DNA of 64,000 bases from Rhodopseudomonas pseudopalustris (lineage in GTDB: Bacteria > Pseudomonadota > Alphaproteobacteria > Rhizobiales > Xanthobacteraceae), in contig NZ_FODT01000006.1 of the NCBI RefSeq assembly GCF_900110435.1, forward strand, positions 1 through 64,000. Reading direction: 5' to 3'. Shown here in pieces: positions 1 to 64,000 of this stretch. Made by a program: the position numbers and the translations under genes. Within the stretch, counting starts at the first letter, position 1; every line of letters starts with the position of its first letter. The notes below the pieces were generated by a model. That model saw only the letters and a program-made list of their open reading frames with translations. It made no database searches and was not told the DNA's origin.

Positions 1-54
1 ATCGGAGGAGACCCGCCCTGCCTTCACATCCGCGCCTGACGCTGCCGCGTCCAT
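1..54 (-). CDS. Possible start of a gene running off the left edge
   Basis: An open frame of 18 codons starts with ATG at 54 on the minus strand and runs out of the window. A GGGAGG stretch lies just upstream of the ATG, closer than ideal. A good sigma70-like promoter at 119-147 points the same way, which is the main reason to list it. Too little protein is visible to name a function, and the start could be another codon in the same frame. Confidence 0.3.
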   Translation of the reverse strand, partial: MDAAASGADVKAGRVSSD

Positions 55-118
55 CGCCTCCCGCCCCGCGGATCGTGACGATCGCGAAACGCCCCTCTCA
101 TCGGGGCGGGATGCAATG

Positions 119-147
119 GGTATATGATCCTATAGGATTTTTGTCAA
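119..147 (-). promoter_or_regulatory. Sigma70-like promoter with a palindromic spacer
   Basis: On the minus strand TTGACA (142-147) is followed after exactly 17 bases by TATACC (119-124). The spacer holds the perfect 12-base palindrome ATCCTATAGGAT (127-138), placed where a bound repressor would block RNA polymerase. It faces the gene that leaves the left edge. It also lies just beyond the stop of the Crp/Fnr-family gene, whose transcript would read into it. The regulator is unknown. Confidence 0.55.
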
Positions 148-186
148 GAGGTCGCCGCCAGATTTCATGGTGGCCGACCGCGTCCC

Positions 187-867
187 TCACCGCTCCTGAT
201 TGCGGGCGACAGCCGTGAGGCGACCCATGTTCTTGAGCATGATGCGGCCGCGGTGCAGATCGAGGATGCCGTCCTTGCGCCAGCTCTGGAGCTGGCGGTT
301 GACGCTCTCGCGCGCGGCGCCGACGAACACGCCGAGTTGCTCCTGCGAGATGTGCACCTCCGCGCCGAAATCGGCCGCCAGTGCGCACAGCCGACGCGCC
401 AGTCGCACCGGCAGCGGCTGCAGCACCGACTCCTCCATCCGCTCGCTCATCCAGCGTATTCGCTGACACAGCAGCGCAATCAGCTTGACCGCGACGGTCG
501 GCTCGCGTTCGAGATGGCCAAGGAAGTCCTCACGCCGCAGCACGAACAATTCGGTCGGCTCTCCGGCGGTGGCGTCGGCGGTGCGGCTCTGGCCGTCGAG
601 AACCGCGACTTCGCCGAACAGATCGCCGGGGCCGAGGAAATTGAGAGTCAGCCGACTACCATCAGACGCGCCGGTCTCGATCCGGATCTGGCCGCGTCGA
701 ACGCCGAACAGCGCACCGCCCTCGTCGCCCTTCTGGAACAGCATCTCGCCGGCATTGAGCTGTTGGGTGTGGCACAGCCCGGCGATCCGCTGCAGTTCCT
801 CGGAACCGAGATCGGCGAACAACGGATTCATCTTCAGGATCACCGCGAACTCTGCCTGCGTACTCAT
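187..867 (-). CDS. Crp/Fnr-family transcriptional regulator
   Basis: A 226-residue cyclic-nucleotide-binding/helix-turn-helix regulator. An N-terminal effector beta-barrel (about residues 10-130, with a GDLFGEVAVLDG stretch typical of the fold) is followed by a dimer helix and a C-terminal winged helix-turn-helix (about 170-205, ISQEQLGVFVGAARESVNRQ). It lacks the N-terminal Cys cluster of oxygen-sensing Fnr, so the signal may be cAMP, another small molecule, or nothing. I start it at the ATG at 867 because the fold begins there; the frame stays open upstream to 1056 without domain homology. It is transcribed alone and divergently from the AsmA-like gene. The target genes cannot be told from the sequence. 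Confidence 0.9.
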   Translation of the reverse strand: MSTQAEFAVILKMNPLFADLGSEELQRIAGLCHTQQLNAGEMLFQKGDEGGALFGVRRGQIRIETGASDGSRLTLNFLGPGDLFGEVAVLDGQSRTADATAGEPTELFVLRREDFLGHLEREPTVAVKLIALLCQRIRWMSERMEESVLQPLPVRLARRLCALAADFGAEVHISQEQLGVFVGAARESVNRQLQSWRKDGILDLHRGRIMLKNMGRLTAVARNQER

Positions 868-1140
868 CGCGATGATTGCCCCCTGTTTGGCATTGACCCC
901 TTTCTTAGCCGCGCCAAACTCGCAATGGTTCAAACGAAATGTGCCGCGAGTCACAGATCTCTGCAGCTCTTTTGCAGTACTTTGCCGAGCCCGCTGTTCT
1001 GTCCGAGGCTCGCCGCCGGCTCCAAATTGCGATTTGATCGGACCTGATCCGGTCATACAAACCGGTTCTGGGTCTGAACCCGCGATGCGCCGCTGCGCGG
1101 CGGCTCATGCGCCCGTGCCGATTGCGCCTGGAAAGTCGAC

Positions 1141-3090
1141 ATGAAGCCCACCAAGATCGCCGGCATCCTGATTGCGGTGCTGATCGCCGCAGCGGCGCTG
1201 CTGCTCACCATTGGAATTCCGTCGGGCGCCGTGACCTCGGCGATCCAGTCGCGCGTCGAGCGCGACACCGGCTACCGGATCGCGATCGCCGGCGCGAGCA
1301 AAGTGAGCCTGTTTCCGGGCTTCGCCGTCACGCTGAACGACGTCACCGTGCAGAACCCGAACGATCGCAATCCCGACAGCCGTTTCACGATCGGCAACGT
1401 CCGCGCCGAACTGGCGCTCGGCAGCGTGATCGCGGGCAAGCCGCACGTCACCGAACTGACGCTGACAAAGCCGGAACTTCGCGTCCCGCTGATCCGCGAC
1501 CGCAACAATGCGCCGGCCGGCTCCTCATCCGGCGGCAGCGGCAAGACGATCGACGCCGCGATCGATCGCATCACGATCAAGGACGGCGTCGTCGTGATGG
1601 CGAATGCGGCCGATCGCGTCGAGGACCGGATCGACCGCATCAACGCCGAGATCACCATCGATCCGGAGCGCCGCATCCATGCGATCGGCGGTGCGCAGCT
1701 CGCGGGCAAGCCGGCCAAATTCGAGATCAAGGCGGCGCCGCCGGCGGCGGATGCGCAGCCTGTGCCGGTGGATTTCAAGCTCGACGCGCCCGACCTGCTG
1801 AGCTGGCCGCTCGCCGCCAAGGCGGAGGTTCGGCTGCGCGGCGCGCTGCTGCAGATCAACGGCCTGTCCGGCACGCTCGGCGACGGCGCCTTCAACGGCT
1901 GGGCTTCGGCCGATCTCGCCGGCAAACCGCGGCTCAAGCTCGACCTCGATTTCCAGCGGCTCGACCTCGGCAACCCGCGCAAGCCCACCGCGCCCGGCGC
2001 GCCCTGGAGCGATGCGCGATTCGATCTGTCGGGGCTGAACTATGTCGACGCCGAGATCCGGTTGTCGGCGGCCGAGCTCAACCTCGGCGCGGCGCATTTC
2101 GCTCCCGCGTCGATCGACGCCAAGCTCGTGAGCGGCGCGGTCACCGCGCAGTTTGCGCAGATCGGCGTCTATGGCGGCGAGGCGGAGGGGCAGCTCGGCA
2201 TCGACGCGTCGCAGCGCACGCCGACGTTCAGCCTGCGCGGCGATCTCAACGGCGTCCGGGCGCTGCCACTGCTCAGCGGCTTGGCCGAGTTCGACAAGAT
2301 CGACGGCAAGATGCAGGCGAAGCTGGCGCTACGCGCCAGCGGCGACAGCGCACGCGCCATCCTGTCGACGATCGCCGGCACCGCCTTCGTCAACGTCCGC
2401 GACGGCGAAATCCGCGGGCTCAACGTCGCCCGGATGATCCGCAATCTGACCACCACGACGCTGTCCGGCTGGCAGGAGAACGGCGCCGAGGTCACCGACC
2501 TGGCCCAGCTCGGCGCCTCGTTCCGGATCGAGCAGGGCAAGGCCGCGACAGCCGATCTCACGCTCGCCGGCCCGCTGGTGCGGATGACCGGCGCAGGCAC
2601 GATCGATCTCGGCGCCAAGACGCTGTCACTCAAGGTCGAGCCGAAGCTGGTGCTGACCACGCAGGGCCAGAGCGCGGCGGGACAGGCGCCACAGAACGGC
2701 GCGGCCGCCGAGCCGGTCGGCCTCGGCATTCCGGTGGTGATCGAGGGGCCGTGGGCCTCGCCGCGGATATTCCCCGACGCCGCCGGCATCCTCGACAATC
2801 CCGATGCCGCCTATGGGCGACTGAGGGAGATGGGCAAGGGCTTGTTCGGCGCGCTCGGCGGCGGCGGCGCGGCCGGCAGCCCGGGCGCGGACAACCCGCT
2901 CGGCGGGGCGCTCGGCGAGAGCATCGGCCGGCTGATCCAGCAGGGCCTCCAGAGCGGCGCGGCCGCACCCTCCCGCGGCGCGCAGCCGGCCCAGCCGCCC
3001 GCGCAGCAACCCGGCGCGGCGCCCGCGCCCGACCGGCCGGATAGCGACGCGGCCATGAACGCGATCATGAAGCAATTATTCGGCCGCTAA
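1141..3090 (+). CDS. AsmA-family protein
   Basis: A 649-residue AsmA-family protein. An uncleaved N-terminal membrane helix (about residues 5-27, ILIAVLIAAAALLLTIG) anchors a long, beta-rich periplasmic domain. The early stretch with FPGFAVTLNDVTVQN is typical of AsmA N-termini, and the AsmA C-terminal domain follows at about residues 380-560. The last ~80 residues are low-complexity Gly/Ala/Pro/Gln and probably disordered. AsmA-like proteins are thought to shape the envelope by moving phospholipid between membranes or influencing outer-membrane assembly; that role is family knowledge. The gene stands alone, 50 bases from a dispersed palindromic repeat at its 3' end. Confidence 0.88.
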   Translation: MKPTKIAGILIAVLIAAAALLLTIGIPSGAVTSAIQSRVERDTGYRIAIAGASKVSLFPGFAVTLNDVTVQNPNDRNPDSRFTIGNVRAELALGSVIAGKPHVTELTLTKPELRVPLIRDRNNAPAGSSSGGSGKTIDAAIDRITIKDGVVVMANAADRVEDRIDRINAEITIDPERRIHAIGGAQLAGKPAKFEIKAAPPAADAQPVPVDFKLDAPDLLSWPLAAKAEVRLRGALLQINGLSGTLGDGAFNGWASADLAGKPRLKLDLDFQRLDLGNPRKPTAPGAPWSDARFDLSGLNYVDAEIRLSAAELNLGAAHFAPASIDAKLVSGAVTAQFAQIGVYGGEAEGQLGIDASQRTPTFSLRGDLNGVRALPLLSGLAEFDKIDGKMQAKLALRASGDSARAILSTIAGTAFVNVRDGEIRGLNVARMIRNLTTTTLSGWQENGAEVTDLAQLGASFRIEQGKAATADLTLAGPLVRMTGAGTIDLGAKTLSLKVEPKLVLTTQGQSAAGQAPQNGAAAEPVGLGIPVVIEGPWASPRIFPDAAGILDNPDAAYGRLREMGKGLFGALGGGGAAGSPGADNPLGGALGESIGRLIQQGLQSGAAAPSRGAQPAQPPAQQPGAAPAPDRPDSDAAMNAIMKQLFGR

Positions 3091-3093
3091 TTC

Positions 3094-3143
3094 GAGCATG
3101 ATGCCGTCAGAAACCCGGCGTCCAGTTTTCGGGATCATGCGCG
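3094..3143 (-). repeat. Short dispersed palindromic repeat
   Basis: Read on the minus strand it begins GCATGATCCCGAAAACTGG and ends with the near-complement CATCATGC, so the two ends can pair. It resembles an intergenic palindrome common in Bradyrhizobium-type genomes. It lies directly after the AsmA-like stop codon and could act as a transcription terminator or mRNA end. Family membership is from memory. Confidence 0.5.
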
Positions 3144-3343
3144 ATGAGCCGACCCGACCGGCGCCGAGTCCAGCTGCGTCCGTCGGTTCCGAGCGGCCGG
3201 CCGTCCCGCCTTCCCTGCTTTCTGTGATAAGAACGGGCTTGGTCCCGCGCGGCCGGCCGCTGTCCGGCGGATGTCTGCGGCGGGGCCGCGCTTGTCACCA
3301 TCGGCTCCCGCAGCGCGCCTCGGCGCGGCTGCAAAGGATTAGT

Positions 3344-5812
3344 ATGCCCGGCGTCACGACCATCACCCGAGTGCGGCGGCGCGGCCTGTTCGCCAAATAC
3401 GTGACGTCGCTGGTCGGCCTGGTGGTGTTCGTGCTTGCGGTCAACGGCGCGCTGGAAATCTGGTTCAGTTATCGCCAGACCCGCACCGCCCTGATCGGCG
3501 CGATGGCGGAGAAGGCCGAGGCGACGGCGCGGCGGATCGAGCAGGCGATGACCGACCTCGAACGCCAGATCAGCCGGGTGACCCGCGCCAGCGTGCCGAC
3601 GCTGGAGCAGCGCCGCGCCGACTACACCCTGTTGATGCAGCAGGCGCCGGCGATCAGCCAGCTCGTCCTGATCGACGGCCAGGGCCGCGAAGCGCTGCGG
3701 CTGACCCGCGCGACGGGGGCGACCGGCGCCGAGGATGTCGCGCACGATCAGCAACTCGCCCAGACCGCCGACAAGGGCGTGTCGTTCGGCGGCGTCTCGT
3801 TTCGCAACCGGCGGCCCTTCCTGAAGATCGCGGTGGCGCATTCCGGGCGCGAGCCGGCGGCGACCGTGGCCGAGATCGATCTGCAGTTTCTGTCCGTCCT
3901 GGTCGGCGACGCCCAGACCGGCAAGGTCGGCGCCGCCGTTGTGATCGACCCCCAGGGCCGATTGCTGGCGAGTTCGCGCGAGGCCGACACGCTCGGCGAC
4001 GACGTCGCCGGCCTGCGTCAGGTCGCGGCGCTGCTCCGGACGCCGCCGCAGGCGGTGTCGTCGGGGCAGGACGGCGACGGCGAACCCGTGCTGGTGGCGT
4101 CGCGGCAGGTCGCGCGGCTCGGCTGGTTCGTGCTGTTCGAGCAGCCGCGCAGCCAGGCCTTCGCGTCGATCGGCGATCTGCTGCTGCGGATCGCCGGCCT
4201 GATCGCGCTCGGCCTGATCGTCGCGATCGTCGCCAGCATGATCCTGGCGCGGCGGATGCTGGTGCCGATCGACGCGTTGCGGGCCGGCGCCAGCCGGCTC
4301 GGTGACGGCGATTTCGGCCAACGCATCGAGGTCCGCACCGGCGACGAGCTGGAGGACCTGTCCGATCAGTTCAACAACATGGCCGGGCAGTTGCAGGAGA
4401 CCTATGCGGGGCTCGAGAGCAAGGTCGAGGAGCGCACCCGCGATCTCGAGCAATCGATCAATGAGTTGAAAGCGCTCGAGGAGGTCGGCCGCGCCGTCGC
4501 CTCCTCGCTCGATCTCGACGCGGTGCTGCCGACCGTGGCGGCGCGCGCGCTCGAGATCACCCGCGCCGACGCGGTGCTGATCTTCAGCTACGACCCGATG
4601 CGGCGGCGGTTCGATCTCGCCGAGGCCAAGGGCATCGACGCGCCGGCCGGCGGCGCCGCGGCCTATGCGTCGATCGACGCCGACGACAGCGTGCTCGGCG
4701 ACGCGGCGAATTCGGGCCAGCCGATCGCAGTCCCCGATCTGTCCGCCGCGCCGGACCATCCCTTGAAGGAGCTGGCGCTGGCGGCCGGCTTCGCCTCGGT
4801 GCTGGTGGTGCCGCTGCTCGATCAGCACGGCGCGCTCGGCGCGCTGGTGGTGCTGCGGCGGAGCGCCGGCGACTTCCCGGACAATCTGATCGGGCTGATG
4901 CGGACCTTCGCGCATCAGTCGGAACTGGCGATGCGCAACGCCCGGCTGTTCCACGAGGTCGATCAGAAGGGCCGCGAACTCGCCAGCGCCCACGACACCG
5001 TGCAGCAACAGGCGGCCAAGCTGCAGGAGCAGACCGATCAGCTCAAGAACTGGAATCGCTCGCTCGAGGACCGCGTCGAGAAACAGCTCGGCGAGATCGA
5101 GCGGATTCGCCGGCTGGAGCGTTTTCTGGCGCCGCAGGTGGCGCAACTGATCGCCGCCTCCGACGGCCATGATGCGCTGCTCGACAGCCATCGCCGCGAA
5201 GTCACCGTGGTGTTCTGCGACCTGCGCGGCTTTACCGCCTTCACCGAAGCCTCCGAGCCCGAAGAAGCCATGAAGGTGCTGCGCGAGTATCACGCGGCGA
5301 TCGGCGAACTGGTATTTCGCTACGAGGGCACGCTCGACCGTTTTGCGGGCGACGGCGTCATGGTGCTGTTCAACGCGCCGATCGCGCTGCCGGATCATAC
5401 CAGGCGCGCGGTGAAGATGGCGGTGGAAATGCGCGACGCGCTCGATGCGCTGACGGACAAATGGCGTCACCGCGGCCACAGCCTCGGCTTCGGCATCGGC
5501 ATCGCGCTCGGCTACGCCACGATCGGTCAGGTCGGCTTCGAGAAGCGGCTGGAATACGCCGCGATCGGCAGCGTCACCAACCTCGCCTCGCGGCTGTGCG
5601 CGGAGGCGGCGCCGGGACAGATCGTCGTGAGCCAGCGCGCCTATGGGACGGTCGAGAACTGCGCCGAGGCGCGGCCGATCGAGCCGTTGACGCTGAAGGG
5701 CTTCAGCCACCCGATACCGGCTGTGGAAATTCTGCTGTGGCGTGAAACCTCGGACGTCGATGCAGATACCAATGACACGCGAGCCGCAGCAAGCGCCGGC
5801 CGCGCCTCGTGA
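3344..5812 (+). CDS. Membrane adenylate/guanylate cyclase with HAMP and GAF domains
   Basis: An 822-residue class III nucleotide cyclase. Order: membrane helix (about residues 19-43), periplasmic sensor (44-280), second membrane helix (282-306), HAMP linker (to ~360), GAF domain (384-535), coiled coil (540-600) and cyclase domain (616-800). The cyclase has the first metal-binding block FCDLRGFTAF and the second FAGDGVMVLFNAP, so both Asp ligands are present. It should make cAMP or cGMP in response to an outside signal, tuned by a ligand of the GAF domain. The start at 3344 is chosen for the AAAGGA stretch before it and the membrane helix just after; an upstream ATG at 3098 would overlap a repeat. 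A Crp/Fnr-type regulator lies 2.5 kb away, but no direct link is shown. Confidence 0.9.
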   Translation: MPGVTTITRVRRRGLFAKYVTSLVGLVVFVLAVNGALEIWFSYRQTRTALIGAMAEKAEATARRIEQAMTDLERQISRVTRASVPTLEQRRADYTLLMQQAPAISQLVLIDGQGREALRLTRATGATGAEDVAHDQQLAQTADKGVSFGGVSFRNRRPFLKIAVAHSGREPAATVAEIDLQFLSVLVGDAQTGKVGAAVVIDPQGRLLASSREADTLGDDVAGLRQVAALLRTPPQAVSSGQDGDGEPVLVASRQVARLGWFVLFEQPRSQAFASIGDLLLRIAGLIALGLIVAIVASMILARRMLVPIDALRAGASRLGDGDFGQRIEVRTGDELEDLSDQFNNMAGQLQETYAGLESKVEERTRDLEQSINELKALEEVGRAVASSLDLDAVLPTVAARALEITRADAVLIFSYDPMRRRFDLAEAKGIDAPAGGAAAYASIDADDSVLGDAANSGQPIAVPDLSAAPDHPLKELALAAGFASVLVVPLLDQHGALGALVVLRRSAGDFPDNLIGLMRTFAHQSELAMRNARLFHEVDQKGRELASAHDTVQQQAAKLQEQTDQLKNWNRSLEDRVEKQLGEIERIRRLERFLAPQVAQLIAASDGHDALLDSHRREVTVVFCDLRGFTAFTEASEPEEAMKVLREYHAAIGELVFRYEGTLDRFAGDGVMVLFNAPIALPDHTRRAVKMAVEMRDALDALTDKWRHRGHSLGFGIGIALGYATIGQVGFEKRLEYAAIGSVTNLASRLCAEAAPGQIVVSQRAYGTVENCAEARPIEPLTLKGFSHPIPAVEILLWRETSDVDADTNDTRAAASAGRAS

Positions 5813-5961
5813 TCGGCGTTCCGCCGAATTCACGACAGCCCCACAAGGCGACGGCGCTTGGCGCAATTGCCGCGCTTGACTACACTCGCGGGAGCGCCTG
5901 ACGCGACGAGCGGTCGGGGCGGCGCTGCAGGACGACGCGCAACGGGACAGAGGATGCCACG

Positions 5962-6885
5962 ATGAGCCACGATGTCGCGACCGGCCATTCCCGCAGATTG
6001 TTCAGGCGCGGCGCGAGCCTGTTGGCGCTCGGCGCGATCTGCGCGACCGCGCTGCCTGCGCGCGCCGCCGACGAGGCTAACGCCGACGCCGTCAAGGGAC
6101 AGGCGGTCACGGTGCTGAAGGCGACCAAGTCGTGTTTCCCGGCGATCGTCGAAGTCTCCGGCTTCCTGATCCCGCGCGATGAAGTCTCGGTCCGTCCCGA
6201 CCGCCCCGGCGCCAAGGTGACCGAAGTGACGGTCGATGCCGGCGAGATCGTCGCGCAGGGCCAGACGCTGGCGAGGCTCGCCGGGCCCGAGGGCGGCTCC
6301 ACCACGATCCAGGCGCCGGTCGCCGGCCTCGTCTCCAGCTCGACCGCGGTGATCGGAGCGCCGGCCTCGGCCAAGGGGGACGCGCTGTTCACCATCATCG
6401 CGCGCGGCGAATTCGATCTGGTCGGCCAGGTGCCGACCCGCAATCTGGCGCAGCTCGCGACCAACCAATCCGCCGCGGTCAAGATCGTCGGCGTGCCCGA
6501 CGAGATCACCGGCCGGGTGCGGCGCGTGTCGGCGACCGTCGAGCCGAACAGCCAGCTCGGCAACGTGTTTGTCGGAATCAGCTCGACCAAGCGGCTGCTG
6601 TCCAACGCGTCCGGCCGTGCGATGATCAAGACCGGCGAGAGCTGCGGCATCTCGGTGCCGCTGACCGCCGTGCTCTACAGCTCCGCGGGCACCGTCGTGC
6701 AGGTGGTGCGTCGCCAGACGGTCGAGACCAAGCGCGTCGAAATCGGGCTGATGAACGGCGGCAATGTCGAGATCCGCGAGGGCCTGCAGGAGGGCGACGT
6801 TGTGGTCGCCCGCGCCGGCGCGCTGCTACGCGAGGGCGATACGGTGCGGCCGGTGATCGCCGCGGCGCAATCGACCGAGCAATAG
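5962..6885 (+). CDS. HlyD-like periplasmic adaptor (orphan)
   Basis: A 307-residue periplasmic protein of the HlyD/RND membrane-fusion type. It has an Arg-rich, possibly Tat-like signal peptide (about 1-36, with RRLFRRGASLLALGA), a biotinyl-lipoyl-like half-motif around residues 70-130, a beta-barrel region, and a C-terminal domain with EIREGLQEGDVVVARAG typical of efflux adaptors. The usual long alpha-helical hairpin is short or absent. Adaptors normally sit beside an inner-membrane pump gene, but none is nearby; downstream come only a dispersed repeat and an unrelated small gene. It may serve a pump encoded elsewhere. Confidence 0.8.
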   Translation: MSHDVATGHSRRLFRRGASLLALGAICATALPARAADEANADAVKGQAVTVLKATKSCFPAIVEVSGFLIPRDEVSVRPDRPGAKVTEVTVDAGEIVAQGQTLARLAGPEGGSTTIQAPVAGLVSSSTAVIGAPASAKGDALFTIIARGEFDLVGQVPTRNLAQLATNQSAAVKIVGVPDEITGRVRRVSATVEPNSQLGNVFVGISSTKRLLSNASGRAMIKTGESCGISVPLTAVLYSSAGTVVQVVRRQTVETKRVEIGLMNGGNVEIREGLQEGDVVVARAGALLREGDTVRPVIAAAQSTEQ

Positions 6886-6977
6886 CCGGCGGCGTCAGCC
6901 GCCAAGCGACCGGGAGACATCGAACATAGACATCGAACAGCTTGATGACATCGATCCGGCCGACACGCCGCGGACTT

Positions 6978-7075
6978 GAGGCTTCGGTTCCGATTGAATC
7001 AGAACCGAAGCTCCAGTCTGATGTTTTGACGCATTTTCTTGACGCGAACCGGTATCCACTTCGCTCGAAAACGCG
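6978..7075 (-). repeat. Dispersed ~100-base repeat, family A, copy 1
   Basis: Read on the minus strand this matches the element at 19008-19106 along nearly its full length. It starts GCGTTTTCGAGCGAAGTGG, runs through GATACCGGTTCGCGTCAAG, and ends in an inverted repeat in which GAGCTTCGGTTCTGAT pairs with its complement. It is noncoding. The same core occurs many times in related genomes as far as I recall. Confidence 0.8.
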
Positions 7076-7101
7076 ATCGGTGCGGCATGTCTGCCGCGTC
7101 G

Positions 7102-7356
7102 CTATGCGGCGAGGGCCACTGGCTGGCTCGGCGCGTGCTCACGATCGGCGAAGATCGCGTAGTACAGGCAATAGGCCCAGCCGATTCCGGTCCAACCCGC
7201 CAGCAGGTTGCCGAAATATAGCGGCCATTTGTATTCCACGTTTCGGATGAATCCGATCGTCATCGGACTGCAGTACAGCACCGCAGCCACGAGATAGAGC
7301 GCCCAGACGATCGCCGGCATGTTGGCGTCGTAGGGCAATCCGCTGAAAGTAAACAT
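7102..7356 (-). CDS. Small membrane protein, superinfection-immunity (Imm) family
   Basis: An 84-residue protein with two membrane segments (about residues 12-30 and 46-66). The second contains GNLLAGWTGIGWAYCLYY, which fits the signature of the superinfection-immunity family named after phage T4 Imm. In T4, Imm blocks DNA entry of a second phage; the many chromosomal members have mostly unknown roles. A strong ribosome site (GGAGG, six bases before the ATG) supports the start. The gene stands alone between a family A repeat and the lysS 3' end, with no phage genes nearby. The family assignment rests on the short motif. Confidence 0.75.
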   Translation of the reverse strand: MFTFSGLPYDANMPAIVWALYLVAAVLYCSPMTIGFIRNVEYKWPLYFGNLLAGWTGIGWAYCLYYAIFADREHAPSQPVALAA

Positions 7357-7576
7357 GTGAGTCCTCCGCGTTATGGCAGGTGGGCACCGCCTTTCCCCCT
7401 TGGACCGCTACGGTCGCACGGACTGCTCATGAGCTGAGGGATATCGTTGCATGAAGTCTGCGGAGGACGCAGCGCAACAAACTTTGTTCTGGATCAATTG
7501 GTGCAGCGCGACTAACCGCGGCAATTCAACGCGGATACTAACTCACCACCAAGATCGAGCGTGATAACAGGTATCA

Positions 7577-7612
7577 GCGCGCCGTTCACGACTCATATCG
7601 TGAATAGCGCGC
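7577..7612 (-). terminator. Hairpin after lysS
   Basis: An inverted repeat (TTCACGA at 7585-7591 pairing with TCGTGAA at 7598-7604, flanked by GCGCGC on both sides) lies about 35 bases past the lysS stop. No T-run follows, so it may be an mRNA-stabilising hairpin rather than a strict intrinsic terminator. The remaining bases from 7357 to 7645 show no gene. Confidence 0.45.
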
Positions 7613-7645
7613 CGACTCGGGTGAGCTACATTGATCTATTCGCAG

Positions 7646-9283
7646 CTACGCGCTGCGCGCCAGCGCGCCGTCGATCATCGCAACCGCATTGGCGAGGCCG
7701 TAGACCGCGACGAACGAGCCGAAGCGCGGGCCTTTTTCCTGGCCGAGCAGCACCTGGTACAACATATTGAACCAGTCGAGTGAAACGCCCGGCTTGCCGT
7801 CCTTCGCCGCCTTCTTGTGATCAAGGAACGGCTCGCGTCGACCGATCTCGTAGACCACGTCCTGGATCGCTTCCGCGGTGGACTCCGGCGCGAGCTGCGA
7901 CAGCGCATCGCGCAGGTCCTGCAACGCCGCACGCTCGGCGTCGGTCGGATCGCGGAACACCTTGGTCGGCGCCACGAAGTCGCGATAGTAATTGATCGCG
8001 TAGCCGACCATCGCGTCCAGCTTCGGATGCGTCTGCGGCGTCACGCCCGGCCGATAGCGACCGATGAAGCCCCACAGCGTCTCGGCATTCTCGGCGTTCG
8101 ACGACGACACCAGCGTCAGCAGCAGCTGGAACGTCACCGGCATGTCGATCTTCGGCGGCTGACCCGAATGGATGTGCCAGACCGGATTGGCGAGCTGCTG
8201 CTTGGCATCCTGTCGCGCAAAGCCGTCGAGGAACTGCTGGTAGTCGTCGACATTGCGCGGGATCACGTCGAAATACAGCCGCTTCGCCGCCTTCGGCTCG
8301 CGGTACATGAACAGCGCCAGCGATTCCGGCGAAGCGTAGCGCAGCCATTCGTCGATGGTGAGCCCGTTGCCCTTCGACTTCGAGATCTTCTGGCCCTTGT
8401 CGTCGAGGAACAGCTCGTAGTTGAAGCCCTCCGGCGGCAAGCCGCCGATCGCCTGCGCGATCTTGCCGGAGAGCTTGACGGAATCGATCAGATCCTTGCC
8501 GGCCATTTCGTAGTCGACGCCGAGCGCGGTCCAGCGCATCGCCCAGTCCGGCTTCCACTGCAATTTACAATGGCCGCCGGTGACCGGAACGGTGACGCGT
8601 TCGGCAGTCTCGGGATCGTCGTACGACACCGTGCCGGCGGCGACGTCGTGATCGACGATCGGCACCTGCAGCACCACGCCGCTGCGCGGACAAACCGGCA
8701 GGAACGGCGAGTAGCTCGCGGCGCGCTCCTCGCGCAGGCTCGGCAGCATGATCGCCATCACCTTGTCGAGCCGCTGCAGCATCGTGCGCAGCGTCGCGTC
8801 GAACCGGCCGGACTTGTAGTATTCGGTCGCCGAGGCGAATTCGTAGTCGAAGCCGAAGGTGTCGAGGAAGGCCCGCAGCCGCGCATTGTTGTGCGCGCCG
8901 AACGACGAGTGGGTGCCGAACGGATCCGGCACGCTGGTCAGCGACTTGCCGAGATGCTGCGCCAGCATCTCCTTGTTCGGTACGTTGTCCGGCACCTTGC
9001 GCAGGCCGTCCATGTCGTCGGAAAAGGCGAGCAGCTTGGTCTTGATCTTGTCGTCGGTCAGCACCCGGAAGGCATGGCGCACCATGGTGGTGCGGGCGAC
9101 CTCGCCGAAGGTGCCGATATGCGGCAGGCCGGACGGACCGTAACCGGTCTCGAACAGCACCTCGTCCTTGGGCTGCTTCTTCAGACGATTGACGATCGCG
9201 CGCGCCTGCTCGAACGGCCAGGCGTTGGATTGTTCGGCGAGCGTGCGCAGGTCGGCCGCGCTGGGAAGATCGGTCGTGGTCAT
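7646..9283 (-). CDS. lysS: Lysyl-tRNA synthetase, class I
   Basis: A 545-residue class I lysyl-tRNA synthetase (LysK type), the form used by many alphaproteobacteria and archaea in place of the class II enzyme. The HIGH-type motif appears in [13 protein letters not shown] near residue 50 and the KMSKS-type motif in [11 protein letters not shown] near residue 285. The rest is the helical anticodon-binding region. It attaches lysine to its tRNA in the cytoplasm and is presumably essential. Two adjacent ATG codons (9286 and 9283) follow GGAG; I choose the second because its spacing is better. The frame stays open upstream without homology and overlaps the neighbouring binding-protein gene. Confidence 0.95.
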
Positions 9284-9324
9284 CATTGTCTCCAACCGCC
9301 GAGAAGGCGGGTCTTGCAAAGCTG

Positions 9325-10239
9325 TCAGAACGGGCTGACGGAGAAATAGCGCAGCCAGAGATCGGTGTAGCGGCCTTTTTCCCAAACCCGAAACAGCGCC
9401 CAGTTCAACGACTGGCGCAGCAGGTCGTTGCCTCTGCGGACCGCGATGCCGACGCCCTCGCCGAAATAGCGGCTCTCGGTGAATGGACCGCCCGAAAAGG
9501 CGCAGCAATTCTCGGAATCGGTGCCGTTGATCCAGAACGCCAGCGAGATCGAATCGCCGAAGATGAAATCGACCTCGCCGCGCTTCACGGCGGCCCGGAG
9601 CGCCTCGTCGTTCGGGTAGGAATGCAGCTCGGCGTCGGTGAACATCGCCTTGAGATAGGCCTCATGCGCCGAGCCTGCGATCGCGCCGACCTTCTTGCCC
9701 TCGAGATATTCCGGGCGGATCTCAGGCATCACCGCATCCTTGCGGGCGGCGAAGCGGCCGGGGGCGCGGTAGTACGAATCGGTGAAGTCGACCTTGCCGC
9801 GGGTCTGCGGCGTCACCGCCAGCGAGGCGATGATGGCGTCGCCGCGATTGCTCGCCAGCGCGTCGAGCAGCGTCTCGAACCGTCGCATCTGCACGGTGCA
9901 GGTGACCTTGATCTCCTCGCACAGGGCGCGCGCCAGATCGACGTTGAAGCCGGCCGGATTGCCGTCGGCGCCGGTGAAGTTGAACGGCGGATAGTCGGTC
10001 TCGGTGAGGAACCGGATCACGGTGAGACGAGACAGATCCGGCCGCTCCGGCCGCCGTCGCGGATCCCAGAAGCCCGGCACCGCATGAGCCGTCGCAGCCG
10101 CGGCGGCCTTCGCTTCCGCCTCGGTCTCGGCCGCGCGCGCATCATGCGTCAACGGCAACAGGGCGCAGAAGATCGCCAGCGCCAAAGCGCGCAAGACGGC
10201 CGATCGGCCGTTGAAGAATGACTCAATCCATGGTTGCAT
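9325..10239 (-). CDS. Amino-acid-type ABC transporter solute-binding protein
   Basis: A 304-residue periplasmic binding protein of the SBP family 3 type (polar amino acids and related ligands). A signal peptide (about residues 1-36, with [15 protein letters not shown]) precedes the domain, which has [21 protein letters not shown] and [19 protein letters not shown], both characteristic. No permease or ATPase gene is nearby, so it may work with a distant transporter or serve as a sensor component. It lies 41 bases upstream of lysS in the same direction and may be co-transcribed with it. I start at the ATG at 10239 because the signal peptide begins there; the frame opens upstream to 10317. Confidence 0.85.
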
Positions 10240-10315
10240 TGTCAGGGGTTCCGCACCGGCGGTCTTATAGACCATCCGGCGCGAGACGCGAGTGCCGTTT
10301 GCGTAGGGGCGTTGC

Positions 10316-12376
10316 ATGGCGGTCGGCGGCCGCGGCGGACACAGCGATGCGTTGGGGCGGCGACGCAGCGAAGATCGGGGATCTTCGTCATGGTCGGCAC
10401 GGCCGGGCTTTCTCGCATTCTGGCGGACGCCGCACGCCTGCGCGGACGGGGCAAGGCATCGCGTCCACGACGCTGCGACCGAGCTGGACTGTTTGCGCGG
10501 GGTGCTTGCGCCGGCACTGTTGCGGGCCGCCGAATGCCGCGCGCGCGAACTGGACGTCGGGGCGGAGCGTGTCCTGATCCAGTGGGGGATGATCGACGAG
10601 GAGGCCTACCTTCGCCGCCTCGCTTTTCATCTCGATCTTCCGCTGGCTGATCTGTCGACCGCCGACCGCGCCGACTGCCCATCTTCGGATCGCCAGGTTG
10701 CGGCAGCGGCGGAAACCGGACTCATTCCATTGCGGCAGGACGGCGAACTGGTCTGGGTGCTGGCGCCGACGATCCGGCACACGGCGCGAACGCTGTGCCG
10801 GGTGCTCGACCGGCTTCCGAACCTGCGCGGGCGGCTGCGGCTGACCTCGGCCGCCGCGCTGCAGCGATTTCTGATGCAGCAGGGCCGCGACGCGATCGCC
10901 GGCGCAGCGACCTGCGATCTGCAGCAGAGATTTGCGGCGATGTCGGCGGCGCCGGGGCACGCCGCGGGTCCCATGTGGCGGCAGCGGCTGCGCCGCTTCG
11001 CAGGCCTGCTCGGATTGGCGATGCCGGCGATGATCGCGCCCGGTCTCGTCGCGAACCTGTTGGCGGTGTGGTTCATGGGGTTCGCGGCGCTGCGGCTGAC
11101 GGCGTGCTTCTGGCCGCGCGCGGCGCAGCGGCCGCGGCGGCGGCGGCCCGACGCGACGCTGCCGATCTATACCGTGGTGGCGGCGCTGCATCGGGAGGAA
11201 CGCTCGGTCGCAGGGCTGGTCGCGGCGATCGAGGCGCTGGACTATCCGCTCGAGAAGCTCGACGTCATCCTCGTCATCGAACCCAACGATCTCGCCACCC
11301 GCGCGGCGATCGCCCGGCTCGGACCGCGGCCCCATCTGCGTGTCCTGATCGCGCCGCCGGTGGCGCCCCAGACCAAACCGAAGGCGCTGAACTGCGCGCT
11401 GGCGTTCGCGCGCGGCAGCTTCATCGCGGTGTACGACGCCGAGGATCAGCCGGAGCCCGGCCAGTTACGCGCCGCGCTCGACACCTTCGACCGCCACGGC
11501 GCGACCACCGCCTGCGCGCAGGCCAGCCTGTGCATCGACAACATCACCCATAGCTGGCTTTCGCGCACCTTCGCCGCCGAATATGCCGGGCAGTTCGACC
11601 GGTTGCTGCCCGGCCTGTCCGAAATGAATCTGCCGCTGCCGCTCGGCGGCACCTCGAACCACTTCCGCACCGACGTGCTGCGCGCGATCGGCGGCTGGGA
11701 CCCCTACAACGTCACCGAGGACGCCGATCTCGGCTTCCGGCTGGCGCGGTTCGGCTACCGCTCGGTCAGCTTCGCGTCGACCACCTATGAGGAAGCACCG
11801 ATTACTTTCGACAATTGGCGGCGGCAGCGCGCGCGCTGGATGAAGGGCTTCATCCAGACCTGGCTGGTGCATATGCGCCATCCGCTGCGGTTGTGGCGCG
11901 ACATCGGCCCGCGCGGCGTGCTCGCGCTGAATCTGATCGTCGGCGGCAATCTGCTGACCGCGCTCGTCCACCCGCTGTTCCTCGGCATCGCCCTCGCCTC
12001 GCTCGCAGGCGCATGGCTCGAGTTGCCGGCCGTGCTGCAGCCGTCGCCGCCATCGCCGCTGCATTGGCTGGCGATCGCGGCCGGCTACGCCTCGACCATC
12101 GTGGTCGGCCTGCGCGGCCTCGCCGGACGCGGGCAATTGCGGCTGGGCTTCGTCCTGCTGCTGACGCCGGCCTATTGGATCTGCCTGTCGATCGCGGCCT
12201 GGTGCGCGGTGGCGCAGTTTGTCTGGCGGCCTTATTACTGGGAGAAGACCGTCCACGGCGTCGCAAAGCGAGCCAAGGCGCCGTTGCCGGGGGTCGCGGC
12301 CGGGCCGGCGATACGCCGAGCTACAAATAGCGTTTCAGATCCGCGGCGGCTTCTTCGGGCTTCCGCTTCATGTTGA
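10316..12376 (+). CDS. Membrane GT2 glycosyltransferase with N-terminal MshEN-like domain
   Basis: A 686-residue inner-membrane family 2 glycosyltransferase of the processive, cellulose-synthase-like kind. Residues ~70-190 resemble the N-terminal domain of type II secretion ATPases (MshEN): LIQWGMIDEEAYLRRLAFHL then LPLADLS. Membrane helices lie near 235-265. The catalytic domain has YTVVAALHREE, the DxD-type DAED, TEDADLGFRLA and the QxxRW block QRARWMKG. Three or four more membrane helices end the protein. It probably builds or exports a polysaccharide from a nucleotide sugar; the product is unknown. The start is uncertain because the first ~55 residues look like non-coding Arg-rich sequence. 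Its 3' end overlaps the convergent SCO gene by 56 bases. Confidence 0.8.
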   Translation: MAVGGRGGHSDALGRRRSEDRGSSSWSARPGFLAFWRTPHACADGARHRVHDAATELDCLRGVLAPALLRAAECRARELDVGAERVLIQWGMIDEEAYLRRLAFHLDLPLADLSTADRADCPSSDRQVAAAAETGLIPLRQDGELVWVLAPTIRHTARTLCRVLDRLPNLRGRLRLTSAAALQRFLMQQGRDAIAGAATCDLQQRFAAMSAAPGHAAGPMWRQRLRRFAGLLGLAMPAMIAPGLVANLLAVWFMGFAALRLTACFWPRAAQRPRRRRPDATLPIYTVVAALHREERSVAGLVAAIEALDYPLEKLDVILVIEPNDLATRAAIARLGPRPHLRVLIAPPVAPQTKPKALNCALAFARGSFIAVYDAEDQPEPGQLRAALDTFDRHGATTACAQASLCIDNITHSWLSRTFAAEYAGQFDRLLPGLSEMNLPLPLGGTSNHFRTDVLRAIGGWDPYNVTEDADLGFRLARFGYRSVSFASTTYEEAPITFDNWRRQRARWMKGFIQTWLVHMRHPLRLWRDIGPRGVLALNLIVGGNLLTALVHPLFLGIALASLAGAWLELPAVLQPSPPSPLHWLAIAAGYASTIVVGLRGLAGRGQLRLGFVLLLTPAYWICLSIAAWCAVAQFVWRPYYWEKTVHGVAKRAKAPLPGVAAGPAIRRATNSVSDPRRLLRASASC

Positions 12377-12920
12377 ACGGCGAGACGAATCTGCCGGACT
12401 TGTCCATCAGATAGACCAGCGCGGTGTGGTCCATGGTGTAGTCGGCGTCCTTGGTCGGCACCTTCTTGGCATAGACCCGGTACGCCTTCTCGATCTGGTC
12501 GGTGGCTTCGCGCGTGCCGGACAGTCCCTTCAGATGCGGGTCGAAGCTCGACAGATAGTCCTTCATCGCCGCCGGGGTGTCGCGCTCGGGATCGACCGAA
12601 ACGAAATAGGCGTTGATGCGGTCGGCGTCCTTGCCCAACGCCTGCAGCACCTGCGAGATTTCGAACAGCGCGGTCGGGCAGATGTCCGGGCAATGGGTGA
12701 AGCCGAAGAAGATCAGCGTCGGCTTGCCTTTCAGGCTCTGCTCGGTGACGACCTGCCCGTTCTGGTCGGTGAGCTGGAACGGCCCGCCGATCGTCGCCGG
12801 CGCCGCGACCTTCTCGAGGCCGCCGAGCAGCCACAGCAGCACCACGAGGCCGACGATCAAGCTGCCGGCGAACGCCGCGATGATCACGATCGGGCGGGTG
12901 GGTCGGGCTTCGGCGGCCAT
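12321..12920 (-). CDS. SCO1/SenC/PrrC family copper protein
   Basis: A 199-residue membrane-anchored thioredoxin-fold protein. One membrane helix (about residues 11-32) is followed by a periplasmic domain with the copper-binding CPDIC pair of cysteines (in FGFTHCPDICPTALFE) and the distant His of DHTALVYL. SCO proteins deliver copper to, or reduce thiols in, the CuA site of cytochrome c oxidase; some relatives (PrrC) take part in redox signalling. An AAGGA site seven bases before the ATG at 12920 sets the start. No oxidase genes are in this window. Confidence 0.92.
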   Translation of the reverse strand: MAAEARPTRPIVIIAAFAGSLIVGLVVLLWLLGGLEKVAAPATIGGPFQLTDQNGQVVTEQSLKGKPTLIFFGFTHCPDICPTALFEISQVLQALGKDADRINAYFVSVDPERDTPAAMKDYLSSFDPHLKGLSGTREATDQIEKAYRVYAKKVPTKDADYTMDHTALVYLMDKSGRFVSPFNMKRKPEEAAADLKRYL

Positions 12921-13081
12921 TGCAACGTCCTTCCGTCGAACACCGGTCGACGAAGCGAAACGTCCGCGCCCGGCAGGCTCGCGGCAGTCGGCCGCGGTTG
13001 CCGCACCCATAGAGTGCGTTGCGGCGGCGGGCAAGCGCCGCGCCGCCCTGCCGGATCACGTCATCCGGAGCGTCGCTTCCG

Positions 13082-13540
13082 CTATTTTTCGGCCGACGCT
13101 TGCGCGTCCATATAGCACGGGCGGTACATCGACATCAGCTGCTTGCCGCGCAGGAAGATCATCTGCCGCGTCAAGCCGCCGCGCCGGGCGATCCAGCGGC
13201 GGATCTCCGCCGGATACATCGTGTACAGCATGTGGGTTGCTTCCGGGTTGGTGATCGCCCGGCCGTTGGTGCCCATGTCCCAGGCGGCGTGGAAGCCGAG
13301 ATTGGCTCGCGAGGTGACGCAGATCTTGTGGTGTGGCACTGCACCAAGCACGATGGTGCAGGCCGAGGCGCACAGCCCGTCGATCACCACGGTCTCGCCC
13401 GAGCTGCGCAAGCCCTGATACTTGTCGACGTAGGTTCCGATCCGGCCGCCGCGATCATCGGCGATCCGGACGACGGCGTGCCCCGACGCCACGCCGGCAA
13501 GAAGAAGCACAGCCGCAAGCAACCCCGTCAGCAATCTCAT
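13082..13540 (-). CDS. Secreted protein, ClpP/crotonase-like fold
   Basis: A 152-residue protein with a signal peptide (about residues 1-22, LLTGLLAAVLLLAGVA) and a compact domain containing ETVVIDGLCASACTIVLGA. This CASAC segment resembles the nucleophile region of periplasmic ClpP/SDH-like proteins common in alphaproteobacteria. Whether it is an active serine hydrolase is not clear. The start at 13540 keeps the signal peptide at the N-terminus. It stands alone; no partner gene suggests a pathway. Confidence 0.75.
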   Translation of the reverse strand: MRLLTGLLAAVLLLAGVASGHAVVRIADDRGGRIGTYVDKYQGLRSSGETVVIDGLCASACTIVLGAVPHHKICVTSRANLGFHAAWDMGTNGRAITNPEATHMLYTMYPAEIRRWIARRGGLTRQMIFLRGKQLMSMYRPCYMDAQASAEK

Positions 13541-14173
13541 GGCCCGCCCCAGTTCGCCCACTCCCAAATCCGACCCATTCCAACCCCGCCTGCTCCCGAT
13601 CTCGAGCGACGCAGCTGATCCTGGTTCAGGACATCGTCAGCGTGATTTCGGATCGGGTGTTTGTCCAGATCGCAACCCTCGCTCGAATTAGATTCAAATC
13701 GAGTGTTGCAGGCGGGATGCACTCGACGCCCATCGCGGTCCCAAACTGAAACAATCCGGCGCCGAGAGGCCGCCGACCGCGTTTCGTCGCGCCGCGGTTC
13801 AATCGGTTCCTCCACAAGGAACGCCTGGGCCGACACAGGGGGACGGCGCGACGCCGATGGCGCCGACCACATCGAACCGACCGATCAGGCGATCGCCCTC
13901 GCTCCGGACTGCCGCTCGCCCGCAGTCGGGACAATTACGAGGTCTGCAACCTGCCGCGCAGCTTTAAGGCAAGTTTAGAGAAGATAGCTCATTGGCCATT
14001 TGTAAACTCATCATCGCCTCGACAACGAAACCAAATAACTAGCGCAGGAACCCGGAAGACAGCCGGTTTCGTCGGCTTCGGATCGTTCGCGCTGCGGAGA
14101 AGAACGGACGCGAGCGCGTCACCTCGCGCGACCGTCGCAACGAAATGACGACGTTCAAATTCAGGGAGTCCCG
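13541..14173. other. Gene-free region; left part of the duplicated chemoreceptor unit
   Basis: I see no convincing gene here. From about 13786 the sequence matches the region ahead of the second chemoreceptor (16370-17013) in patches, such as CAATCGGTTCCTCCA and the block around 13926-14010 (TTTAAGGCAAGTTTAG). These shared blocks mark the left end of the tandem duplication and may hold the promoter of the first receptor gene. Confidence 0.7.
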
Positions 14174-16144
14174 ATGCCGTTCCGCCTTCGCCTCAGCCAC
14201 AAGATCAATTCCATCGCCGCAGTCGGCATCGCCGGCGTTCTCGCCCTCGGCGCATTGTTCGTGCTGGGTAACGCCTCGCAGGACGCGGCGCGGAGCATCG
14301 ACGAGCAGGCGCGAGACCTCGGCCGCAGCAACGACAGGCTGTTCGTCACCTTTCTCGAGCAACGCCGCACCGAAAAGGACTTCCTGCTGCGCAAGGACGA
14401 CAAATACATCAAGCAGCATCAACAGCTCAGCACCACTGCGATTCGCTACCTCGACGAACTCGCGCGGCAGAGCCGAGCCTTGGGCCGCACCGACCTTACC
14501 GACAGCCTGAAAGCCATCCAGTCCGGCTACAGCGACTACACGCGGCATTTCGCGGCACTGACGGCGGCGCGGATCCGGCTCGGGCTGAAGGAAGATCTGG
14601 GCGTCGAGGGCAGCCTACGCAATTCGGTGCGGGCGATCGAAACGGCGCTGAAGAACTTCGACGCGCCGAAGCTGACGATCACCATGCTGATGATGCGGCG
14701 GCACGAGAAGGATTTCATGCTGCGAGGCAATCCGACCTACGGCGACGACATGAAGAAGCGCGCCGCGGAGTTTTCGCAGCAACTGGCGGCAGCCGACCTG
14801 CCCGAGTCCGCAAAGGCCGAACTCGGCCGGAAGCTCGCGGACTATCAGCGCGACTTCATCGCCTGGATGGAGACCGCGCTTTCGTTCGAACAGGAACAGA
14901 AGGCGGCCTCGGCCGCCTTCGCCGCGATCGAACCGGTGATCGGCGAGGTCGCGAAATCTGTCGAACGACTGGTTCAGGAGGCGCAGGACGCCAACACCGT
15001 GGCGCGCGAGACCACCACGAAGACTCTCGAGATCGCGATCGCACTGATCATTCTCAGCGTCGGCCTGCTCGGCCTCCTGATCGGCCGTTCGGTGTCCCGT
15101 CCGCTGAAGGGCCTGACCTCCGGGCTGAAGGAACTCGGGGCCGGCAATTTCAATGTCGTGCTGCCCGGGCTCGATCGTCACGACGAGATCGGCGACATGG
15201 CGCGAGCCGTGGAATCGTTCAAGGTAGTGGCGGAGGAAAAAGCCCGCGCCGAAGCCGAGGCCAAGGCGCAGCAGGACCGCATCGCCTCAGAGCAGCGCAG
15301 GCGCGACATGCACAGGCTCGCCGATCATTTCGAGGAAGCCGTCGGCGAGATCGTCGAGACCGTCTCGTCGGCCTCGACCGAGCTGGAAGCATCGGCGACG
15401 ACGCTGACGTCCACAGCGCAGCGAGCGCAGCAGTTCACCGCGCGCGTCGCGGAGGCGTCGGAGGAGGCCTCGACCAACGTCGAGTCGGTGGCGTCCGCGA
15501 GCGAGGAGATGGCGTCGTCGGTCAACGAGATCAGCCGCCAGGTGCAGGAATCCGCGCGGATCGCCAGCGAAGCGGTGACGCAGGCGCAGGAGACCAATGA
15601 TCGCGTCAGCAATCTGTCGGAGGCCGCGGCGCGGATCGGTGACGTCGTCGATCTGATCAACACCATCGCCTCGCAGACCAACCTGCTGGCGCTGAATGCG
15701 ACCATCGAGGCGGCGCGCGCCGGCGACGCCGGGCGCGGCTTCGCCGTGGTGGCGAGCGAGGTCAAGGCACTGGCCGAGCAGACCGCGAAGGCGACCGAAC
15801 AGATCAGCCAGCAGGTCGGCGGCATCCAGTCCGCGACCGGCCAGTCGGTGGCGTCGATCCGCGAGATCAGCGGCACGATCGCGCGGATGTCGGAGATCGC
15901 CGCGACGATCGCCTCTGCGGTCGAGGAGCAAGGCGCCGCGACCCAGGAAATCTCGCGCAACGTTCACCAGGCCGCCGCAGGCACGCAGCAGGTCTCGGCC
16001 AACATCGTCGAAGTGCAGCGCGGCGCGAGCGAGACCGGTTCGGCGTCTGCGCAGGTGCTGACGGCGGCGCAGTTGCTGGCGCACGACAGCACCCGCCTGA
16101 AGGACGAAGTCAGCCAGTTCCTGCGCACGGTTCGCGCGGGTTGA
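14174..16144 (+). CDS. Methyl-accepting chemotaxis protein, HBM sensor (copy 1)
   Basis: A 656-residue chemoreceptor. Membrane helix 1 (about residues 13-33), a periplasmic helical bimodular (HBM) sensor (45-270) with the paired motifs [10 protein letters not shown] and [10 protein letters not shown], membrane helix 2 (about 288-310), a HAMP linker, and a cytoplasmic signalling domain (about 400-650) with the conserved tip containing [18 protein letters not shown] receptors such as McpS bind organic acids; the ligand here is unknown. It lacks the C-terminal pentapeptide that tethers CheR/CheB. GGGAG lies a few bases before the ATG. The signalling half is nearly identical to copy 2 while the sensor differs. 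Confidence 0.95.
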
Positions 16145-17013
16145 TAGACAGCCGGCGATATCTAGCCGGCTGATCGACAGGGGTTGATACATGGCTGACG
16201 GCGCCGCGCCGACTGCGCGGCGCGCGGCAGGGCGCCGTTAATGATCTCTGTAAAGGTTGATTCGGCTCCGTCGTTAACGGCGGTACATCCAGGACTGAGG
16301 CTGCAAGTAATTTTCATTCGCAGCTGCACAGGATTTTCACATGTCACGCTTCGCCGCCGCCCTGATCGTCGCGCGCGGCCCAATCGGTTCCTCCATAAGG
16401 AACGCCGGGCGGACAGATGGAGACGTGACCGCGGCGACGCCGGCGGCGCGGCGCGTCAACCGACGCGGTCCGAACGCGGCATCGGCCGTTCGCCGACCGT
16501 GGTCGGGGGCGTTCGCATCGCGCGCACCGGCGTAATCGATCCTCGGGCGTCCGCGGTCGGCGATAGCGCGGGGGGCGGCGACCGTGGCGTGAACGACGTC
16601 CCTCGCTCGCAGGCCCTCTCCTCGACGACCGTCAGTTTGCGAGCCGTAACGCCACCTGCGCGAGGGCGAAACTGGTAGTATGACGCCAATGCCGTCGACC
16701 GCATCGAACTATCAGCCTCCTATCAAGACCGACTCGCGACTGTTGCTCATCTGCCGCCCGGACAACTACGAGGTCCTGCACGTATTGCGCGCATTTTAAG
16801 GCAAACTTAGCGAAGATCGCTCACTACCTGTCTATAAACTGATCGCCGCCCAGATTGCCTTGCCAGTGAAGCAATGGGCAGACGCCAGAATTCGGAAAAA
16901 CGAACTGTTTATCGCCTTCGGAACGCTTGAATTCCGGAGAAGAGCGCGGCCGCACGCCAGCGCGGCGAACGACCATTGCGACCGATTGATATGTTCAAAC
17001 TCAGGATGCTCCC
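16145..17013. other. Gene-free region between the tandem receptors, holding the duplication junction
   Basis: From 16145 to about 16370 the sequence matches the region after receptor 2 (18985-19310), including ATGATCTCTGTAAAGGTTG and the first ten codons of the downstream secreted-protein gene. From about 16370 it switches to sequence matching the region before receptor 1 (from about 13786). A block at 16761-16840 matches 13926-14010. A 39-codon frame at 16680-16799 is open but has no intact equivalent in copy 1. No complete gene is apparent. Confidence 0.75.
16341..16370 (+). pseudogene. 5' remnant of the secreted-protein gene at 19282
   Basis: The first nine codons (MSRFAAALI) and the preceding ~180 bases match the intact gene at 19282, then the frame runs into sequence from the left end of the duplicated unit. 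It is a by-product of the tandem duplication and cannot encode the full protein. Confidence 0.85.
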
Positions 17014-18984
17014 ATGCCGTTCCGCCTCCGCCTCAGCCACAAGATCAATTCCATCGCCGCCGTCGGCATCGCCGGCGTTCTCGCCCTGGGCGCGCTATTC
17101 ACGTTCGGCAACGCGTCACAGGACGCAGCGCGGATCGAGGACGAACGTGCAAGGGCGCTCGGTGACAGCAACGCGAAGCTTCAGATCGCGATGCTGGAGC
17201 AGCGCCGCGCTGAAAAGAACTTTATGATCCGGAAGGACGAGAGCTACCTCCGCCAGTACCAGGACAACGCCAAGGCGGCGAAGGCAATTCTCGCCGACAT
17301 GACCCAGCGCGCCGACGCAGCCGGGCAGACGGACCTGAGCGGCAAGATGAAGACCATCCAGGCGGGCTACGAAGACTATGACCGCCATTTCGCGCAACTC
17401 GCCGCCGCCCAGATCAAGCTCGGCCTGAAAGAAGATCTCGGGCTGGAGGGCAACATACGCGCTTTGGCGAAAACAATCGAGACCGCGCTCAGCACACTCG
17501 ACGAACAGAAGCTGATGGTGACGATGTTGATGATACGGCGGCACGAGAAGGACTTCATGCTGCGCGGCAATCCGCAGTACCTCGACGACATGAAGAAGCG
17601 CATCGAGGAATTCTCCGCGCAACTCGCCGCCGCCGATCTTCCCACCGCTTCGAAGACCGACATCGGCCGGAAGCTCGCCGTCTATCAACGCGACTTCAAG
17701 GGATGGATGGAAACCGGGCAGGTCATGGTCCAGGAGGAAAAAAACCTCGTGTCCCGCTTCCGCGCGATCGAGCCGGTGCTCCAAAGCGTCGGAGCGACTA
17801 TCAATCAGTCCGCGGAACAGGCGAAGGCTGCAGCCGCCGCGGCGCGCGAGACGACGACGTCGCGGATGCAGATCGCGATCGCGCTGATCATCCTCAGCGT
17901 CAGCCTGCTCGGCCTGTTGATCGGCCGTTCGGTGGCGCGCCCGCTGAAAGGCTTGACTTCCGGGCTCAGAGAACTCGGCGCCGGCAATTTCGACGTGGTA
18001 CTACCCGGCCTCGACCGTCACGACGAGATCGGCGACATGGCGCAGGCGGTGGAATCCTTCAAAGTGATGGCGCAGGACAGGGCCCGTGCCGAGGCCGAGG
18101 CCAAGGCTCAGCAGGAACACCTCGCCGCCGAACAGCGCAAGCGCGACATGAACAAGCTGGCGGATCAGTTCGAGGAGGCGGTCGGGGAGATCGTCGAGAC
18201 CGTCTCGTCCGCCTCGACTGAACTCGAAGCATCGGCGACGACGCTGACCGACACAGCGCAGCACGCGCAGCAGTTCACCACGCTCGTCGCAGCAGCGTCG
18301 GAGGAAGCCTCGACCAATGTGGAGTCGGTGGCGTCCGCCAGCGAGGAGATGGCATCGTCGGTCACCGAGATCAGCCGCCAGGTGCAGGAGTCCGCGCGGA
18401 TTGCCAGCGAAGCGGTGACGCAGGCGCAGGAGACCAACGATCGCGTCAGCCACCTGTCGGAGGCTGCCTCGCGGATCGGCGACGTCGTTGATTTGATCAA
18501 CACCATCGCCTCCCAGACCAACCTTCTGGCGCTGAATGCGACCATCGAGGCTGCGCGCGCCGGCGACGCCGGGCGCGGCTTCGCTGTGGTGGCGAGCGAG
18601 GTCAAGGCGCTGGCTGAGCAGACCGCGAAGGCGACCGAACAGATCAGCCAGCAGGTCGGCGGCATCCAGTCCGCGACCGGCCAGTCGGTGGCGTCGATCC
18701 GCGAGATCAGCGGCACGATTGCGCGGATGTCGGAGATCGCCGCGACGATCGCCTCCGCGGTCGAGGAGCAGGGCGCCGCGACCAAGGAAATCTCACGCAA
18801 CGTTCACCACGCAGCCGCCGGCACCCATGAGGTTTCGGTCAACATCGTCGAAGTGCAGCGCGGCGCGAGCGAGACCGGTTCGGCGTCTGCGCAGGTGCTG
18901 ACGGCGGCGCATTCGCTGGCCCACGACAGCGCACGCCTGAAGGACGAAGTCAGCCGCTTCCTGCGCACGGTGCGCGCCAGTTGA
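17014..18984 (+). CDS. Methyl-accepting chemotaxis protein, HBM sensor (copy 2)
   Basis: A 656-residue chemoreceptor, the same length and layout as copy 1: membrane helix, HBM sensor with [10 protein letters not shown] and [10 protein letters not shown], second membrane helix, HAMP and signalling domain. The first ~29 residues (starting [17 protein letters not shown]) and almost all of the signalling domain match copy 1; differences concentrate in the sensor (about residues 30-280). The pair thus likely feeds the same kinase complex but senses different ligands. AGGA precedes the ATG by seven bases. No CheR/CheB-tethering pentapeptide is present. Confidence 0.95.
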
Positions 18985-19007
18985 TAGACAGCCGGCTGAT
19001 AACTATA

Positions 19008-19106
19008 GCGTTTTCGAGCGAAGTGGATACCGGTTCGCGTCAAGAGAGCGCGTCAGAACATCAAGTTCGAGCTTCGGTTCTGATTGTATCAGAACCGAAG
19101 CTCTGG
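19008..19106 (+). repeat. Dispersed ~100-base repeat, family A, copy 2
   Basis: Same element as 6978-7075, in the opposite orientation. It interrupts the region after receptor 2, whereas the matching region after receptor 1 (16150-16175) is uninterrupted. The flanks GCCGGC and GGCTGATCGACAG are shared by both copies, so the ends of the inserted unit can be read off. The rest of 18985-19281 is the duplicated intergenic sequence plus the upstream region of the next gene. Confidence 0.85.
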
Positions 19107-19281
19107 CGGGCTGATCGACAGTGGTTGATACATGGCTGACGGCGCCGCGCGGACTGCGCGGCGCCGTCAGGGCGCCGTTAATGATCTCTGTAAAGGTTGA
19201 TTCGGCTCCGTCGTTGACGGGCGCGGATGTGAAACTGATGATGCCTGTGAGTTTTAATTCGCAGCCGCACAGGATTTTCAC

Positions 19282-19653
19282 ATGTCACGCTTCGCCGCCG
19301 CCCTGATCGTTTCCGCCGCAGCCGTTGCGCTGCCGACCGCTGCGTCCGCCGGCTGTTATGGCTGCTACACGCCGCCGCCCTGTCAGACCTGCTATCAGCC
19401 GCAATACGTTGCGCCGCAGTATCAGACCGTACAGGAAACCGTGCTGGTGGAACCGGGCCGCGTCATCGCGCGCCGCACGCCGGCGCAGTACCGCACCGTG
19501 ATGGTACCGAAGACGGTCATGGTGGAGCCGGAAGGCGTCGCCTATGAGCGGGTCCCGCCGCAATACGCGGTGCGCGAGCGCGTCGAGATGGTGGCGCCGG
19601 CGCGGGTGTACTACGCGCCGGTGCGCCCGCGCTGCGGCGGCTGCGGCTGGTAA
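19282..19653 (+). CDS. Small secreted Pro/Tyr/Cys-containing protein
   Basis: A 123-residue protein of unknown function. A signal peptide (about residues 1-23, with ALIVSAAAVALPTAASA) precedes a short mature part with Cys pairs at the start (CYGCYTPPPCQTC) and end (RCGGCGW) and repeated Tyr/Gln/Val-Pro stretches between. It looks like a small envelope or surface protein of a type common in Bradyrhizobium relatives. Its first nine codons and upstream region also occur at 16160-16370 because of the receptor duplication. Confidence 0.75.
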   Translation: MSRFAAALIVSAAAVALPTAASAGCYGCYTPPPCQTCYQPQYVAPQYQTVQETVLVEPGRVIARRTPAQYRTVMVPKTVMVEPEGVAYERVPPQYAVRERVEMVAPARVYYAPVRPRCGGCGW

Positions 19654-19675
19654 GTCTGCAAACCATCTGACAGAT

Positions 19676-19705
19676 CGTCATGGCCGGCTTGTCCCCGCCA
19701 TGACG
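19676..19705. terminator. Hairpin between convergent genes
   Basis: A perfect nine-base stem (CGTCATGGC with GCCATGACG) and a 12-base loop lie between the 3' ends of the secreted-protein gene and the reductase gene. It could end transcripts from both sides, but no T-run follows; it may also be a piece of a dispersed repeat. Confidence 0.5.
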
Positions 19706-19751
19706 ATTGAGAGACAGCATCCGAATCGCGAGCGCCGACCCTGGCGGCGGC

Positions 19752-20915
19752 TCAATTCCGCCGGAACGGCAGTTTCCAGCCTTCGAGCTTGCGCAGGCCG
19801 GATTCGCGGCGCTCCAGCCACCAGCCATATTGCTTAGGCCAGTCGGCGAACGTCTCCTTCTCTTCGGTGAGTTCGAGCTGGGCGTGCAGCGTCCAGTTCG
19901 GATCGAACAACGCCTCGCGGCCGATCGCGACCAGATCGGCCTGGCCCCGCTCGACGATCGACTCCGCCTGGTCCGGATGCAGGATCAGGCCGACCGCGAT
20001 GGTCGGAATCTCGGCCTCCTTGCGAATGGTCTCGGCGAACGGAACCTGGAAGCCGTAGCCGCGCGGGATCCCCGCCGCGGTGGCGGAGCCGAGCAGCCCG
20101 CCCGACGAACAATCGATCAGATCGACGCCGCGCGCCTTGGCTTCCCGCGCGAACACCACCGAGTCGGCGAGTTCGATGCCGCCGTCGACGCCGTCGACCG
20201 ACGAGATCCGCACCGCCAACGGCAGCGTGTCGGGCCAGACCGCACGGACGGTCTCGATCACCTGCAGCGGAAACCGCATCCGACCGGTACGATTGCCGCC
20301 GTAAGCGTCGGTTCGTTTGTTGGACAAGGGCGACAGGAACGAGTGCAGCAGATAGCCGTGGGCGCAATGCACCTCGAGCATCTCGAACCCGGCCTCGACC
20401 GCGCGCAGCGTCGCGGCGCGCCACGCATCGAGCAATTCGCCAAATTCGTCTTCCGACAATTCCTGCGGAGTCAGCCAGCCTTCCTCCATCGGAATCGGGC
20501 TCGGGGCGACGATCGGCCAAGGCAGATCGCCACGCGTCTGATCCTCCGGAGTGAGCGCGGCGTTGCCGTACCATGGCCGCTGCATACTGGCCTTGCGGCC
20601 GGCATGGGCGAGCTGGATCGCCGGCACCGCGCCATTGTCGCGCAGGAAGGCGGCGATCCGCTCCAGCGGCTTGATCTGGCCGTCGTGCCAGAGCCCAACG
20701 TCGCCATGGGTGATGCGGCCGTTCGCGGTTACCGCGGTCGCTTCCACCATCACGATGCCGGCGCCGCCCTGCGCGAACTTGCCGAGATGGACGAGGTGCC
20801 AGTCGTTGACCACGCCATCGACCGCCGAATACTGGCACATCGGCGAGATCAGGACGCGGTTCCTGGCGGTGATGCCGCGCAAGGTGATCGGGCGGAACAA
20901 CGGCGGCTGCGACAT
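19752..20915 (-). CDS. NADH:flavin oxidoreductase, old yellow enzyme family (YqjM/XenA type)
   Basis: A 387-residue FMN enzyme. It shows the YqjM-class Cys in ISPMCQYSA near the N-terminus, the substrate-binding His pair in VHCAHGYLLHSFLSP, and GGNRTGRMRFP. Such enzymes use NAD(P)H to reduce the C=C bond of unsaturated aldehydes, ketones or nitro compounds, often in detoxification. The ATG at 20915 is preceded by GGAG at six bases, which decides the start over one four codons upstream. It is transcribed away from the aromatic-degradation genes. Confidence 0.92.
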   Translation of the reverse strand: MSQPPLFRPITLRGITARNRVLISPMCQYSAVDGVVNDWHLVHLGKFAQGGAGIVMVEATAVTANGRITHGDVGLWHDGQIKPLERIAAFLRDNGAVPAIQLAHAGRKASMQRPWYGNAALTPEDQTRGDLPWPIVAPSPIPMEEGWLTPQELSEDEFGELLDAWRAATLRAVEAGFEMLEVHCAHGYLLHSFLSPLSNKRTDAYGGNRTGRMRFPLQVIETVRAVWPDTLPLAVRISSVDGVDGGIELADSVVFAREAKARGVDLIDCSSGGLLGSATAAGIPRGYGFQVPFAETIRKEAEIPTIAVGLILHPDQAESIVERGQADLVAIGREALFDPNWTLHAQLELTEEKETFADWPKQYGWWLERRESGLRKLEGWKLPFRRN

Positions 20916-21101
20916 CGGACACTCCACAACTTCGAGCGATTGACCGGTATAGCCGTATCAGGGTCTGCACTGCGGCGGCGGCAGCGTCAATCCGGGCGCT
21001 TCGCCGCGGCTGGAGGCCCGTCGAACATGCTGGTTCGGCGCCGCGTCGCCAATGGCTTGCCGTGACTGTGACATCCGGCGCTTTTGGACTATCGTCGAAG
21101 G

Positions 21102-22100
21102 ATGATCTCAATCCGCCGACGACGCTTTGTCCGTCTGGCCGCCACGGTGGCCGCACTCGCGCTCCTGACCGCGCCGCAGCCGGTCGTTCGCGCCGCCGCC
21201 GAGGGTCTGTATCCGACCCGCCCGGTGCGCATCGTCGTGCCGTTTGCCGCCGGCGGCGTCGCCGACATCACGGCTCGGCTGGTCGCCGACCGGCTCGGCG
21301 TCAAGCTCGGCAGCCGCTTCTTCGTCGAGAACCAGCCCGGCGCCGGCGGTATCGTCGCGGCGCGCAGCGTGATCCAGGCGCCGCCCGATGGCTACACCTT
21401 GGCGCTGCTGTCGAACGGCACTGCGATCAGCGTCTCGCTGTTCAAGAAACTGCCGTTCGATCCGGTCAAGGAGTTCACGCCGATCTCGACGCTCGGCTTC
21501 TTCGACTTCCTGTTCGTTGTTCGCGCCGACGCGCCGTTCAAGACGATGGACGATTTCATCAAGGCGGCGAAGCAGAGTCCCGGCCGCTTCAATGTCGGCA
21601 CCATCAATCTCGGCAGCACGCAGAATCTCGCGGCGGGTGTGTTCAGGACTGCGGCGGGCATCGATTTCGTCGTCATTCCGCATCGCGGCGCGCCGGACCT
21701 GCAAATCTCGCTGCTGCAGGGCAATCTCGATCTGGCGATCGACAGCTATTCGGCGCTGAAGGGCAACCTCGCCGACGGAAAGATCCGCGCGCTGGCGGCG
21801 TCGGGGCCGCTGCGCTCGAAGATCACGCCGGACGTCCCGACGCTGCGCGAGGACGGGCTGGAAGTGAGCATCGAATCCTGGAACGCGCTGTTTGCGCCGG
21901 CCGGCACGCCGCCGGCGGTGATCAGCACGCTGAACAGCGCGCTACAGGACATCCTCGCCGATCCGGCGCTGAAGAAGCAACTGCTCGAACTCGGCGTCGA
22001 GGTGCGCGGCGGCACGCCGGACCAGCTCGCCGCGCGGCTGCGCTCGGATATCGAAAAATGGCAGGCCGTGATCGAGGCATCCGGGATCGAGAAACAATAG
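21102..22100 (+). CDS. Bug/TctC-family tripartite tricarboxylate transporter binding protein
   Basis: A 332-residue periplasmic binding protein. An Arg-rich signal peptide (about 1-30) precedes a domain with YPTRPVRIVVPFAAGG, VENQPGAGG and APPDGYTLAL, all typical of Bug proteins. These bind carboxylates or aromatics for TctAB-type permeases, but no permease gene is near. It lies 24 bases ahead of the LysR gene and upstream of the lig genes, so it may bind an aromatic acid feeding that pathway (inference). The start is uncertain: ATG 21102 has a purine-rich site only about one base away, and a TTG at 21084 is the alternative. Confidence 0.88.
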   Translation: MISIRRRRFVRLAATVAALALLTAPQPVVRAAAEGLYPTRPVRIVVPFAAGGVADITARLVADRLGVKLGSRFFVENQPGAGGIVAARSVIQAPPDGYTLALLSNGTAISVSLFKKLPFDPVKEFTPISTLGFFDFLFVVRADAPFKTMDDFIKAAKQSPGRFNVGTINLGSTQNLAAGVFRTAAGIDFVVIPHRGAPDLQISLLQGNLDLAIDSYSALKGNLADGKIRALAASGPLRSKITPDVPTLREDGLEVSIESWNALFAPAGTPPAVISTLNSALQDILADPALKKQLLELGVEVRGGTPDQLAARLRSDIEKWQAVIEASGIEKQ

Positions 22101-22124
22101 TGGCCCGTCCGGGCAAGGCGACCG

Positions 22125-23027
22125 ATGAATCTCAAGCAGCTCGAATATTTCATGCGGGTGGCCGAACTCGGCTCGTTCAGCAAGGCGGCGTCGATACTGG
22201 ACATCGCGCAGCCCGCGCTGAGCCGCCAGGTGCGCGGGCTGGAGACCGAGCTCCAGCAGCAATTATTCCTGCGCAACGGCCGCGGCGTGGCGCTGACCGA
22301 AGCAGGACGCCGGCTGTTCGACCACAGCGTCGGCATCATGCAGATGGTGGCCCATGCGCGCGAGGATCTCGGCGCCAGCCGCGACGCGCCGATCGGCCGG
22401 GTCACGATCGGGCTGCCGCCCTCGATCGGACGCCAGCTCACGCTGCCCTTGATCGACCGTTTCAAGCGCGAACTGCCGGCGGCGCGGCTGGCGATCGTCG
22501 AAGGCCTGTCGTCGCACATCGTCGAATGGGTCACCACCGGCCGCGCCGATGTCGGCCTCGTCTATAATCCGGAGGCGCTATCCGGCATCGAGATCACGCC
22601 GCTGCTGCAGGAGCCGCTCGGCCTCGTCAGCCGCGCGCCGAAGGGCAAGCGCGGGAAAGCGGCGGGAACGCTGCCGTTGAAGGAGCTTTCGAACTATCCG
22701 CTGATCGTGCCCGAGCGCGTCCATGCGATGCGCCGGCTGCTCGAGACCCAGGCGGCGCTCGCCGGCGTCAAGCTCGATATCGCCTGGGAGGTCTCGAGCG
22801 TGCCCTCGATCATCGAGCTGGTCTGCGCCGGCTACGGCCATGCGGTGCTGACCCCGAGCGGCGTCGCGGCCTCGCCGCGCGCGGCCGAGCTGAGCGTGCG
22901 CAAGCTGATCGATCCGGCGGCGACCAGCGCGCTGTGTCTCGCAGTGTCCGCAACAAGACGGCCGACGCCGCTCGCGCAATATGCCATGCGGCTGCTCAGC
23001 GAACTGGCCCGCGGCCTGCCGAACTAA
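22125..23027 (+). CDS. LysR-family transcriptional regulator (probable lig regulator)
   Basis: A 300-residue LysR regulator with an N-terminal winged helix-turn-helix (residues ~1-60, with FSKAASILDIAQPALSRQVR) and an effector domain (about 90-295). It sits between the Bug gene and ligU, all in the same direction, so it most likely senses protocatechuate or a pathway intermediate and activates the downstream genes, like LigR of sphingomonads. That role is inferred from position. The 146-base gap to ligU should hold the promoter; I found no clear T-N11-A palindrome by eye. Confidence 0.9.
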   Translation: MNLKQLEYFMRVAELGSFSKAASILDIAQPALSRQVRGLETELQQQLFLRNGRGVALTEAGRRLFDHSVGIMQMVAHAREDLGASRDAPIGRVTIGLPPSIGRQLTLPLIDRFKRELPAARLAIVEGLSSHIVEWVTTGRADVGLVYNPEALSGIEITPLLQEPLGLVSRAPKGKRGKAAGTLPLKELSNYPLIVPERVHAMRRLLETQAALAGVKLDIAWEVSSVPSIIELVCAGYGHAVLTPSGVAASPRAAELSVRKLIDPAATSALCLAVSATRRPTPLAQYAMRLLSELARGLPN

Positions 23028-23173
23028 CCCGGCACGACGAGCAGGCCGTGCCGGAGCGGCATGACGTCACGCGATCGCCATGCCGTAAGCCGATATCTGT
23101 TATTGAGACGCGACGGTGGCGTCGCCTCGATGCCGCCGCCACAATGGATGCAACAATCCCGGGAAGGAAACGG

Positions 23174-24292
23174 ATGCAAACCGCGATCCCCTGCCTGTTC
23201 ATGCGCGGCGGCACTTCGCGCGGCCCGTTTTTCAACGCAGCCGATCTGCCGGGCGACATCGCCACCCGCGACAAGGTGCTGCTCGCAGTGATGGGCTCGC
23301 CCGACCGCCGCCAGATCGACGGGCTCGGCGGCGCGCATCCCCTGACCAGCAAAGTCGGCATCGTCTCGAAGGGATCGAGGCCGGGCGTCGATCTCGATTT
23401 CCTGTTCGCGCAGCTGCAGCCCGACAAGGACAGCGTCGACACCACGCCGAACTGCGGCAACATGCTCGCCGCGGTGGCGCCGTTCGCCCTCGAAACCGGA
23501 CTGGTGAAGCCGCAGGGCGACGCCACGACGCTGCGCGTGCTGACGCTCAACACCGACATGCAATGCGACATCACCGTGCAGACGCCGGGCGGCCACGTCG
23601 CCTATGAGGGCGACGCGCGGATCGACGGCGCGCCGGGCACGTCGGCGCCGATCAAGATCAACTTCCTCGACACCGCGGGCTCGGTCGCGCCCTCGTTGCT
23701 GCCGACCGGCCATGTCCGCGACGTCATCGACGGCGTCGAAGTGACCTGCATCGACAACGGAATGCCGCTGGTGATGTTCAAGGCCGAGGCGGTCGGCCGC
23801 ACCGGCTATGAGGATGTCGCGCAGCTCAACGCCGACACTGAGCTGAAGGCGCGGCTGGAACGACTGCGGATCGCCTGCGGCCACGCGATGCAGCTCGGCG
23901 ACGTCACCGCAAAGAACTATCCGAAAATGACGCTGATCGCGCCGCCGCGCGCCGGCGGCAGCATCGCGACCCGCAGCTTCATCCCGCATGTCTGCCACGA
24001 CGCGATCGGCGTGCTCGCCGCCGTCACCGTCGCTACCGCCTGCGTGTTGAAAGGCTCGGTGACGCAGGGCATCGCGCAGCCCCCGGGCGGCACCATCAAG
24101 CAGATCTCGGTCGAACATCCGACCGGCGAATTCTCGGTCGAGATCGAGGTCGATCCGGCCAATCCGCAGAACGTCACCCGCGCCGCCTTGCTGCGCACGG
24201 CGCGCCTGTTGATGCGCGGCGAAGCGATGGTGCCGTCCTCGGTGTGGCGCGGCAAGCAAACAACCGCCCCGGCGCAGCGCCGCGCGGGCTAG
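23174..24292 (+). CDS. ligU: 4-oxalomesaconate isomerase/tautomerase (PrpF family)
   Basis: A 372-residue PrpF-family protein with two diaminopimelate-epimerase-like halves. The signature MRGGTSRGPFF is at the N-terminus and TTPNCGNMLAAVAPFA around residue 95. GalD of Pseudomonas and LigU of Sphingobium are the described relatives; they isomerise 4-oxalomesaconate. Here it would prepare the product of LigI for hydration by LigJ. AAGGA lies about six bases before the ATG at 23174; the frame is open upstream without homology. It starts the catabolic gene run, nine bases ahead of ligJ. Confidence 0.88.
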   Translation: MQTAIPCLFMRGGTSRGPFFNAADLPGDIATRDKVLLAVMGSPDRRQIDGLGGAHPLTSKVGIVSKGSRPGVDLDFLFAQLQPDKDSVDTTPNCGNMLAAVAPFALETGLVKPQGDATTLRVLTLNTDMQCDITVQTPGGHVAYEGDARIDGAPGTSAPIKINFLDTAGSVAPSLLPTGHVRDVIDGVEVTCIDNGMPLVMFKAEAVGRTGYEDVAQLNADTELKARLERLRIACGHAMQLGDVTAKNYPKMTLIAPPRAGGSIATRSFIPHVCHDAIGVLAAVTVATACVLKGSVTQGIAQPPGGTIKQISVEHPTGEFSVEIEVDPANPQNVTRAALLRTARLLMRGEAMVPSSVWRGKQTTAPAQRRAG

Positions 24293-24301
24293 GGACACGT
24301 C

Positions 24302-25330
24302 ATGATCATCGATATTCACGGCCACTACACCACCGCGCCGAAGGCGCTGGAAGACTGGCGTAACCGCCAGATCGCCGGCATCAAGGACCCCTCCGCGAGG
24401 CCGAAGGCCTCGGAGCTGAAGATCAGCGACGACGAGCTGCGCGCCTCGATCATCGACAACCAGCTCAAGAAGATGCAGGAGCGCGGCAGCGACCTCACGG
24501 TGTTCTCGCCGCGCGCCTCGTTCATGGCGCACCACATCGGCGACTTCAACGTGTCGTCGACCTGGGCGGCGATCTGCAACGAGCTGTGCGCCCGCGTCGC
24601 CGCGCTGTTCCCGGACCATTTCATCGGCGCGGCGATGCTGCCGCAGTCGCCGGGCGTCGATCCGAAAACCTGCATTCCCGAGCTGGAGAAGTGCATCAAG
24701 GATTACGGCTTCGTCGCCATCAATCTCAATCCCGATCCGTCCGGCGGGCACTGGACTTCGCCGCCGCTGACGGATCGGCAGTGGTACCCGATCTACGAGA
24801 AAATGGTCGAGCTGGAGATTCCCGCGATGATCCATGTCTCGACCAGCTGCAACGCCTGCTTCCACACCACCGGCGCACATTATCTCAACGCCGACACCAC
24901 CGCCTTCATGCAGTGCCTGACCGGCGACCTGTTCAGGGATTTCCCGACGCTGAAATTCGTGATCCCGCACGGCGGCGGCGCGGTGCCGTATCATTGGGGC
25001 CGGTTTCGCGGATTGGCGCAGGAGCTGAAGAAGCCGCTGCTGACGGATCACCTGCTCAACAATATCTTCTTCGACACCTGCGTGTACCACCAGCCCGGCA
25101 TCGACCTGCTGACCAAGGTGATTCCGGTCGACAACGTGCTGTTCGCCTCGGAGATGATCGGCGCGGTGCGCGGCGTCGATCCGGAGACCGGGTTCTATTA
25201 CGACGACACCAAGCGCTATATCGAAGCCTCGACCCAGCTGACGCCGGCCGAGAAGCAACAGATCTACGAGAGCAATGCGCGGCGGGTGTATCCACGGATG
25301 GATGCGGCGCTGAAGGCCAAAGGCAAGTGA
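24302..25330 (+). CDS. ligJ: 4-oxalomesaconate hydratase
   Basis: A 342-residue amidohydrolase-superfamily protein of the LigJ type. It begins with the metal-binding IDIHGHY, has [11 protein letters not shown] and [10 protein letters not shown] in the barrel core, and [17 protein letters not shown] with further ligands. LigJ adds water to the isomerised 4-oxalomesaconate to give 4-carboxy-4-hydroxy-2-oxoadipate. The assignment is supported strongly by the neighbours: ligU directly before and ligK 14 bases after. Confidence 0.93.
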
Positions 25331-25344
25331 CAGGGGCAGGTAAC

Positions 25345-26040
25345 ATGACCGCGCGCATCAACGACCTCGGCATCGTCAAGCGCAACATCACCCGCGCCGA
25401 CAAGGCGGCGGTTTCGATACTGTCGCGGTTCGGCGTCGCCACCGTGCACGAGGCGATGGGTCGCGTCGGACTGATGCAGCCCTATATGCGGCCGATCTAT
25501 ACCGGCGCGCGCGCCTGCGGCACCGCGGTCACCGTGCTGCTGCAGCCCGGCGACAACTGGATGATGCATGTCGCAGCCGAGCAGATCCAGCCGGGCGATA
25601 TCGTGGTCGCGGCCTGCACGACCGAGACCACCGACGGCTTCTTCGGCGATCTGCTGGCCACCAGTTTTCGCGCCCGCGGCGCCAAAGGCCTGATCATCGA
25701 CGGCGGGGTGCGCGACGTCCGCGATCTCACCGAAATGCAGTTTCCGGTGTTCGCCAAGGCGATCCACGCCAAGGGCACGGTGAAGGCGACGCTCGGCTCG
25801 GTGAATATTCCGGTGGTGTGCGCCGGCGCGCATGTGGTGCCCGGCGACGTGGTGATCGCCGACGACGACGGCGTGGTGGTGGTGCCGGCCGCGGTCGCGC
25901 AAGCCGTCGCAGACGCCGCCACGGCGCGCGAGGCCAACGAGGCCGAGAAGCGCGAGAAGCTCGCGAGCGGGGTGCTCGGCCTCGACATGTACAAGATGCG
26001 CGAGCCGCTGGAACGAGCCGGACTGAAGTACATCGACTGA
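25345..26040 (+). CDS. ligK: 4-carboxy-4-hydroxy-2-oxoadipate aldolase (HMG aldolase family)
   Basis: A 231-residue class II HMG/CHA aldolase of the RraA fold. The family's GxxxxD-x20-R-D signature is seen as [20 protein letters not shown] followed by VRD. It splits 4-carboxy-4-hydroxy-2-oxoadipate into pyruvate and oxaloacetate, the last step of the protocatechuate 4,5-cleavage route; family members may also cleave 4-hydroxy-4-methyl-2-oxoglutarate. A GGGGCAGG site precedes the ATG. The stop overlaps the start of the broken dehydrogenase gene by one base. Confidence 0.93.
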
Positions 26041-26252
26041 TGAGCAGCGATCCAACAAAGTGGCGAATCGGGCTTGTCGGCTATGGCGAGGTCGGCAAGA
26101 TTCTCGCCGAGGATCTTCGCGCGCAAGGCCTCGGCGTCGCGGCCTACGATCTCAAGCTCGGCGATGAAGGTTTGTTCGGGCCGCGCGGCGCGCGGGCTTC
26201 GCCCGCAGTCCCGACTGGCGTGTCGAGGCAGACCGGATTCTGGCGAAGGTGA
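26040..26252 (+). pseudogene. Truncated NAD(P)-dependent dehydrogenase (6PGDH/hydroxyisobutyrate DH-like)
   Basis: The first ~50 residues form a clear Rossmann start, GLVGYGEVGKILAEDLRAQG, of the 6-phosphogluconate/3-hydroxyisobutyrate dehydrogenase family. After YDLKLGDEGLFG the frame enters unrelated sequence and stops at codon 71; the family is usually about 300 residues. The ATG overlaps the ligK stop, so it was once translationally coupled within the lig operon. The missing ~700 bases appear deleted, and a palindromic repeat now occupies the gap before ligI. Its lost role in the pathway is unknown. Confidence 0.8.
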
Positions 26253-26290
26253 AGGACGGTTCGAAGAGTTAGAGGCCGCTGCGCTGGTGG

Positions 26291-26408
26291 CTTCCCCTCC
26301 CCCTTGCGGGGAGGGTCGGCCGAGCGAAGCGGAGGCCGGGGTGGGGTCCGCGAGTCGCAGTGCTCGGGGCCCCCCACCCCCGACCCCTCCCCGCAAGGGG
26401 GAGGGGAG
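26291..26408. repeat. Dispersed palindromic repeat, family B, copy in the lig operon
   Basis: Two C/G-rich hairpins (CCTCCCCCTTGCGGGGAGG and CCCCTCCCCGCAAGGGGGAG) flank a centre with GGTCGGCCGAGCGAAGCGG and GGGGTGGGG. The same plan is found inside polA at 62235-62361. It lies between the truncated dehydrogenase and ligI, with its right end about 20 bases from the ligI start. Confidence 0.85.
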
Positions 26409-26427
26409 AAGAAAGAGATCGCTGAGC

Positions 26428-27345
26428 ATGCAATTCGAAAAGACGCCCGGCTGGCTCGACTGGTATCAAGGCCCCTCGAAGCCACGCTTCAAGGCGCCGG
26501 CGGGCGCCGTCGATGCGCATTGCCATGTGTTCGGGCCGGGCGCGGAGTTTCCGTTCGCGCCGGAGCGCAAATACACGCCGTGCGACGCCTCCAAACGGCA
26601 GCTCACCGCGTTGCGCGACCATCTCGGCTTCGCCCGTAACGTCGTGGTGCAGGCGACCTGCCACGGCGCCGACAACAGCGCGATGATCGACGCGCTGGTG
26701 AGTTCCGGCGGCCGCGCCCGTGGCGTCGCCACGGTGAAGCGCAGCGTCAGCGACGCCGAGTTGCAGGCGATGCACGATTCCGGGGTGCGCGGCGTGCGCT
26801 TCAATTTCGTCAAGCGGCTGGTCGACTTCACGCCGAAAGACGAGCTGGTCGAGATCGCGGAGCGCATCAAACAGCTCGGCTGGCATGTCGTGATCTATTT
26901 CGAAGCGGTCGACCTGCCGGAACTATGGGACTTTTTCACCGCGCTGCCGACCACCGTGGTGGTCGATCACATGGGGCGGCCGGATGTCACCGAGCCGGTC
27001 GACGGCGAGGAGTTCGAACTGTTCGTCAGATTGATGCGCGAGCACGGCAATGTCTGGTCCAAGGTCAGCTGCCCGGAGCGGCTGTCGGTGAGCGGGCCGC
27101 CGGCGCTGCACGGCGAGCAGCGGGCCTATCGCGACGTCGTGCCGTTCGCCCGCCGCATCGTCGAGAGTTTCCCCGATCGCGTACTGTGGGGAACCGACTG
27201 GCCGCACCCGAACCTGAAGGACCATATGCCCGACGACGGCCTGCTGGTCGACTTCATCCCGCAGATCGCGCCCACCGCGGAGCTGCAACGCAAATTGCTG
27301 GTCGACAACCCGATGCGGCTCTACTGGCCGGAGGAACAGAGCTGA
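26428..27345 (+). CDS. ligI: 2-pyrone-4,6-dicarboxylate hydrolase
   Basis: A 305-residue amidohydrolase-superfamily lactonase. It shows the N-terminal VDAHCHVFGPG, VVVDHMGRPD and RVLWGTDWPHPN, the expected LigI metal/active-site blocks. LigI opens the lactone 2-pyrone-4,6-dicarboxylate (made by LigC) to 4-oxalomesaconate. The frame extends upstream through the family B repeat, but homology starts at the ATG at 26428. Only a weak purine-rich stretch (GAAAGAG) precedes it, so its translation signal may have been changed by the repeat or deletion. Confidence 0.93.
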   Translation: MQFEKTPGWLDWYQGPSKPRFKAPAGAVDAHCHVFGPGAEFPFAPERKYTPCDASKRQLTALRDHLGFARNVVVQATCHGADNSAMIDALVSSGGRARGVATVKRSVSDAELQAMHDSGVRGVRFNFVKRLVDFTPKDELVEIAERIKQLGWHVVIYFEAVDLPELWDFFTALPTTVVVDHMGRPDVTEPVDGEEFELFVRLMREHGNVWSKVSCPERLSVSGPPALHGEQRAYRDVVPFARRIVESFPDRVLWGTDWPHPNLKDHMPDDGLLVDFIPQIAPTAELQRKLLVDNPMRLYWPEEQS

Positions 27346-28650
<1,305 letters not shown>

Positions 28651-28651
28651 T

Positions 28652-29611
28652 ATGGCCAAAGCGATCAAGGTCGCGCTCGCGGGTGCGGGCGCGTTCGGTA
28701 TCAAACATCTCGACGGCATCAAGAACATCGACGGCGTCGAGGTGGTGTCGCTGATCGGGCGACGACTCGAGCCGACGAAGGAAATCGCCCGCAAATACGG
28801 CATCGGCCACGTCTCGACCGAGCTCGCCGATGCGCTGGCGCTCAAGCAGATCGACGCGGTCATCCTGTGCACGCCGACCCAGATGCACGCCGATCAGGGC
28901 ATCGCCTGCCTGAACGCCGGCAAACATGTCCAGATCGAGATTCCACTCGCGGATTCATTGAAGGACGCGCAGGCTGTGGTCGACCTGCAGAACAAGACGG
29001 GGCTGGTGGCGATGGCCGGCCATACCCGCCGCTTCAACCCGAGCCATCAATACGTCCACAAGAAGATCGCGGCCGGCGAGCTGAACATCCAGCAGATGGA
29101 CGTACAAACCTATTTCTTCCGCCGCACCAACACGAATGCACTCGGCCAGCCGCGGAGCTGGACCGACCATCTGCTGTGGCACCACGCCGCCCACACCGTA
29201 GACCTGTTCGCGTATCAGACAGGCTCGAAGATTGTTCAGGCCAACGCGGTGCAGGGCCCGATCAACCCGGCGCTCGGCATCGCCATGGATATGTCGATCC
29301 AGCTCAAGACCGAGAGCGGCGCGATCTGCACGCTGTCGCTGTCGTTCAACAATGACGGGCCGCTCGGCACTTTCTTCCGCTACATCGGCGACACCGGCAC
29401 CTACATCGCCCGCTACGACGATCTGGTGAACGGCAAGGAGGAGAAGATCGACGTCTCCAAAGTCGATGTCTCGATGAACGGCATCGAGCTGCAGGACCGC
29501 GAGTTCTTCGCCGCGATCCGCGAAGGTCGCGAGCCGAACGCCAGCGTCGCTCAGGTGCTGCCGTGCTACCAGGTGCTGCACGACCTCGACCGGCAGCTTT
29601 CGAAGGGCTGA
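28652..29611 (+). CDS. ligC: 4-carboxy-2-hydroxymuconate-6-semialdehyde dehydrogenase
   Basis: A 319-residue Gfo/Idh/MocA-family oxidoreductase. An N-terminal Rossmann fold (VALAGAGAFGIKHLDG) and the family's EIPLADSL segment precede the substrate domain with HTRRFNPSHQYVHKKI and HLLWHHAAHTVDLF. LigC oxidises the LigAB product, in its hemiacetal form, to 2-pyrone-4,6-dicarboxylate with NADP. It is the last gene of the lig run; a hairpin follows at 29636. Confidence 0.95.
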   Translation: MAKAIKVALAGAGAFGIKHLDGIKNIDGVEVVSLIGRRLEPTKEIARKYGIGHVSTELADALALKQIDAVILCTPTQMHADQGIACLNAGKHVQIEIPLADSLKDAQAVVDLQNKTGLVAMAGHTRRFNPSHQYVHKKIAAGELNIQQMDVQTYFFRRTNTNALGQPRSWTDHLLWHHAAHTVDLFAYQTGSKIVQANAVQGPINPALGIAMDMSIQLKTESGAICTLSLSFNNDGPLGTFFRYIGDTGTYIARYDDLVNGKEEKIDVSKVDVSMNGIELQDREFFAAIREGREPNASVAQVLPCYQVLHDLDRQLSKG

Positions 29612-29635
29612 ACGCCGAACGTCGGCTCAGTGAAT

Positions 29636-29664
29636 CCGTCATGCTCGACAGAACGGCATGACGG
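29636..29664 (+). terminator. Hairpin after ligC
   Basis: CCGTCATGC pairs perfectly with GCATGACGG across an 11-base loop, 25 bases after the ligC stop. It is the likely end of the lig transcript, although no clear T-run follows. Confidence 0.55.
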
Positions 29665-29708
29665 CGGTGTGACCAGGATCACGATCGCCGACCTTGTATT
29701 TCAGCTAT

Positions 29709-29734
29709 GGAACCTTACGTTCCTGGTGAGAGTT
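29709..29734 (+). promoter_or_regulatory. Possible EcfG-type general stress promoter
   Basis: GGAAC (29709-29713) is followed after 17 bases by AGTT (29731-29734), close to the GGAAC-N17-CGTT pattern of EcfG, the general-stress sigma factor of alphaproteobacteria. It lies about 50 bases ahead of the next start codon. GGAAC also forms an inverted repeat with GTTCC five bases on, which is a competing explanation. Confidence 0.4.
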
Positions 29735-29781
29735 CTCACACGTAGGCCGTGCGCGGCCACCTGTCAGGCGGAGGTTTTCCG

Positions 29782-30204
29782 ATGTTGAAACGTAAGATTC
29801 TGCGATCGACCGGTGCCCGAGCCATCATCATCGCGACGATCGCCGCCCTGGCGCTGCCCGCGATCGAGCCAACGGCGGCCGTCGCCGCACCGAAGCCGCA
29901 GGCCGCGGCGCCGGGCGCCTCCACCCATCACGACGTCACCGATTTCAGCGCGGCGCGTAAGCGACGCGCGGTGCGGCGCGGCGGCGGCGGTGGCAACGCC
30001 GCAGCGGCGGCCGCTTTTGCCGGCATCATCGGCACCGTCGGCGCGATCGCGGCCAGTCAGGCTCGCCGCGACTATTATTACGGCCATCATTATGGGCCAC
30101 GTCCGTACGGCTATTATGGCGGCGGCCCGGGCTATATCGGCGGGCATCCCGGCTATGGCTACGGCGGCGGCTATGGCTACGGCGGAGGCTACTACGGATA
30201 CTGA
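29782..30204 (+). CDS. Secreted or membrane-anchored Gly/Tyr-rich protein
   Basis: A 140-residue protein of unknown function. A signal/anchor segment (about residues 11-37) is followed by an Arg-rich patch (AARKRRAVRRGGGGGN), a hydrophobic Ala/Gly helix (about 78-96) and a tail of Gly-Tyr repeats with His. Such small Gly/Tyr-rich envelope proteins are common in this group. GGAGG seven bases before the ATG at 29782 decides the start. A stress-type promoter may precede it. Confidence 0.75.
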   Translation: MLKRKILRSTGARAIIIATIAALALPAIEPTAAVAAPKPQAAAPGASTHHDVTDFSAARKRRAVRRGGGGGNAAAAAAFAGIIGTVGAIAASQARRDYYYGHHYGPRPYGYYGGGPGYIGGHPGYGYGGGYGYGGGYYGY

Positions 30205-30304
30205 TCCCCGACAGGTCAGGCCGCGCCCGGCGGTGCGGCCTTTCGCCCTTGCCAAGGCCCGGTGTCTTAACGCCGGCGACATTGATTTGCGTTAGGCTGA
30301 CCGC

Positions 30305-30724
30305 ATGACTGATTCGGTCGAGCGGCTTTATCAGGCGGTGCTGACGGCGCGCGATCTCGATCCTGGGACGTCGCGGACCGCCCGGTTGTTGCGTGGCGGC
30401 TCCGGCAAGATGGCCAAGAAGCTCGCCGAAGAGGCGATCGAGGTGGCGATCGACGCGGTGAATGGCGACCGCGAAGCGGTGATCCGCGAGAGCGCCGATC
30501 TGATTTACAATCTGACGGTGCTTTGGGCGTCTGCCGGGGTGCATCCCGATGACGTCTGGAACGAGATGAGCCGGCGCGAGAAGCTGTTCGGCATTGCCGA
30601 GAAGCTCCCGAAATCCACGCTGAAACTCGCTAAGCCCGCGACGTCGCGGCCCGAGCGGCGGCCGATCGCCGCAATCGATGGCCGTGCCGCGATGGAAGCC
30701 GGCACAACCTTCAAGCAGCGATGA
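30305..30724 (+). CDS. HisE-like phosphoribosyl-ATP pyrophosphatase family protein
   Basis: A 139-residue all-helical nucleotide pyrophosphohydrolase. The metal-binding helices are visible: KKLAEEAIEVAIDAV and RESADLIYNLTVLW, giving the ExxE and ExxD patterns. HisE removes pyrophosphate from phosphoribosyl-ATP in histidine synthesis. This one is longer than usual (about 105 residues), with a basic 35-residue tail, and no other his genes are near, so it may be a second, divergent HisE or act on another nucleotide. Confidence 0.8.
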   Translation: MTDSVERLYQAVLTARDLDPGTSRTARLLRGGSGKMAKKLAEEAIEVAIDAVNGDREAVIRESADLIYNLTVLWASAGVHPDDVWNEMSRREKLFGIAEKLPKSTLKLAKPATSRPERRPIAAIDGRAAMEAGTTFKQR

Positions 30725-30794
30725 CGGCCACGCGGGTCTGTTCCGTCAGAACTGTGGCATGGACAAAACCGCCCCGGGGTGGTTGATCGCGGCC

Positions 30795-31376
30795 ATGCTG
30801 AGACGAATCTACGACTGGTGCATCGACGCCGCCCATAAGCCCTACGCCCTCTGGATCCTGGCGATGGTCTCCTTCGCGGAGAGTTCGTTCTTCCCGATCC
30901 CGCCGGATGTGATGCTGATTCCGATGTCGCTGGCGCGACCGGAGCGCGCGTGGTTCTACGCGGCGCTGTGCACCGTGACGTCGGTCCTCGGCGGCATTGT
31001 CGGCTATGCGATCGGTGCGCTGCTTTACGACTCGGTCGGCCACTGGCTGATCCAGCTCTACGGCTATGGCGACAAGGTCGAGACCTTTCGCGCCGGCTAT
31101 GCCGAATGGGGCGCCTGGATCATCCTGCTGAAGGGGCTCACGCCGATCCCCTACAAGCTCGTCACCATCACCTCGGGCTTCGCCGGCTATGACATCTGGC
31201 TGTTCATCCTGTTCTCGATCATCGCCCGCGGCGGCCGCTTCTTCGTGGTCGCGATCTTGCTCAACCGCTACGGCGTGGTGATCCGCGAGCAGATCGAGAA
31301 GCGGCTGACGATGTGGGTCACGATCGGCGCCGTCGTTCTGGTGTTCGGCTTCGTCATCGCCGTCAAACTGGTTTAG
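30795..31376 (+). CDS. DedA/SNARE-associated family membrane protein (YqaA type)
   Basis: A 193-residue integral membrane protein with about four to five hydrophobic segments. It contains the family signature FAESSFFPIPPDVMLIPMSL and, later, LLKGLTPIPYKLVTITSGFAG, with the conserved Arg of the last cytoplasmic loop in IIARGGRFF. DedA proteins are needed for membrane integrity and probably flip phospholipids such as undecaprenyl phosphate or phosphatidylethanolamine. I place the start at 30795, where family similarity begins; a longer form from 30759 is possible. Neither has a good ribosome site. Confidence 0.85.
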   Translation: MLRRIYDWCIDAAHKPYALWILAMVSFAESSFFPIPPDVMLIPMSLARPERAWFYAALCTVTSVLGGIVGYAIGALLYDSVGHWLIQLYGYGDKVETFRAGYAEWGAWIILLKGLTPIPYKLVTITSGFAGYDIWLFILFSIIARGGRFFVVAILLNRYGVVIREQIEKRLTMWVTIGAVVLVFGFVIAVKLV

Positions 31377-31419
31377 CCGGGCGAGCGGCGACGTCAGCGC
31401 AACCGCATAGGTTGACTCA

Positions 31420-32064
31420 ATGGCTGCTCCGATCCGCCCCTGCTTCAGGAGACGATGTTTCGGCCTGACCGCGGTCGCGGTCTTAACGGCGCTTGCGACC
31501 GGATCGGCCGGCGCGCAGACCGCCGCTCCGCCGCCCGGCGCACCACAGCCGCAGCCTGCCGCGGCCCCGGCGCCACGGGAGAATCCGGGCCTCGTCAACG
31601 AAATCGGCAGGCTGCTGAAGGACCCGTCGTCACTGCTGCCCGACTTCGTCAAGCCGGATAGCAGCGCCGACAAGACGCCCGACCCCGCCCCGTCGCCGCC
31701 CGCGGCGCCCCAGCAACCCGCCGCAGCAGTACAGCCAGCGCCGCCGCCGGCCTCTGCGCCGCCGCCCAAGCAGCCCGCCGCAATCGCGCCTGCGCCACCA
31801 CCGCCTCCAGCCCCATCGCAGGCTTCACCGATGATCCCGGCCATCATCAACGGCCGCGAGATCTGTCCGGCGTCCGCCAATGGCGGGGCCGACTGTGCCG
31901 CCGGGGCCGCCGTGCTGTGCCGAAGCAGGGGGTATCAGAGCGGCCGCAGCCTCGCCGTCGACGCCACCGAAAAGTGCTCGGCCAAGCTGCTGATCCCCGG
32001 TCGCGCCCGCGAACCAGGCGACTGCCGTACGGAAAATTTCGTGACGCGGGCTTGGTGCCAGTAG
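31420..32064 (+). CDS. Secreted Pro/Ala-rich protein with conserved Cys-containing C-terminus
   Basis: A 214-residue protein of unknown function. A signal peptide (about 1-32) leads to a long Pro/Ala/Gln linker (to ~140) and a compact C-terminal part with five cysteines, including CRSRGYQSGRSLAVDATEKC and GDCRTENFVTRAWC. The linker suggests it spans the cell wall or holds the small domain away from the membrane. Genes of this shape are frequent in Bradyrhizobium relatives. Confidence 0.75.
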   Translation: MAAPIRPCFRRRCFGLTAVAVLTALATGSAGAQTAAPPPGAPQPQPAAAPAPRENPGLVNEIGRLLKDPSSLLPDFVKPDSSADKTPDPAPSPPAAPQQPAAAVQPAPPPASAPPPKQPAAIAPAPPPPPAPSQASPMIPAIINGREICPASANGGADCAAGAAVLCRSRGYQSGRSLAVDATEKCSAKLLIPGRAREPGDCRTENFVTRAWCQ

Positions 32065-32198
32065 CGCACCGGGATTTCCGCGCGCTTGCGTTGAACAGCT
32101 GCGATTTTCCGCATCAACCGCCTTGCAGGCCGGTTCCTCACTTGCTTTTGTGTCGCCGCGGTTGCACCGCCAAACACAACAAAGAGGAGACGTCCGGA

Positions 32199-33170
32199 AT
32201 GTCCATGCCTGCATTGTTCAAAGGCCGCCTGTCGATCCCGGTGATCGGCTCGCCGCTGTTCATCATTTCGGGGCCCGATCTGGTGATCGCGCAATGCAAA
32301 GCGGGTGTGGTCGGCTCGTTTCCCGCGCTCAATGCGCGGCCGGTGGCGATGCTCGACGAATGGCTGCATCGCATCAAGGAAGAACTCGCCGCCCACGACA
32401 AGGCGCATCCGGATCGCCCCTCGGCGCCGTTCGCCGTCAACCAGATCGTTCACAAATCCAACAACCGGCTCGACCAGGACCTCGCGCTTTGTGAGAAGCA
32501 CAAGGTGCCGATGGTCATTACCTCGCTCGGCGCCCGTGAGGAGCTGAACCAGGCCGCGCATCGCTGGGGCGGCATCGTGTTCCACGACGTCATCAACCAG
32601 CGCTTCGCCCGCAAGGCGATCGAGAAGGGCGCCGACGGCCTGATCCTGGTCTCGGCCGGCGCCGGCGGACATGCCGGTACGCAATCGCCGTTCGCCTTCG
32701 TCACCGAGACGCGCAGCTGGTTCGACGGCCCGATCGCGCTGTCGGGCGCGATCGGCAATGGCCGCGCGATCCGCGCCGCCCGCGTGCTCGGCGCCGACTT
32801 CGCCTATATCGGCTCGGCCTTCATCGCGACGCAGGAAGCCAACGCGGTGCCGCGCTACAAGGACATGATCACCGCCTCCGGCGCCGACGACATCGTGTAC
32901 TCCAATCTGTTCACCGGCGTGCACGGCAACTACCTGAAGCCGTCGATCGTCGCCGCCGGCATGGACCCGGACAATCTCGAACAGTCCGATCCCTCGAAGA
33001 TGAATTTCGGCACCGACGAATCCGGCGAGCGCGCCAAGCCGAAGGCGTGGAAGGAAATCTGGGGCGCGGGCCAGGGCATCGGCAGCATCACCGGCGTCGT
33101 TCCGGTGGCCGAGATGGTCGCCCGCTTCAAGCAGGAATACGACGCCGCGATCGATCCGCCGCTGGCGTAG
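32199..33170 (+). CDS. Nitronate monooxygenase (2-nitropropane dioxygenase family)
   Basis: A 323-residue FMN-dependent TIM-barrel enzyme. It opens with FKGRLSIPVIGSPLFIIS and has the family blocks VSAGAGGHAG and ALSGAIGNGRAIRAA that bind flavin phosphate. Nitronate monooxygenases oxidise toxic alkyl nitronates such as propionate-3-nitronate. AGAGGAG precedes the ATG at 32199. It is about 95 bases ahead of the thioesterase gene and may be transcribed with it. Confidence 0.9.
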   Translation: MSMPALFKGRLSIPVIGSPLFIISGPDLVIAQCKAGVVGSFPALNARPVAMLDEWLHRIKEELAAHDKAHPDRPSAPFAVNQIVHKSNNRLDQDLALCEKHKVPMVITSLGAREELNQAAHRWGGIVFHDVINQRFARKAIEKGADGLILVSAGAGGHAGTQSPFAFVTETRSWFDGPIALSGAIGNGRAIRAARVLGADFAYIGSAFIATQEANAVPRYKDMITASGADDIVYSNLFTGVHGNYLKPSIVAAGMDPDNLEQSDPSKMNFGTDESGERAKPKAWKEIWGAGQGIGSITGVVPVAEMVARFKQEYDAAIDPPLA

Positions 33171-33205
33171 TCGCCGCACGCGAACACGGCGTCGCGACGC
33201 TCTTC

Positions 33206-33228
33206 CCTTCTCCCCTCGTGGGAGAAGG
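33206..33228. repeat. Hairpin between nitronate monooxygenase and thioesterase genes
   Basis: CCTTCTCCC and GGGAGAAGG form a perfect nine-base stem with a five-base loop. The sequence resembles one arm of family B repeats and may be a fragment of one. It could process or partly end the upstream transcript. Confidence 0.55.
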
Positions 33229-33265
33229 TCAACTCACGCTGCTGACTACTGGGTTTGGCATCACC

Positions 33266-34039
33266 ATGGACGCGATCTACCGAATCGACGGCAATGCAAT
33301 CGAGACCAGCGGCCACGCCGCCGGGCCATGGGATCCGTCGATGCAACACGGCTCGCCGCCATCGGCGCTGGTGGCGCATATCGCCGAACAGATGCCGGCG
33401 CCGGCGCCGATGCATGTGGTGCGGGTGACGGTCGACCTGCTGCGGCCGGTGCCGGTCGGGCCGCTGACCTTCGACACCGAGGTGCTGCGCGAGGGCCGCA
33501 AGATTCAGCTCTGCGCCGTCCGGCTGTTGTCGAACGGCGTGGTGGTGGTGAATGCCACGGTGCTCAAGGTCCGCAACGCGCCGCCGGATCTGCCGGATCA
33601 TATCGAGCACCCTGCCCTCGACGTGCCGCTGCCCGACGACTGCCCGCCGCTCGATGTCAGCTACATCGGCAATCCGTTCGTCGGCGGCATGTCGCTGCGC
33701 AAGGTCCATGGCGGCTTCGGCTCGATCGGCCCGGGCGCGACCTGGTATCGCGCCGACCGGCCGCTGATCGAGGGCCAGCCGACCTCGCAACTGATGCGCG
33801 CGGTGATCGCCTCCGACTTCAGCAACGCGACCTCCGCGGTACTCGATTTCCGGCACTGGATCTTCATCAATGCCGATCTCAACGTGTTCCTGGCGCGCCA
33901 GCCGGTCGGCGACTGGATTCTGCTGAACTCGGAAATGTGGCTCGGCCCGGACGGCGCCGGCACCGCCTCGTCGCGGCTCGCCGACGTCCAGGGTTACTTC
34001 GGCCGCGCCATCCAGAACCTGGTGATCGAACAACGCTGA
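33266..34039 (+). CDS. Acyl-CoA thioesterase family protein (hot-dog fold)
   Basis: A 257-residue protein with two hot-dog halves of the TesB-like/4HBT_3 kind. Near the start it has HGSPPSALVAHIAEQM, then VRVTVDLLRPVPVGPL; the second half has ATSAVLDFRHWIFINADLNV and WILLNSEMWLGPDGAG. Proteins of this type hydrolyse acyl-CoA esters; the preferred acyl group is not clear. It follows a nitronate monooxygenase gene. Confidence 0.85.
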   Translation: MDAIYRIDGNAIETSGHAAGPWDPSMQHGSPPSALVAHIAEQMPAPAPMHVVRVTVDLLRPVPVGPLTFDTEVLREGRKIQLCAVRLLSNGVVVVNATVLKVRNAPPDLPDHIEHPALDVPLPDDCPPLDVSYIGNPFVGGMSLRKVHGGFGSIGPGATWYRADRPLIEGQPTSQLMRAVIASDFSNATSAVLDFRHWIFINADLNVFLARQPVGDWILLNSEMWLGPDGAGTASSRLADVQGYFGRAIQNLVIEQR

Positions 34040-34071
34040 ACGCCAGCGGCGTGCTCGCAAACTGTTCTGAC

Positions 34072-34188
34072 TTATACCAAAGGCCCTAACTCTCGACCTA
34101 CTCGGCATCATCCATCGAGGCTCGCTACGCTCGCATTCAGGATAACGACCGCGAGTGGAGGTCTCGGTACAAGGCCATTGGTATTAAA
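34072..34188. repeat. Dispersed repeat with inverted ends
   Basis: The outer ends TTATACCAAAGGCC and GGCCATTGGTATTAAA are inverted copies of each other with one or two mismatches. The interior includes GAGGCTCGCTACGCTCGCA. No frame is open. It looks like a member of a Bradyrhizobium-type intergenic repeat family. Confidence 0.55.
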
Positions 34189-34291
34189 CGCCCGTTAACC
34201 ATCCCGGACCAACAATCAGGCTGCCGCGATGCGGGGCCTCGACATGTCGATGCGGCCGCGCCGGCGCCACAGCTTCGAAGTGGAGGCCGCC

Positions 34292-34531
34292 ATGTTGCAT
34301 TCGGACAAGACTGCCGCAACTCTCGATGAGATCCGGACCCGCGTGGCGCACGCGCTGCACCGGCATCCGCTGTGCCGCGACGTGCGGTTCGAGATCGTCT
34401 CGACGCCGCGCACCCGCAAGGGCGGCAACTGGACGATCACCATCCAGTCGGTGGCGCCCGACGCGCTTTGGGAAGCCTCCGAGATCGTCTCGGACATCCA
34501 GGAAGCCTACGAACTCGACGTCGCCGCCTGA
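34292..34531 (+). CDS. Small conserved hypothetical protein
   Basis: A 79-residue soluble protein of unknown function. It is mixed alpha/beta (LDEIRTRVAHALHRHP, then FEIVSTPRTRKGGNWTI and an acidic helix with EASEIVSDIQEAYELDV). GGAGG five bases before the ATG at 34292 is a strong start signal and favours this over an upstream ATG at 34229. No partner gene is obvious. Confidence 0.7.
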   Translation: MLHSDKTAATLDEIRTRVAHALHRHPLCRDVRFEIVSTPRTRKGGNWTITIQSVAPDALWEASEIVSDIQEAYELDVAA

Positions 34532-34678
34532 GCCCCGACACCCCTGAATTCACTGCGGAACTCGCCGCTGCGCCGACCACGCGCGGCCGCAACCGACACC
34601 CGTTCCGGTGCCGGGCCATATTTCTTCTGCATTTGTAGGCGAGACGGACAGTCGTTCGTCACCGCGACGGAGATCAGC

Positions 34679-35422
34679 TTGACGAAAGCAGCGACCCTTC
34701 TGGCCCTGGTATGCGTCCTGATCGCGGGCGCATCCGCCGCAACGATTCTGGCGCGCGAGAGCGTGCCGGCTGCCGGCCCGGCTTTCGCCATGGCGGCGGT
34801 CGAGGGTCCGGTCGCCAACCGGGAGAGCAAGGCGGACAGGCTGGCGCGGACCTCTGCAGCAACCGCATCGACCGACGCGCAATCGGCGACGGAAGACGCC
34901 GCCCCGGCGCAGGACGACGGCCAACAGCTTGCCGCCGAGGAGCCCGCCGCGTCGCAACAGCCGGTGCAGCTCGCTTATGCCACCGACGACGTCGGTGGCC
35001 TCGCGGTCGGCGCAATGCCCGATCAGGCCGACCGGGCCGTCAATTCGGCGCCCGTGACCAAGCTTCCCCCGGTGATCGCGACCGCACCGGCGCAAAAGCC
35101 CAAGCCTGCCGCCAAGCCGAAGCCGCCCGCGCTGCTCAGCGATGTGCAGATCACCCAGATCAAGGGCCGCCTCAACCTGTCGTCGTCGCAGGAGTATTTC
35201 TGGCCCTCGGTCGAGCAGGCGCTGCGCGCGATCGGCCGCAAACTGCACGCGACGCGCGTCGCAGATAGCGGCCCGCCGCCGATCGATCCCGACAGCGCCG
35301 AAGTGCAGCAGCTGAAATACGCCGCGATGCCGCTGCTGTTCCAGCTCCGCGAAGACCAGAAGCAGGAAGTCCGCAAGCTCGCCCGCGCGATGGGCCTCGA
35401 GCAGGTCGCCCAGCAGATCTGA
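34679..35422 (+). CDS. Secreted protein, conserved in Bradyrhizobium relatives (TTG start)
   Basis: A 247-residue protein of unknown function. A signal or anchor helix (about residues 5-22) leads to a low-complexity Ala/Gln/Pro linker (about 50-150) and a helical C-terminal domain with DVQITQIKGRLNLSSSQEYF and FQLREDQKQEVRKLARAMGL. The start is TTG at 34679, supported by GGAG six bases upstream. The C-terminal domain is somewhat reminiscent of Spy/CpxP-like helical proteins, but that is a guess. Confidence 0.7.
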   Translation: MTKAATLLALVCVLIAGASAATILARESVPAAGPAFAMAAVEGPVANRESKADRLARTSAATASTDAQSATEDAAPAQDDGQQLAAEEPAASQQPVQLAYATDDVGGLAVGAMPDQADRAVNSAPVTKLPPVIATAPAQKPKPAAKPKPPALLSDVQITQIKGRLNLSSSQEYFWPSVEQALRAIGRKLHATRVADSGPPPIDPDSAEVQQLKYAAMPLLFQLREDQKQEVRKLARAMGLEQVAQQI

Positions 35423-35482
35423 GCTGAGCTGGGCCGTCGTCGTTGTCGCAGCGGCTTGCCGGACGGCCAACTATCTCACGAG

Positions 35483-35553
35483 CGTCATCCTGAGAGCCTG
35501 CCCCGGACTTGATCCGGGGTGCTCGCCCGCTTGGGCGAGCCTCGAAGGATGAC
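35483..35553. repeat. Dispersed palindromic repeat between convergent genes
   Basis: The outer arms CGTCATCC and GGATGACG flank two inner hairpins, CCCCGGACTTGATCCGGGG and GCTCGCCCGCTTGGGCGAGC. It lies between the 3' ends of the secreted-protein and anti-sigma genes, where it could end transcription from both sides. Confidence 0.75.
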
Positions 35554-35631
35554 GAGGCGCGAGTTGCGAAGACGGTTCGGGCGCGGAGCGTTTTTCCGGG
35601 CGCACCGCAGCGACCAGCTTTCCGAGAGAAC

Positions 35632-36384
35632 CTACAGCGCCCGCGCGGCATTGCCCTTGAACAGGATCGGGCCGGTCGGCCGGCCGATTGGCGAACCGCC
35701 TTGGGGCTCCAGGGTGATTTCGAACAGCTGATCCTGCACGGTTTCGGGCAACGATTTCAGATCGAGCTGCAGCGCTCGCGGCTGGTCGGTGAGACCGATC
35801 GATTTCGGACCGACCGAGCGATCCCACAGCGTCCAGATCTGCAGCGTGCGACCGGCGGGCACATCGATCGCGCGCAGCGGAATCAGCTCGACCCGGCCAT
35901 TCGCGAAGGTGTTGACGATCGCGCCGGCCTCTTTGGTCTGATCGTCGACCAGCACCGCGACATAGACCGGCTTGCGCTCCGCCAAGGCGGCCATCTCGTT
36001 GCGGAGTTGGCGCGTCGTCGTCAACGCGCCGACGATCATCACCACGGCCAATGCGGCGGCGACGGCGCCGCTCATTCCCGCGACACGCCAGAACCGGATG
36101 TTGTCCCACAGCCGCGGGCCGACCGCCCTAGGCCGCGCGGCGGGCCGCGGATCGGCCGGCATACTCTGCGTCGACGCTGCGATGCGCTGCCACAGCCCGG
36201 GGCGCGGCTGCATCAGCTCGGCAGTGGCGTCGAATTCGGCGAGGCGTTCGCGCCATGCGTTGACGGCCTTGGCGAAACCGTCGTCGGTCGCGAGGCGCTG
36301 TTCGGCGGCAGCAAGCTCCGCGCCCTCCAGGAGGCCGATCACGAAATCCGCAGCCAGCGCATCGTCGGCGTCGGACCCGCTCAT
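35632..36384 (-). CDS. Anti-sigma factor (RskA/anti-sigma-K type)
   Basis: A 250-residue single-pass membrane protein. The cytoplasmic N-terminal part (about 1-90) has the short helices of an anti-sigma domain (ALAADFVIGLLEGAELAAAEQ and FAKAVNAWRERLAEFD); a membrane helix (about 123-145) follows, then an RskA-type extracytoplasmic domain. It should hold the sigma factor encoded just upstream at the membrane until a signal frees it. The ATG overlaps the sigma gene's stop (ATGA), implying translational coupling. No HXXXCXXC zinc motif is seen. Confidence 0.9.
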   Translation of the reverse strand: MSGSDADDALAADFVIGLLEGAELAAAEQRLATDDGFAKAVNAWRERLAEFDATAELMQPRPGLWQRIAASTQSMPADPRPAARPRAVGPRLWDNIRFWRVAGMSGAVAAALAVVMIVGALTTTRQLRNEMAALAERKPVYVAVLVDDQTKEAGAIVNTFANGRVELIPLRAIDVPAGRTLQIWTLWDRSVGPKSIGLTDQPRALQLDLKSLPETVQDQLFEITLEPQGGSPIGRPTGPILFKGNAARAL

Positions 36385-36959
36385 CCCATGCACTCCTGCA
36401 ACGCGAACAGACTGCGCCGGACCCAGCTCTTCACCGTGCCGAGCGGAACCTTCAACCGCCCGGCCAGTTCGCCGTGGCTCATGCCGTGCGCATAGGCCAG
36501 GACCACGACGTCGCGCCGCGGTCGCTCGATCCGCTCGAGACAACGGCGCAGCGCGCTCTGCTCCGGCATCCGCAAGAGCGGCGCCTCGGCGTCCGGATCA
36601 AGCGCGGTCTCGTCGGCAGCGTCGTAGCGATGTTCATCGCGGTGAATGCTCAGCGCGCGGTTGCGCACCACGGCGTAGAGCCAGCCGCGGGCGCTGCCGC
36701 GTTGCGGATCGAAGCCGGCCGCGCCGCGCCAGATCCGGATGAAGGCGTCGTGGACCGCCTCCTCGGCAAGATCCTGACGGAACAAAATGCGGCGCGCGAC
36801 GCCGATCATCCTCGGCGCTTCGGCGTCGTAGATGATCTGCAGCGCGGCGCGATCGCCGCGCGCGCATCGCGCCAGGGCCGCGCTCAATTGCTGCTCGCGT
36901 CCGTCATCGACGACAGCCGGATTGCGCACGTCGGTCGCCACGGTCCCTTGTCCGGTCAT
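36381..36959 (-). CDS. ECF-type RNA polymerase sigma factor (SigK-like)
   Basis: A 192-residue ECF sigma factor. Region 2 spans about residues 30-100 (DLAEEAVHDAFIRIWRGAAG then RGWLYAVVRNRAL) and region 4 about 135-185 (RDVVVLAYAHGMSHGELAGR, LGTVKSWVRRSL). With the coupled RskA-like anti-sigma gene it forms a membrane-controlled switch. It is divergent from a secreted DUF4394 protein across a 157-base gap, which makes that gene a likely target. Confidence 0.93.
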   Translation of the reverse strand: MTGQGTVATDVRNPAVVDDGREQQLSAALARCARGDRAALQIIYDAEAPRMIGVARRILFRQDLAEEAVHDAFIRIWRGAAGFDPQRGSARGWLYAVVRNRALSIHRDEHRYDAADETALDPDAEAPLLRMPEQSALRRCLERIERPRRDVVVLAYAHGMSHGELAGRLKVPLGTVKSWVRRSLFALQECMG

Positions 36960-37116
36960 CTCTATGCCCTTGCATAGTTAGCCTACCCGCGTAGTGCGGC
37001 ATTTGGATGCATGTCGGATCGAAAAAATCCTCTCGACGCGTGCATCCGTTCGGCCCCCGCCGCCGGTACCCGCTGTGTGATCCCGATGAGGATCCGGAAA
37101 CAGAGGGAACTCTTCC

Positions 37117-37893
37117 ATGACACTACGTGCGATCTTGTCCGCTTCGGCGGCTCTGCTGCTGTCGTCCGCCGCCGCCAATGCCGCGCAGGTTGCGGCGCTG
37201 ATCGGCGGCGACACCATCGCGATGGTCGATACAACGCAAAAAAGAGCGACCGGTTCGGTCAAGGTAACCGGCATCTCCGGTTCGCTGGTCGGCATCGACG
37301 TGCGCCCGGCCGACGGCCTGCTGTACGGGCTGGTCGATGACGGCAGCGTGGTGACGATCGCGATGGACGGCAAGGCCACCGTGAAGTCGAAGCTCGATAC
37401 CACGCTCGCCAAGGGCGTCGCCGCGACCGTCGACTTCAACCCGATGGCGGATCGGCTGCGCGTGATGGGCGCCGACGGCACCAATCTGCGCGCCAATGTC
37501 GACGACGGCAAGGTCACCAAGGACGGCGATCACAAATATGCCGACGCCGACATGCACAAGGGCGAGAAGCCGAACATCGTCGCCGGCGCCTACACCAATT
37601 CGGTGAAGGGCGCGAAGGAGACTACGTTGTTCAACATCGACGGCTCGATCGGCGGCCTGATCAAACAGGCGCCGCCGAATGACGGCGTGCTCGGCGCGAT
37701 CGGCAAGCTCGGCATCAAGGCGGACGGCGTCGCGTTCGACATCTGGTCCGACGGCGCAGGCAAGAACGAGGCCTGGCTGATGGTGGGCGATACGCTGTAC
37801 AGCGTCGACCTGGCGACCGGCAAGGCGACCGAAGCCGCGAAGATCAGCGGCGTCAGCGGCGCCGTGACGGACATCGCGATCATCGCGATGTAA
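37117..37893 (+). CDS. Secreted DUF4394 protein
   Basis: A 258-residue protein with a signal peptide (about 1-22) and one DUF4394 domain (about 30-255), a beta-propeller-like fold with repeats such as VGIDVRPADGLLYGLVDDG, ATVDFNPMADRLRVMGADGT and VAGAYTNS. Function unknown. AGAGGGA precedes the ATG by about seven bases. Its divergent position next to an ECF sigma/anti-sigma pair recalls other alphaproteobacterial loci where the sigma factor drives a secreted protein; that link is inferred. Confidence 0.85.
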   Translation: MTLRAILSASAALLLSSAAANAAQVAALIGGDTIAMVDTTQKRATGSVKVTGISGSLVGIDVRPADGLLYGLVDDGSVVTIAMDGKATVKSKLDTTLAKGVAATVDFNPMADRLRVMGADGTNLRANVDDGKVTKDGDHKYADADMHKGEKPNIVAGAYTNSVKGAKETTLFNIDGSIGGLIKQAPPNDGVLGAIGKLGIKADGVAFDIWSDGAGKNEAWLMVGDTLYSVDLATGKATEAAKISGVSGAVTDIAIIAM

Positions 37894-37926
37894 CGGGCTC
37901 ACGCGCGAGCCTGATCTGCTCGCATT

Positions 37927-37957
37927 GGCGGCCCGACGTCAGGAACGTCGGGCCGCC
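37927..37957 (+). terminator. Strong hairpin after the DUF4394 gene
   Basis: A perfect 12-base stem (GGCGGCCCGACG with CGTCGGGCCGCC) and seven-base loop lie 34 bases past the stop. It is a good candidate end signal even though no T-run follows. Confidence 0.6.
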
Positions 37958-37967
37958 AGCACAGCTG

Positions 37968-38108
37968 TCACCCCCGCAACAGCGGGAATCCAGTACTCCA
38001 GAGCGCCGGCAAGTTCCGAGGCCGCCTTCAAGTATGCTCATGCTGTGGCCGAGCATGAACGCTCTGGAATACTGGGTCGCCCGGTCAAGCCGGGCGATGA
38101 CCGTTGTG
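37968..38108. repeat. Dispersed palindromic repeat
   Basis: Arms such as CCAGTACTCCAGAGCG and CGCTCTGGAATACTGG, plus the terminal CGCCCGGTCAAGCCGGGCG hairpin, mark a repeat between the 3' ends of the DUF4394 and P450-peroxidase genes. No gene is seen in this gap. Confidence 0.7.
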
Positions 38109-38156
38109 GTATTGCTACATCATGCTTCCTTGTTGCGCTCCGCTCCGCGCAGCACG

Positions 38157-41100
38157 TCACTCCAGATCGATCAGATATTGCAGCGCCGAGCGGCTCGGCA
38201 TGAAGAAGTAGCCGCCGCCTTTCACCGTGACGTAGCTCTGGATGCCATGCAGCGTCAGCGGACCGGCGGCGGTCGGGATGGTGAACACCCGCTGCTCGGC
38301 CGGATCGTCCGGCGTCGCCGAAATGATCGGATCCGGCTCGTCGCTGAGGCCGTGGAACGACGGCGACGACACCCAGGATTGCTGCACCAGCTCGAACTGA
38401 CGTTCGACGTCGGCGCAGACCGCGACGAACAGCAGGCCCTTTTCCGGTCTGCCTGCATCGCCCTGCTGGCTTTCGAACGAGCGGCCACGGCGCAGCAGCC
38501 GGTGACGCGCGGTCAATTGCTGCTGCATCGGATCGTCGGGCTGCAGGCTGTCGCGCGGATTGGCGCGGCGGATATGCGCGCCGAACGGACAGTGCAGCCC
38601 CTGCGGATCATCCTGGCCGTAGCTGAAATCATTGTCGCGATCATAGGCGCGGTCGACGTCGTCGCGCGACGGGCCGCGGCGATTGTTGAACGTCTTCGAA
38701 TTCGGCTGATCGACCAGCGGCACGCCGTTGCGCCAGCGGCCCATCATCTTCGCCGCGACCCATTCGGCGGTCGGTTCCTCGCCGATCACCGCGGCGAGAT
38801 CGCGATATCTGCCGAGCTCGGCGGCCTTCGCCTCGGTGAAGCTGCGGAAGCCGTCGACATCCTGCACGAAGTGGCGGATCGCCAGGAAGGTGCCGTTGCG
38901 GCCGAAATCGCGCACCGGTTTCGCCGGCGTGTCCGAGCAGAACTTCGGGAAGCGACCCGGCAGCGCGTCGGGCAGGATCGGCAGATGATCGGCGGGATCC
39001 GAGCTGCTCCGCACCGTCGCGCTCGGCGGAAAGTAGCCCTGGTTGTTGCGATAGCCGAGGATGAATTCGCCCGGCTCGACGATGTCGCGCGCAGCCACGC
39101 CCTTGGCGAAGCGCTGGGTGCCGCGGATCACCGGCTGCGAGATGCCATCGACGAAACCGAAATGTTCGTAGTCGAGCGAGGTCTTCGGCCCGTCCTCGGT
39201 TTCGACCGTGGCGGGTCGGGTCTCGACCACGTAGAGCAGCGCGTCGGAGCCGCCGAGCAGCGCGGCGTGATTGTCGAGCGCAGCGCGGCAGTCCTCCGCC
39301 GAGCGGCCATAGACGAACAACGCGGCGTCAGCGGCGGCGACGTCGTCGCGGCCGTCGAGCGCGGCGTCGACCCAGTCCCACCGCTCCGGCGCAGAAGCGC
39401 CGGTGTCGCGCAGGATGTTGGCGCGATTTGCCATACCGATGTTGAACGCCGTCGGAAACGTCGTCAGCCCGTCATTGGCGTTGGACCGCGACATCCCGAG
39501 CCTCGCAAGCCCTGACGCCGAGAAGGCGACGAAGGTCGCGACATGATGCGGCGCATCGCCGCCGGCGAACGGACGATCGCCGAACGTGACCGCGCCCACC
39601 GCCGGTCGCGGCGCATCGCCGGATGAATCCGGCAGCAGCCCCGCTTCCGGCATGATCGCGCGCAGCCATGTTTTGCTAGCCGCTTTGTCGGCGGGAAGCC
39701 GCAGCAGCGCGGTCGCCGTGTAGGCGAGCTGGCCCATCCCGCGGAACACCAGCGACTGCACCTCCGGCGTCTCGATCGCGTCGACCGGGCGCGTCATCGA
39801 ACCGAAGCAGTCGAGCCACGCCTGCGCCGCGCTGTCGGTCGAGGCGCGGACCAGCCCGTCATGGATCAGCGCGTTGCGGCGGATCTCGTCGGTAGTGAGG
39901 CGCGGATAGCGGTTGAACCAGAACTGCGTCGGCACCTGCTGCCGCCGCACCCAGCGCTTGAAGCGGTCGCCGTCCTGCGCGCCGTCGTAGATCAGGAAGC
40001 GGGTGCGCGGAAAGCCGACGCCATTACTCCACGCCGCCGACTGGCCGGCATGGGCCTTCATCACGAAATCTTCGAGATAGCTCTCCCAGCTTCCATCGTA
40101 ATTGGCGAGGAAGATCAGCTTGTCGGCGCCGGGCGGCCTGAACCATTTGGCCTTGTGGATGGTGCCCATGTTGAGCACGAAGCCGGGCCGGTAGAAATTC
40201 GTCACCAGCTCCTTGATACCCCACAGCGACAGCGCAAGCGTCAGCTTGCGAAACGCGCCGGGCTTCAGCGCAGTGACGGCGGTGATGTGGTTCTGCACGA
40301 AGCCGGGATGGTTTTCGCTGGCGGCGATCTCGCGAACCCTGGCGATGTCGGGATCGCTGTCGTCGGGAACGTCGCCGTTTTCGTAATAACGCAACACCAG
40401 CAGGAACAGGCCGGCCAACGAGGCGAGCTTCAGCGCCACCAGCAGCAAACCGCCGACCACCGCCAGCGCGATGCGGCCGATATAGGTCGCGTCGGAATAC
40501 GGCTCGATCGCAAAATAGATCGCCTGGCTCGCGATCAGCACGAGGCCGATGACGATCGCGCCAATCCACCGGAACGTGGTCGAGTTGAACATCGCCAGCA
40601 GCGACTCGGCGCCGGAGCGCGGGACCCAGTCGGAGATCTGCAAACGCCGCCGGCTCGGCCGGATCAGATAGTCGGTGAATGCAGCGCCGCGCGTGAACAA
40701 CGCCTGCAGCCGGGCCTTGCGGGTCGAGTCCGGCGATTGGTCGATGATCCGCTTCAGCGCGGGATCCTGCCGGATCAGCTTGCGGACATAGCCGAGCGCG
40801 ACCATCGCGCGGCTGCCGAGGCCGGCATGGTTCTCGAGATACGCCTCGAGCGCGTCCTGGGTGAAACGCGCGAGCTCGCGCTGCCGCACAATGTCGGCGA
40901 CGGCGAATTCCGGCGTGCCGTTGAAGTTCAACCCGATCGCGCCCCATGGCTTCGTCTGCAGATCGAGCATGTTGCGGCGGAGGATATCGCCGAGCGCGGC
41001 GCCGGCGCGTTCGTCGGCGTGCGCGAAGATCGGCGCCAGCCATTCGCCCGCCTCGTTCACGACGGCGCGGATCGCACTCTCCGGCGAGCCGTCGACATTG

Positions 41101-42617
41101 AGTTCGAGCAACAGATGCGGCGCGGGCTGATCCGGCGTGCCGGCGTCGATCAGCGTCATCGAGGCGAAGTGGATCAGTCCTGTCGCCTGCAATGCCGCGA
41201 CGACGTCCGGCCGCGCCGGATTGCCGAGCGCGGTGATCTGCGCGCGCAGGGCGTCGAGATCGGTGTCGGGACGAACCGGCGCGCAGATCACGATCATGTT
41301 CTGCGTCTGCGGCGCGATCTTCGGCTCGAACTCCATGTCGAGCCGGCGCGGGAACGGACCGACCCAGCCGATCGCGCCCGATCTGTCGGAGGCCGTGCGC
41401 AAATTCGGCTGCCTCAGCAGCACGCGGAAAACTTCGGTGATCTGCGCGATCGCGACATGCATCCCGAGGCAGGCATGAACACCGTCGCCGAACATCAGGC
41501 TCGATGGGTTCGGCCGGTCGGCGCGGAACGATCCCGGGGACACGAACGCCCGCTTGTCGCGCAGCGCCGACATCGTCGCCACCATCAGCACCGAGCCGGC
41601 GCGAACCTTGCGCTGCCGCGAGGTGTTGTGGGCGATGACGCCGTCTTTCGTCGCGTAGCGCCACTGCCCCGGCGCCAGAGCGGGATTGAGCCTGCCGGCT
41701 TCGAGCAGGATCGCTTCGAGGCCGGCGCTGTCGTCACGGCCGGCGCAGTCGATCGCTTCCGCCCACACCTTGGGCCGGCGCAGCAGCTCTTCGAGAATCT
41801 TGCCGGCGGCGAGCGTGTTGGTCGGGATGAAACCGGTGACGAGCCCGACCAGAATGGCGCGGATCTCGCCTTCGGTCACGGCGCCGTCGCTGGATTGAGC
41901 AACCAGCCGGCCGACCACGGTGTCGGTCTCCGGCGCCGCCTTTGCGCGCGCGATCGCGCGATCGATCACTTCGCGGACCTGCGCCGCGCCGTTCAGCGCA
42001 AGGCGACGGGTGGCGGCGTTTCCGAACGGATCGGCGAACAGCAGTGCCGAGATCGACATCGCCCATTCGGCGAATGCGTCCGGGTCCTCCGGAGCGAGGC
42101 CGAAATAACCGCAGCAGGTCTCGGTGGCGACCCGCGTCATCAGGTCCTTCATCACGTCGATCCGGCCGCCGGAGCCGTCGATCAGGATCTGCGCGTAATG
42201 GCGGGCGAGATTCTTGATGCGATCGAGATCGGTCGGGCGCAGCACGCTGCGGATGATGGCGTTCTGCCGGTCATGCTCCGGACCTTCGAGGCCGAGCACG
42301 AAATTGGTGCCGCCGGCGAGTTCGGTCATCTCCGGCCCGTAGGGCACCTCGAAAACACCGGGCTGCGCCAGCACCTCGCGGACGTCGGTTTCGCGGGTGA
42401 CGATCACGAGGCGTCCGAATTGCGGGTTCGGCCAGAATTCCCTGAACAGATACAGCGCGCCGCGCAACACATAGCTGAACGCCGTGGTGCTCCAGCGCTT
42501 CAGCGTGGTGTCGGCGCCGAGATCGTCGAGATCGAACGGAACGAGCGGCGGCGGAGGAGCGGAGGCTGCGTCGGACTGGGCCTTCTTGATCGCGTCATAG
42601 TACTTGAGCGTGAACAT
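38157..42617 (-). CDS. Cytochrome P450-DyP peroxidase fusion, membrane anchored
   Basis: A 1486-residue protein joining two haem enzymes. Residues ~30-430 are a cytochrome P450: the ExxR helix is EAGR (near 304) and the haem loop is FGDGVHACLG (Cys near 382). The I-helix site is unusual (GLVTGFIPTNTLAAG). About 440-660 is of unknown fold. Two membrane helices follow (about 670-740). After a linker domain (770-1000), residues ~1030-1486 form a DyP-type peroxidase with the GFVDG motif (near 1154), the proximal His in FGAHIRRANPRD (near 1346) and a later catalytic Arg region. The P450 could hydroxylate a lipophilic substrate using peroxide or electrons handled by the DyP half, but no redox partner is nearby. 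The regulator gene 40 bases upstream in the same direction is probably co-transcribed. Confidence 0.9.
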   Translation of the reverse strand: MFTLKYYDAIKKAQSDAASAPPPPLVPFDLDDLGADTTLKRWSTTAFSYVLRGALYLFREFWPNPQFGRLVIVTRETDVREVLAQPGVFEVPYGPEMTELAGGTNFVLGLEGPEHDRQNAIIRSVLRPTDLDRIKNLARHYAQILIDGSGGRIDVMKDLMTRVATETCCGYFGLAPEDPDAFAEWAMSISALLFADPFGNAATRRLALNGAAQVREVIDRAIARAKAAPETDTVVGRLVAQSSDGAVTEGEIRAILVGLVTGFIPTNTLAAGKILEELLRRPKVWAEAIDCAGRDDSAGLEAILLEAGRLNPALAPGQWRYATKDGVIAHNTSRQRKVRAGSVLMVATMSALRDKRAFVSPGSFRADRPNPSSLMFGDGVHACLGMHVAIAQITEVFRVLLRQPNLRTASDRSGAIGWVGPFPRRLDMEFEPKIAPQTQNMIVICAPVRPDTDLDALRAQITALGNPARPDVVAALQATGLIHFASMTLIDAGTPDQPAPHLLLELNVDGSPESAIRAVVNEAGEWLAPIFAHADERAGAALGDILRRNMLDLQTKPWGAIGLNFNGTPEFAVADIVRQRELARFTQDALEAYLENHAGLGSRAMVALGYVRKLIRQDPALKRIIDQSPDSTRKARLQALFTRGAAFTDYLIRPSRRRLQISDWVPRSGAESLLAMFNSTTFRWIGAIVIGLVLIASQAIYFAIEPYSDATYIGRIALAVVGGLLLVALKLASLAGLFLLVLRYYENGDVPDDSDPDIARVREIAASENHPGFVQNHITAVTALKPGAFRKLTLALSLWGIKELVTNFYRPGFVLNMGTIHKAKWFRPPGADKLIFLANYDGSWESYLEDFVMKAHAGQSAAWSNGVGFPRTRFLIYDGAQDGDRFKRWVRRQQVPTQFWFNRYPRLTTDEIRRNALIHDGLVRASTDSAAQAWLDCFGSMTRPVDAIETPEVQSLVFRGMGQLAYTATALLRLPADKAASKTWLRAIMPEAGLLPDSSGDAPRPAVGAVTFGDRPFAGGDAPHHVATFVAFSASGLARLGMSRSNANDGLTTFPTAFNIGMANRANILRDTGASAPERWDWVDAALDGRDDVAAADAALFVYGRSAEDCRAALDNHAALLGGSDALLYVVETRPATVETEDGPKTSLDYEHFGFVDGISQPVIRGTQRFAKGVAARDIVEPGEFILGYRNNQGYFPPSATVRSSSDPADHLPILPDALPGRFPKFCSDTPAKPVRDFGRNGTFLAIRHFVQDVDGFRSFTEAKAAELGRYRDLAAVIGEEPTAEWVAAKMMGRWRNGVPLVDQPNSKTFNNRRGPSRDDVDRAYDRDNDFSYGQDDPQGLHCPFGAHIRRANPRDSLQPDDPMQQQLTARHRLLRRGRSFESQQGDAGRPEKGLLFVAVCADVERQFELVQQSWVSSPSFHGLSDEPDPIISATPDDPAEQRVFTIPTAAGPLTLHGIQSYVTVKGGGYFFMPSRSALQYLIDLE

Positions 42618-42657
42618 CGGTCACCTCAAACAAAGACATAAAAAATCGGTTCGCCGA

Positions 42658-44424
42658 TCAGTTCGGCAGAAATTGCGCGGGGCTCTCCTGACTGTCGCGC
42701 TCCAGCCAGTCCGCATCGCGGCCCGGGACCATTTTCAGGCCTTCCACGAAATGGTCAATCCATGTTCGCTCAACAAACGGCAGCCAATCGATGTAATGCC
42801 TGGAAAAATTCGGCTTGACAGCAAGTAGTTCATCGGCCGCGACGCGGGCTGCGGCGAAATTGTCGCTGCGCACGAGCGCGTTGATCTTCAGGACGTGCGC
42901 GTACCAATAGGCCGGGCGCCGGGCGAGCGACAGCGACGCATGTTCGGCCGCCTCGGCCCAGCGCCCGAGCATGGTGTAGGCGAGCGCCATCTCGCCGAGC
43001 GCGTAGAAGATGTTCGGGTCGTTCAGGCTGAGCCGCATCGACGCCCGGAGATGATCGATCGCCCTCGCCGGCTCCCCGGCGAGATTGTAGCAACCGCCGA
43101 GCTGCGCATGTGCCAACGCCAGGCTCGGATTGAGCGCGATCGCGTGTTGCAGCAAATTCTTCGCCTCCTGCGGATGGCGCAGCCACATCTCGGCGATGCC
43201 GGCGAGCATGAAGCCGCGGCCGTCGTCGGGATCGGCCAGGCTGGCCTGCTGCGCCAGCTTGCGCATCCGCAGGACCTGCTCTTGCGGCTGCCGTCCGGCC
43301 CAGATCGACCAGGCCAGCGCCGAGGTCGTCTGGATCAGCGCCTCCGGCGATTTGGGATCGAGCGCGAGCGCGTCAGCGAAAAGTTTCTGCGCCATCTCGG
43401 AATCGGCGCGGGTCAGCCGGTTGAGATGCCAGCGCCCGCGCCAGATCAGATCGCTGACGCCGAGCGTGTCCTGACGCTTGTTACGGATGCGAATCTGCTC
43501 GGCGTGCTCGATCTTGGTCTCGAGCTGCGCCACCAGTTCGTTGACGAACTGCTCGAGTTCACCGCGCATCGCGGGTGATTGCAGCGTGAAGCGCCGCGAC
43601 CAGATTGCGTAGCCGGTCATTGCCTCCGACAGGCTGGCGGAGACGCCGAAGGAATCATAGGCGCGGTAGAGATGCCCCTCGATCAGATAATGCGCGCCGA
43701 GCCGCTGCCCGATCACCTTGCGGTCGATCGTGTCCGCAAAGGAAAAGCTCGAACTGCGCGCGATCACCGGCAGCCAGCGGATCCGGGACAGCCCGACGAT
43801 CAGCTCTTCGCTGATGCCCTCGGCGAGATAGTCCAGCGCCTCGTCACCGGTAACATTGGTGAACGGCAGCACCGCGATCGCCTGATTGCCGCTGAAGCCG
43901 ACCGGCGGCTGGCTGGTATCGAGAATGTGTCTCGGCAGCGCGCCCGGCAGCCCGGGGAGCGACGGCGCGCGTGATCCGCGCAACAGCGTCGCGCGCTGCT
44001 CGCGCAGCCAGTCGCGAAAGCCCGCTTCGCCGGTGATATCGAGGCCTTCGAGAAACTCGCCCGCAATTTTCGGGTCGGCGTTCGGAGCGAGCGCATCGAC
44101 CTCGATCAAATCGAGCCGCAGACCAATGCGATCGCGGTCGCTGACCAGCAGGCTGGCGCCGCCGACGTTGAGGAGCTTTCGAAGATTGGAGAGTTCGCGG
44201 CGCAGGCTTCCCGCTGCTTCGGCATGACCTCGGCTGCCCCATAGCCGTTCCTGCAGCCAGCCGCGCGCGCGTTCGCCGTCGCGCGACATCGCAAGGATCG
44301 CGATGACCGCGGTACCCTTCTTGCTGGAAATCTCGATGCGATCCCCGCTCGGCGCGACCAGTCCGAAGGGGCCCAGCAAATTGAGAATGAAACGCGCTGA
44401 CGTCGCCTTCATATCCTCGATCAC
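42658..44424 (-). CDS. SARP-like winged-helix regulator with TolB-like and TPR domains
   Basis: A 588-residue cytoplasmic regulator. Residues ~10-110 are an OmpR/SARP-type winged helix (FILNLLGPFGLVAPSGDRIE, then WGSRGHAEAAGSLRRELSNL). Residues ~180-300 resemble the TolB/FlgO-like domain with IAVLPFTNVTGDEALDYLAE; the rest is TPR repeats. This architecture is seen in regulators related to CadC-type and cyclase-linked proteins, but no cyclase domain is present. It probably controls the downstream P450-DyP gene. Three direct repeats of TCACGTG type lie in its upstream region. The start is GTG at 44424 or ATG at 44412; neither has ideal spacing. Confidence 0.85.
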   Translation of the reverse strand: MIEDMKATSARFILNLLGPFGLVAPSGDRIEISSKKGTAVIAILAMSRDGERARGWLQERLWGSRGHAEAAGSLRRELSNLRKLLNVGGASLLVSDRDRIGLRLDLIEVDALAPNADPKIAGEFLEGLDITGEAGFRDWLREQRATLLRGSRAPSLPGLPGALPRHILDTSQPPVGFSGNQAIAVLPFTNVTGDEALDYLAEGISEELIVGLSRIRWLPVIARSSSFSFADTIDRKVIGQRLGAHYLIEGHLYRAYDSFGVSASLSEAMTGYAIWSRRFTLQSPAMRGELEQFVNELVAQLETKIEHAEQIRIRNKRQDTLGVSDLIWRGRWHLNRLTRADSEMAQKLFADALALDPKSPEALIQTTSALAWSIWAGRQPQEQVLRMRKLAQQASLADPDDGRGFMLAGIAEMWLRHPQEAKNLLQHAIALNPSLALAHAQLGGCYNLAGEPARAIDHLRASMRLSLNDPNIFYALGEMALAYTMLGRWAEAAEHASLSLARRPAYWYAHVLKINALVRSDNFAAARVAADELLAVKPNFSRHYIDWLPFVERTWIDHFVEGLKMVPGRDADWLERDSQESPAQFLPN

Positions 44425-44450
44425 CCGACTTCAACTCAGAATAGCATTTT

Positions 44451-44479
44451 TCACGTGTCTATCACGTGATTTTCACGCC
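44451..44479. promoter_or_regulatory. Three direct heptamer repeats at 11-base period (putative SARP operator)
   Basis: TCACGTG begins at 44451 and 44462 and TCACGCC at 44473, so the starts are exactly 11 bases apart with four-base spacers (TCTA, ATTT). SARP and OmpR-type winged-helix proteins bind direct heptamers on one face of the helix with this spacing. The site lies 27 bases upstream of the SARP-like gene's start and about 175 bases ahead of the divergent PatA-like gene, so it may control both. Confidence 0.7.
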
Positions 44480-44653
44480 CGATACGGCGCGATAAGCAGA
44501 CGAACGTGGGTGCGATAAGGAAAATGTCGAGCTGGCGTTCCGCAGGAAGAAATTCGCGGAACGCAATTGGAAGGCCGCCGGTTGTGGGCTGAATCGCAAC
44601 CATATGCGGGTGCCTCGCATAATGAACGGCGGCGTGAGTGCGGGCGGGGTGAA

Positions 44654-45619
44654 ATGGTAAGGGTAGCAGGAGCGGATTTCCAGAAGGAAGTTCTGTTCGC
44701 GTTGGGCGGTGGCGATTCGCAGATCAACATCGCTGTGCTGGATGGACCGGTTGATCGGACCCATGATTGCTTTCGTGGCGCGCGGCTGGTCCCGCTCGAC
44801 ACCGCGGCGGCTGAGGGTTCCGACGGACGCGCGACCGCGCAGGGGACGCATATTGCCAGCCTGATCTTCGGCCAGCCGTGCAGTTCGGTCGAAGGCGTCG
44901 CTCCGCTGTGCCGCGGATTGATCGCACCGATCTTCAGCGACGATCGGCTCGACTGTTCTCAGGCGGAACTGGCGCAGGCGATCACGATCGCGCTCGATCA
45001 CGGCGCCCATATCATCCAGATCAGCGGCGGCCTGTTCGGTGGACCGCGGCAGCCAACCGCAGAACTGCTTGATGCAGTCGCACGGTGCAACGCGGACAAC
45101 GCGCTGATCGTCGCCGGCGCCGGCCGTGACGGTTGCGGCAGCCTGCTGCGCCGTTGCGGCGCGACCAATCTTCTCCCGGTCGGCGCAATCGACCAGCACG
45201 GCCGGCTGATCGACGGCGGCGACGCCAGCCTGCACGAGATCGGCATTGCTGTGCCGGGCGCCAATCTGATCGGCGCAGCGCCGCAAGGCGGCATCGACAG
45301 CCGTCGCGGCGCGAACTACGCGGCCGCGCTGATTGCCGGGATCGCCGGGCTGCTGCTCGGCACGCAGCGCCAGACCGGACGGACGCTTGATCCCGGCGCG
45401 GCGGTCGAGGCGATGCTGAGCACCGCCACGCCGCGCGTGGCGGCGCGGGCGTATGAATGCCACCGCGCTTGGATCGGCCTGGCGAATGTCGAAGCCGCCG
45501 CGGTGCGCCTGAACGACGGGATGTACGACACCGCCACGGGGACGCCGTTCCAACTGTGGCATCGCGCCCAGACGAGCGCGAAATGGTCGGATCACGCAGC
45601 GTTCCGGCCGCGGGCGTGA
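44654..45619 (+). CDS. PatA-like subtilase, predicted inactive
   Basis: A 321-residue protein with the S8 subtilase fold closest in style to the protease domain of cyanobactin PatA (INIAVLDGPVDRTHDCF; CRGLIAPIFSDD; AHIIQISGG). The Asp (D30 in VLDGPVD) and His (H66 in QGTHIAS) are kept. The Ser block normally reading GTSxA is GANYA here (N221), and the oxyanion Asn of GND is Arg (R158 in GAGRDG). It should fold but not cut peptide bonds, so it may be a binding or scaffold protein. No signal peptide is visible. Its 3' end overlaps the convergent DUF2478 gene by 28 bases. The start is chosen where homology begins, with GGGGTGAA before it. Confidence 0.8.
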   Translation: MVRVAGADFQKEVLFALGGGDSQINIAVLDGPVDRTHDCFRGARLVPLDTAAAEGSDGRATAQGTHIASLIFGQPCSSVEGVAPLCRGLIAPIFSDDRLDCSQAELAQAITIALDHGAHIIQISGGLFGGPRQPTAELLDAVARCNADNALIVAGAGRDGCGSLLRRCGATNLLPVGAIDQHGRLIDGGDASLHEIGIAVPGANLIGAAPQGGIDSRRGANYAAALIAGIAGLLLGTQRQTGRTLDPGAAVEAMLSTATPRVAARAYECHRAWIGLANVEAAAVRLNDGMYDTATGTPFQLWHRAQTSAKWSDHAAFRPRA

Positions 45620-46206
45620 CCGCGCCACCACGCTTCCAGCGCCTCGGCGTCCGGCGGCAACGAGATCGATAGGCCCTGTGCGAAATCCTGCCACACGACT
45701 TCGGCCTTCGGCGTGACCACACAGGCGACCGGCACGCCGGCCGCCACCGCCGCCTGAAACGCCGACATCAAACCACCGTGCTGCGCCTCCTGCCCGCCGA
45801 ACCGGCTCAGCACCACCAGTTCGGGATTCCCCGCGATCGCGCGCTCGACCGCGCCGGCCGCCAGGGCCAGCGACGACGAATTGAGATTGCAGGCCTGCGA
45901 TCCCGATCCGAGATTCTGATGCATCGCGTAGCGATCGCCGGTGGCGATGTCGAGCAACTCGCTGCGACACTCGCAGCCGTCATGGCCGCCGCCGTGACCT
46001 TCCCCATGACTCTCGCCGTGTCCTGCGCCATGTCCTGCGCCGTGTTGGCGGAGCCCGGTCTCTTCCGGCGGCACGATCACGCCGACGATGACGACGCCCT
46101 CGGCCTTGCGGCGGAGCGCGAAGGCGGTCAGCACGTCGGCGGCCGGCGTGCCGGGACCGCCACGCACCGCAGCGATCGCGATCGATTGGTTGCTTTCAAA
46201 CGACAT
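45592..46206 (-). CDS. DUF2478 protein with His-rich insert
   Basis: A 204-residue protein of the DUF2478 family, usually found beside molybdate-transport genes. The fold looks P-loop-like (IAIAAVRGGPGTPAADVLTA; ELVVLSRFGGQEAQHGG). Between them, around residues 55-80, is an unusual stretch of GHG/HG repeats with about a dozen His and a Cys pair (GCECRSEL), probably binding metal ions. A paralogue at 51458 lacks this insert. It lies downstream of modC in the same direction, with GGGGA before the ATG. Its role in molybdenum metabolism is inferred from context. Confidence 0.85.
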   Translation of the reverse strand: MSFESNQSIAIAAVRGGPGTPAADVLTAFALRRKAEGVVIVGVIVPPEETGLRQHGAGHGAGHGESHGEGHGGGHDGCECRSELLDIATGDRYAMHQNLGSGSQACNLNSSSLALAAGAVERAIAGNPELVVLSRFGGQEAQHGGLMSAFQAAVAAGVPVACVVTPKAEVVWQDFAQGLSISLPPDAEALEAWWRGHARGRNAA

Positions 46207-46362
46207 TGTCGAATCCCCTTCAACACGACCAGACACAGGGCGTCGTTGATCAGACACGATTGGTAATCGCGTAGCTGACCGAGACGCCGTCTCAGTGAAT
46301 TGAGGACTATGCGAAGTCCGTGCCGAACGGCGGATGCAGCCGCCGCGCGATGGCGGCCGAAA

Positions 46363-47493
46363 TTACTTCGTCGCCTCGCTCACGCCCCGCTCCGACGCCA
46401 GGGCCACGCCCTTGACCTGCGCGAACACCTCGATGCCCTCGGCGAGCTGCAACTGATCCCACGAACGCCGCGTCACCCGCGCCAGCAGCCGCGCGCCATT
46501 GCCGTTTGGACCGAGCCCCATCACGACCAGCATTTCGTTCGGACCGACCGGCGAGGTCGAGACGATCCGGGCGGACAACGCATTGAGGATCGAGGTCGCG
46601 CGCGGCGCCTCGCGCGCGAGGCTGACATCGCCCGCCGCGATCCTGATCCGCCGGCGCGCGCCGGGCTCGACCGGCCCCGACGGCACCAGCAGGCGGCCAC
46701 CATCGACCCGCAGCGTCAGCAGCCCATAATTCGCATCATACGCCTCGGCGATGGCGGCGAAATTCACCGCGGCGTCGCGCGCGGTCGCAAGCGGCAGCGC
46801 CGGATCGCTCTGCAGATCGGACAGCGGCCCGACGCCGATCACATGGCCTGCCCGCATCAGGATCAGATGATCGGCGAGCCGCTCGATTTCGGTGATGTCG
46901 TGGCTGACATAGATCACCGGCAGCGACAGCCGGGCATGAAGCCGCTCCAGGAACGGCAGGATCTCGTCCTTGGTCAGCCGGTCGAGCGCCGACAGCGGCT
47001 CGTCCATCAGCAGCAATTTGGGTTGCGACAGCAGCGCGCGGCCGATCGCGACGCGCTGCCGCTCGCCACCGGACAGATTGCGCGGCGCGCGATCGAGCAA
47101 CCGCGCCAGCCCGAGCAGTTCGATCACTTCGTCGAACGCGATCACGCCGGCCGCCCCGCCGGCGTCGCCGCGCGGCGCGCCGTAAACCAGGTTGGCCTTC
47201 ACCGACAGATGCTGGAACAGGCTTGCTTCCTGGAAGACGTAGCCGATCGGCCGCTGATGCGGCTTCAGAAAGGTGGAGTCGTCCTGCCAGACGTCGCCGT
47301 CGACATCGCACAGGCTGCCCGGCAGATGCTGCAGTCCAGCAAGGCAGCGCAGCACCGTGGACTTGCCGCAGCCGCTCGGGCCGAACAGGCCGGTGATGCC
47401 GGTCGCCGGAACACTGAACGACGCATCGAGGGCGAAGCCGCCGAGCCGGCCGCGGAATTCGCCACGAATCATGCGCGGGAAGATCGCTCTCAT
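46363..47493 (-). CDS. modC: Molybdate ABC transporter ATP-binding protein
   Basis: A 376-residue ATPase. Walker [10 protein letters not shown], signature [15 protein letters not shown] and Walker [13 protein letters not shown] are all present, and the C-terminal ~100 residues form a Mop/TOBE-type molybdate-binding domain. With ModB it powers uptake of molybdate (and tungstate) captured by ModA. The ATG overlaps the modB stop (ATGA), showing coupling. Confidence 0.96.
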
Positions 47494-48179
47494 CCCCTGA
47501 GCCGTGCGGTGCGCTTTTCAAGAATCATCATGGTCAGGATCACGACGAAGGCGAACGCGGCCATGCCGCCGGCGAGGATGTTGGCCTCGCGCCATTGCGA
47601 GGTCTCGACATAGTCGTAGATCGCGACCGACAGCACTTTGGTGCTACCGGGAATGTTGCCGCCGATCATCAGCACGATGCCGAATTCGCCGACGGTGTGG
47701 GCGAAGCCGAGCACCGCGCCGGCGAGAAAGCCCGGCCGCGCCAATGGCATCGCCACCGTCCAGAACGCCTTCATCGGCGAGGCGCGCAGCGTCGCCGCGA
47801 CTTCGAGAGGCCGGTCGCCGATCGCATCGAAGGCGTTGCGGATCGGCTGCACCACGAACGGCATCGAATAGATCACCGAACCGAACACCAGTCCGCCGAA
47901 GGTGAAGGCGAGCGTCCGCCCGCCCCACAGGCTAGCGAGCGCGCCGCCCGGACCGTCCGGCCCCATCAGCACCAGCAGATAGAAGCCGAGCACGGTCGGC
48001 GGCAGCACCAGAGGCATCGCCACCACAGCGGCGACGCCCTCTTTCCAGGGCGCTTTCGAGCGCGACAGCCACCACGCCACCGGCGTTCCCACGATCAGCA
48101 GGATCACCGTGGTGATCACCGCCAATTCGATGGTGAGACTGACCGGCTGCCAGATGTCGGGCGGAAGTCCGGACATCAT
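47490..48179 (-). CDS. modB: Molybdate ABC transporter permease
   Basis: A 229-residue inner-membrane protein with about five or six membrane helices. The permease EAA-type loop appears as [20 protein letters not shown]. It forms the channel of ModABC. Two ATG codons are adjacent at 48179 and 48176; no clear ribosome site distinguishes them. It lies 47 bases after modA and overlaps modC. Confidence 0.95.
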
Positions 48180-48226
48180 AGCAACGGGGCCACCGCGAGC
48201 GACCGCACTAACCGCGGACTCAAGGC

Positions 48227-48997
48227 TCAGCTCGCCTTGGCGGGCGCGGCGAGTTCATAACCGAACTTCTCGATGATCGCCCGCGACTGCGGTCCCTTCA
48301 AGAAGTCGATGAACGCCTTCGCGGCCTCGTTGGCCTCGCCCTTCTTCAGCAGCACCGCGTCCTGGGTGATCGGCTTGTAGAGATTCTGCGGCACCATCCA
48401 GCGCGAGCCTTCCTTGTCGTTGATGACCTGCGACAGCGCGACGAAGCCGACTTCGGCATTGCCGGTCTGCACGAACTGGAAGGCCTGGGTGATGTTGGCG
48501 CCCTCGACCAGCTTCGGCTTGAGATCGTCATAGAGCTTCAGCGCCTGCATCGTCTCCACAGCGGCAGCGCCATAGGGCGCGGCGACCGGATTGCAGATCG
48601 AAACCTTGGCGAACTTCGCTTCTTTCAGCGTTTCCTCGCCCTTCACCACGCCGGGCGCCTTGCTCCACAGCACGAGCTTGCCGATCGCATAGGTGAAGAT
48701 GCTGCCCTTCACGACGAGCCCATCGTCCTCGAGCTTTTTCGGACGCGCGGAGTCGGCCGACAGGAACACCTCGAACGGCGCATCCTGAGTGATCTGGGTG
48801 TAGAACTGGCCGCTCGAACCGAACGACAGCACCAGTTCGTGACCGGTCTTGGCCTTGAAGGCCGCGGCGATCTCCTTGACCGGTTCGGTGAAATTGGCCG
48901 CGACCGCGACCGTGGCGGACGCCGCGAAGGCCTGGCCTGCCGAAAGGCAGGCGACGAGAGCGACGGGCACGGTGAGTTTTGCGACGAGCCGCAGCAT
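48227..48997 (-). CDS. modA: Molybdate-binding periplasmic protein
   Basis: A 256-residue solute-binding protein. A signal peptide (about 1-26) precedes [18 protein letters not shown] and [15 protein letters not shown], which carry the residues that bind the tetrahedral anion, and [11 protein letters not shown] near the C-terminus. AGGA lies eight bases before the ATG at 48997; the frame stays open 12 codons upstream. It sits 32 bases after modE in one operon. Confidence 0.95.
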
Positions 48998-49029
48998 GTT
49001 GATGGTCCTCACGTCGATACTCCTTGGGG

Positions 49030-49821
49030 TCAATCGATGGCGACGATGACATGCGCGGCGTCGAACAACGCGCAGGCCGGATCGCCGGGGGAAAGCTTCA
49101 TGTCTTCGGCGCTGCGCGCGGTGATCGAGGCGGCGAGTGTCTTGCCGCCGCCGATGTCGAGCACGATCTCGGCGTTGACCGCGGAGACGTCGCTACGCCG
49201 GACCACGCCGCGCACGCAATTGCGCGCCGACACCAGCGGCGCCTCGCTGCCCGGCGAGATCAGCACGAACGGCGCCTTGATCAGCACGATCACGTCGCGC
49301 CCGACCACCAGACCGAGGCTGCGCACGCTCTCGCTGGTGAGCAGCGCGTAGATCGTGGTGTCGGTCGACACCGCAACCGCGATTTCGGCGCTCAGCGTGT
49401 CCGACTTGATATCGGTGATCGCGCCGCGAAGGGCGTTGCGGGCGCTGGTTTTCATGAAGAATCCGGAGACGAGGTTGATCGGGGAAATGCCGGTGCCGGC
49501 GAGGTCCGGTTCGAGGCTGCGGAACACCCGCGCCATCTCGGCTTCGAGTCGGCCGAACGCCTCGATCACGCGCACGCCGGTCGGCGTCAGCACCGCGCCG
49601 CCCCCGGACTTGCCGCCGGTCCTGGTTTCCAGCAGCGGCCGCCCGAACACGTTGGTCATCGCGTCGAGCGCATCCCAGGCCGCCTTGTAGCTGAGGCCCG
49701 CCGCTTTCGCGCCGGCGGTGATGCTGCCTTCGCGCGCCACCGCCTGCAGCAGCCGGATGCGATCTCGGCCGACGCCGGAAATGTCCTTCCGCGTTAAGGT
49801 GACCGTGGCCTCTATCGGCAT
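49030..49821 (-). CDS. modE: Molybdate-responsive regulator
   Basis: A 263-residue ModE. The N-terminal winged helix (about 20-90, with GSITAGAKAAGLSYKAAWDA) is followed by two molybdate-binding Mop domains (KTSARNALRGAITDIKSDT; VSARNCVRGVVRRSDVSAV). Molybdate-bound ModE typically represses molybdate uptake genes. As first gene of modEABC it probably controls its own operon and the divergent mop gene through the palindrome at 49845-49867. The frame stays open far upstream; the ATG at 49821 is chosen because the domain starts there. Confidence 0.95.
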   Translation of the reverse strand: MPIEATVTLTRKDISGVGRDRIRLLQAVAREGSITAGAKAAGLSYKAAWDALDAMTNVFGRPLLETRTGGKSGGGAVLTPTGVRVIEAFGRLEAEMARVFRSLEPDLAGTGISPINLVSGFFMKTSARNALRGAITDIKSDTLSAEIAVAVSTDTTIYALLTSESVRSLGLVVGRDVIVLIKAPFVLISPGSEAPLVSARNCVRGVVRRSDVSAVNAEIVLDIGGGKTLAASITARSAEDMKLSPGDPACALFDAAHVIVAID

Positions 49822-49844
49822 AAAGACGGGCTCGCCTGTGGTTG

Positions 49845-49867
49845 TATAGCGGATATATATAACGCTA
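49845..49867. promoter_or_regulatory. ModE-like operator between modE and mop
   Basis: An imperfect palindrome with half-sites TATAGCG and AACGCTA around an AT-rich centre (GATATATAT) fits the known ModE box, whose arms carry CGCTATA and TATAACG elements. It lies 24 bases ahead of modE and 39 ahead of mop and would serve both divergent promoters. Confidence 0.75.
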
Positions 49868-49905
49868 CCCCCGATCGGGACCATCTGCAACCAGGAGATT
49901 CGGCT

Positions 49906-50118
49906 ATGAAGATCAGCGCCCGCAATCAGCTCAAGGGCACCATCATCGACATTCAGAAAGGCGCGACCACGTCGCATGTCCGGATCGACATCGGCGCTGG
50001 TGCGGTGGTTACCGCAGCGATCACCAACGAAGCGGTCGACGAGCTCAAGCTCGCCAAGGGCCAGGCGGCGACCGCGGTGATCAAGGCTTCGGACGTGCTC
50101 GTCGCCATCGGCGACTGA
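49906..50118 (+). CDS. mop: Molybdopterin/molybdate-binding protein Mop
   Basis: A 70-residue single Mop/TOBE domain: MKISARNQLKGTIIDIQKG and NEAVDELKLAKGQAATAVIK. Such proteins assemble as hexamers that store molybdate in the cytoplasm. It is divergent from modE across an 84-base gap with a ModE-like operator. The start is preceded by AGGAGA. Confidence 0.95.
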   Translation: MKISARNQLKGTIIDIQKGATTSHVRIDIGAGAVVTAAITNEAVDELKLAKGQAATAVIKASDVLVAIGD

Positions 50119-50170
50119 CGACGATGATCCGTCGACGCCGCGTGCGCGCCGCGCCGACCGGAGCTGCCTG

Positions 50171-51172
50171 TCAGAACAAGTAGTTGAAGCGCAGCATTGC
50201 CTGGTGGCGCTCGAAATCCTGGAGGTCGAGATGCAGCGTTTCGCAACTCGCCCTGCCCGCGACCTGCGTGCTCCAGGTGCCTGAAACACCGAAATTGTGC
50301 GAGAGGTGCATCGCGAAGGTCGGGCCGAGATACACCGCGTCACCGACGAAGCGGTCGAGACCGAGCCCCTCATAGGCCCGCACGTAGCGCGCCTCGACGC
50401 CGAGGATCAGATCCGGGCCGACCTTGTAGGACAGCGCACCGTTCACCGCGAGTTCCGAATCACGACTCCATTGGTTGCTGAGTGCGCGCGATGCGCCGCC
50501 GGAGAACCAGACATTGACGGTCGCGAACAACGCGTTGTGGATCAGTTCCTTATCCATCAGCGCGGCAAATTCGCTGCCATAGGTTTGGATGTCGAAGCCG
50601 GTCAGTTCGTCGACCCGATTCCACCCCGGCGCGGCGTGCAGTGTCAGGCCGAACGGCATGACATCGCGATCGAGCAGCCTGTAGCGGAATTCCAACGATG
50701 CACCCGCCAATGCCGTGCGACGGTTGTCGATCATGTCCGGCACGCCGCTGACATGGGTGGAACTGAAACTGACGCCCGGCGCTACACGAAATGAGTCGGT
50801 CAGGACGAACTTGACCTGAGACAACACGCCGACGCCGGTATACGAGCCAAATCGCTTGCTGAAGCGGCCGACATTCTCGATCTCGAGTTCGATCTCGCCT
50901 TTCTTGCCGATGTCGGAGCCCATGCTGAAGCCGAAGATGTGCTCGGTATCCACGCCGTCGCTCTGAGCCTTCGCGTCGAGCAGCTCGGCTCGCGGCTTGA
51001 TGGCCCGCACGGCAGCGCTGTTCGACGAGGTCGAGGCCGTGGACAGCCATGACGGCGAGTCGCCGGCGTCCGCGCTGCTAGATAGAACCGAGCCAAGCGC
51101 CAATGCGCCGATCGCGATCCCGAAACGAAATCCTGCGTGGCGAACGCGCGCCACGACCAACTGCAACAACAT
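50171..51172 (-). CDS. Probable outer-membrane beta-barrel protein
   Basis: A 333-residue protein of unknown function. A signal peptide (about 1-36, with FGIAIGALALGSVL) is followed by many alternating beta-strand segments and a terminal Phe in RFNYLF, the usual outer-membrane barrel ending. A single aromatic-rich barrel is likely. It lies within the molybdenum gene cluster, convergent with mop, but nothing links it to molybdenum. The ATG at 51172 has only a G-rich stretch before it. Confidence 0.7.
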   Translation of the reverse strand: MLLQLVVARVRHAGFRFGIAIGALALGSVLSSSADAGDSPSWLSTASTSSNSAAVRAIKPRAELLDAKAQSDGVDTEHIFGFSMGSDIGKKGEIELEIENVGRFSKRFGSYTGVGVLSQVKFVLTDSFRVAPGVSFSSTHVSGVPDMIDNRRTALAGASLEFRYRLLDRDVMPFGLTLHAAPGWNRVDELTGFDIQTYGSEFAALMDKELIHNALFATVNVWFSGGASRALSNQWSRDSELAVNGALSYKVGPDLILGVEARYVRAYEGLGLDRFVGDAVYLGPTFAMHLSHNFGVSGTWSTQVAGRASCETLHLDLQDFERHQAMLRFNYLF

Positions 51173-51457
51173 CCGCCCCCCGAAATCGTCAGCGCAATCA
51201 ATTCCAGGAACTAATTGCAACTGAGGCCGGCACGCGGTCAAAGATTTTGTTTTTTAGGATCAGTAAGTTAGAAGGGTTTTAGATTTGATCGGAAGCAATG
51301 ACGAGGTAGTTAGCTACCCGAATCTCTGGAGAGACGGCATCCCGGTACGTCACCGTCCGAACACGCCGGCGCCGAACAGTTCTGTTGCATGGATGCATGG
51401 GGCGACGCTGCGCGGACTACCGACGACTCCGCGATTGTCGATGAAACAGGCGCGTCT

Positions 51458-52024
51458 CTATTTATAGACTTCGCACATCGTCGCGGGAGCGCGGGCCGCG
51501 CGGCGCCCGCGGCCGTGCAGCGTCGACCACCACACATCCAACGCCTGCCGATCGCAGCGCAGCCGCACGCTCATGCCGTCGGCGAATCTGATCCAGGCGT
51601 CGAAGCGATGGCTCGGCACCGCGATCACCAGCGGAATATCTGCGCTCAGCGCCTGGACGATCAGATACAACAACCCCTGACCTTCGCTCTCGTGCTGGCC
51701 GAAGCGATTGATGATCAGAAGATCCGCGCCCTGCTCCATGGCGCGGGCCACGCGCGCGCCGGCGTCGAGCAAGCGGCCGGGATCGAGCGCGCAACCGGTC
51801 GCCTGCAAGCCGAGGTCCTGATACAGCGGCAGTTCCTCGCCGTTGTGGACCAGCCTCGCCGACAAGCGCGGCGCGTCGGCCTGCCGATGCCCGAATTGCA
51901 CCAGCCCGACCGAGCGGTAACCCCTTGCATTGAGATCGGCCGCGAACGCCTGCAGGACGCCGTCCGGATCATCGCCGCGGTCATAGACCAGCGCGGCCAC
52001 TTCACATTGGGAGTCAAAGGTCAT
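51458..52024 (-). CDS. DUF2478 protein (second copy)
   Basis: A 188-residue DUF2478 protein without the His-rich insert of its relative at 45592. It keeps VAALVYDRGDDPDGVLQAFA at the start and LLIINRFGQHESEGQGLLYL in the middle. DUF2478 genes sit near molybdate or nitrogenase genes in many bacteria; the activity is unknown. A ModE-like palindrome lies 71 bases upstream, supporting molybdenum control. It is divergent from the nifJ-like gene. Confidence 0.85.
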   Translation of the reverse strand: MTFDSQCEVAALVYDRGDDPDGVLQAFAADLNARGYRSVGLVQFGHRQADAPRLSARLVHNGEELPLYQDLGLQATGCALDPGRLLDAGARVARAMEQGADLLIINRFGQHESEGQGLLYLIVQALSADIPLVIAVPSHRFDAWIRFADGMSVRLRCDRQALDVWWSTLHGRGRRAARAPATMCEVYK

Positions 52025-52094
52025 CGACCATCCGCTAGACTTTCGACCCTGTTCTGAAGAAACAGCCGACTAGGTCGTCCAACAGACAGCCTCG

Positions 52095-52117
52095 TCGTAT
52101 AGACGATTATATAGCGA
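52095..52117. promoter_or_regulatory. ModE-like palindrome ahead of the second DUF2478 gene
   Basis: Half-sites TCGTATA (52095-52101) and TATAGCGA (52110-52117) form an interrupted palindrome close to the ModE consensus. It is nearest to the DUF2478 promoter; the nifJ-like gene starts almost 370 bases away on the other side. Confidence 0.6.
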
Positions 52118-52256
52118 AGCGACGCTTTTCGAGCAATTTGGACCTTTGGATGCACTGCAACATCCAGTTTGGCCACATCCGCACCCCGACACCTGCAACT
52201 GCCTTGCATCTAGGCTGATCGCAATTTTATTACCCAAAAGAAGCATAATCTTCTCC

Positions 52257-52272
52257 TTTGATGCGCATCAAA
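52257..52272. promoter_or_regulatory. FNR/FixK-type anaerobic box ahead of nifJ
   Basis: TTTGATGCGCATCAAA is a perfect 16-base palindrome containing TTGAT-N4-ATCAA, the binding consensus of FNR, FixK and AadR. It lies about 214 bases upstream of the nifJ-like start, within the 461-base gap (52025-52485) that also holds the ModE-like site. It predicts induction when oxygen is low. The rest of the gap shows no gene. Confidence 0.85.
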
Positions 52273-52485
52273 TCGAGGGTGTGGCTCGCATGCTAGTGCA
52301 CCGCACACATGGCTACGGCTTTACCGACCCTGGGATCCTGACCACCGTCGGAAGCCACTTCTGAAGATCGAGACAAGGTTTGCCGTCCGCTGCCAGCGCA
52401 GCCGCCGCGGCCCGGAAACGCTTTTCTCAGACGCGGCCGCGCGGCGGCATCGCTGCGCCAACAGTCAATGGAAATGGAACGACCC

Positions 52486-55400
52486 ATGAACGCAAAATAT
52501 CCCGGCATTCCCTCTGTCATTCACGGCAACGGCGCGGTCGCGCAGGTGATGGGTCATGTCTGCGGCGGCGTCATCGGCTACCCGATCACGCCCTCGACCG
52601 AGATCTCCGAAATCTACGAGGCGTTCCGCTCCTCGGGAGGCTGCAATGTCTGGGGCAAGCATCCGTTCTTCTTCGAGCCCGAGGGCGAGCACTCAGCGCA
52701 GTCCGGCGCGCTCGGCGCGGCGCTGACCGGCGGCAAGTTCATCTCCAACGCTTCGTCGAGCCAGGGCATCCTGTACGGGCTGGAGTCGCATTACGTCACC
52801 GTCGGCAAGAAGGTCGGCGGCTTCGTGCTGCAGGTCGCCGCGCGCGTGGTGTCGAAGCATTCGCTGAACGTGATGGCCGGCCATGATGATGTCTATGCGC
52901 TGCTGTCGTCGGGCTACACCATCCTGTTCGGCTCCAATCCGCAGGAAGCGGCCGACCTCGCCGCGATCTCCTATAAGGTCGCAGCGACCTCGCTGATCCC
53001 GGTCGCGAACGCGATGGACGGCTTCGCCACCTCGCACATGCTCAGCGAAGCGCTGATGCCCGAACCCGAATTGCTGCGCGACTTCCTCGGCGACCCGGCC
53101 GGCCGCATCAAGTGCCCGACGGTGGCGCAGGACATGCTGTTCGGCGCCAAGGGCCGTGTGTTCCAGCTCAAGCAATATCTGGCGCGGCACGATGCCGACT
53201 TCGTGCCGGCCGACCTCGCGGCGCTGAAGGCGCATCTCGACGCCAATGCCGACGCGATCGAAACCGACGGCGACGCCCGGCTGATCGACGCGACGCTGCA
53301 ATTCGTGCCGGAAGAACTCCGCGCGCAATGGAAGCGGCAGTGGATCAACGCGCCCGAAAAGGGCACAAGGCAGCTGGTGCCGGCGCTGGTCGACATCGAC
53401 AATCCGGGCCTCACCGGCGGCGTGCAGAACCAGCCGGACTTCCAGGCCGGCGCGGTTGACCACCGCACCCACTTCGTCAACGCGGTGCCGCGCTTCGTCA
53501 GGGAGGCGATGGACGAATACGCCAGCCTGACCGGCCGCGAATACAAGCCGGTGATGACCTATATGTGCGACGACGCCGAGACCGTGATGGTCGGCCTCGG
53601 TTCGGTCACCGACGACGCCGAGGCGGTCGCGGCTTACTTGCGCTCGCAGGGCAAGAAGGTCGGCGTGATCTCGGTCAAGATGCTGCAGCCGTTCCCGGAG
53701 GCCGAACTGGTCGCCGCGCTGAAGGGCAAGAAGGCGGTCACCATCCTCGAACGTTCGGACGTCACCGCGCTCACCAGCCTGGTGACGCAGGCGCTGTGCA
53801 AGGCGCGCGAGAACGGCGACGCCGGCGTGCGTCATGCCGGCATCCCGGCGCTCGACAAGCTGCCGAAGATCACCACCGCGATCTTCGGCCTCGGCGGCCA
53901 CGATCTGCAGCCGCGCGACCTGATCGCCTGCTACGCCAATATGGAGAAGCCCGACAGCGCGCCGTTCGTGTATCTCGGCACCAGGTTCTTCACCGAGAAC
54001 GCCTCGCCGCGGATGGCGGCGCTGCAGAACCGGTTGAAGGCGGCCTATCCGGAAACGGAATTCATGGCGCTGCAGACCGGCACCAACCCGAACCTGCTGC
54101 CGCCGTCGGCGTTCCGCATCCGCTTTCACTCGATCGGCGGCTACGGCACCATCGCTTCCGGCAAGCTCTTGACCGACATCCTCGCCGGCGCGCTCGACAT
54201 GCACTCGAAGTCGGCGCCGAAATACGGCTCGGAAAAGAGCGGCGCGCCGACCAACTATTATATCACGCTGTCGCCGGAGCCGGTGAAGATCACCAACGCC
54301 GAGCTGGAAGACGTCGAAATCGTGATCTCGCCTGACCACAAGGTGTTCGTGCACACCAACCCGCTGCGCAGCCTGATCGAAGGCGGCACCTTCATCCTGC
54401 AGACCAATCTGTCACCGCTGGAAGTGTGGCGTGATCTGCCGGCCAAGGCGCGCGCCACCATCCGCGACAAGAAGATCAAGTTCTATCTGATCGACGCCTT
54501 CGCGGTGGCCAAGCGCCACGCGCCGACCGCCGAACTCGAAACCCGGATGATGGGCATCGCCTTCATCGGCGCGGTGTGCGGCAATGTCGACCGCGTGGTG
54601 GCCGACGCCTCGCAGGACGCGATGCTGAACAAGATCCGCCAGCAGATCGCCAAGAAGTTCGGCGCCAAGGGTGGCGACATCGTCGAAGGCAATATGGCGG
54701 TGATCCGCGAGGGTCTGGAGGCGACGCACAAGATCGACTACGACGCGCCGGAGTTCAGCGAGGACGCCATCAAGGCCGCGCCGAAGAAGAAGGCCGACGC
54801 CTCGATCTCGGCCTCGATGTGCCGCGCCGCCTCGCCGGCTTCGGCGTCGGGTTTCCTCGATCCGCAGTATTACGACGACGTGCTCGCCGGCCCGTTCCGC
54901 GACGGCACCATTGCGGACGCGCCAGTGCTGCCCGGCATCGGCATGTTCATGCCGGCGGGCTCCGCCGCCGCGAAGGACAAGGGCCTGTTCCGCCGCAACG
55001 TGCCGGAGTTCAAGGCCGATCTCTGCACCGGCTGCATGGAATGCGCGCTGGTCTGCCCGGACGCCGCGATCCCCAACGCCGTGCACGATATCCATGAACT
55101 GCTCGGCACCGCGATCCAGCAACTCGACATCGCGCCCGCGCAGCAGGAAGCGCTGCGCGGCCAGGTGCCGAGCCTGAGCGAGGCGATCCGTGAGGTCTAT
55201 CGCAGCGGCAAGGACGACAAGCCGTTCCACGAGGTCGTGACGCAGGCGGCCGACGCGCTCGACGTCGGCAACGCCACGCTGAAGCGCAATTTCGGCAAGC
55301 TGTCGGCGGCGCTGTCGGTGTATCCGGTGTCGCGGACGCGGCCGTTCTTCGACGCGATGGAAAAGAGCCAGCCGGGCACCGGCGGTCTGTATTCGGTCAG

Positions 55401-57477
55401 CGTCGACCCGTGGAAGTGCTCGGGCTGTCTCGAATGCATCGACGTCTGCGGCCCCGGCGCGCTGGTCGATCGCGAGCAGGACGAACCGTTGCTGGAGCAG
55501 TTGCAGGCCCGGTTCGAATTCCTCAGCCGCACGCCGAACACCCCGGCCCGGTTCACTGAAAGCGCGACCAAGCCCGACGGCGAAACCAAACGGCTGATGC
55601 TCGACCGCGCCAATTACTACGCGACCACCGGCGGCCACGGCGCCTGCCGCGGCTGTGGCGAAGTCACAGCGATCCGTCTGGTCACCTCGACCAACCACGC
55701 GATCCACGACAAGCGGCGCAAGGAGCACACCCGCGAACTGGAAGGTCTCATCGATCAACTGACCGCCAAGCGGGCGCAGGTCGCCTCCGACCCGGCGCGC
55801 GCCGCGCGGATCGACGCGACGCTGAAGACGCTGGAAAAGCGGCTGTATCTCTATGAGAGCGGCCCGACCGGCAACGGCCCGTCCGGCATGGTGATCGCCA
55901 ACGCCACCGGCTGTTCGAGCGTCTACGCCTCGACGTTCCCGTTCAACCCCTACACCGATCCGTGGGTGAATAGCCTGTTCCAGGACACCCCGGCGGTCGC
56001 GAAAGGCATCTTCGAAGGCCTCACCGCGCAGGCCTCCGACGACTTCCGCGCGCTGCGTGTCGCCAGACTGGAATTGGCGGACGCCTACGATCCGGCCAAG
56101 CACGACGGTTACTTCCGCTACTTCGGATGGGGCCAGTTCACGCCCGACGAACGCAGCCTGCTGCCGACCGTGCTGAGCATGGGCGGCGACGGCGCCACTT
56201 ACGACATCGGCTTCGGCGCGCTGTCGCGGCTGTTGTCGACCAAGACCCCGATCAAGGTCGTGGTGCTGAACACCGGCGCGTACTCCAACACGGGCGGCCA
56301 GACCTCGACCGCGAGCTTGACCGGCCAGGACTCCGACCTGTCGCGGTTCGGCATCGCCAATCACGGCAAACAGGAAGCCCGCAAGGAACTCGGCCTGATC
56401 GCCTCGTTCCATCCCAACGTGTTCGTGGTGCAGACCGCGACCGCGCTGCAGGGTCACTTCCTGAAGAACGTGATGGAGTTCCTCAACCACACCTCCTCGC
56501 CGGCGGTGCTCGACGTCTACACCCCCTGCCAGGCCGAGCACGGCATCGGCGACGCGGTCGCCAACCGCCAGGCCCGCAAGGCGGTGGAGAGCCGGATGAA
56601 TCCGGTGTTCGTCCACGATCCGCGCAAGGGCAACAAGCTCGACAACTGGTTCTCGCTCGACGGCAACCCCGAGCCCGACCAGGATTGGGCGTCGCAGTCG
56701 ATCGAATATGTCGACGACAACGGCGCGACCCAATTGCTCAAGGCCAAGGTGACGCCGGCCGATTTCGCCTACAGCGAAGTCCGCTTCCGCAAGCAGTTCA
56801 AGCCGCTGAAGAAGGACGCCGACGGCCTCCCGGTCGATGAATACGTCGCGCTGGACGCGGACGCCCGCGCCGGCAAGACGCCGTTCATCTACGGCACCGA
56901 CGGCGACAAGAAGCTGGTCAAGCTCGCGGTCGGCGAGTCGGTGATCGCGCTGGTCGAGGAGCGGCGCAAATATTGGCGCACGCTGCAATATCTCGGCGGC
57001 TTCGACGTCCGCGCGCTGGACGAAAGCCACCGCGTCGAACTCGAGGCGCTGCAGCACCAGTACGAAGAATCGGTCAAGTCGCGGGAGACCTCGCTCGACG
57101 CCATCGCGCGCGGCATGAGCGAACTCGCGGCAAGCTCGAACGCGCCGGCCGCGAACGGCTTCGCCGGGCTGATGGCCGGACTTGCGTCGTCCCCGGCTGC
57201 CGCGGCGCAGACCAACGGCGCGAAGCCGGCCAATGGTGCCAATGGCGGCGCGCATATCGACATCGCCGAGACCGACCTCGACAAGTGCACCAACTGCAAG
57301 AGCTGCTATCAGGACGTGCCTGAAGTGTTCGAACTGACCAAGATCGTCGTCGGCGGCGCCTCCAAGGACGTCGCCCATGTGATCCCGGGCGTGTTCGGCA
57401 AGCTCAAGGTGACGCCCGAATTGTCGGCGAAGCTGAACCGTGCGGCGGCGAATTGCGACGCGGAGATCATCCGATGA
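52486..57477 (+). CDS. nifJ: Pyruvate:ferredoxin (flavodoxin) oxidoreductase with extra C-terminal ferredoxin domain
   Basis: A 1663-residue single-chain 2-oxoacid oxidoreductase. It begins with the substrate domain (VIGYPITPSTEISE), has two 4Fe-4S motifs (CTGCMECALVCP near 846 and CSGCLECIDVC near 977), the third-cluster CRGCG and the thiamine-binding MGGDGATYDIGFGALSR with NTGGQTST near 1230-1275. It should convert pyruvate and CoA to acetyl-CoA and CO2 and reduce ferredoxin. It is about 450 residues longer than typical NifJ: there is an internal coiled-coil-like insert (RRKEHTRELEGLIDQLTAKR) and a C-terminal ferredoxin-like domain (CTNCKSCYQDVPEVFE near 1601) after a Gly/Ala/Asn linker. 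The ATG at 52486 follows GGAACGACCC; upstream ATGs at 52468 and 52474 are possible. Its stop overlaps the next gene. Confidence 0.92.
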   Translation: MNAKYPGIPSVIHGNGAVAQVMGHVCGGVIGYPITPSTEISEIYEAFRSSGGCNVWGKHPFFFEPEGEHSAQSGALGAALTGGKFISNASSSQGILYGLESHYVTVGKKVGGFVLQVAARVVSKHSLNVMAGHDDVYALLSSGYTILFGSNPQEAADLAAISYKVAATSLIPVANAMDGFATSHMLSEALMPEPELLRDFLGDPAGRIKCPTVAQDMLFGAKGRVFQLKQYLARHDADFVPADLAALKAHLDANADAIETDGDARLIDATLQFVPEELRAQWKRQWINAPEKGTRQLVPALVDIDNPGLTGGVQNQPDFQAGAVDHRTHFVNAVPRFVREAMDEYASLTGREYKPVMTYMCDDAETVMVGLGSVTDDAEAVAAYLRSQGKKVGVISVKMLQPFPEAELVAALKGKKAVTILERSDVTALTSLVTQALCKARENGDAGVRHAGIPALDKLPKITTAIFGLGGHDLQPRDLIACYANMEKPDSAPFVYLGTRFFTENASPRMAALQNRLKAAYPETEFMALQTGTNPNLLPPSAFRIRFHSIGGYGTIASGKLLTDILAGALDMHSKSAPKYGSEKSGAPTNYYITLSPEPVKITNAELEDVEIVISPDHKVFVHTNPLRSLIEGGTFILQTNLSPLEVWRDLPAKARATIRDKKIKFYLIDAFAVAKRHAPTAELETRMMGIAFIGAVCGNVDRVVADASQDAMLNKIRQQIAKKFGAKGGDIVEGNMAVIREGLEATHKIDYDAPEFSEDAIKAAPKKKADASISASMCRAASPASASGFLDPQYYDDVLAGPFRDGTIADAPVLPGIGMFMPAGSAAAKDKGLFRRNVPEFKADLCTGCMECALVCPDAAIPNAVHDIHELLGTAIQQLDIAPAQQEALRGQVPSLSEAIREVYRSGKDDKPFHEVVTQAADALDVGNATLKRNFGKLSAALSVYPVSRTRPFFDAMEKSQPGTGGLYSVSVDPWKCSGCLECIDVCGPGALVDREQDEPLLEQLQARFEFLSRTPNTPARFTESATKPDGETKRLMLDRANYYATTGGHGACRGCGEVTAIRLVTSTNHAIHDKRRKEHTRELEGLIDQLTAKRAQVASDPARAARIDATLKTLEKRLYLYESGPTGNGPSGMVIANATGCSSVYASTFPFNPYTDPWVNSLFQDTPAVAKGIFEGLTAQASDDFRALRVARLELADAYDPAKHDGYFRYFGWGQFTPDERSLLPTVLSMGGDGATYDIGFGALSRLLSTKTPIKVVVLNTGAYSNTGGQTSTASLTGQDSDLSRFGIANHGKQEARKELGLIASFHPNVFVVQTATALQGHFLKNVMEFLNHTSSPAVLDVYTPCQAEHGIGDAVANRQARKAVESRMNPVFVHDPRKGNKLDNWFSLDGNPEPDQDWASQSIEYVDDNGATQLLKAKVTPADFAYSEVRFRKQFKPLKKDADGLPVDEYVALDADARAGKTPFIYGTDGDKKLVKLAVGESVIALVEERRKYWRTLQYLGGFDVRALDESHRVELEALQHQYEESVKSRETSLDAIARGMSELAASSNAPAANGFAGLMAGLASSPAAAAQTNGAKPANGANGGAHIDIAETDLDKCTNCKSCYQDVPEVFELTKIVVGGASKDVAHVIPGVFGKLKVTPELSAKLNRAAANCDAEIIR

Positions 57478-60308
57478 GCAGCGTCACCGGCACGATCCCC
57501 AACGAGGTGCTGCGCTACGAACAGGCGCGCAGCACACTCGAAACATCGCGTAACGAGCTGGAAGAGCTGCAGCACAGCGAGGCTGTCGGCGTCTTCCAGA
57601 AGCAGATTGCGCTGTTGCAGAAGCGGCTGCTGAACGACCCGGCGTCGCTGCGCAACATGTTCATCTCCGACGGCACCCAGGCGATCGTCTGGGAGTTCCA
57701 GCAAAGCGAACTCGGCGCAGCTTTCACCACGATGCTGTGGGAGCTGCTCAAGCGCGACGACGACATGAGCGCGATCCTGCAGCGCTTCATCTGGGCGCTG
57801 CCGCTCAAGTTCAAGCGCAAGTTCATCAAGGCGATCGACGTGCATCTGCGCGAACGCTATCCGATGTTCGAAAACCTGTCGGAAGGCTGGCCGGGCGAGA
57901 CATTCATCCCGCCTTACATCCGCCCGGCGGAAGAGCGGGCGGTCGACTTCGACCTCGTCAACCAGGGCTATCTCGGTTACCAGTCGATCGGCTACTCGTT
58001 GCGTGAATGCGAGCTGTTCGTCTGGCTGGAAGTGCTGCGCGACAAGCAGTGCGACGACAAGCCGTGCGAGATCGGCATCCTGGTCCACGGCAAGAGCGAG
58101 CCGAAGGGCGGCTGCCCGGTGAAGATCCACATCCCCGAGATGCTGGACCTGCTCGGCACCGGCCGGCATCGCGAAGCGCTGGAGCTGATCGAGAGCTGCA
58201 ACCCGCTGCCGAACGTCACCGGCCGCGTCTGCCCGCAGGAACTGCAGTGCCAGGGCGTCTGCACCCATACCAAGCGCCCGATCGAGATCGGCCAGCTCGA
58301 ATGGTATCTGCCCGAGCACGAGAAACTGGTGAACCCCAACGCCAATGACCGCTTCCTCGGTCGGGTCTCGCCATGGGCGGCGGCCGCGAAACCGCCGATC
58401 GCGGTGGTCGGCTCCGGCCCGTCGGGCCTGATCAACGCCTATCTGCTGGCGGTCGAAGGCTTCCCCGTCACGATCTTCGAGGCGTTCCACGATCTCGGCG
58501 GCGTGCTGCGTTATGGCATTCCGGAATTCCGGCTGCCCAACACGCTGATCGACGACGTGGTCGAGAAGATCACGCTGCTCGGCGGTCGCTTCGTGAAGAA
58601 TTTCGTGGTCGGCAAGACCGCGACGCTGGAAGACCTCAAGGCCGAGGGCTTCTGGAAGATCTTCGTCGGCACCGGCGCCGGGCTTCCGACCTTCATGAAC
58701 GTGCCGGGCGAGCATCTGCTCGGCGTGATGTCGGCTAACGAGTTCCTGACCCGCGTCAATCTGATGCGCGGCCTGGACGATCGCTACGAGACGCCATTGC
58801 CTGAAACCAAAGGCAAGAACGTGTTCGTGATCGGCGGCGGCAACACCGCGATGGACGCGGCGCGCACCGCTAAGCGACTCGGCGGCAACGTCACCATCGT
58901 GTATCGCCGCACCCAGAGCGAAATGCCGGCCCGCGTCGAGGAGCTGCATCACGCGCTCGAGGAAGGCATCAATCTCGCGGTGCTGCGGGCGCCGCGCGAA
59001 TTCATCGGCGACGACCACACCCACTTCGTCACCCACGCGCTGCTCGACGTCAACGAACTCGGCGAAGCGGACAAGTCCGGCCGCCGCAGCCCGAAGCCGA
59101 CCGGCGAGATTGAACGCGTGCCGGTCGACCTGGTGATCATGGCGCTGGGCAACACCGCCAACCCGATCATGAAGGACGCCGAGCCGGGCCTGAAGACCAA
59201 CAAATGGGGCACCATCGAGGTCGAGCAGGGTTCGCAGCGCACCTCGATCAAGGACGTCTACTCGGGCGGCGACGCCGCGCGCGGCGGCTCCACCGCGATC
59301 CGTGCGGCCGGCGACGGCCAGGCCGCGGCCAAGGAAATCGTCGGCGAGATCCCGTTCACTCCGGCGGAGATCAAGACACGCGTTGAACGTGCGGCGCGCT
59401 ACACCGAGCTCGGCCAGATCGCACAGACCATCGTCAACAAGGTGCCACTGGCCGGCGGCATCGTCGAGTTCACGGTGCGCGCCCCGATGGTAGCGCGTTC
59501 GGCGCAGGCCGGACAATTCGTCCGCGTGTTGCCGTGGGAGAAGGGCGAACTGATCCCGCTGACGCTCGCCGACTGGGATGTCGAAAAGGGCACCATCGAT
59601 CTCGTCGTGCAGGGCATGGGCACCTCGTCGCTGGAGATCAACCGGATGGCGATCGGCGACGCGTTCTCTGGCGTCGCCGGCCCGCTCGGCCGCGCCTCGG
59701 AGCTGCATCGCTACGAGGGCAACCAGACCGTGGTGTTCTGCGCCGGCGGCGTCGGCCTGCCGCCGGTCTATCCGATCATGCGGGATCATCTGCGGCTCGG
59801 GAACCACGTCACGCTGATCTCCGGCTTCCGCGCCAAGGAGTTCCTGTTCTGGACCGGCGACGACGAGCGCGTCGGCAAGCTCAAGCAGGAGTTCGGCGAC
59901 CAGCTGTCGCTGATCTACACCACCAATGACGGCAGCTATGGTGTCAAAGGCTTCGTCACCGGACCGCTCGAAGAGATGATGAAGGCCAACCAGCAGGGCA
60001 TCGGCCGCACCATCGCGGAGGTGGTCGCGATCGGCCCGCCGCTGATGATGCGGGCGGTCTCCGACCTGACCAAGCCGTATGGCGTGAAGACGGTGGCGAG
60101 CCTCAACTCGATCATGGTGGACGCGACCGGCATGTGCGGCGCCTGCATGGTGCCGGTGACGATCGACGGCAAGATGGTGCGCAAGCACGCCTGCATCGAC
60201 GGCCCGGAGATCGACGCCCACATCATCGACTGGGACAAGTTCCTGCCGCGCTTCAACGCCTTCAAGGCGCAGGAGCTGGAGAGCAAGGCCAAGCACGGGT
60301 TCGCGTAA
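57474..60308 (+). CDS. NfnB-NfnA-like fusion: NADPH/ferredoxin oxidoreductase
   Basis: A 944-residue flavo-iron-sulfur protein. After an unrecognised N-terminal part (about 1-160) comes a GltD/NfnB-like region with a cluster-binding CPQELQCQGVC (near 253), FAD site VVGSGPSGLINAYLLA (near 310) and nucleotide site VIGGGNTAMDAARTA (near 452). From about 650 it resembles NfnA/PyrK: FAD/NAD-binding domain (AGQFVRVLP; CAGGVGLPPVYPIM) and a 2Fe-2S site in DATGMCGACMVP with KHACIDGPE. Nfn couples NADH, NADPH and ferredoxin by flavin-based bifurcation; here both subunits would be one chain in reverse order. Whether it bifurcates is inference. ATGA overlap with nifJ means coupled translation. Confidence 0.88.
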   Translation: MSSVTGTIPNEVLRYEQARSTLETSRNELEELQHSEAVGVFQKQIALLQKRLLNDPASLRNMFISDGTQAIVWEFQQSELGAAFTTMLWELLKRDDDMSAILQRFIWALPLKFKRKFIKAIDVHLRERYPMFENLSEGWPGETFIPPYIRPAEERAVDFDLVNQGYLGYQSIGYSLRECELFVWLEVLRDKQCDDKPCEIGILVHGKSEPKGGCPVKIHIPEMLDLLGTGRHREALELIESCNPLPNVTGRVCPQELQCQGVCTHTKRPIEIGQLEWYLPEHEKLVNPNANDRFLGRVSPWAAAAKPPIAVVGSGPSGLINAYLLAVEGFPVTIFEAFHDLGGVLRYGIPEFRLPNTLIDDVVEKITLLGGRFVKNFVVGKTATLEDLKAEGFWKIFVGTGAGLPTFMNVPGEHLLGVMSANEFLTRVNLMRGLDDRYETPLPETKGKNVFVIGGGNTAMDAARTAKRLGGNVTIVYRRTQSEMPARVEELHHALEEGINLAVLRAPREFIGDDHTHFVTHALLDVNELGEADKSGRRSPKPTGEIERVPVDLVIMALGNTANPIMKDAEPGLKTNKWGTIEVEQGSQRTSIKDVYSGGDAARGGSTAIRAAGDGQAAAKEIVGEIPFTPAEIKTRVERAARYTELGQIAQTIVNKVPLAGGIVEFTVRAPMVARSAQAGQFVRVLPWEKGELIPLTLADWDVEKGTIDLVVQGMGTSSLEINRMAIGDAFSGVAGPLGRASELHRYEGNQTVVFCAGGVGLPPVYPIMRDHLRLGNHVTLISGFRAKEFLFWTGDDERVGKLKQEFGDQLSLIYTTNDGSYGVKGFVTGPLEEMMKANQQGIGRTIAEVVAIGPPLMMRAVSDLTKPYGVKTVASLNSIMVDATGMCGACMVPVTIDGKMVRKHACIDGPEIDAHIIDWDKFLPRFNAFKAQELESKAKHGFA

Positions 60309-60321
60309 GCCGAGCTATCTT

Positions 60322-60421
60322 CTGTCATTCCGGGGCGCGCGGAACGCGCGAGCCCGGAATCCATAACCACTGCCGGGAGTATGGATTCCGGGCCTGCGCG
60401 CAAGCGCATCCCGGAATGGCA
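60322..60421. repeat. Dispersed palindromic repeat after the NfnBA-like gene
   Basis: The ends GTCATTCCGGGG and CCCGGAATGGC are inverted, and inside GCCCGGAATCCATA pairs with TATGGATTCCGGGC. It lies between convergent genes; the rest of 60309-60501 shows no gene. It may end transcription from the nifJ operon. Confidence 0.75.
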
Positions 60422-60501
60422 AAGCGGTGGTGCTATTCGAATGGCCGGGGTTCAGCTCCGGCCATTCGCTTTTACGGAATGTCAGGCCGCAGCCGCACCG
60501 C

Positions 60502-61095
60502 TCACCCGACGCGCTCGATCTTCACCCTGTCATGTACCTGATCGATCTTCGCCCGATAGGCTTCGGCGTCGCCGAAATCGGCGAAGCCCTGATAGTGCGG
60601 GTGCGGGCCGAGCACGCGGCGGGCGTGTTTGACCGGGCACCAATAAGCTTCGGTTCGCCCCGCGACCTCGCGCGCGAACGCGATCACGCCGTTGCCATAG
60701 GAGCAATAGGCGCAATTGATTTTCTCGATCAGGTTGAGATAGGCGAGGTGATGCCGGTCGAACACCAGATAATCACGGCGGCGCACTTTGGGGATCTTGT
60801 AGATCGGAAAGCAGATCGCCTGATACGCCATCACGCCGAGGTCGAGCAGCACGAACGGCACGATCAGCGCATAGATCACGGGCGCGGTGAGAACGATCCA
60901 GGGATTGGCGTCACGGATATATTGCGACAACGTGGTCTTGATCGCGCTGTGCAACCGCTCGACGCCCTGCTCGAACACGATCCTGCGATTTTCCAGATGC
61001 CAGCGCAGGGCTTCGCCGCGCTTGGCCAGTTCGACCTCGATCTCGGCCTCGACCGCGCGCAGTCTCTCCATCAGGTCGTCGAGGGGCGAGGGCAT
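60502..61095 (-). CDS. Membrane protein of unknown function with Cys motifs
   Basis: A 197-residue protein. A charged N-terminal helix that may form a coiled coil (about 1-45) is followed by one or two membrane segments (about 65-100, WIVLTAPVIYALIVPFVLLD) and a soluble part with CAYCSYGNG and YWCPVKHARR, three Cys that could bind a metal. The family is conserved in related bacteria but I cannot name a role. AGGA lies six to seven bases before the ATG at 61095, which separates it from a longer open frame upstream. It is divergent from polA. Confidence 0.75.
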   Translation of the reverse strand: MPSPLDDLMERLRAVEAEIEVELAKRGEALRWHLENRRIVFEQGVERLHSAIKTTLSQYIRDANPWIVLTAPVIYALIVPFVLLDLGVMAYQAICFPIYKIPKVRRRDYLVFDRHHLAYLNLIEKINCAYCSYGNGVIAFAREVAGRTEAYWCPVKHARRVLGPHPHYQGFADFGDAEAYRAKIDQVHDRVKIERVG

Positions 61096-61239
61096 CGGGA
61101 TTCCTTTCGGGTGCGACGGGCCAACCACCGGCGCACGGAACAACAGCCCACGCAACCGGATTCCCGGCGCTCTGCAAAATTCGCCGCCGCTCGCATCCGG
61201 CAGGGTGTCAAAAGCCGCAAAACGCCTTAAGTTGCGGCC

Positions 61240-64000
61240 ATGCCGAAATCCCCTTCGAAAGCCGCCGCGACGCCAGCCGCCGCCACCTCCCCTGCCCCGA
61301 TCGCCGGCAAGGCGCCGGGCAAGGGGGATCACATCTTCCTGGTCGACGGATCGTCCTACATCTTCCGCGCCTATCACGCGCTGCCGCCGCTGAGCCGCAA
61401 ATCCGACGGGTTGCAGGTCAACGCCGTGCTCGGCTTCTGCAACATGCTGTGGAAGCTGTTGCGCGACATGCCGCCGGACAACCGGCCGACGCATCTGGCG
61501 ATCATCTTCGACAAGTCGGAAGCGACGTTCCGCAACGAAATGTATCCCGCCTACAAGGCGCATCGGCCGCCGGCGCCCGACGACCTGATCCCGCAATTCG
61601 CGCTGATCCGCGAGGCGGTGCGCGCGTTCGATCTGCCCTGTCTGGAACAGTCCGGCTTCGAAGCCGATGATTTGATCGCCACCTATGTGCGCGAGGCCTG
61701 CGAGGCGGGCGCGACAGCCACCATCGTGTCGTCCGACAAGGACCTGATGCAGCTCGTGACCGACTGCGTCACGATGTACGACACCATGAAGGACCGCCGC
61801 ATCGGCGTTGCCGAAGTGATCGAGAAATTCGGCGTGCCGCCGGATAAAGTCGTCGAGGTCCAGGCGCTGGCCGGCGACAGCGTCGACAACGTGCCGGGCG
61901 TGCCCGGCATCGGCATCAAGACCGCGGCGCAATTGATTACCGAATACGGCGATCTCGAAACCTTGCTGGCGCGCGCCTCCGAGATCAAGCAGCCGAAGCG
62001 GCGCGAGGCGCTCATCGAGAACGCCGAGAAGGCGCGGATCTCGCGAAAGCTCGTCTTGCTCGATGATCACGTCAAACTCGACGTGCCGCTCGACGAGCTC
62101 GCGGTGCACGAGCCCGATGCGCGAAAGCTGATCTCGTTTCTCAAGGCGATGGAATTCACCACGCTGACACGGCGGGTCGCCGACTACGCGCAGATCGATC
62201 CGTCGGATGTCGAGGCGGAAGCCGCGCTGAAGTCTTCACCTCTCCCGCTTGCGGGGGAGGTCGGCGCGCGTAGCGCGACGGGTGGGGGCACTGCCGCAAG
62301 CGGGGACCTGTTTTCGGAGCAAGTGCCCTCACCCCAGCCCTCTCCCGCAGGCGGGAGAGGGAGCGCGCAGCAATCGGGGGAAGGTGGTGCGCTGAACGCC
62401 GGGCGTGGGCGCGACGGCAGGCCGGGCGAGGTTCTGTCGCCGCAGATCCTCGCCGCCAGGCGCGCCGAGACCGCGCGAAAAATTCCGGTCGATCGCACCG
62501 CATACAAGACGATCCGGACGCTCGACGAATTGCACGGCTGGATCGCACGCATCCACGACGCAGGCTTCGTCGCGGTCGACGCCATCGCGACCTCGATCGA
62601 TCCGATGCAGGCGGAGCTTTGCGGCATTGCCCTGGCGCTGGCGCCGAATGATGCGGCCTACATCCCGCTCGGCCATCGTCAGACCGGCGACGGAAGCGGC
62701 CTGTTCGCCGCGGGACTCGCGCCCGACCAGCTCGGCGCGCGCGAGGCGCTGGATGCCTTGAAGCCGCTGCTGGAATCCGCCGGCCTCGCCAAGATCGGCT
62801 TCAACATCAAGTTCACCGCAGTGTTGCTGGCGCAGCACGGCATCACGTTGCGCAACATCGACGATCTGCAGCTGATGTCCTACGCGCTCGACGCCGGCCG
62901 CGGCAGCCACGGACTCGATGCGCTGAGCGAGAGCAATCTCGGCCACACCCTGCACGCGCTCGGCGAACTCACCGGCAGCGGCAAGGCAAAGATCGGTTTC
63001 GATCAGGTGCCGATCGAGCGCGCCACCGAATATGCGGGCGAGCGCGCCGACGTGGCGCTGCGGCTCTGGCGGGTGCTGAAGCCGCGGCTGGTCGCCGAGC
63101 GGATGATGGCGGTTTACGAGACGCTGGAGCGGCCATTGGTCGGCGTGCTGGCGCGGATGGAACGGCGCGGCATCTCGATCGATCGAAGCGTGCTGTCGCG
63201 GCTGTCGGCCGATTTCGCCCAGACCGCGGCGCGGATCGAAGCGGAGATTCGCGAACTCGCCGGCGAAGACATCAACATCGGCAGCCCGAAGCAGCTCGGC
63301 GACATCCTGTTCGGCAAGATGGGGCTGCCGGGCGGCAGCAAGACCAAGACCGGCGCATGGTCGACCTCGGCGCAGGTGCTCGACGAACTCGCCGAACAGG
63401 GCCACGAATTTCCAAGGAAGATTCTCGACTGGCGGCAGGTGAGCAAGCTGCGCTCGACCTACACCGACGCGCTGCCGAACTACGTGCATCCGCAGACGCA
63501 ACGGGTCCACACCACTTACGCGCTCGCCGCCACCACCACCGGCCGGCTGTCGTCGAACGAGCCGAATTTGCAGAACATCCCGGTGCGCACCGAGGACGGC
63601 CGCAAGATTCGCCGCGCCTTCATCGCATCGCCGGGCTACAAACTGGTGTCGGCGGACTACTCGCAGATCGAGCTACGATTGCTGTCCGAGGTCGCCGAGG
63701 TGCCGGCGCTGCGCAAGGCGTTCCAGGACGGCATCGACATCCACGCCATGACCGCGTCGGAAATGTTCGGCGTGCCGGTCGAGGGCATGCCGTCGGAGAT
63801 CCGCCGCCGCGCCAAGGCGATCAATTTCGGCATCATCTACGGCATCTCGGCGTTCGGCCTCGCCAACCAGCTCGGCATCCCGCGCGAGGAGGCCGGCGCC
63901 TATATCAAGCGCTACTTCGAGCGCTTCCCCGGCATCCGCGCCTATATGGACGAGACCCGCGATTTCTGCCGGGCCCACGGCTATGTCGAGACGCTGTTCG
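61240..64000 (+). CDS. polA: DNA polymerase I (partial, with in-frame repeat and degenerate 3'-5' exonuclease)
   Basis: The first 920 residues of DNA polymerase I, cut by the window edge. A short Ala/Pro-rich leader precedes the 5'-nuclease (about 30-310, starting FLVDGSSYIFRAYHALPP). At about 332-374 the frame reads through a family B repeat. The 3'-5' exonuclease region follows (about 430-610), with three of the four metal ligands replaced: block I reads VDAIATS (Asp447 kept, Glu replaced by Ile449), block II has Thr526 where Asp is expected, block III reads YAGER with Arg602 for Asp. The polymerase region is intact: DYSQIELR and RRRAKAINFGIIYG. It should fill gaps and remove primers but probably cannot proofread. 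Confidence 0.97.
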   Translation, partial: MPKSPSKAAATPAAATSPAPIAGKAPGKGDHIFLVDGSSYIFRAYHALPPLSRKSDGLQVNAVLGFCNMLWKLLRDMPPDNRPTHLAIIFDKSEATFRNEMYPAYKAHRPPAPDDLIPQFALIREAVRAFDLPCLEQSGFEADDLIATYVREACEAGATATIVSSDKDLMQLVTDCVTMYDTMKDRRIGVAEVIEKFGVPPDKVVEVQALAGDSVDNVPGVPGIGIKTAAQLITEYGDLETLLARASEIKQPKRREALIENAEKARISRKLVLLDDHVKLDVPLDELAVHEPDARKLISFLKAMEFTTLTRRVADYAQIDPSDVEAEAALKSSPLPLAGEVGARSATGGGTAASGDLFSEQVPSPQPSPAGGRGSAQQSGEGGALNAGRGRDGRPGEVLSPQILAARRAETARKIPVDRTAYKTIRTLDELHGWIARIHDAGFVAVDAIATSIDPMQAELCGIALALAPNDAAYIPLGHRQTGDGSGLFAAGLAPDQLGAREALDALKPLLESAGLAKIGFNIKFTAVLLAQHGITLRNIDDLQLMSYALDAGRGSHGLDALSESNLGHTLHALGELTGSGKAKIGFDQVPIERATEYAGERADVALRLWRVLKPRLVAERMMAVYETLERPLVGVLARMERRGISIDRSVLSRLSADFAQTAARIEAEIRELAGEDINIGSPKQLGDILFGKMGLPGGSKTKTGAWSTSAQVLDELAEQGHEFPRKILDWRQVSKLRSTYTDALPNYVHPQTQRVHTTYALAATTTGRLSSNEPNLQNIPVRTEDGRKIRRAFIASPGYKLVSADYSQIELRLLSEVAEVPALRKAFQDGIDIHAMTASEMFGVPVEGMPSEIRRRAKAINFGIIYGISAFGLANQLGIPREEAGAYIKRYFERFPGIRAYMDETRDFCRAHGYVETLF
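62232..62361 (+). repeat. Family B palindromic repeat inserted in frame inside polA
   Basis: Two hairpins, CCTCTCCCGCTTGCGGGGGA and CCCTCTCCCGCAGGCGGGAG, flank a centre with GTAGCGCGACGGGTGGGG. The layout matches the element at 26291-26408. The reading frame is open throughout and encodes a Gly/Pro/Ser-rich stretch with LPLAGEVGARSAT and PSPQPSPAGGRGS. Confidence 0.85.

Follow-up and report, generated by a model that had tools for sequence, protein, structure and literature searches.

Two overlapping genes in the window (the whole 64,000-nucleotide stretch of DNA analysed) behave as one unit. From their sequences we propose, with about even confidence, that they encode a dedicated two-protein pyruvate:NAD(P) oxidoreductase that would work by electron confurcation and be induced at low oxygen; the complex, the swinging arm, confurcation, the direction of the reaction and pyruvate as the substrate are all putative. 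The two genes are as follows.

52468 to 57477, plus strand: gene 1, a giant one-chain PFOR of 1669 aa (ORF call, domain and profile matches)
57474 to 60308, plus strand: gene 2, a single-chain NfnB-NfnA protein of 944 aa, NF009415 / Pattern C Nfn (profile match, alignment)

The stop codon of gene 1 (TGA, 57475-57477) overlaps the start codon of gene 2 (ATG, 57474-57476) as ATGA, which can be read directly in the junction ...ATCCGATGAGC..., just as the earlier note had claimed. Gene 1 has an alternative in-frame ATG (M7) at 52486, and gene 2 ends with a stop codon at 60306-60308. The survey of genomes for co-occurrence that the note had suggested showed tight pairing: of 398 proteobacterial genomes sampled, nine had gene 1 and the same nine had gene 2, adjacent in every case, and both genes were present in 16 of 16 genomes of Rhodopseudomonas, adjacent in each, with the PFOR of one of these (G410) split over two contigs. 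They were jointly absent from 288 of 289 class-level genomes. When named contigs were scanned, gene 2 lay beside gene 1 in 19 of 20 loci, and the twentieth contig ends within gene 1; G854, whose gene 1 is 69% identical and whose contig ends ahead of gene 2, was not scored as paired. This pattern depends on two sets of genomes that are related among themselves: those of the genus and those of a second family (8 of 8), where the gap between the genes reaches about 90-110 bp. The distances among the gene 1 proteins correlated with those among the gene 2 proteins (Mantel r 0.963 over 20 loci, with 0 of 2000 shuffles as high), but because shared descent alone would give the same result, we do not rely on this value. 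Neither a nif gene nor gltB was found among the nine neighbouring ORFs scanned. Genes for molybdate (mod) lie 3-6 kb upstream of the pair.

Judged by its sequence, gene 1 is a divergent one-chain PFOR that ends in a ferredoxin domain with one cluster, and pyruvate is its predicted substrate. Its parts are listed below.

52516 to 53085, plus strand: PFOR domain I, residues 17-206, whose T41, R126 and E70/E74 align to positions conserved among solved PFORs
55024 to 55056, plus strand: first CxxCxxCxxxCP motif (C853, C856, C859, C863), cysteines in 21 of 22 rows
55057 to 55416, plus strand: spacer separating the two 4Fe-4S motifs, residues 864-983, 120 in all (alignments)
55417 to 55449, plus strand: second CxxCxxCxxxC motif (C984, C987, C990, C994), cysteines in 21 of 22 rows
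55645 to 56529, plus strand: TPP-binding part with the proximal-cluster cysteines C1060, C1063, C1149 and C1354 and the YSNTGG motif (N1274) (alignments)
57130 to 57285, plus strand: Ala/Pro/Gly-rich linker, residues 1555-1606, a predicted flexible tether (composition; pLDDT < 50)
57274 to 57474, plus strand: C-terminal single-cluster ferredoxin domain (C1607, C1610, C1613, C1663), matched by Fer4_15 at 33.4 bits against a cut-off of 22.4

The Pfam search gave POR_N, PFOR_II, POR, several Fer4 models, TPP_enzyme_C and Fer4_15; the combination of POR_N, PFOR_II and POR with two 4Fe-4S motifs and a TPP domain in one chain is that of NifJ-type PFORs. Together with Fer4_15 at residues 1603-1669, this bears out the claim of a PFOR with its own ferredoxin domain. 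The score against the PFOR equivalog model TIGR02176 was 411.9 bits, below the cut-off of 911.35, and we therefore call the protein PFOR-like rather than a member of TIGR02176. Among solved structures, the PFORs of Moorella and Desulfovibrio are closest to it. It shares with PFOR / NifJ (PDB 6CIN, 1B0P; TIGR02176) the domain order and the TPP and cluster motifs, but is about 500 aa longer and has the 120-residue spacer (about 44 residues in the M. thermoacetica chain), the long linker and the C-terminal ferredoxin domain. Of 22 orthologue rows, 21 kept all 12 cluster cysteines, including the four of the proximal cluster, and 20 kept the four cysteines of the ferredoxin domain. The misses are two broken frames, one that stops early, ahead of the ferredoxin domain (L011), and one that breaks near residue 150 (L016); both were left out of the linker count, and the later part of L016, in its own frame, was kept in A2. 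In the 20 readable rows of the 22, the linker is 44-57 aa long and consists to 57-77% of A, P, G, S, T and N. T41, R126 and N1274 align with residues of solved PFORs that we take to be pyruvate-binding. Gene 1 is the sole full-length match of its kind in its own genome.

PFOR homologues of the same build also occur in rnf operons (L033, L034 and L053-L062; 34-41% identity to gene 1). rnfC lies downstream in 12 of 13 of these loci and rnfB upstream in all 10 that were readable; the ferredoxin domain is present in 13 of 13, and the long inter-motif spacer is common to them as well. The partner there is Rnf (NAD+, ion pump), whereas in the gene pair it is Nfn; thus, a ferredoxin-oxidising module is the neighbour of a tailed PFOR twice over. 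A tree of 21 PFORs placed the 13 Nfn-paired proteins on one side of a branch with support of 100/100. It did not show whether the rnf type is closest to them, because six rows labelled nifJ are split alpha-gamma ORFs with 40% of columns filled and the program gave a long-branch warning.

Gene 2 joins NfnB-like and NfnA-like parts in a single chain, as follows.

57474 to 57863, plus strand: N-terminal extra region, residues 1-130, predicted to be all-helical and without a Pfam match (Pfam search, structure model)
58038 to 58328, plus strand: two-cluster region, R189-D190-x2-C193-x4-C198-x15-C214-PV and GRVCPQExQCxxxC...E276 (18-row alignment)
58386 to 59342, plus strand: NfnB-like FAD/NADPH domains, residues 305-623 (Pfam, 18-row alignment)
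59418 to 60305, plus strand: NfnA-like FAD/NADH domains (Pfam, NCBIfam, alignment)

The Pfam matches run in the order Fer4_20, Pyr_redox_2 (NfnB/GltD-like) and DHODB_Fe-S_bind (NfnA/PyrK-like), and the protein aligns first to the L and then to the S chain of solved NfnI, with B thus ahead of A, confirming the single-chain B-A architecture that had been proposed. The usual gene order, nfnA-nfnB, is indeed the reverse of this one. Fused chains with B ahead of A are nevertheless already described as Pattern C, a class of Nfns that exceed other fused Nfns in length by about 200 aa and occur in Alphaproteobacteria (Liang, Huang & Wang 2019, PMC6405883); members are also named from Actinobacteria (Mobiluncus) and Shewanella. 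Gene 2 shows both the fused B-A order and the extra length of about 200 aa, and matched NF009415 with 2004.6 bits (cut-off 1519) over 944 of 944 positions. We infer that NF009415 and Pattern C are one set. The view of gene 2 as a novel protein thus does not hold, because in order, length and full-length profile match (NF009415 / PRK12779) it fits the published Pattern C Nfns (PMC6405883). The review calls these Nfns uncharacterised, and its sections consulted here name no PFOR partner. What is newly described here, compared with the Pattern C description, is Asp190, the insert and the linker-bearing partner. The N-terminal extra region is possibly a docking part.

The site of ferredoxin entry is remodelled. 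Where Nfns have the distal-cluster motif RCx2Cx4Cx3CPV, gene 2 has RDx2Cx4Cx15CPV: D190 occupies the position of a cluster cysteine, and the region carries an insert of 11-12 residues. D190, C193 and C198 are invariant in 18 of 18 rows, all of which have the altered site, in contrast to three AadN-like Nfns of the same genus, in which the canonical motif is found. AadN itself, the Pattern B Nfn of R. palustris that serves benzoyl-CoA reductase, is likewise a fused Nfn but has the A-B order (PMC9973337). The proximal cluster, three cysteines and a glutamate with GRVCPQExQC, is intact (C214, C253, C259 and E276 in 18 of 18 rows). Also invariant in 18 of 18 rows are R353 in EFRLP, R478-R479, the NADPH arginines, the N5-arginine motif, and D883, C888, C891 and C907 of the Asp-ligated 2Fe-2S site, where DGTGMCGxC reads DATGMCGAC and the spacing to the last cysteine is longer. 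Gene 2 has Gx2EW in place of the Nfn Gx2ER, and ELIPLT in 18 of 18 rows in place of the a-FAD motif ERxPxT. The roles of the NADPH, N5-arginine, 2Fe-2S and proximal-cluster motifs are taken from PMC6405883, according to which bifurcation cannot be told from sequence among Nfn relatives; with the Asp for Cys exchange, Gx2EW, ELIPLT and the changed 2Fe-2S spacing, gene 2 could be non-bifurcating. Compared with NfnAB / NfnI (PDB 5JCA, 4YLF), gene 2 is 46% and 45% identical to the L and S chains of 5JCA in Foldseek alignments and retains the proximal-cluster, FAD, NADPH and 2Fe-2S ligands; it differs in being one chain of reversed order with the extra N-terminal region, the RDx2Cx4Cx15CPV motif and a PFOR partner. 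AlphaFold models from 18 and 16 sequences (mean pLDDT 60.7 and 56.9, pTM 0.48) were too weak to show contact, and with the weak model Foldseek matched the Nfn chains by local similarity at an rmsd of 10-13 A.

Two elements lie upstream of the pair.

52221 to 52233, no strand: second conserved element, GCAATTTTATTAC, an imperfect, GYAAYTTTRTTRC-like palindrome that precedes the FNR/FixK box by about 30 bp (conserved columns, 13 loci)
52258 to 52271, no strand: FNR/FixK-type palindrome TTGATgcgcATCAA, 228 bp ahead of the M7 ATG of gene 1 (motif scan, conservation)

The palindrome is perfect, as first noted, and is the single exact copy of TTGATgcgcATCAA in the window; the whole genome has 21 exact FNR/FixK sites against none for a reversed control pattern. 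Over 420 bp of upstream DNA from 13 Rhodopseudomonas loci, conservation of the box was 0.99 compared with a mean of 0.66, a value matched by 4 of 407 upstream 14-mers, the box itself counted. All 13 of these loci have a TTGAT-N4-ATCAA-type box with 0-1 mismatch, as expected of an FNR/FixK target. Outside the genus, one of 13 loci has it with one mismatch and one with two, and it is absent from 11. Because the box is thus missing from 11 of the 26 loci scanned and weak in 1 more, low-oxygen control is not family-wide. The main-text passages used from papers on the regulons do not contain the word pyruvate and therefore give FixK control no independent support.

In the mechanism that we favor, a FixK or FNR-type regulator would switch the operon on at low oxygen. 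Gene 1 would convert pyruvate and CoA to acetyl-CoA and CO2, and the electrons would travel through three 4Fe-4S clusters of this protein and reach a fourth, that of the ferredoxin domain. Swinging on the Ala/Pro/Gly-rich arm, this domain would hand low-potential electrons one at a time to the distal 4Fe-4S cluster of gene 2, ligated probably by three cysteines and Asp190. From there they would reach the proximal cluster (three cysteines and Glu276) and the bifurcating FAD, where electrons of NADH would join from the NfnA half. The sum in the oxidative direction would be pyruvate + CoA + NADH + 2 NADP+ -> acetyl-CoA + CO2 + NAD+ + 2 NADPH, for which we calculated about -35 kJ/mol from the potentials of pyruvate (-500 mV) and NAD(P) (-320 mV) given in PMC5861303. 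The earlier note had placed the docking at the 2Fe-2S site of NfnA. This is probably wrong, since the predicted binding site of ferredoxin on Nfn is close to the distal 4Fe-4S of NfnB, and the 2Fe-2S belongs to the other branch, the one of high potential (PMC6405883); electrons probably enter gene 2 at the NfnB distal 4Fe-4S.

Several other explanations have to be weighed against this mechanism. The two proteins might be separate enzymes of one operon sharing a pool of free ferredoxin, with the tail domain merely an extra exit cluster of the PFOR. Six 2[4Fe-4S] ferredoxins are reported in R. palustris (PMC9973337), the structure models were too weak to show contact, and the genes stand apart in the other family; however, the strict gene pairing, the altered ferredoxin-entry site and the tether-like linker argue against a free pool, which we consider somewhat unlikely. 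We regard as doubtful to the same degree that the same complex runs mainly in reverse, bifurcating NADPH to NAD+ and the ferredoxin arm and so driving acetyl-CoA + CO2 to pyruvate during phototrophic growth on acetate. Back reactions show that Nfn is reversible in principle (PMC5861303), and the named hosts include phototrophs, but the sum would be about 35 kJ/mol uphill at standard potentials. Control by FNR/FixK does not by itself set the direction of the reaction.

The score of gene 1, far under the TIGR02176 cut-off, means that its substrate may differ from pyruvate, and a separate phenylglyoxylate-type oxidoreductase in the genome indicates that such diversity of 2-oxoacid enzymes exists. 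Yet the best solved relatives are pyruvate enzymes, T41, R126 and N1274 are aligned, and gene 1 has no second full-length counterpart in the genome, making another 2-oxoacid unlikely. That the pair feeds low-potential electrons to nitrogenase or benzoyl-CoA reductase, as NifJ does in Klebsiella, is very improbable: R. palustris fixes nitrogen and degrades aromatics, and Nfn (AadN) is adaptable to such use (PMC9973337), but none of the nine neighbouring ORFs is a nif gene and gene 2 would drain the electrons to NADP. We rejected a nif-type electron donor as the main role, given that loss of fixC causes a severe defect in nitrogen-fixing growth despite the presence of PFOR (PMC9973337). Finally, the title of NF009415 in NCBIfam would make gene 2 a glutamate-synthase subunit or phenol hydroxylase, for which the chance is negligible, since such titles stem from weak similarity, the NfnA half has its 2Fe-2S motif, gltB is absent from the nine neighbouring ORFs scanned, and the scores against the GltD models TIGR01317 and TIGR01318 (173.4 and 258.6 bits) lie below the cut-offs (447.7 and 482.95). 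The plain glutamate-synthase subunit, which the earlier note had named as a refutation and which we also tried as a candidate, is excluded by these scores and the strong match to NF009415.

Among known systems, phenylglyoxylate:NAD oxidoreductase PadEFGHI likewise oxidises a 2-oxoacid and has an NAD-linked flavoprotein of its own, but it consists of separate subunits, has only the GltD-like PadH, and lacks a ferredoxin tail and an NfnA half; a pad-like cluster is present in this genome. The pyruvate:NADP+ oxidoreductase of Euglena is a PFOR fused to a cytochrome P450 reductase-like domain, without Nfn, and couples PFOR to NADP reduction as we propose for the gene pair. In the main texts of open-licence papers, we found no account of PFOR being paired with Nfn in this way, nor of an rnf operon that contains a ferredoxin-tailed PFOR. 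Speaking against full novelty of the pair, the legend to Fig. 2 of PMC6405883 places PFOR among the genes near nfn in some microbe.

In the usual picture, ferredoxin-linked pyruvate oxidation supplies a shared pool of free ferredoxin. We suggest tentatively that PFORs with an arm-borne ferredoxin may form a class of 'wired' pyruvate dehydrogenases, each bound to its own converter, a single-chain Nfn or RnfB. If so, in the Nfn branch pyruvate oxidation would be the low-potential input of a confurcating enzyme (pyruvate + NADH -> 2 NADPH) without free ferredoxin, and in the RnfB branch it would lead directly to an ion gradient and NADH; the ferredoxin arm would be the counterpart of the lipoyl arm in aerobic pyruvate dehydrogenase. 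The Pattern C Nfn, so far uncharacterised, would gain a role, and there would be a bifurcating enzyme whose low-potential branch has a built-in, titratable donor. Were these proteins hard-wired, a cell could direct the electrons of pyruvate, by its choice of partner, into NADPH through Nfn or into an ion gradient through Rnf, and keep them away from nitrogenase and benzoyl-CoA reductase, an issue already raised for R. palustris (PMC9973337).

The giant PFOR (pyruvate:ferredoxin oxidoreductase) and the single-chain NfnB-NfnA protein are encoded by two genes, joined by an ATGA overlap of the end of the first with the start of the second:

52468-57477, + strand, gene 1, giant one-chain PFOR, 1669 codons
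57474-60308, + strand, gene 2, single-chain NfnB-NfnA, 944 codons

Gene 1 has an alternative start at an in-frame ATG, codon 7. Third-position GC is 0.89 in both genes, which is the coding pattern of the genome, and relatives among the named contigs are 85-94% identical. Both genes are covered on the - strand by antisense open frames of 988 aa (54412-57378) and 995 aa (57309-60296), which we take to be an effect of the high GC content (66%). Elsewhere in the window, two 656-aa proteins with near-identical beginnings (14174-16144 and 17014-18984) form a recent-looking tandem duplication.

The two genes are found together. Of 398 genomes sampled evenly from the phylum, 9 had gene 2, defined as NF009415 above cut-off, and the same 9 held a full-length gene 1 (59-100% identical), adjoining gene 2 in every case (9/9). 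These holders were the window's own genome and eight from one other family, of which all 8 sampled genomes carried gene 2. Throughout the window's genus, gene 1 (16/16) and gene 2 (16/16) adjoined every time, gene 1 being split over two contigs in one genome, and in the class sample of 289 genomes either gene was found in the window's own genome only. A scan of named contigs gave both genes at 19 of 20 loci, the twentieth contig stopping within gene 1; the hosts were Rhodopseudomonas, Rhodoplanes, a strain filed as Rhodovulum, and MAGs of Acetobacteraceae, Alphaproteobacteria and Betaproteobacteria. The flanks of 11 pair loci, compared as ORF beginnings (most unidentified), showed no further gene common to all genera.

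A domain search found the PFOR domains in gene 1 in their usual order, and the protein aligned piecewise with the Moorella and Desulfovibrio PFORs; its score against the PFOR equivalog model, 411.9 bits, was below the cut-off of 911.35. In alignments with solved PFORs, Thr41, Arg126, Glu70/Glu74 and Asn1274 fall at conserved positions, which we take to be those binding pyruvate and TPP. Gene 1 contains four cysteine groups:

853/856/859/863, first group
984/987/990/994, second group
1060/1063/1149/1354, third group
1607/1610/1613/1663, fourth group, a Fer4_15 domain in the domain search

Among 22 orthologue rows, 21 had Cys throughout the first three groups and 20 throughout the fourth, the rows missing from these counts being L011 and L016, both broken frames. 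The Fer4_15 domain is preceded by a linker of 44-57 residues, 57-77% of them Ala/Pro/Gly/Ser/Thr/Asn (20/20 readable rows), for which a predicted model, itself weak, gave no structure. The frame of gene 1 is broken ahead of the ferredoxin domain in Rhodoplanes elegans (L011:7755-12552) and at about residue 150 in a betaproteobacterial MAG (L016:10001-14943), each break being either real or an assembly error. The sole full-length match to gene 1 in the window's genome was gene 1 itself; four others were short and came at least partly from a phenylglyoxylate dehydrogenase-like cluster. This cluster (L038, G000:C14:70000-84000), in which the PadG and PadI models were passed, is another NAD-linked 2-oxoacid oxidoreductase.

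Gene 2 matched NF009415 over 944/944 positions with 2004.6 bits (cut-off 1519), its NfnB half preceding its NfnA half, and solved relatives exist for both. Reference motifs from excerpts of PMC6405883 were compared over 18 rows. The proximal cluster ligands, the EFRLP arginine, the two NADPH arginines and the Asp-ligated 2Fe-2S site were kept in 18/18. The distal motif, however, published as RCx2Cx4Cx3CPV, reads RDx2Cx4C followed, after 14-15 residues, by CPV; Gx2ER is replaced by Gx2EW and ERxPxT by ELIPLT, each in 18/18 rows. Unlike gene 2, three AadN-like Nfns (A-B fused) from the same genus have the canonical RCx2Cx4Cx3CPV and ERxPxT. These alterations suggest, from the alignment, that the distal cluster in the gene 2 family probably has an Asp ligand and new surroundings. 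It is at this cluster that Nfn is thought to meet ferredoxin (PMC6405883, in excerpt). Residues 1-130 of gene 2 had no Pfam match and are helical in a predicted model of low confidence. In R. infernalis, an intact pair is accompanied at L001:18551-19378 (= G399:C54:3409-4251) by a separate copy of the NfnA-like end of gene 2, with an open frame of 291 aa and 96% identity to residues 669-944, and in an alphaproteobacterial MAG a GltD-like gene, with 33% identity to gene 2 residues 214-622, lies directly downstream of the pair (L007:18720-20261).

Sequence analysis establishes the anatomy, the ligands, the pairing and an upstream FNR/FixK-type box; we infer a contact between the two proteins, and the flow and direction of electrons, most likely as follows. 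Pyruvate would be oxidised at the TPP of gene 1, releasing single electrons that three clusters would relay to the ferredoxin domain; swinging on the linker, this domain would reach gene 2 and reduce its distal cluster. The onward route would be the Nfn path, from the proximal cluster to b-FAD and NADP+, with the second electron coming from NADH via a-FAD and the 2Fe-2S cluster. Arithmetic on potentials quoted in the consulted part of PMC5861303 gives about -35 kJ/mol for the sum reaction. The earlier note suggested docking near the NfnA 2Fe-2S site; we abandoned that placement, as it would put low-potential electrons onto the high-potential branch and waste them.

An FNR/FixK-type box, TTGATgcgcATCAA, lies 228 bp ahead of codon 7 of gene 1. 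With a DUF2478 gene (51458-52024) running divergently on its other side, the box could serve either gene or both. The box was present with at most one mismatch in 13/13 Rhodopseudomonas upstream regions, which are otherwise 66% conserved, and the genome contains 21 matches to its pattern but none to a reversed control. Among 13 upstream regions from outside Rhodopseudomonas, one had the box at one mismatch, one at two mismatches, and 11 lacked it. An imperfect, GYAAYTTTRTTRC-like palindrome (52221-52233), about 30 bp upstream of the box, is conserved in the 13 Rhodopseudomonas loci. The divergent DUF2478 gene and another (45592-46257) flank a molybdate-transport-like set (46363-50373) of solute-binding protein, permease, ATPase and TOBE/HTH_1 regulator. 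An extended FixK regulon (PMC2908626) and FnrN/FixK targets (PMC4999443) have been described in Rhodopseudomonas; the searched portions of both texts do not name the gene 1-gene 2 operon.

Ferredoxin-tailed PFORs also occur elsewhere. Thirteen looser homologues of gene 1 from genomes that lack gene 2 (34-41% identity, about 1640-1720 aa where complete) all end in a one-cluster ferredoxin domain (13/13), and gene 2 was found at none of their 13 loci. Directly downstream of the PFOR was rnfC in 12 of the 13, rnfB preceded it in all 10 loci with the upstream flank on the contig, and rnfD, rnfG and rnfA were mostly downstream (rnf names are from NCBIfam at two of the loci); the locus L063 had no rnf gene within 6 kb.

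L033:6559-16871, L034:6301-16632 and L053-L062, ferredoxin-tailed giant PFOR in proteobacterial rnf operons (rnfB-PFOR-rnfC-rnfD-rnfG...rnfA)

Two of these homologues, aligned in full, have in common with gene 1 a long stretch between the 4Fe-4S motifs.

In the portions consulted, fused B-A Nfn is Pattern C, termed uncharacterised (PMC6405883), R. palustris is listed as an Nfn holder (PMC6405883, PMC6085437), and its PFOR was unable to replace FixABCX (PMC9973337). Since Pattern C Nfn and PFOR were already known, each of the two proteins belongs to a known kind or comes close to one. No description of the PFOR-Nfn pair was found in the searched open-licence literature. The novelty lies in the constancy of the pairing, in the ferredoxin arm, in the altered entry cluster and in the parallel with the rnf loci. 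Taken together, the Nfn pairing and the rnf loci indicate that ferredoxin-tailed PFORs adjoin one of two ferredoxin-oxidising machines.
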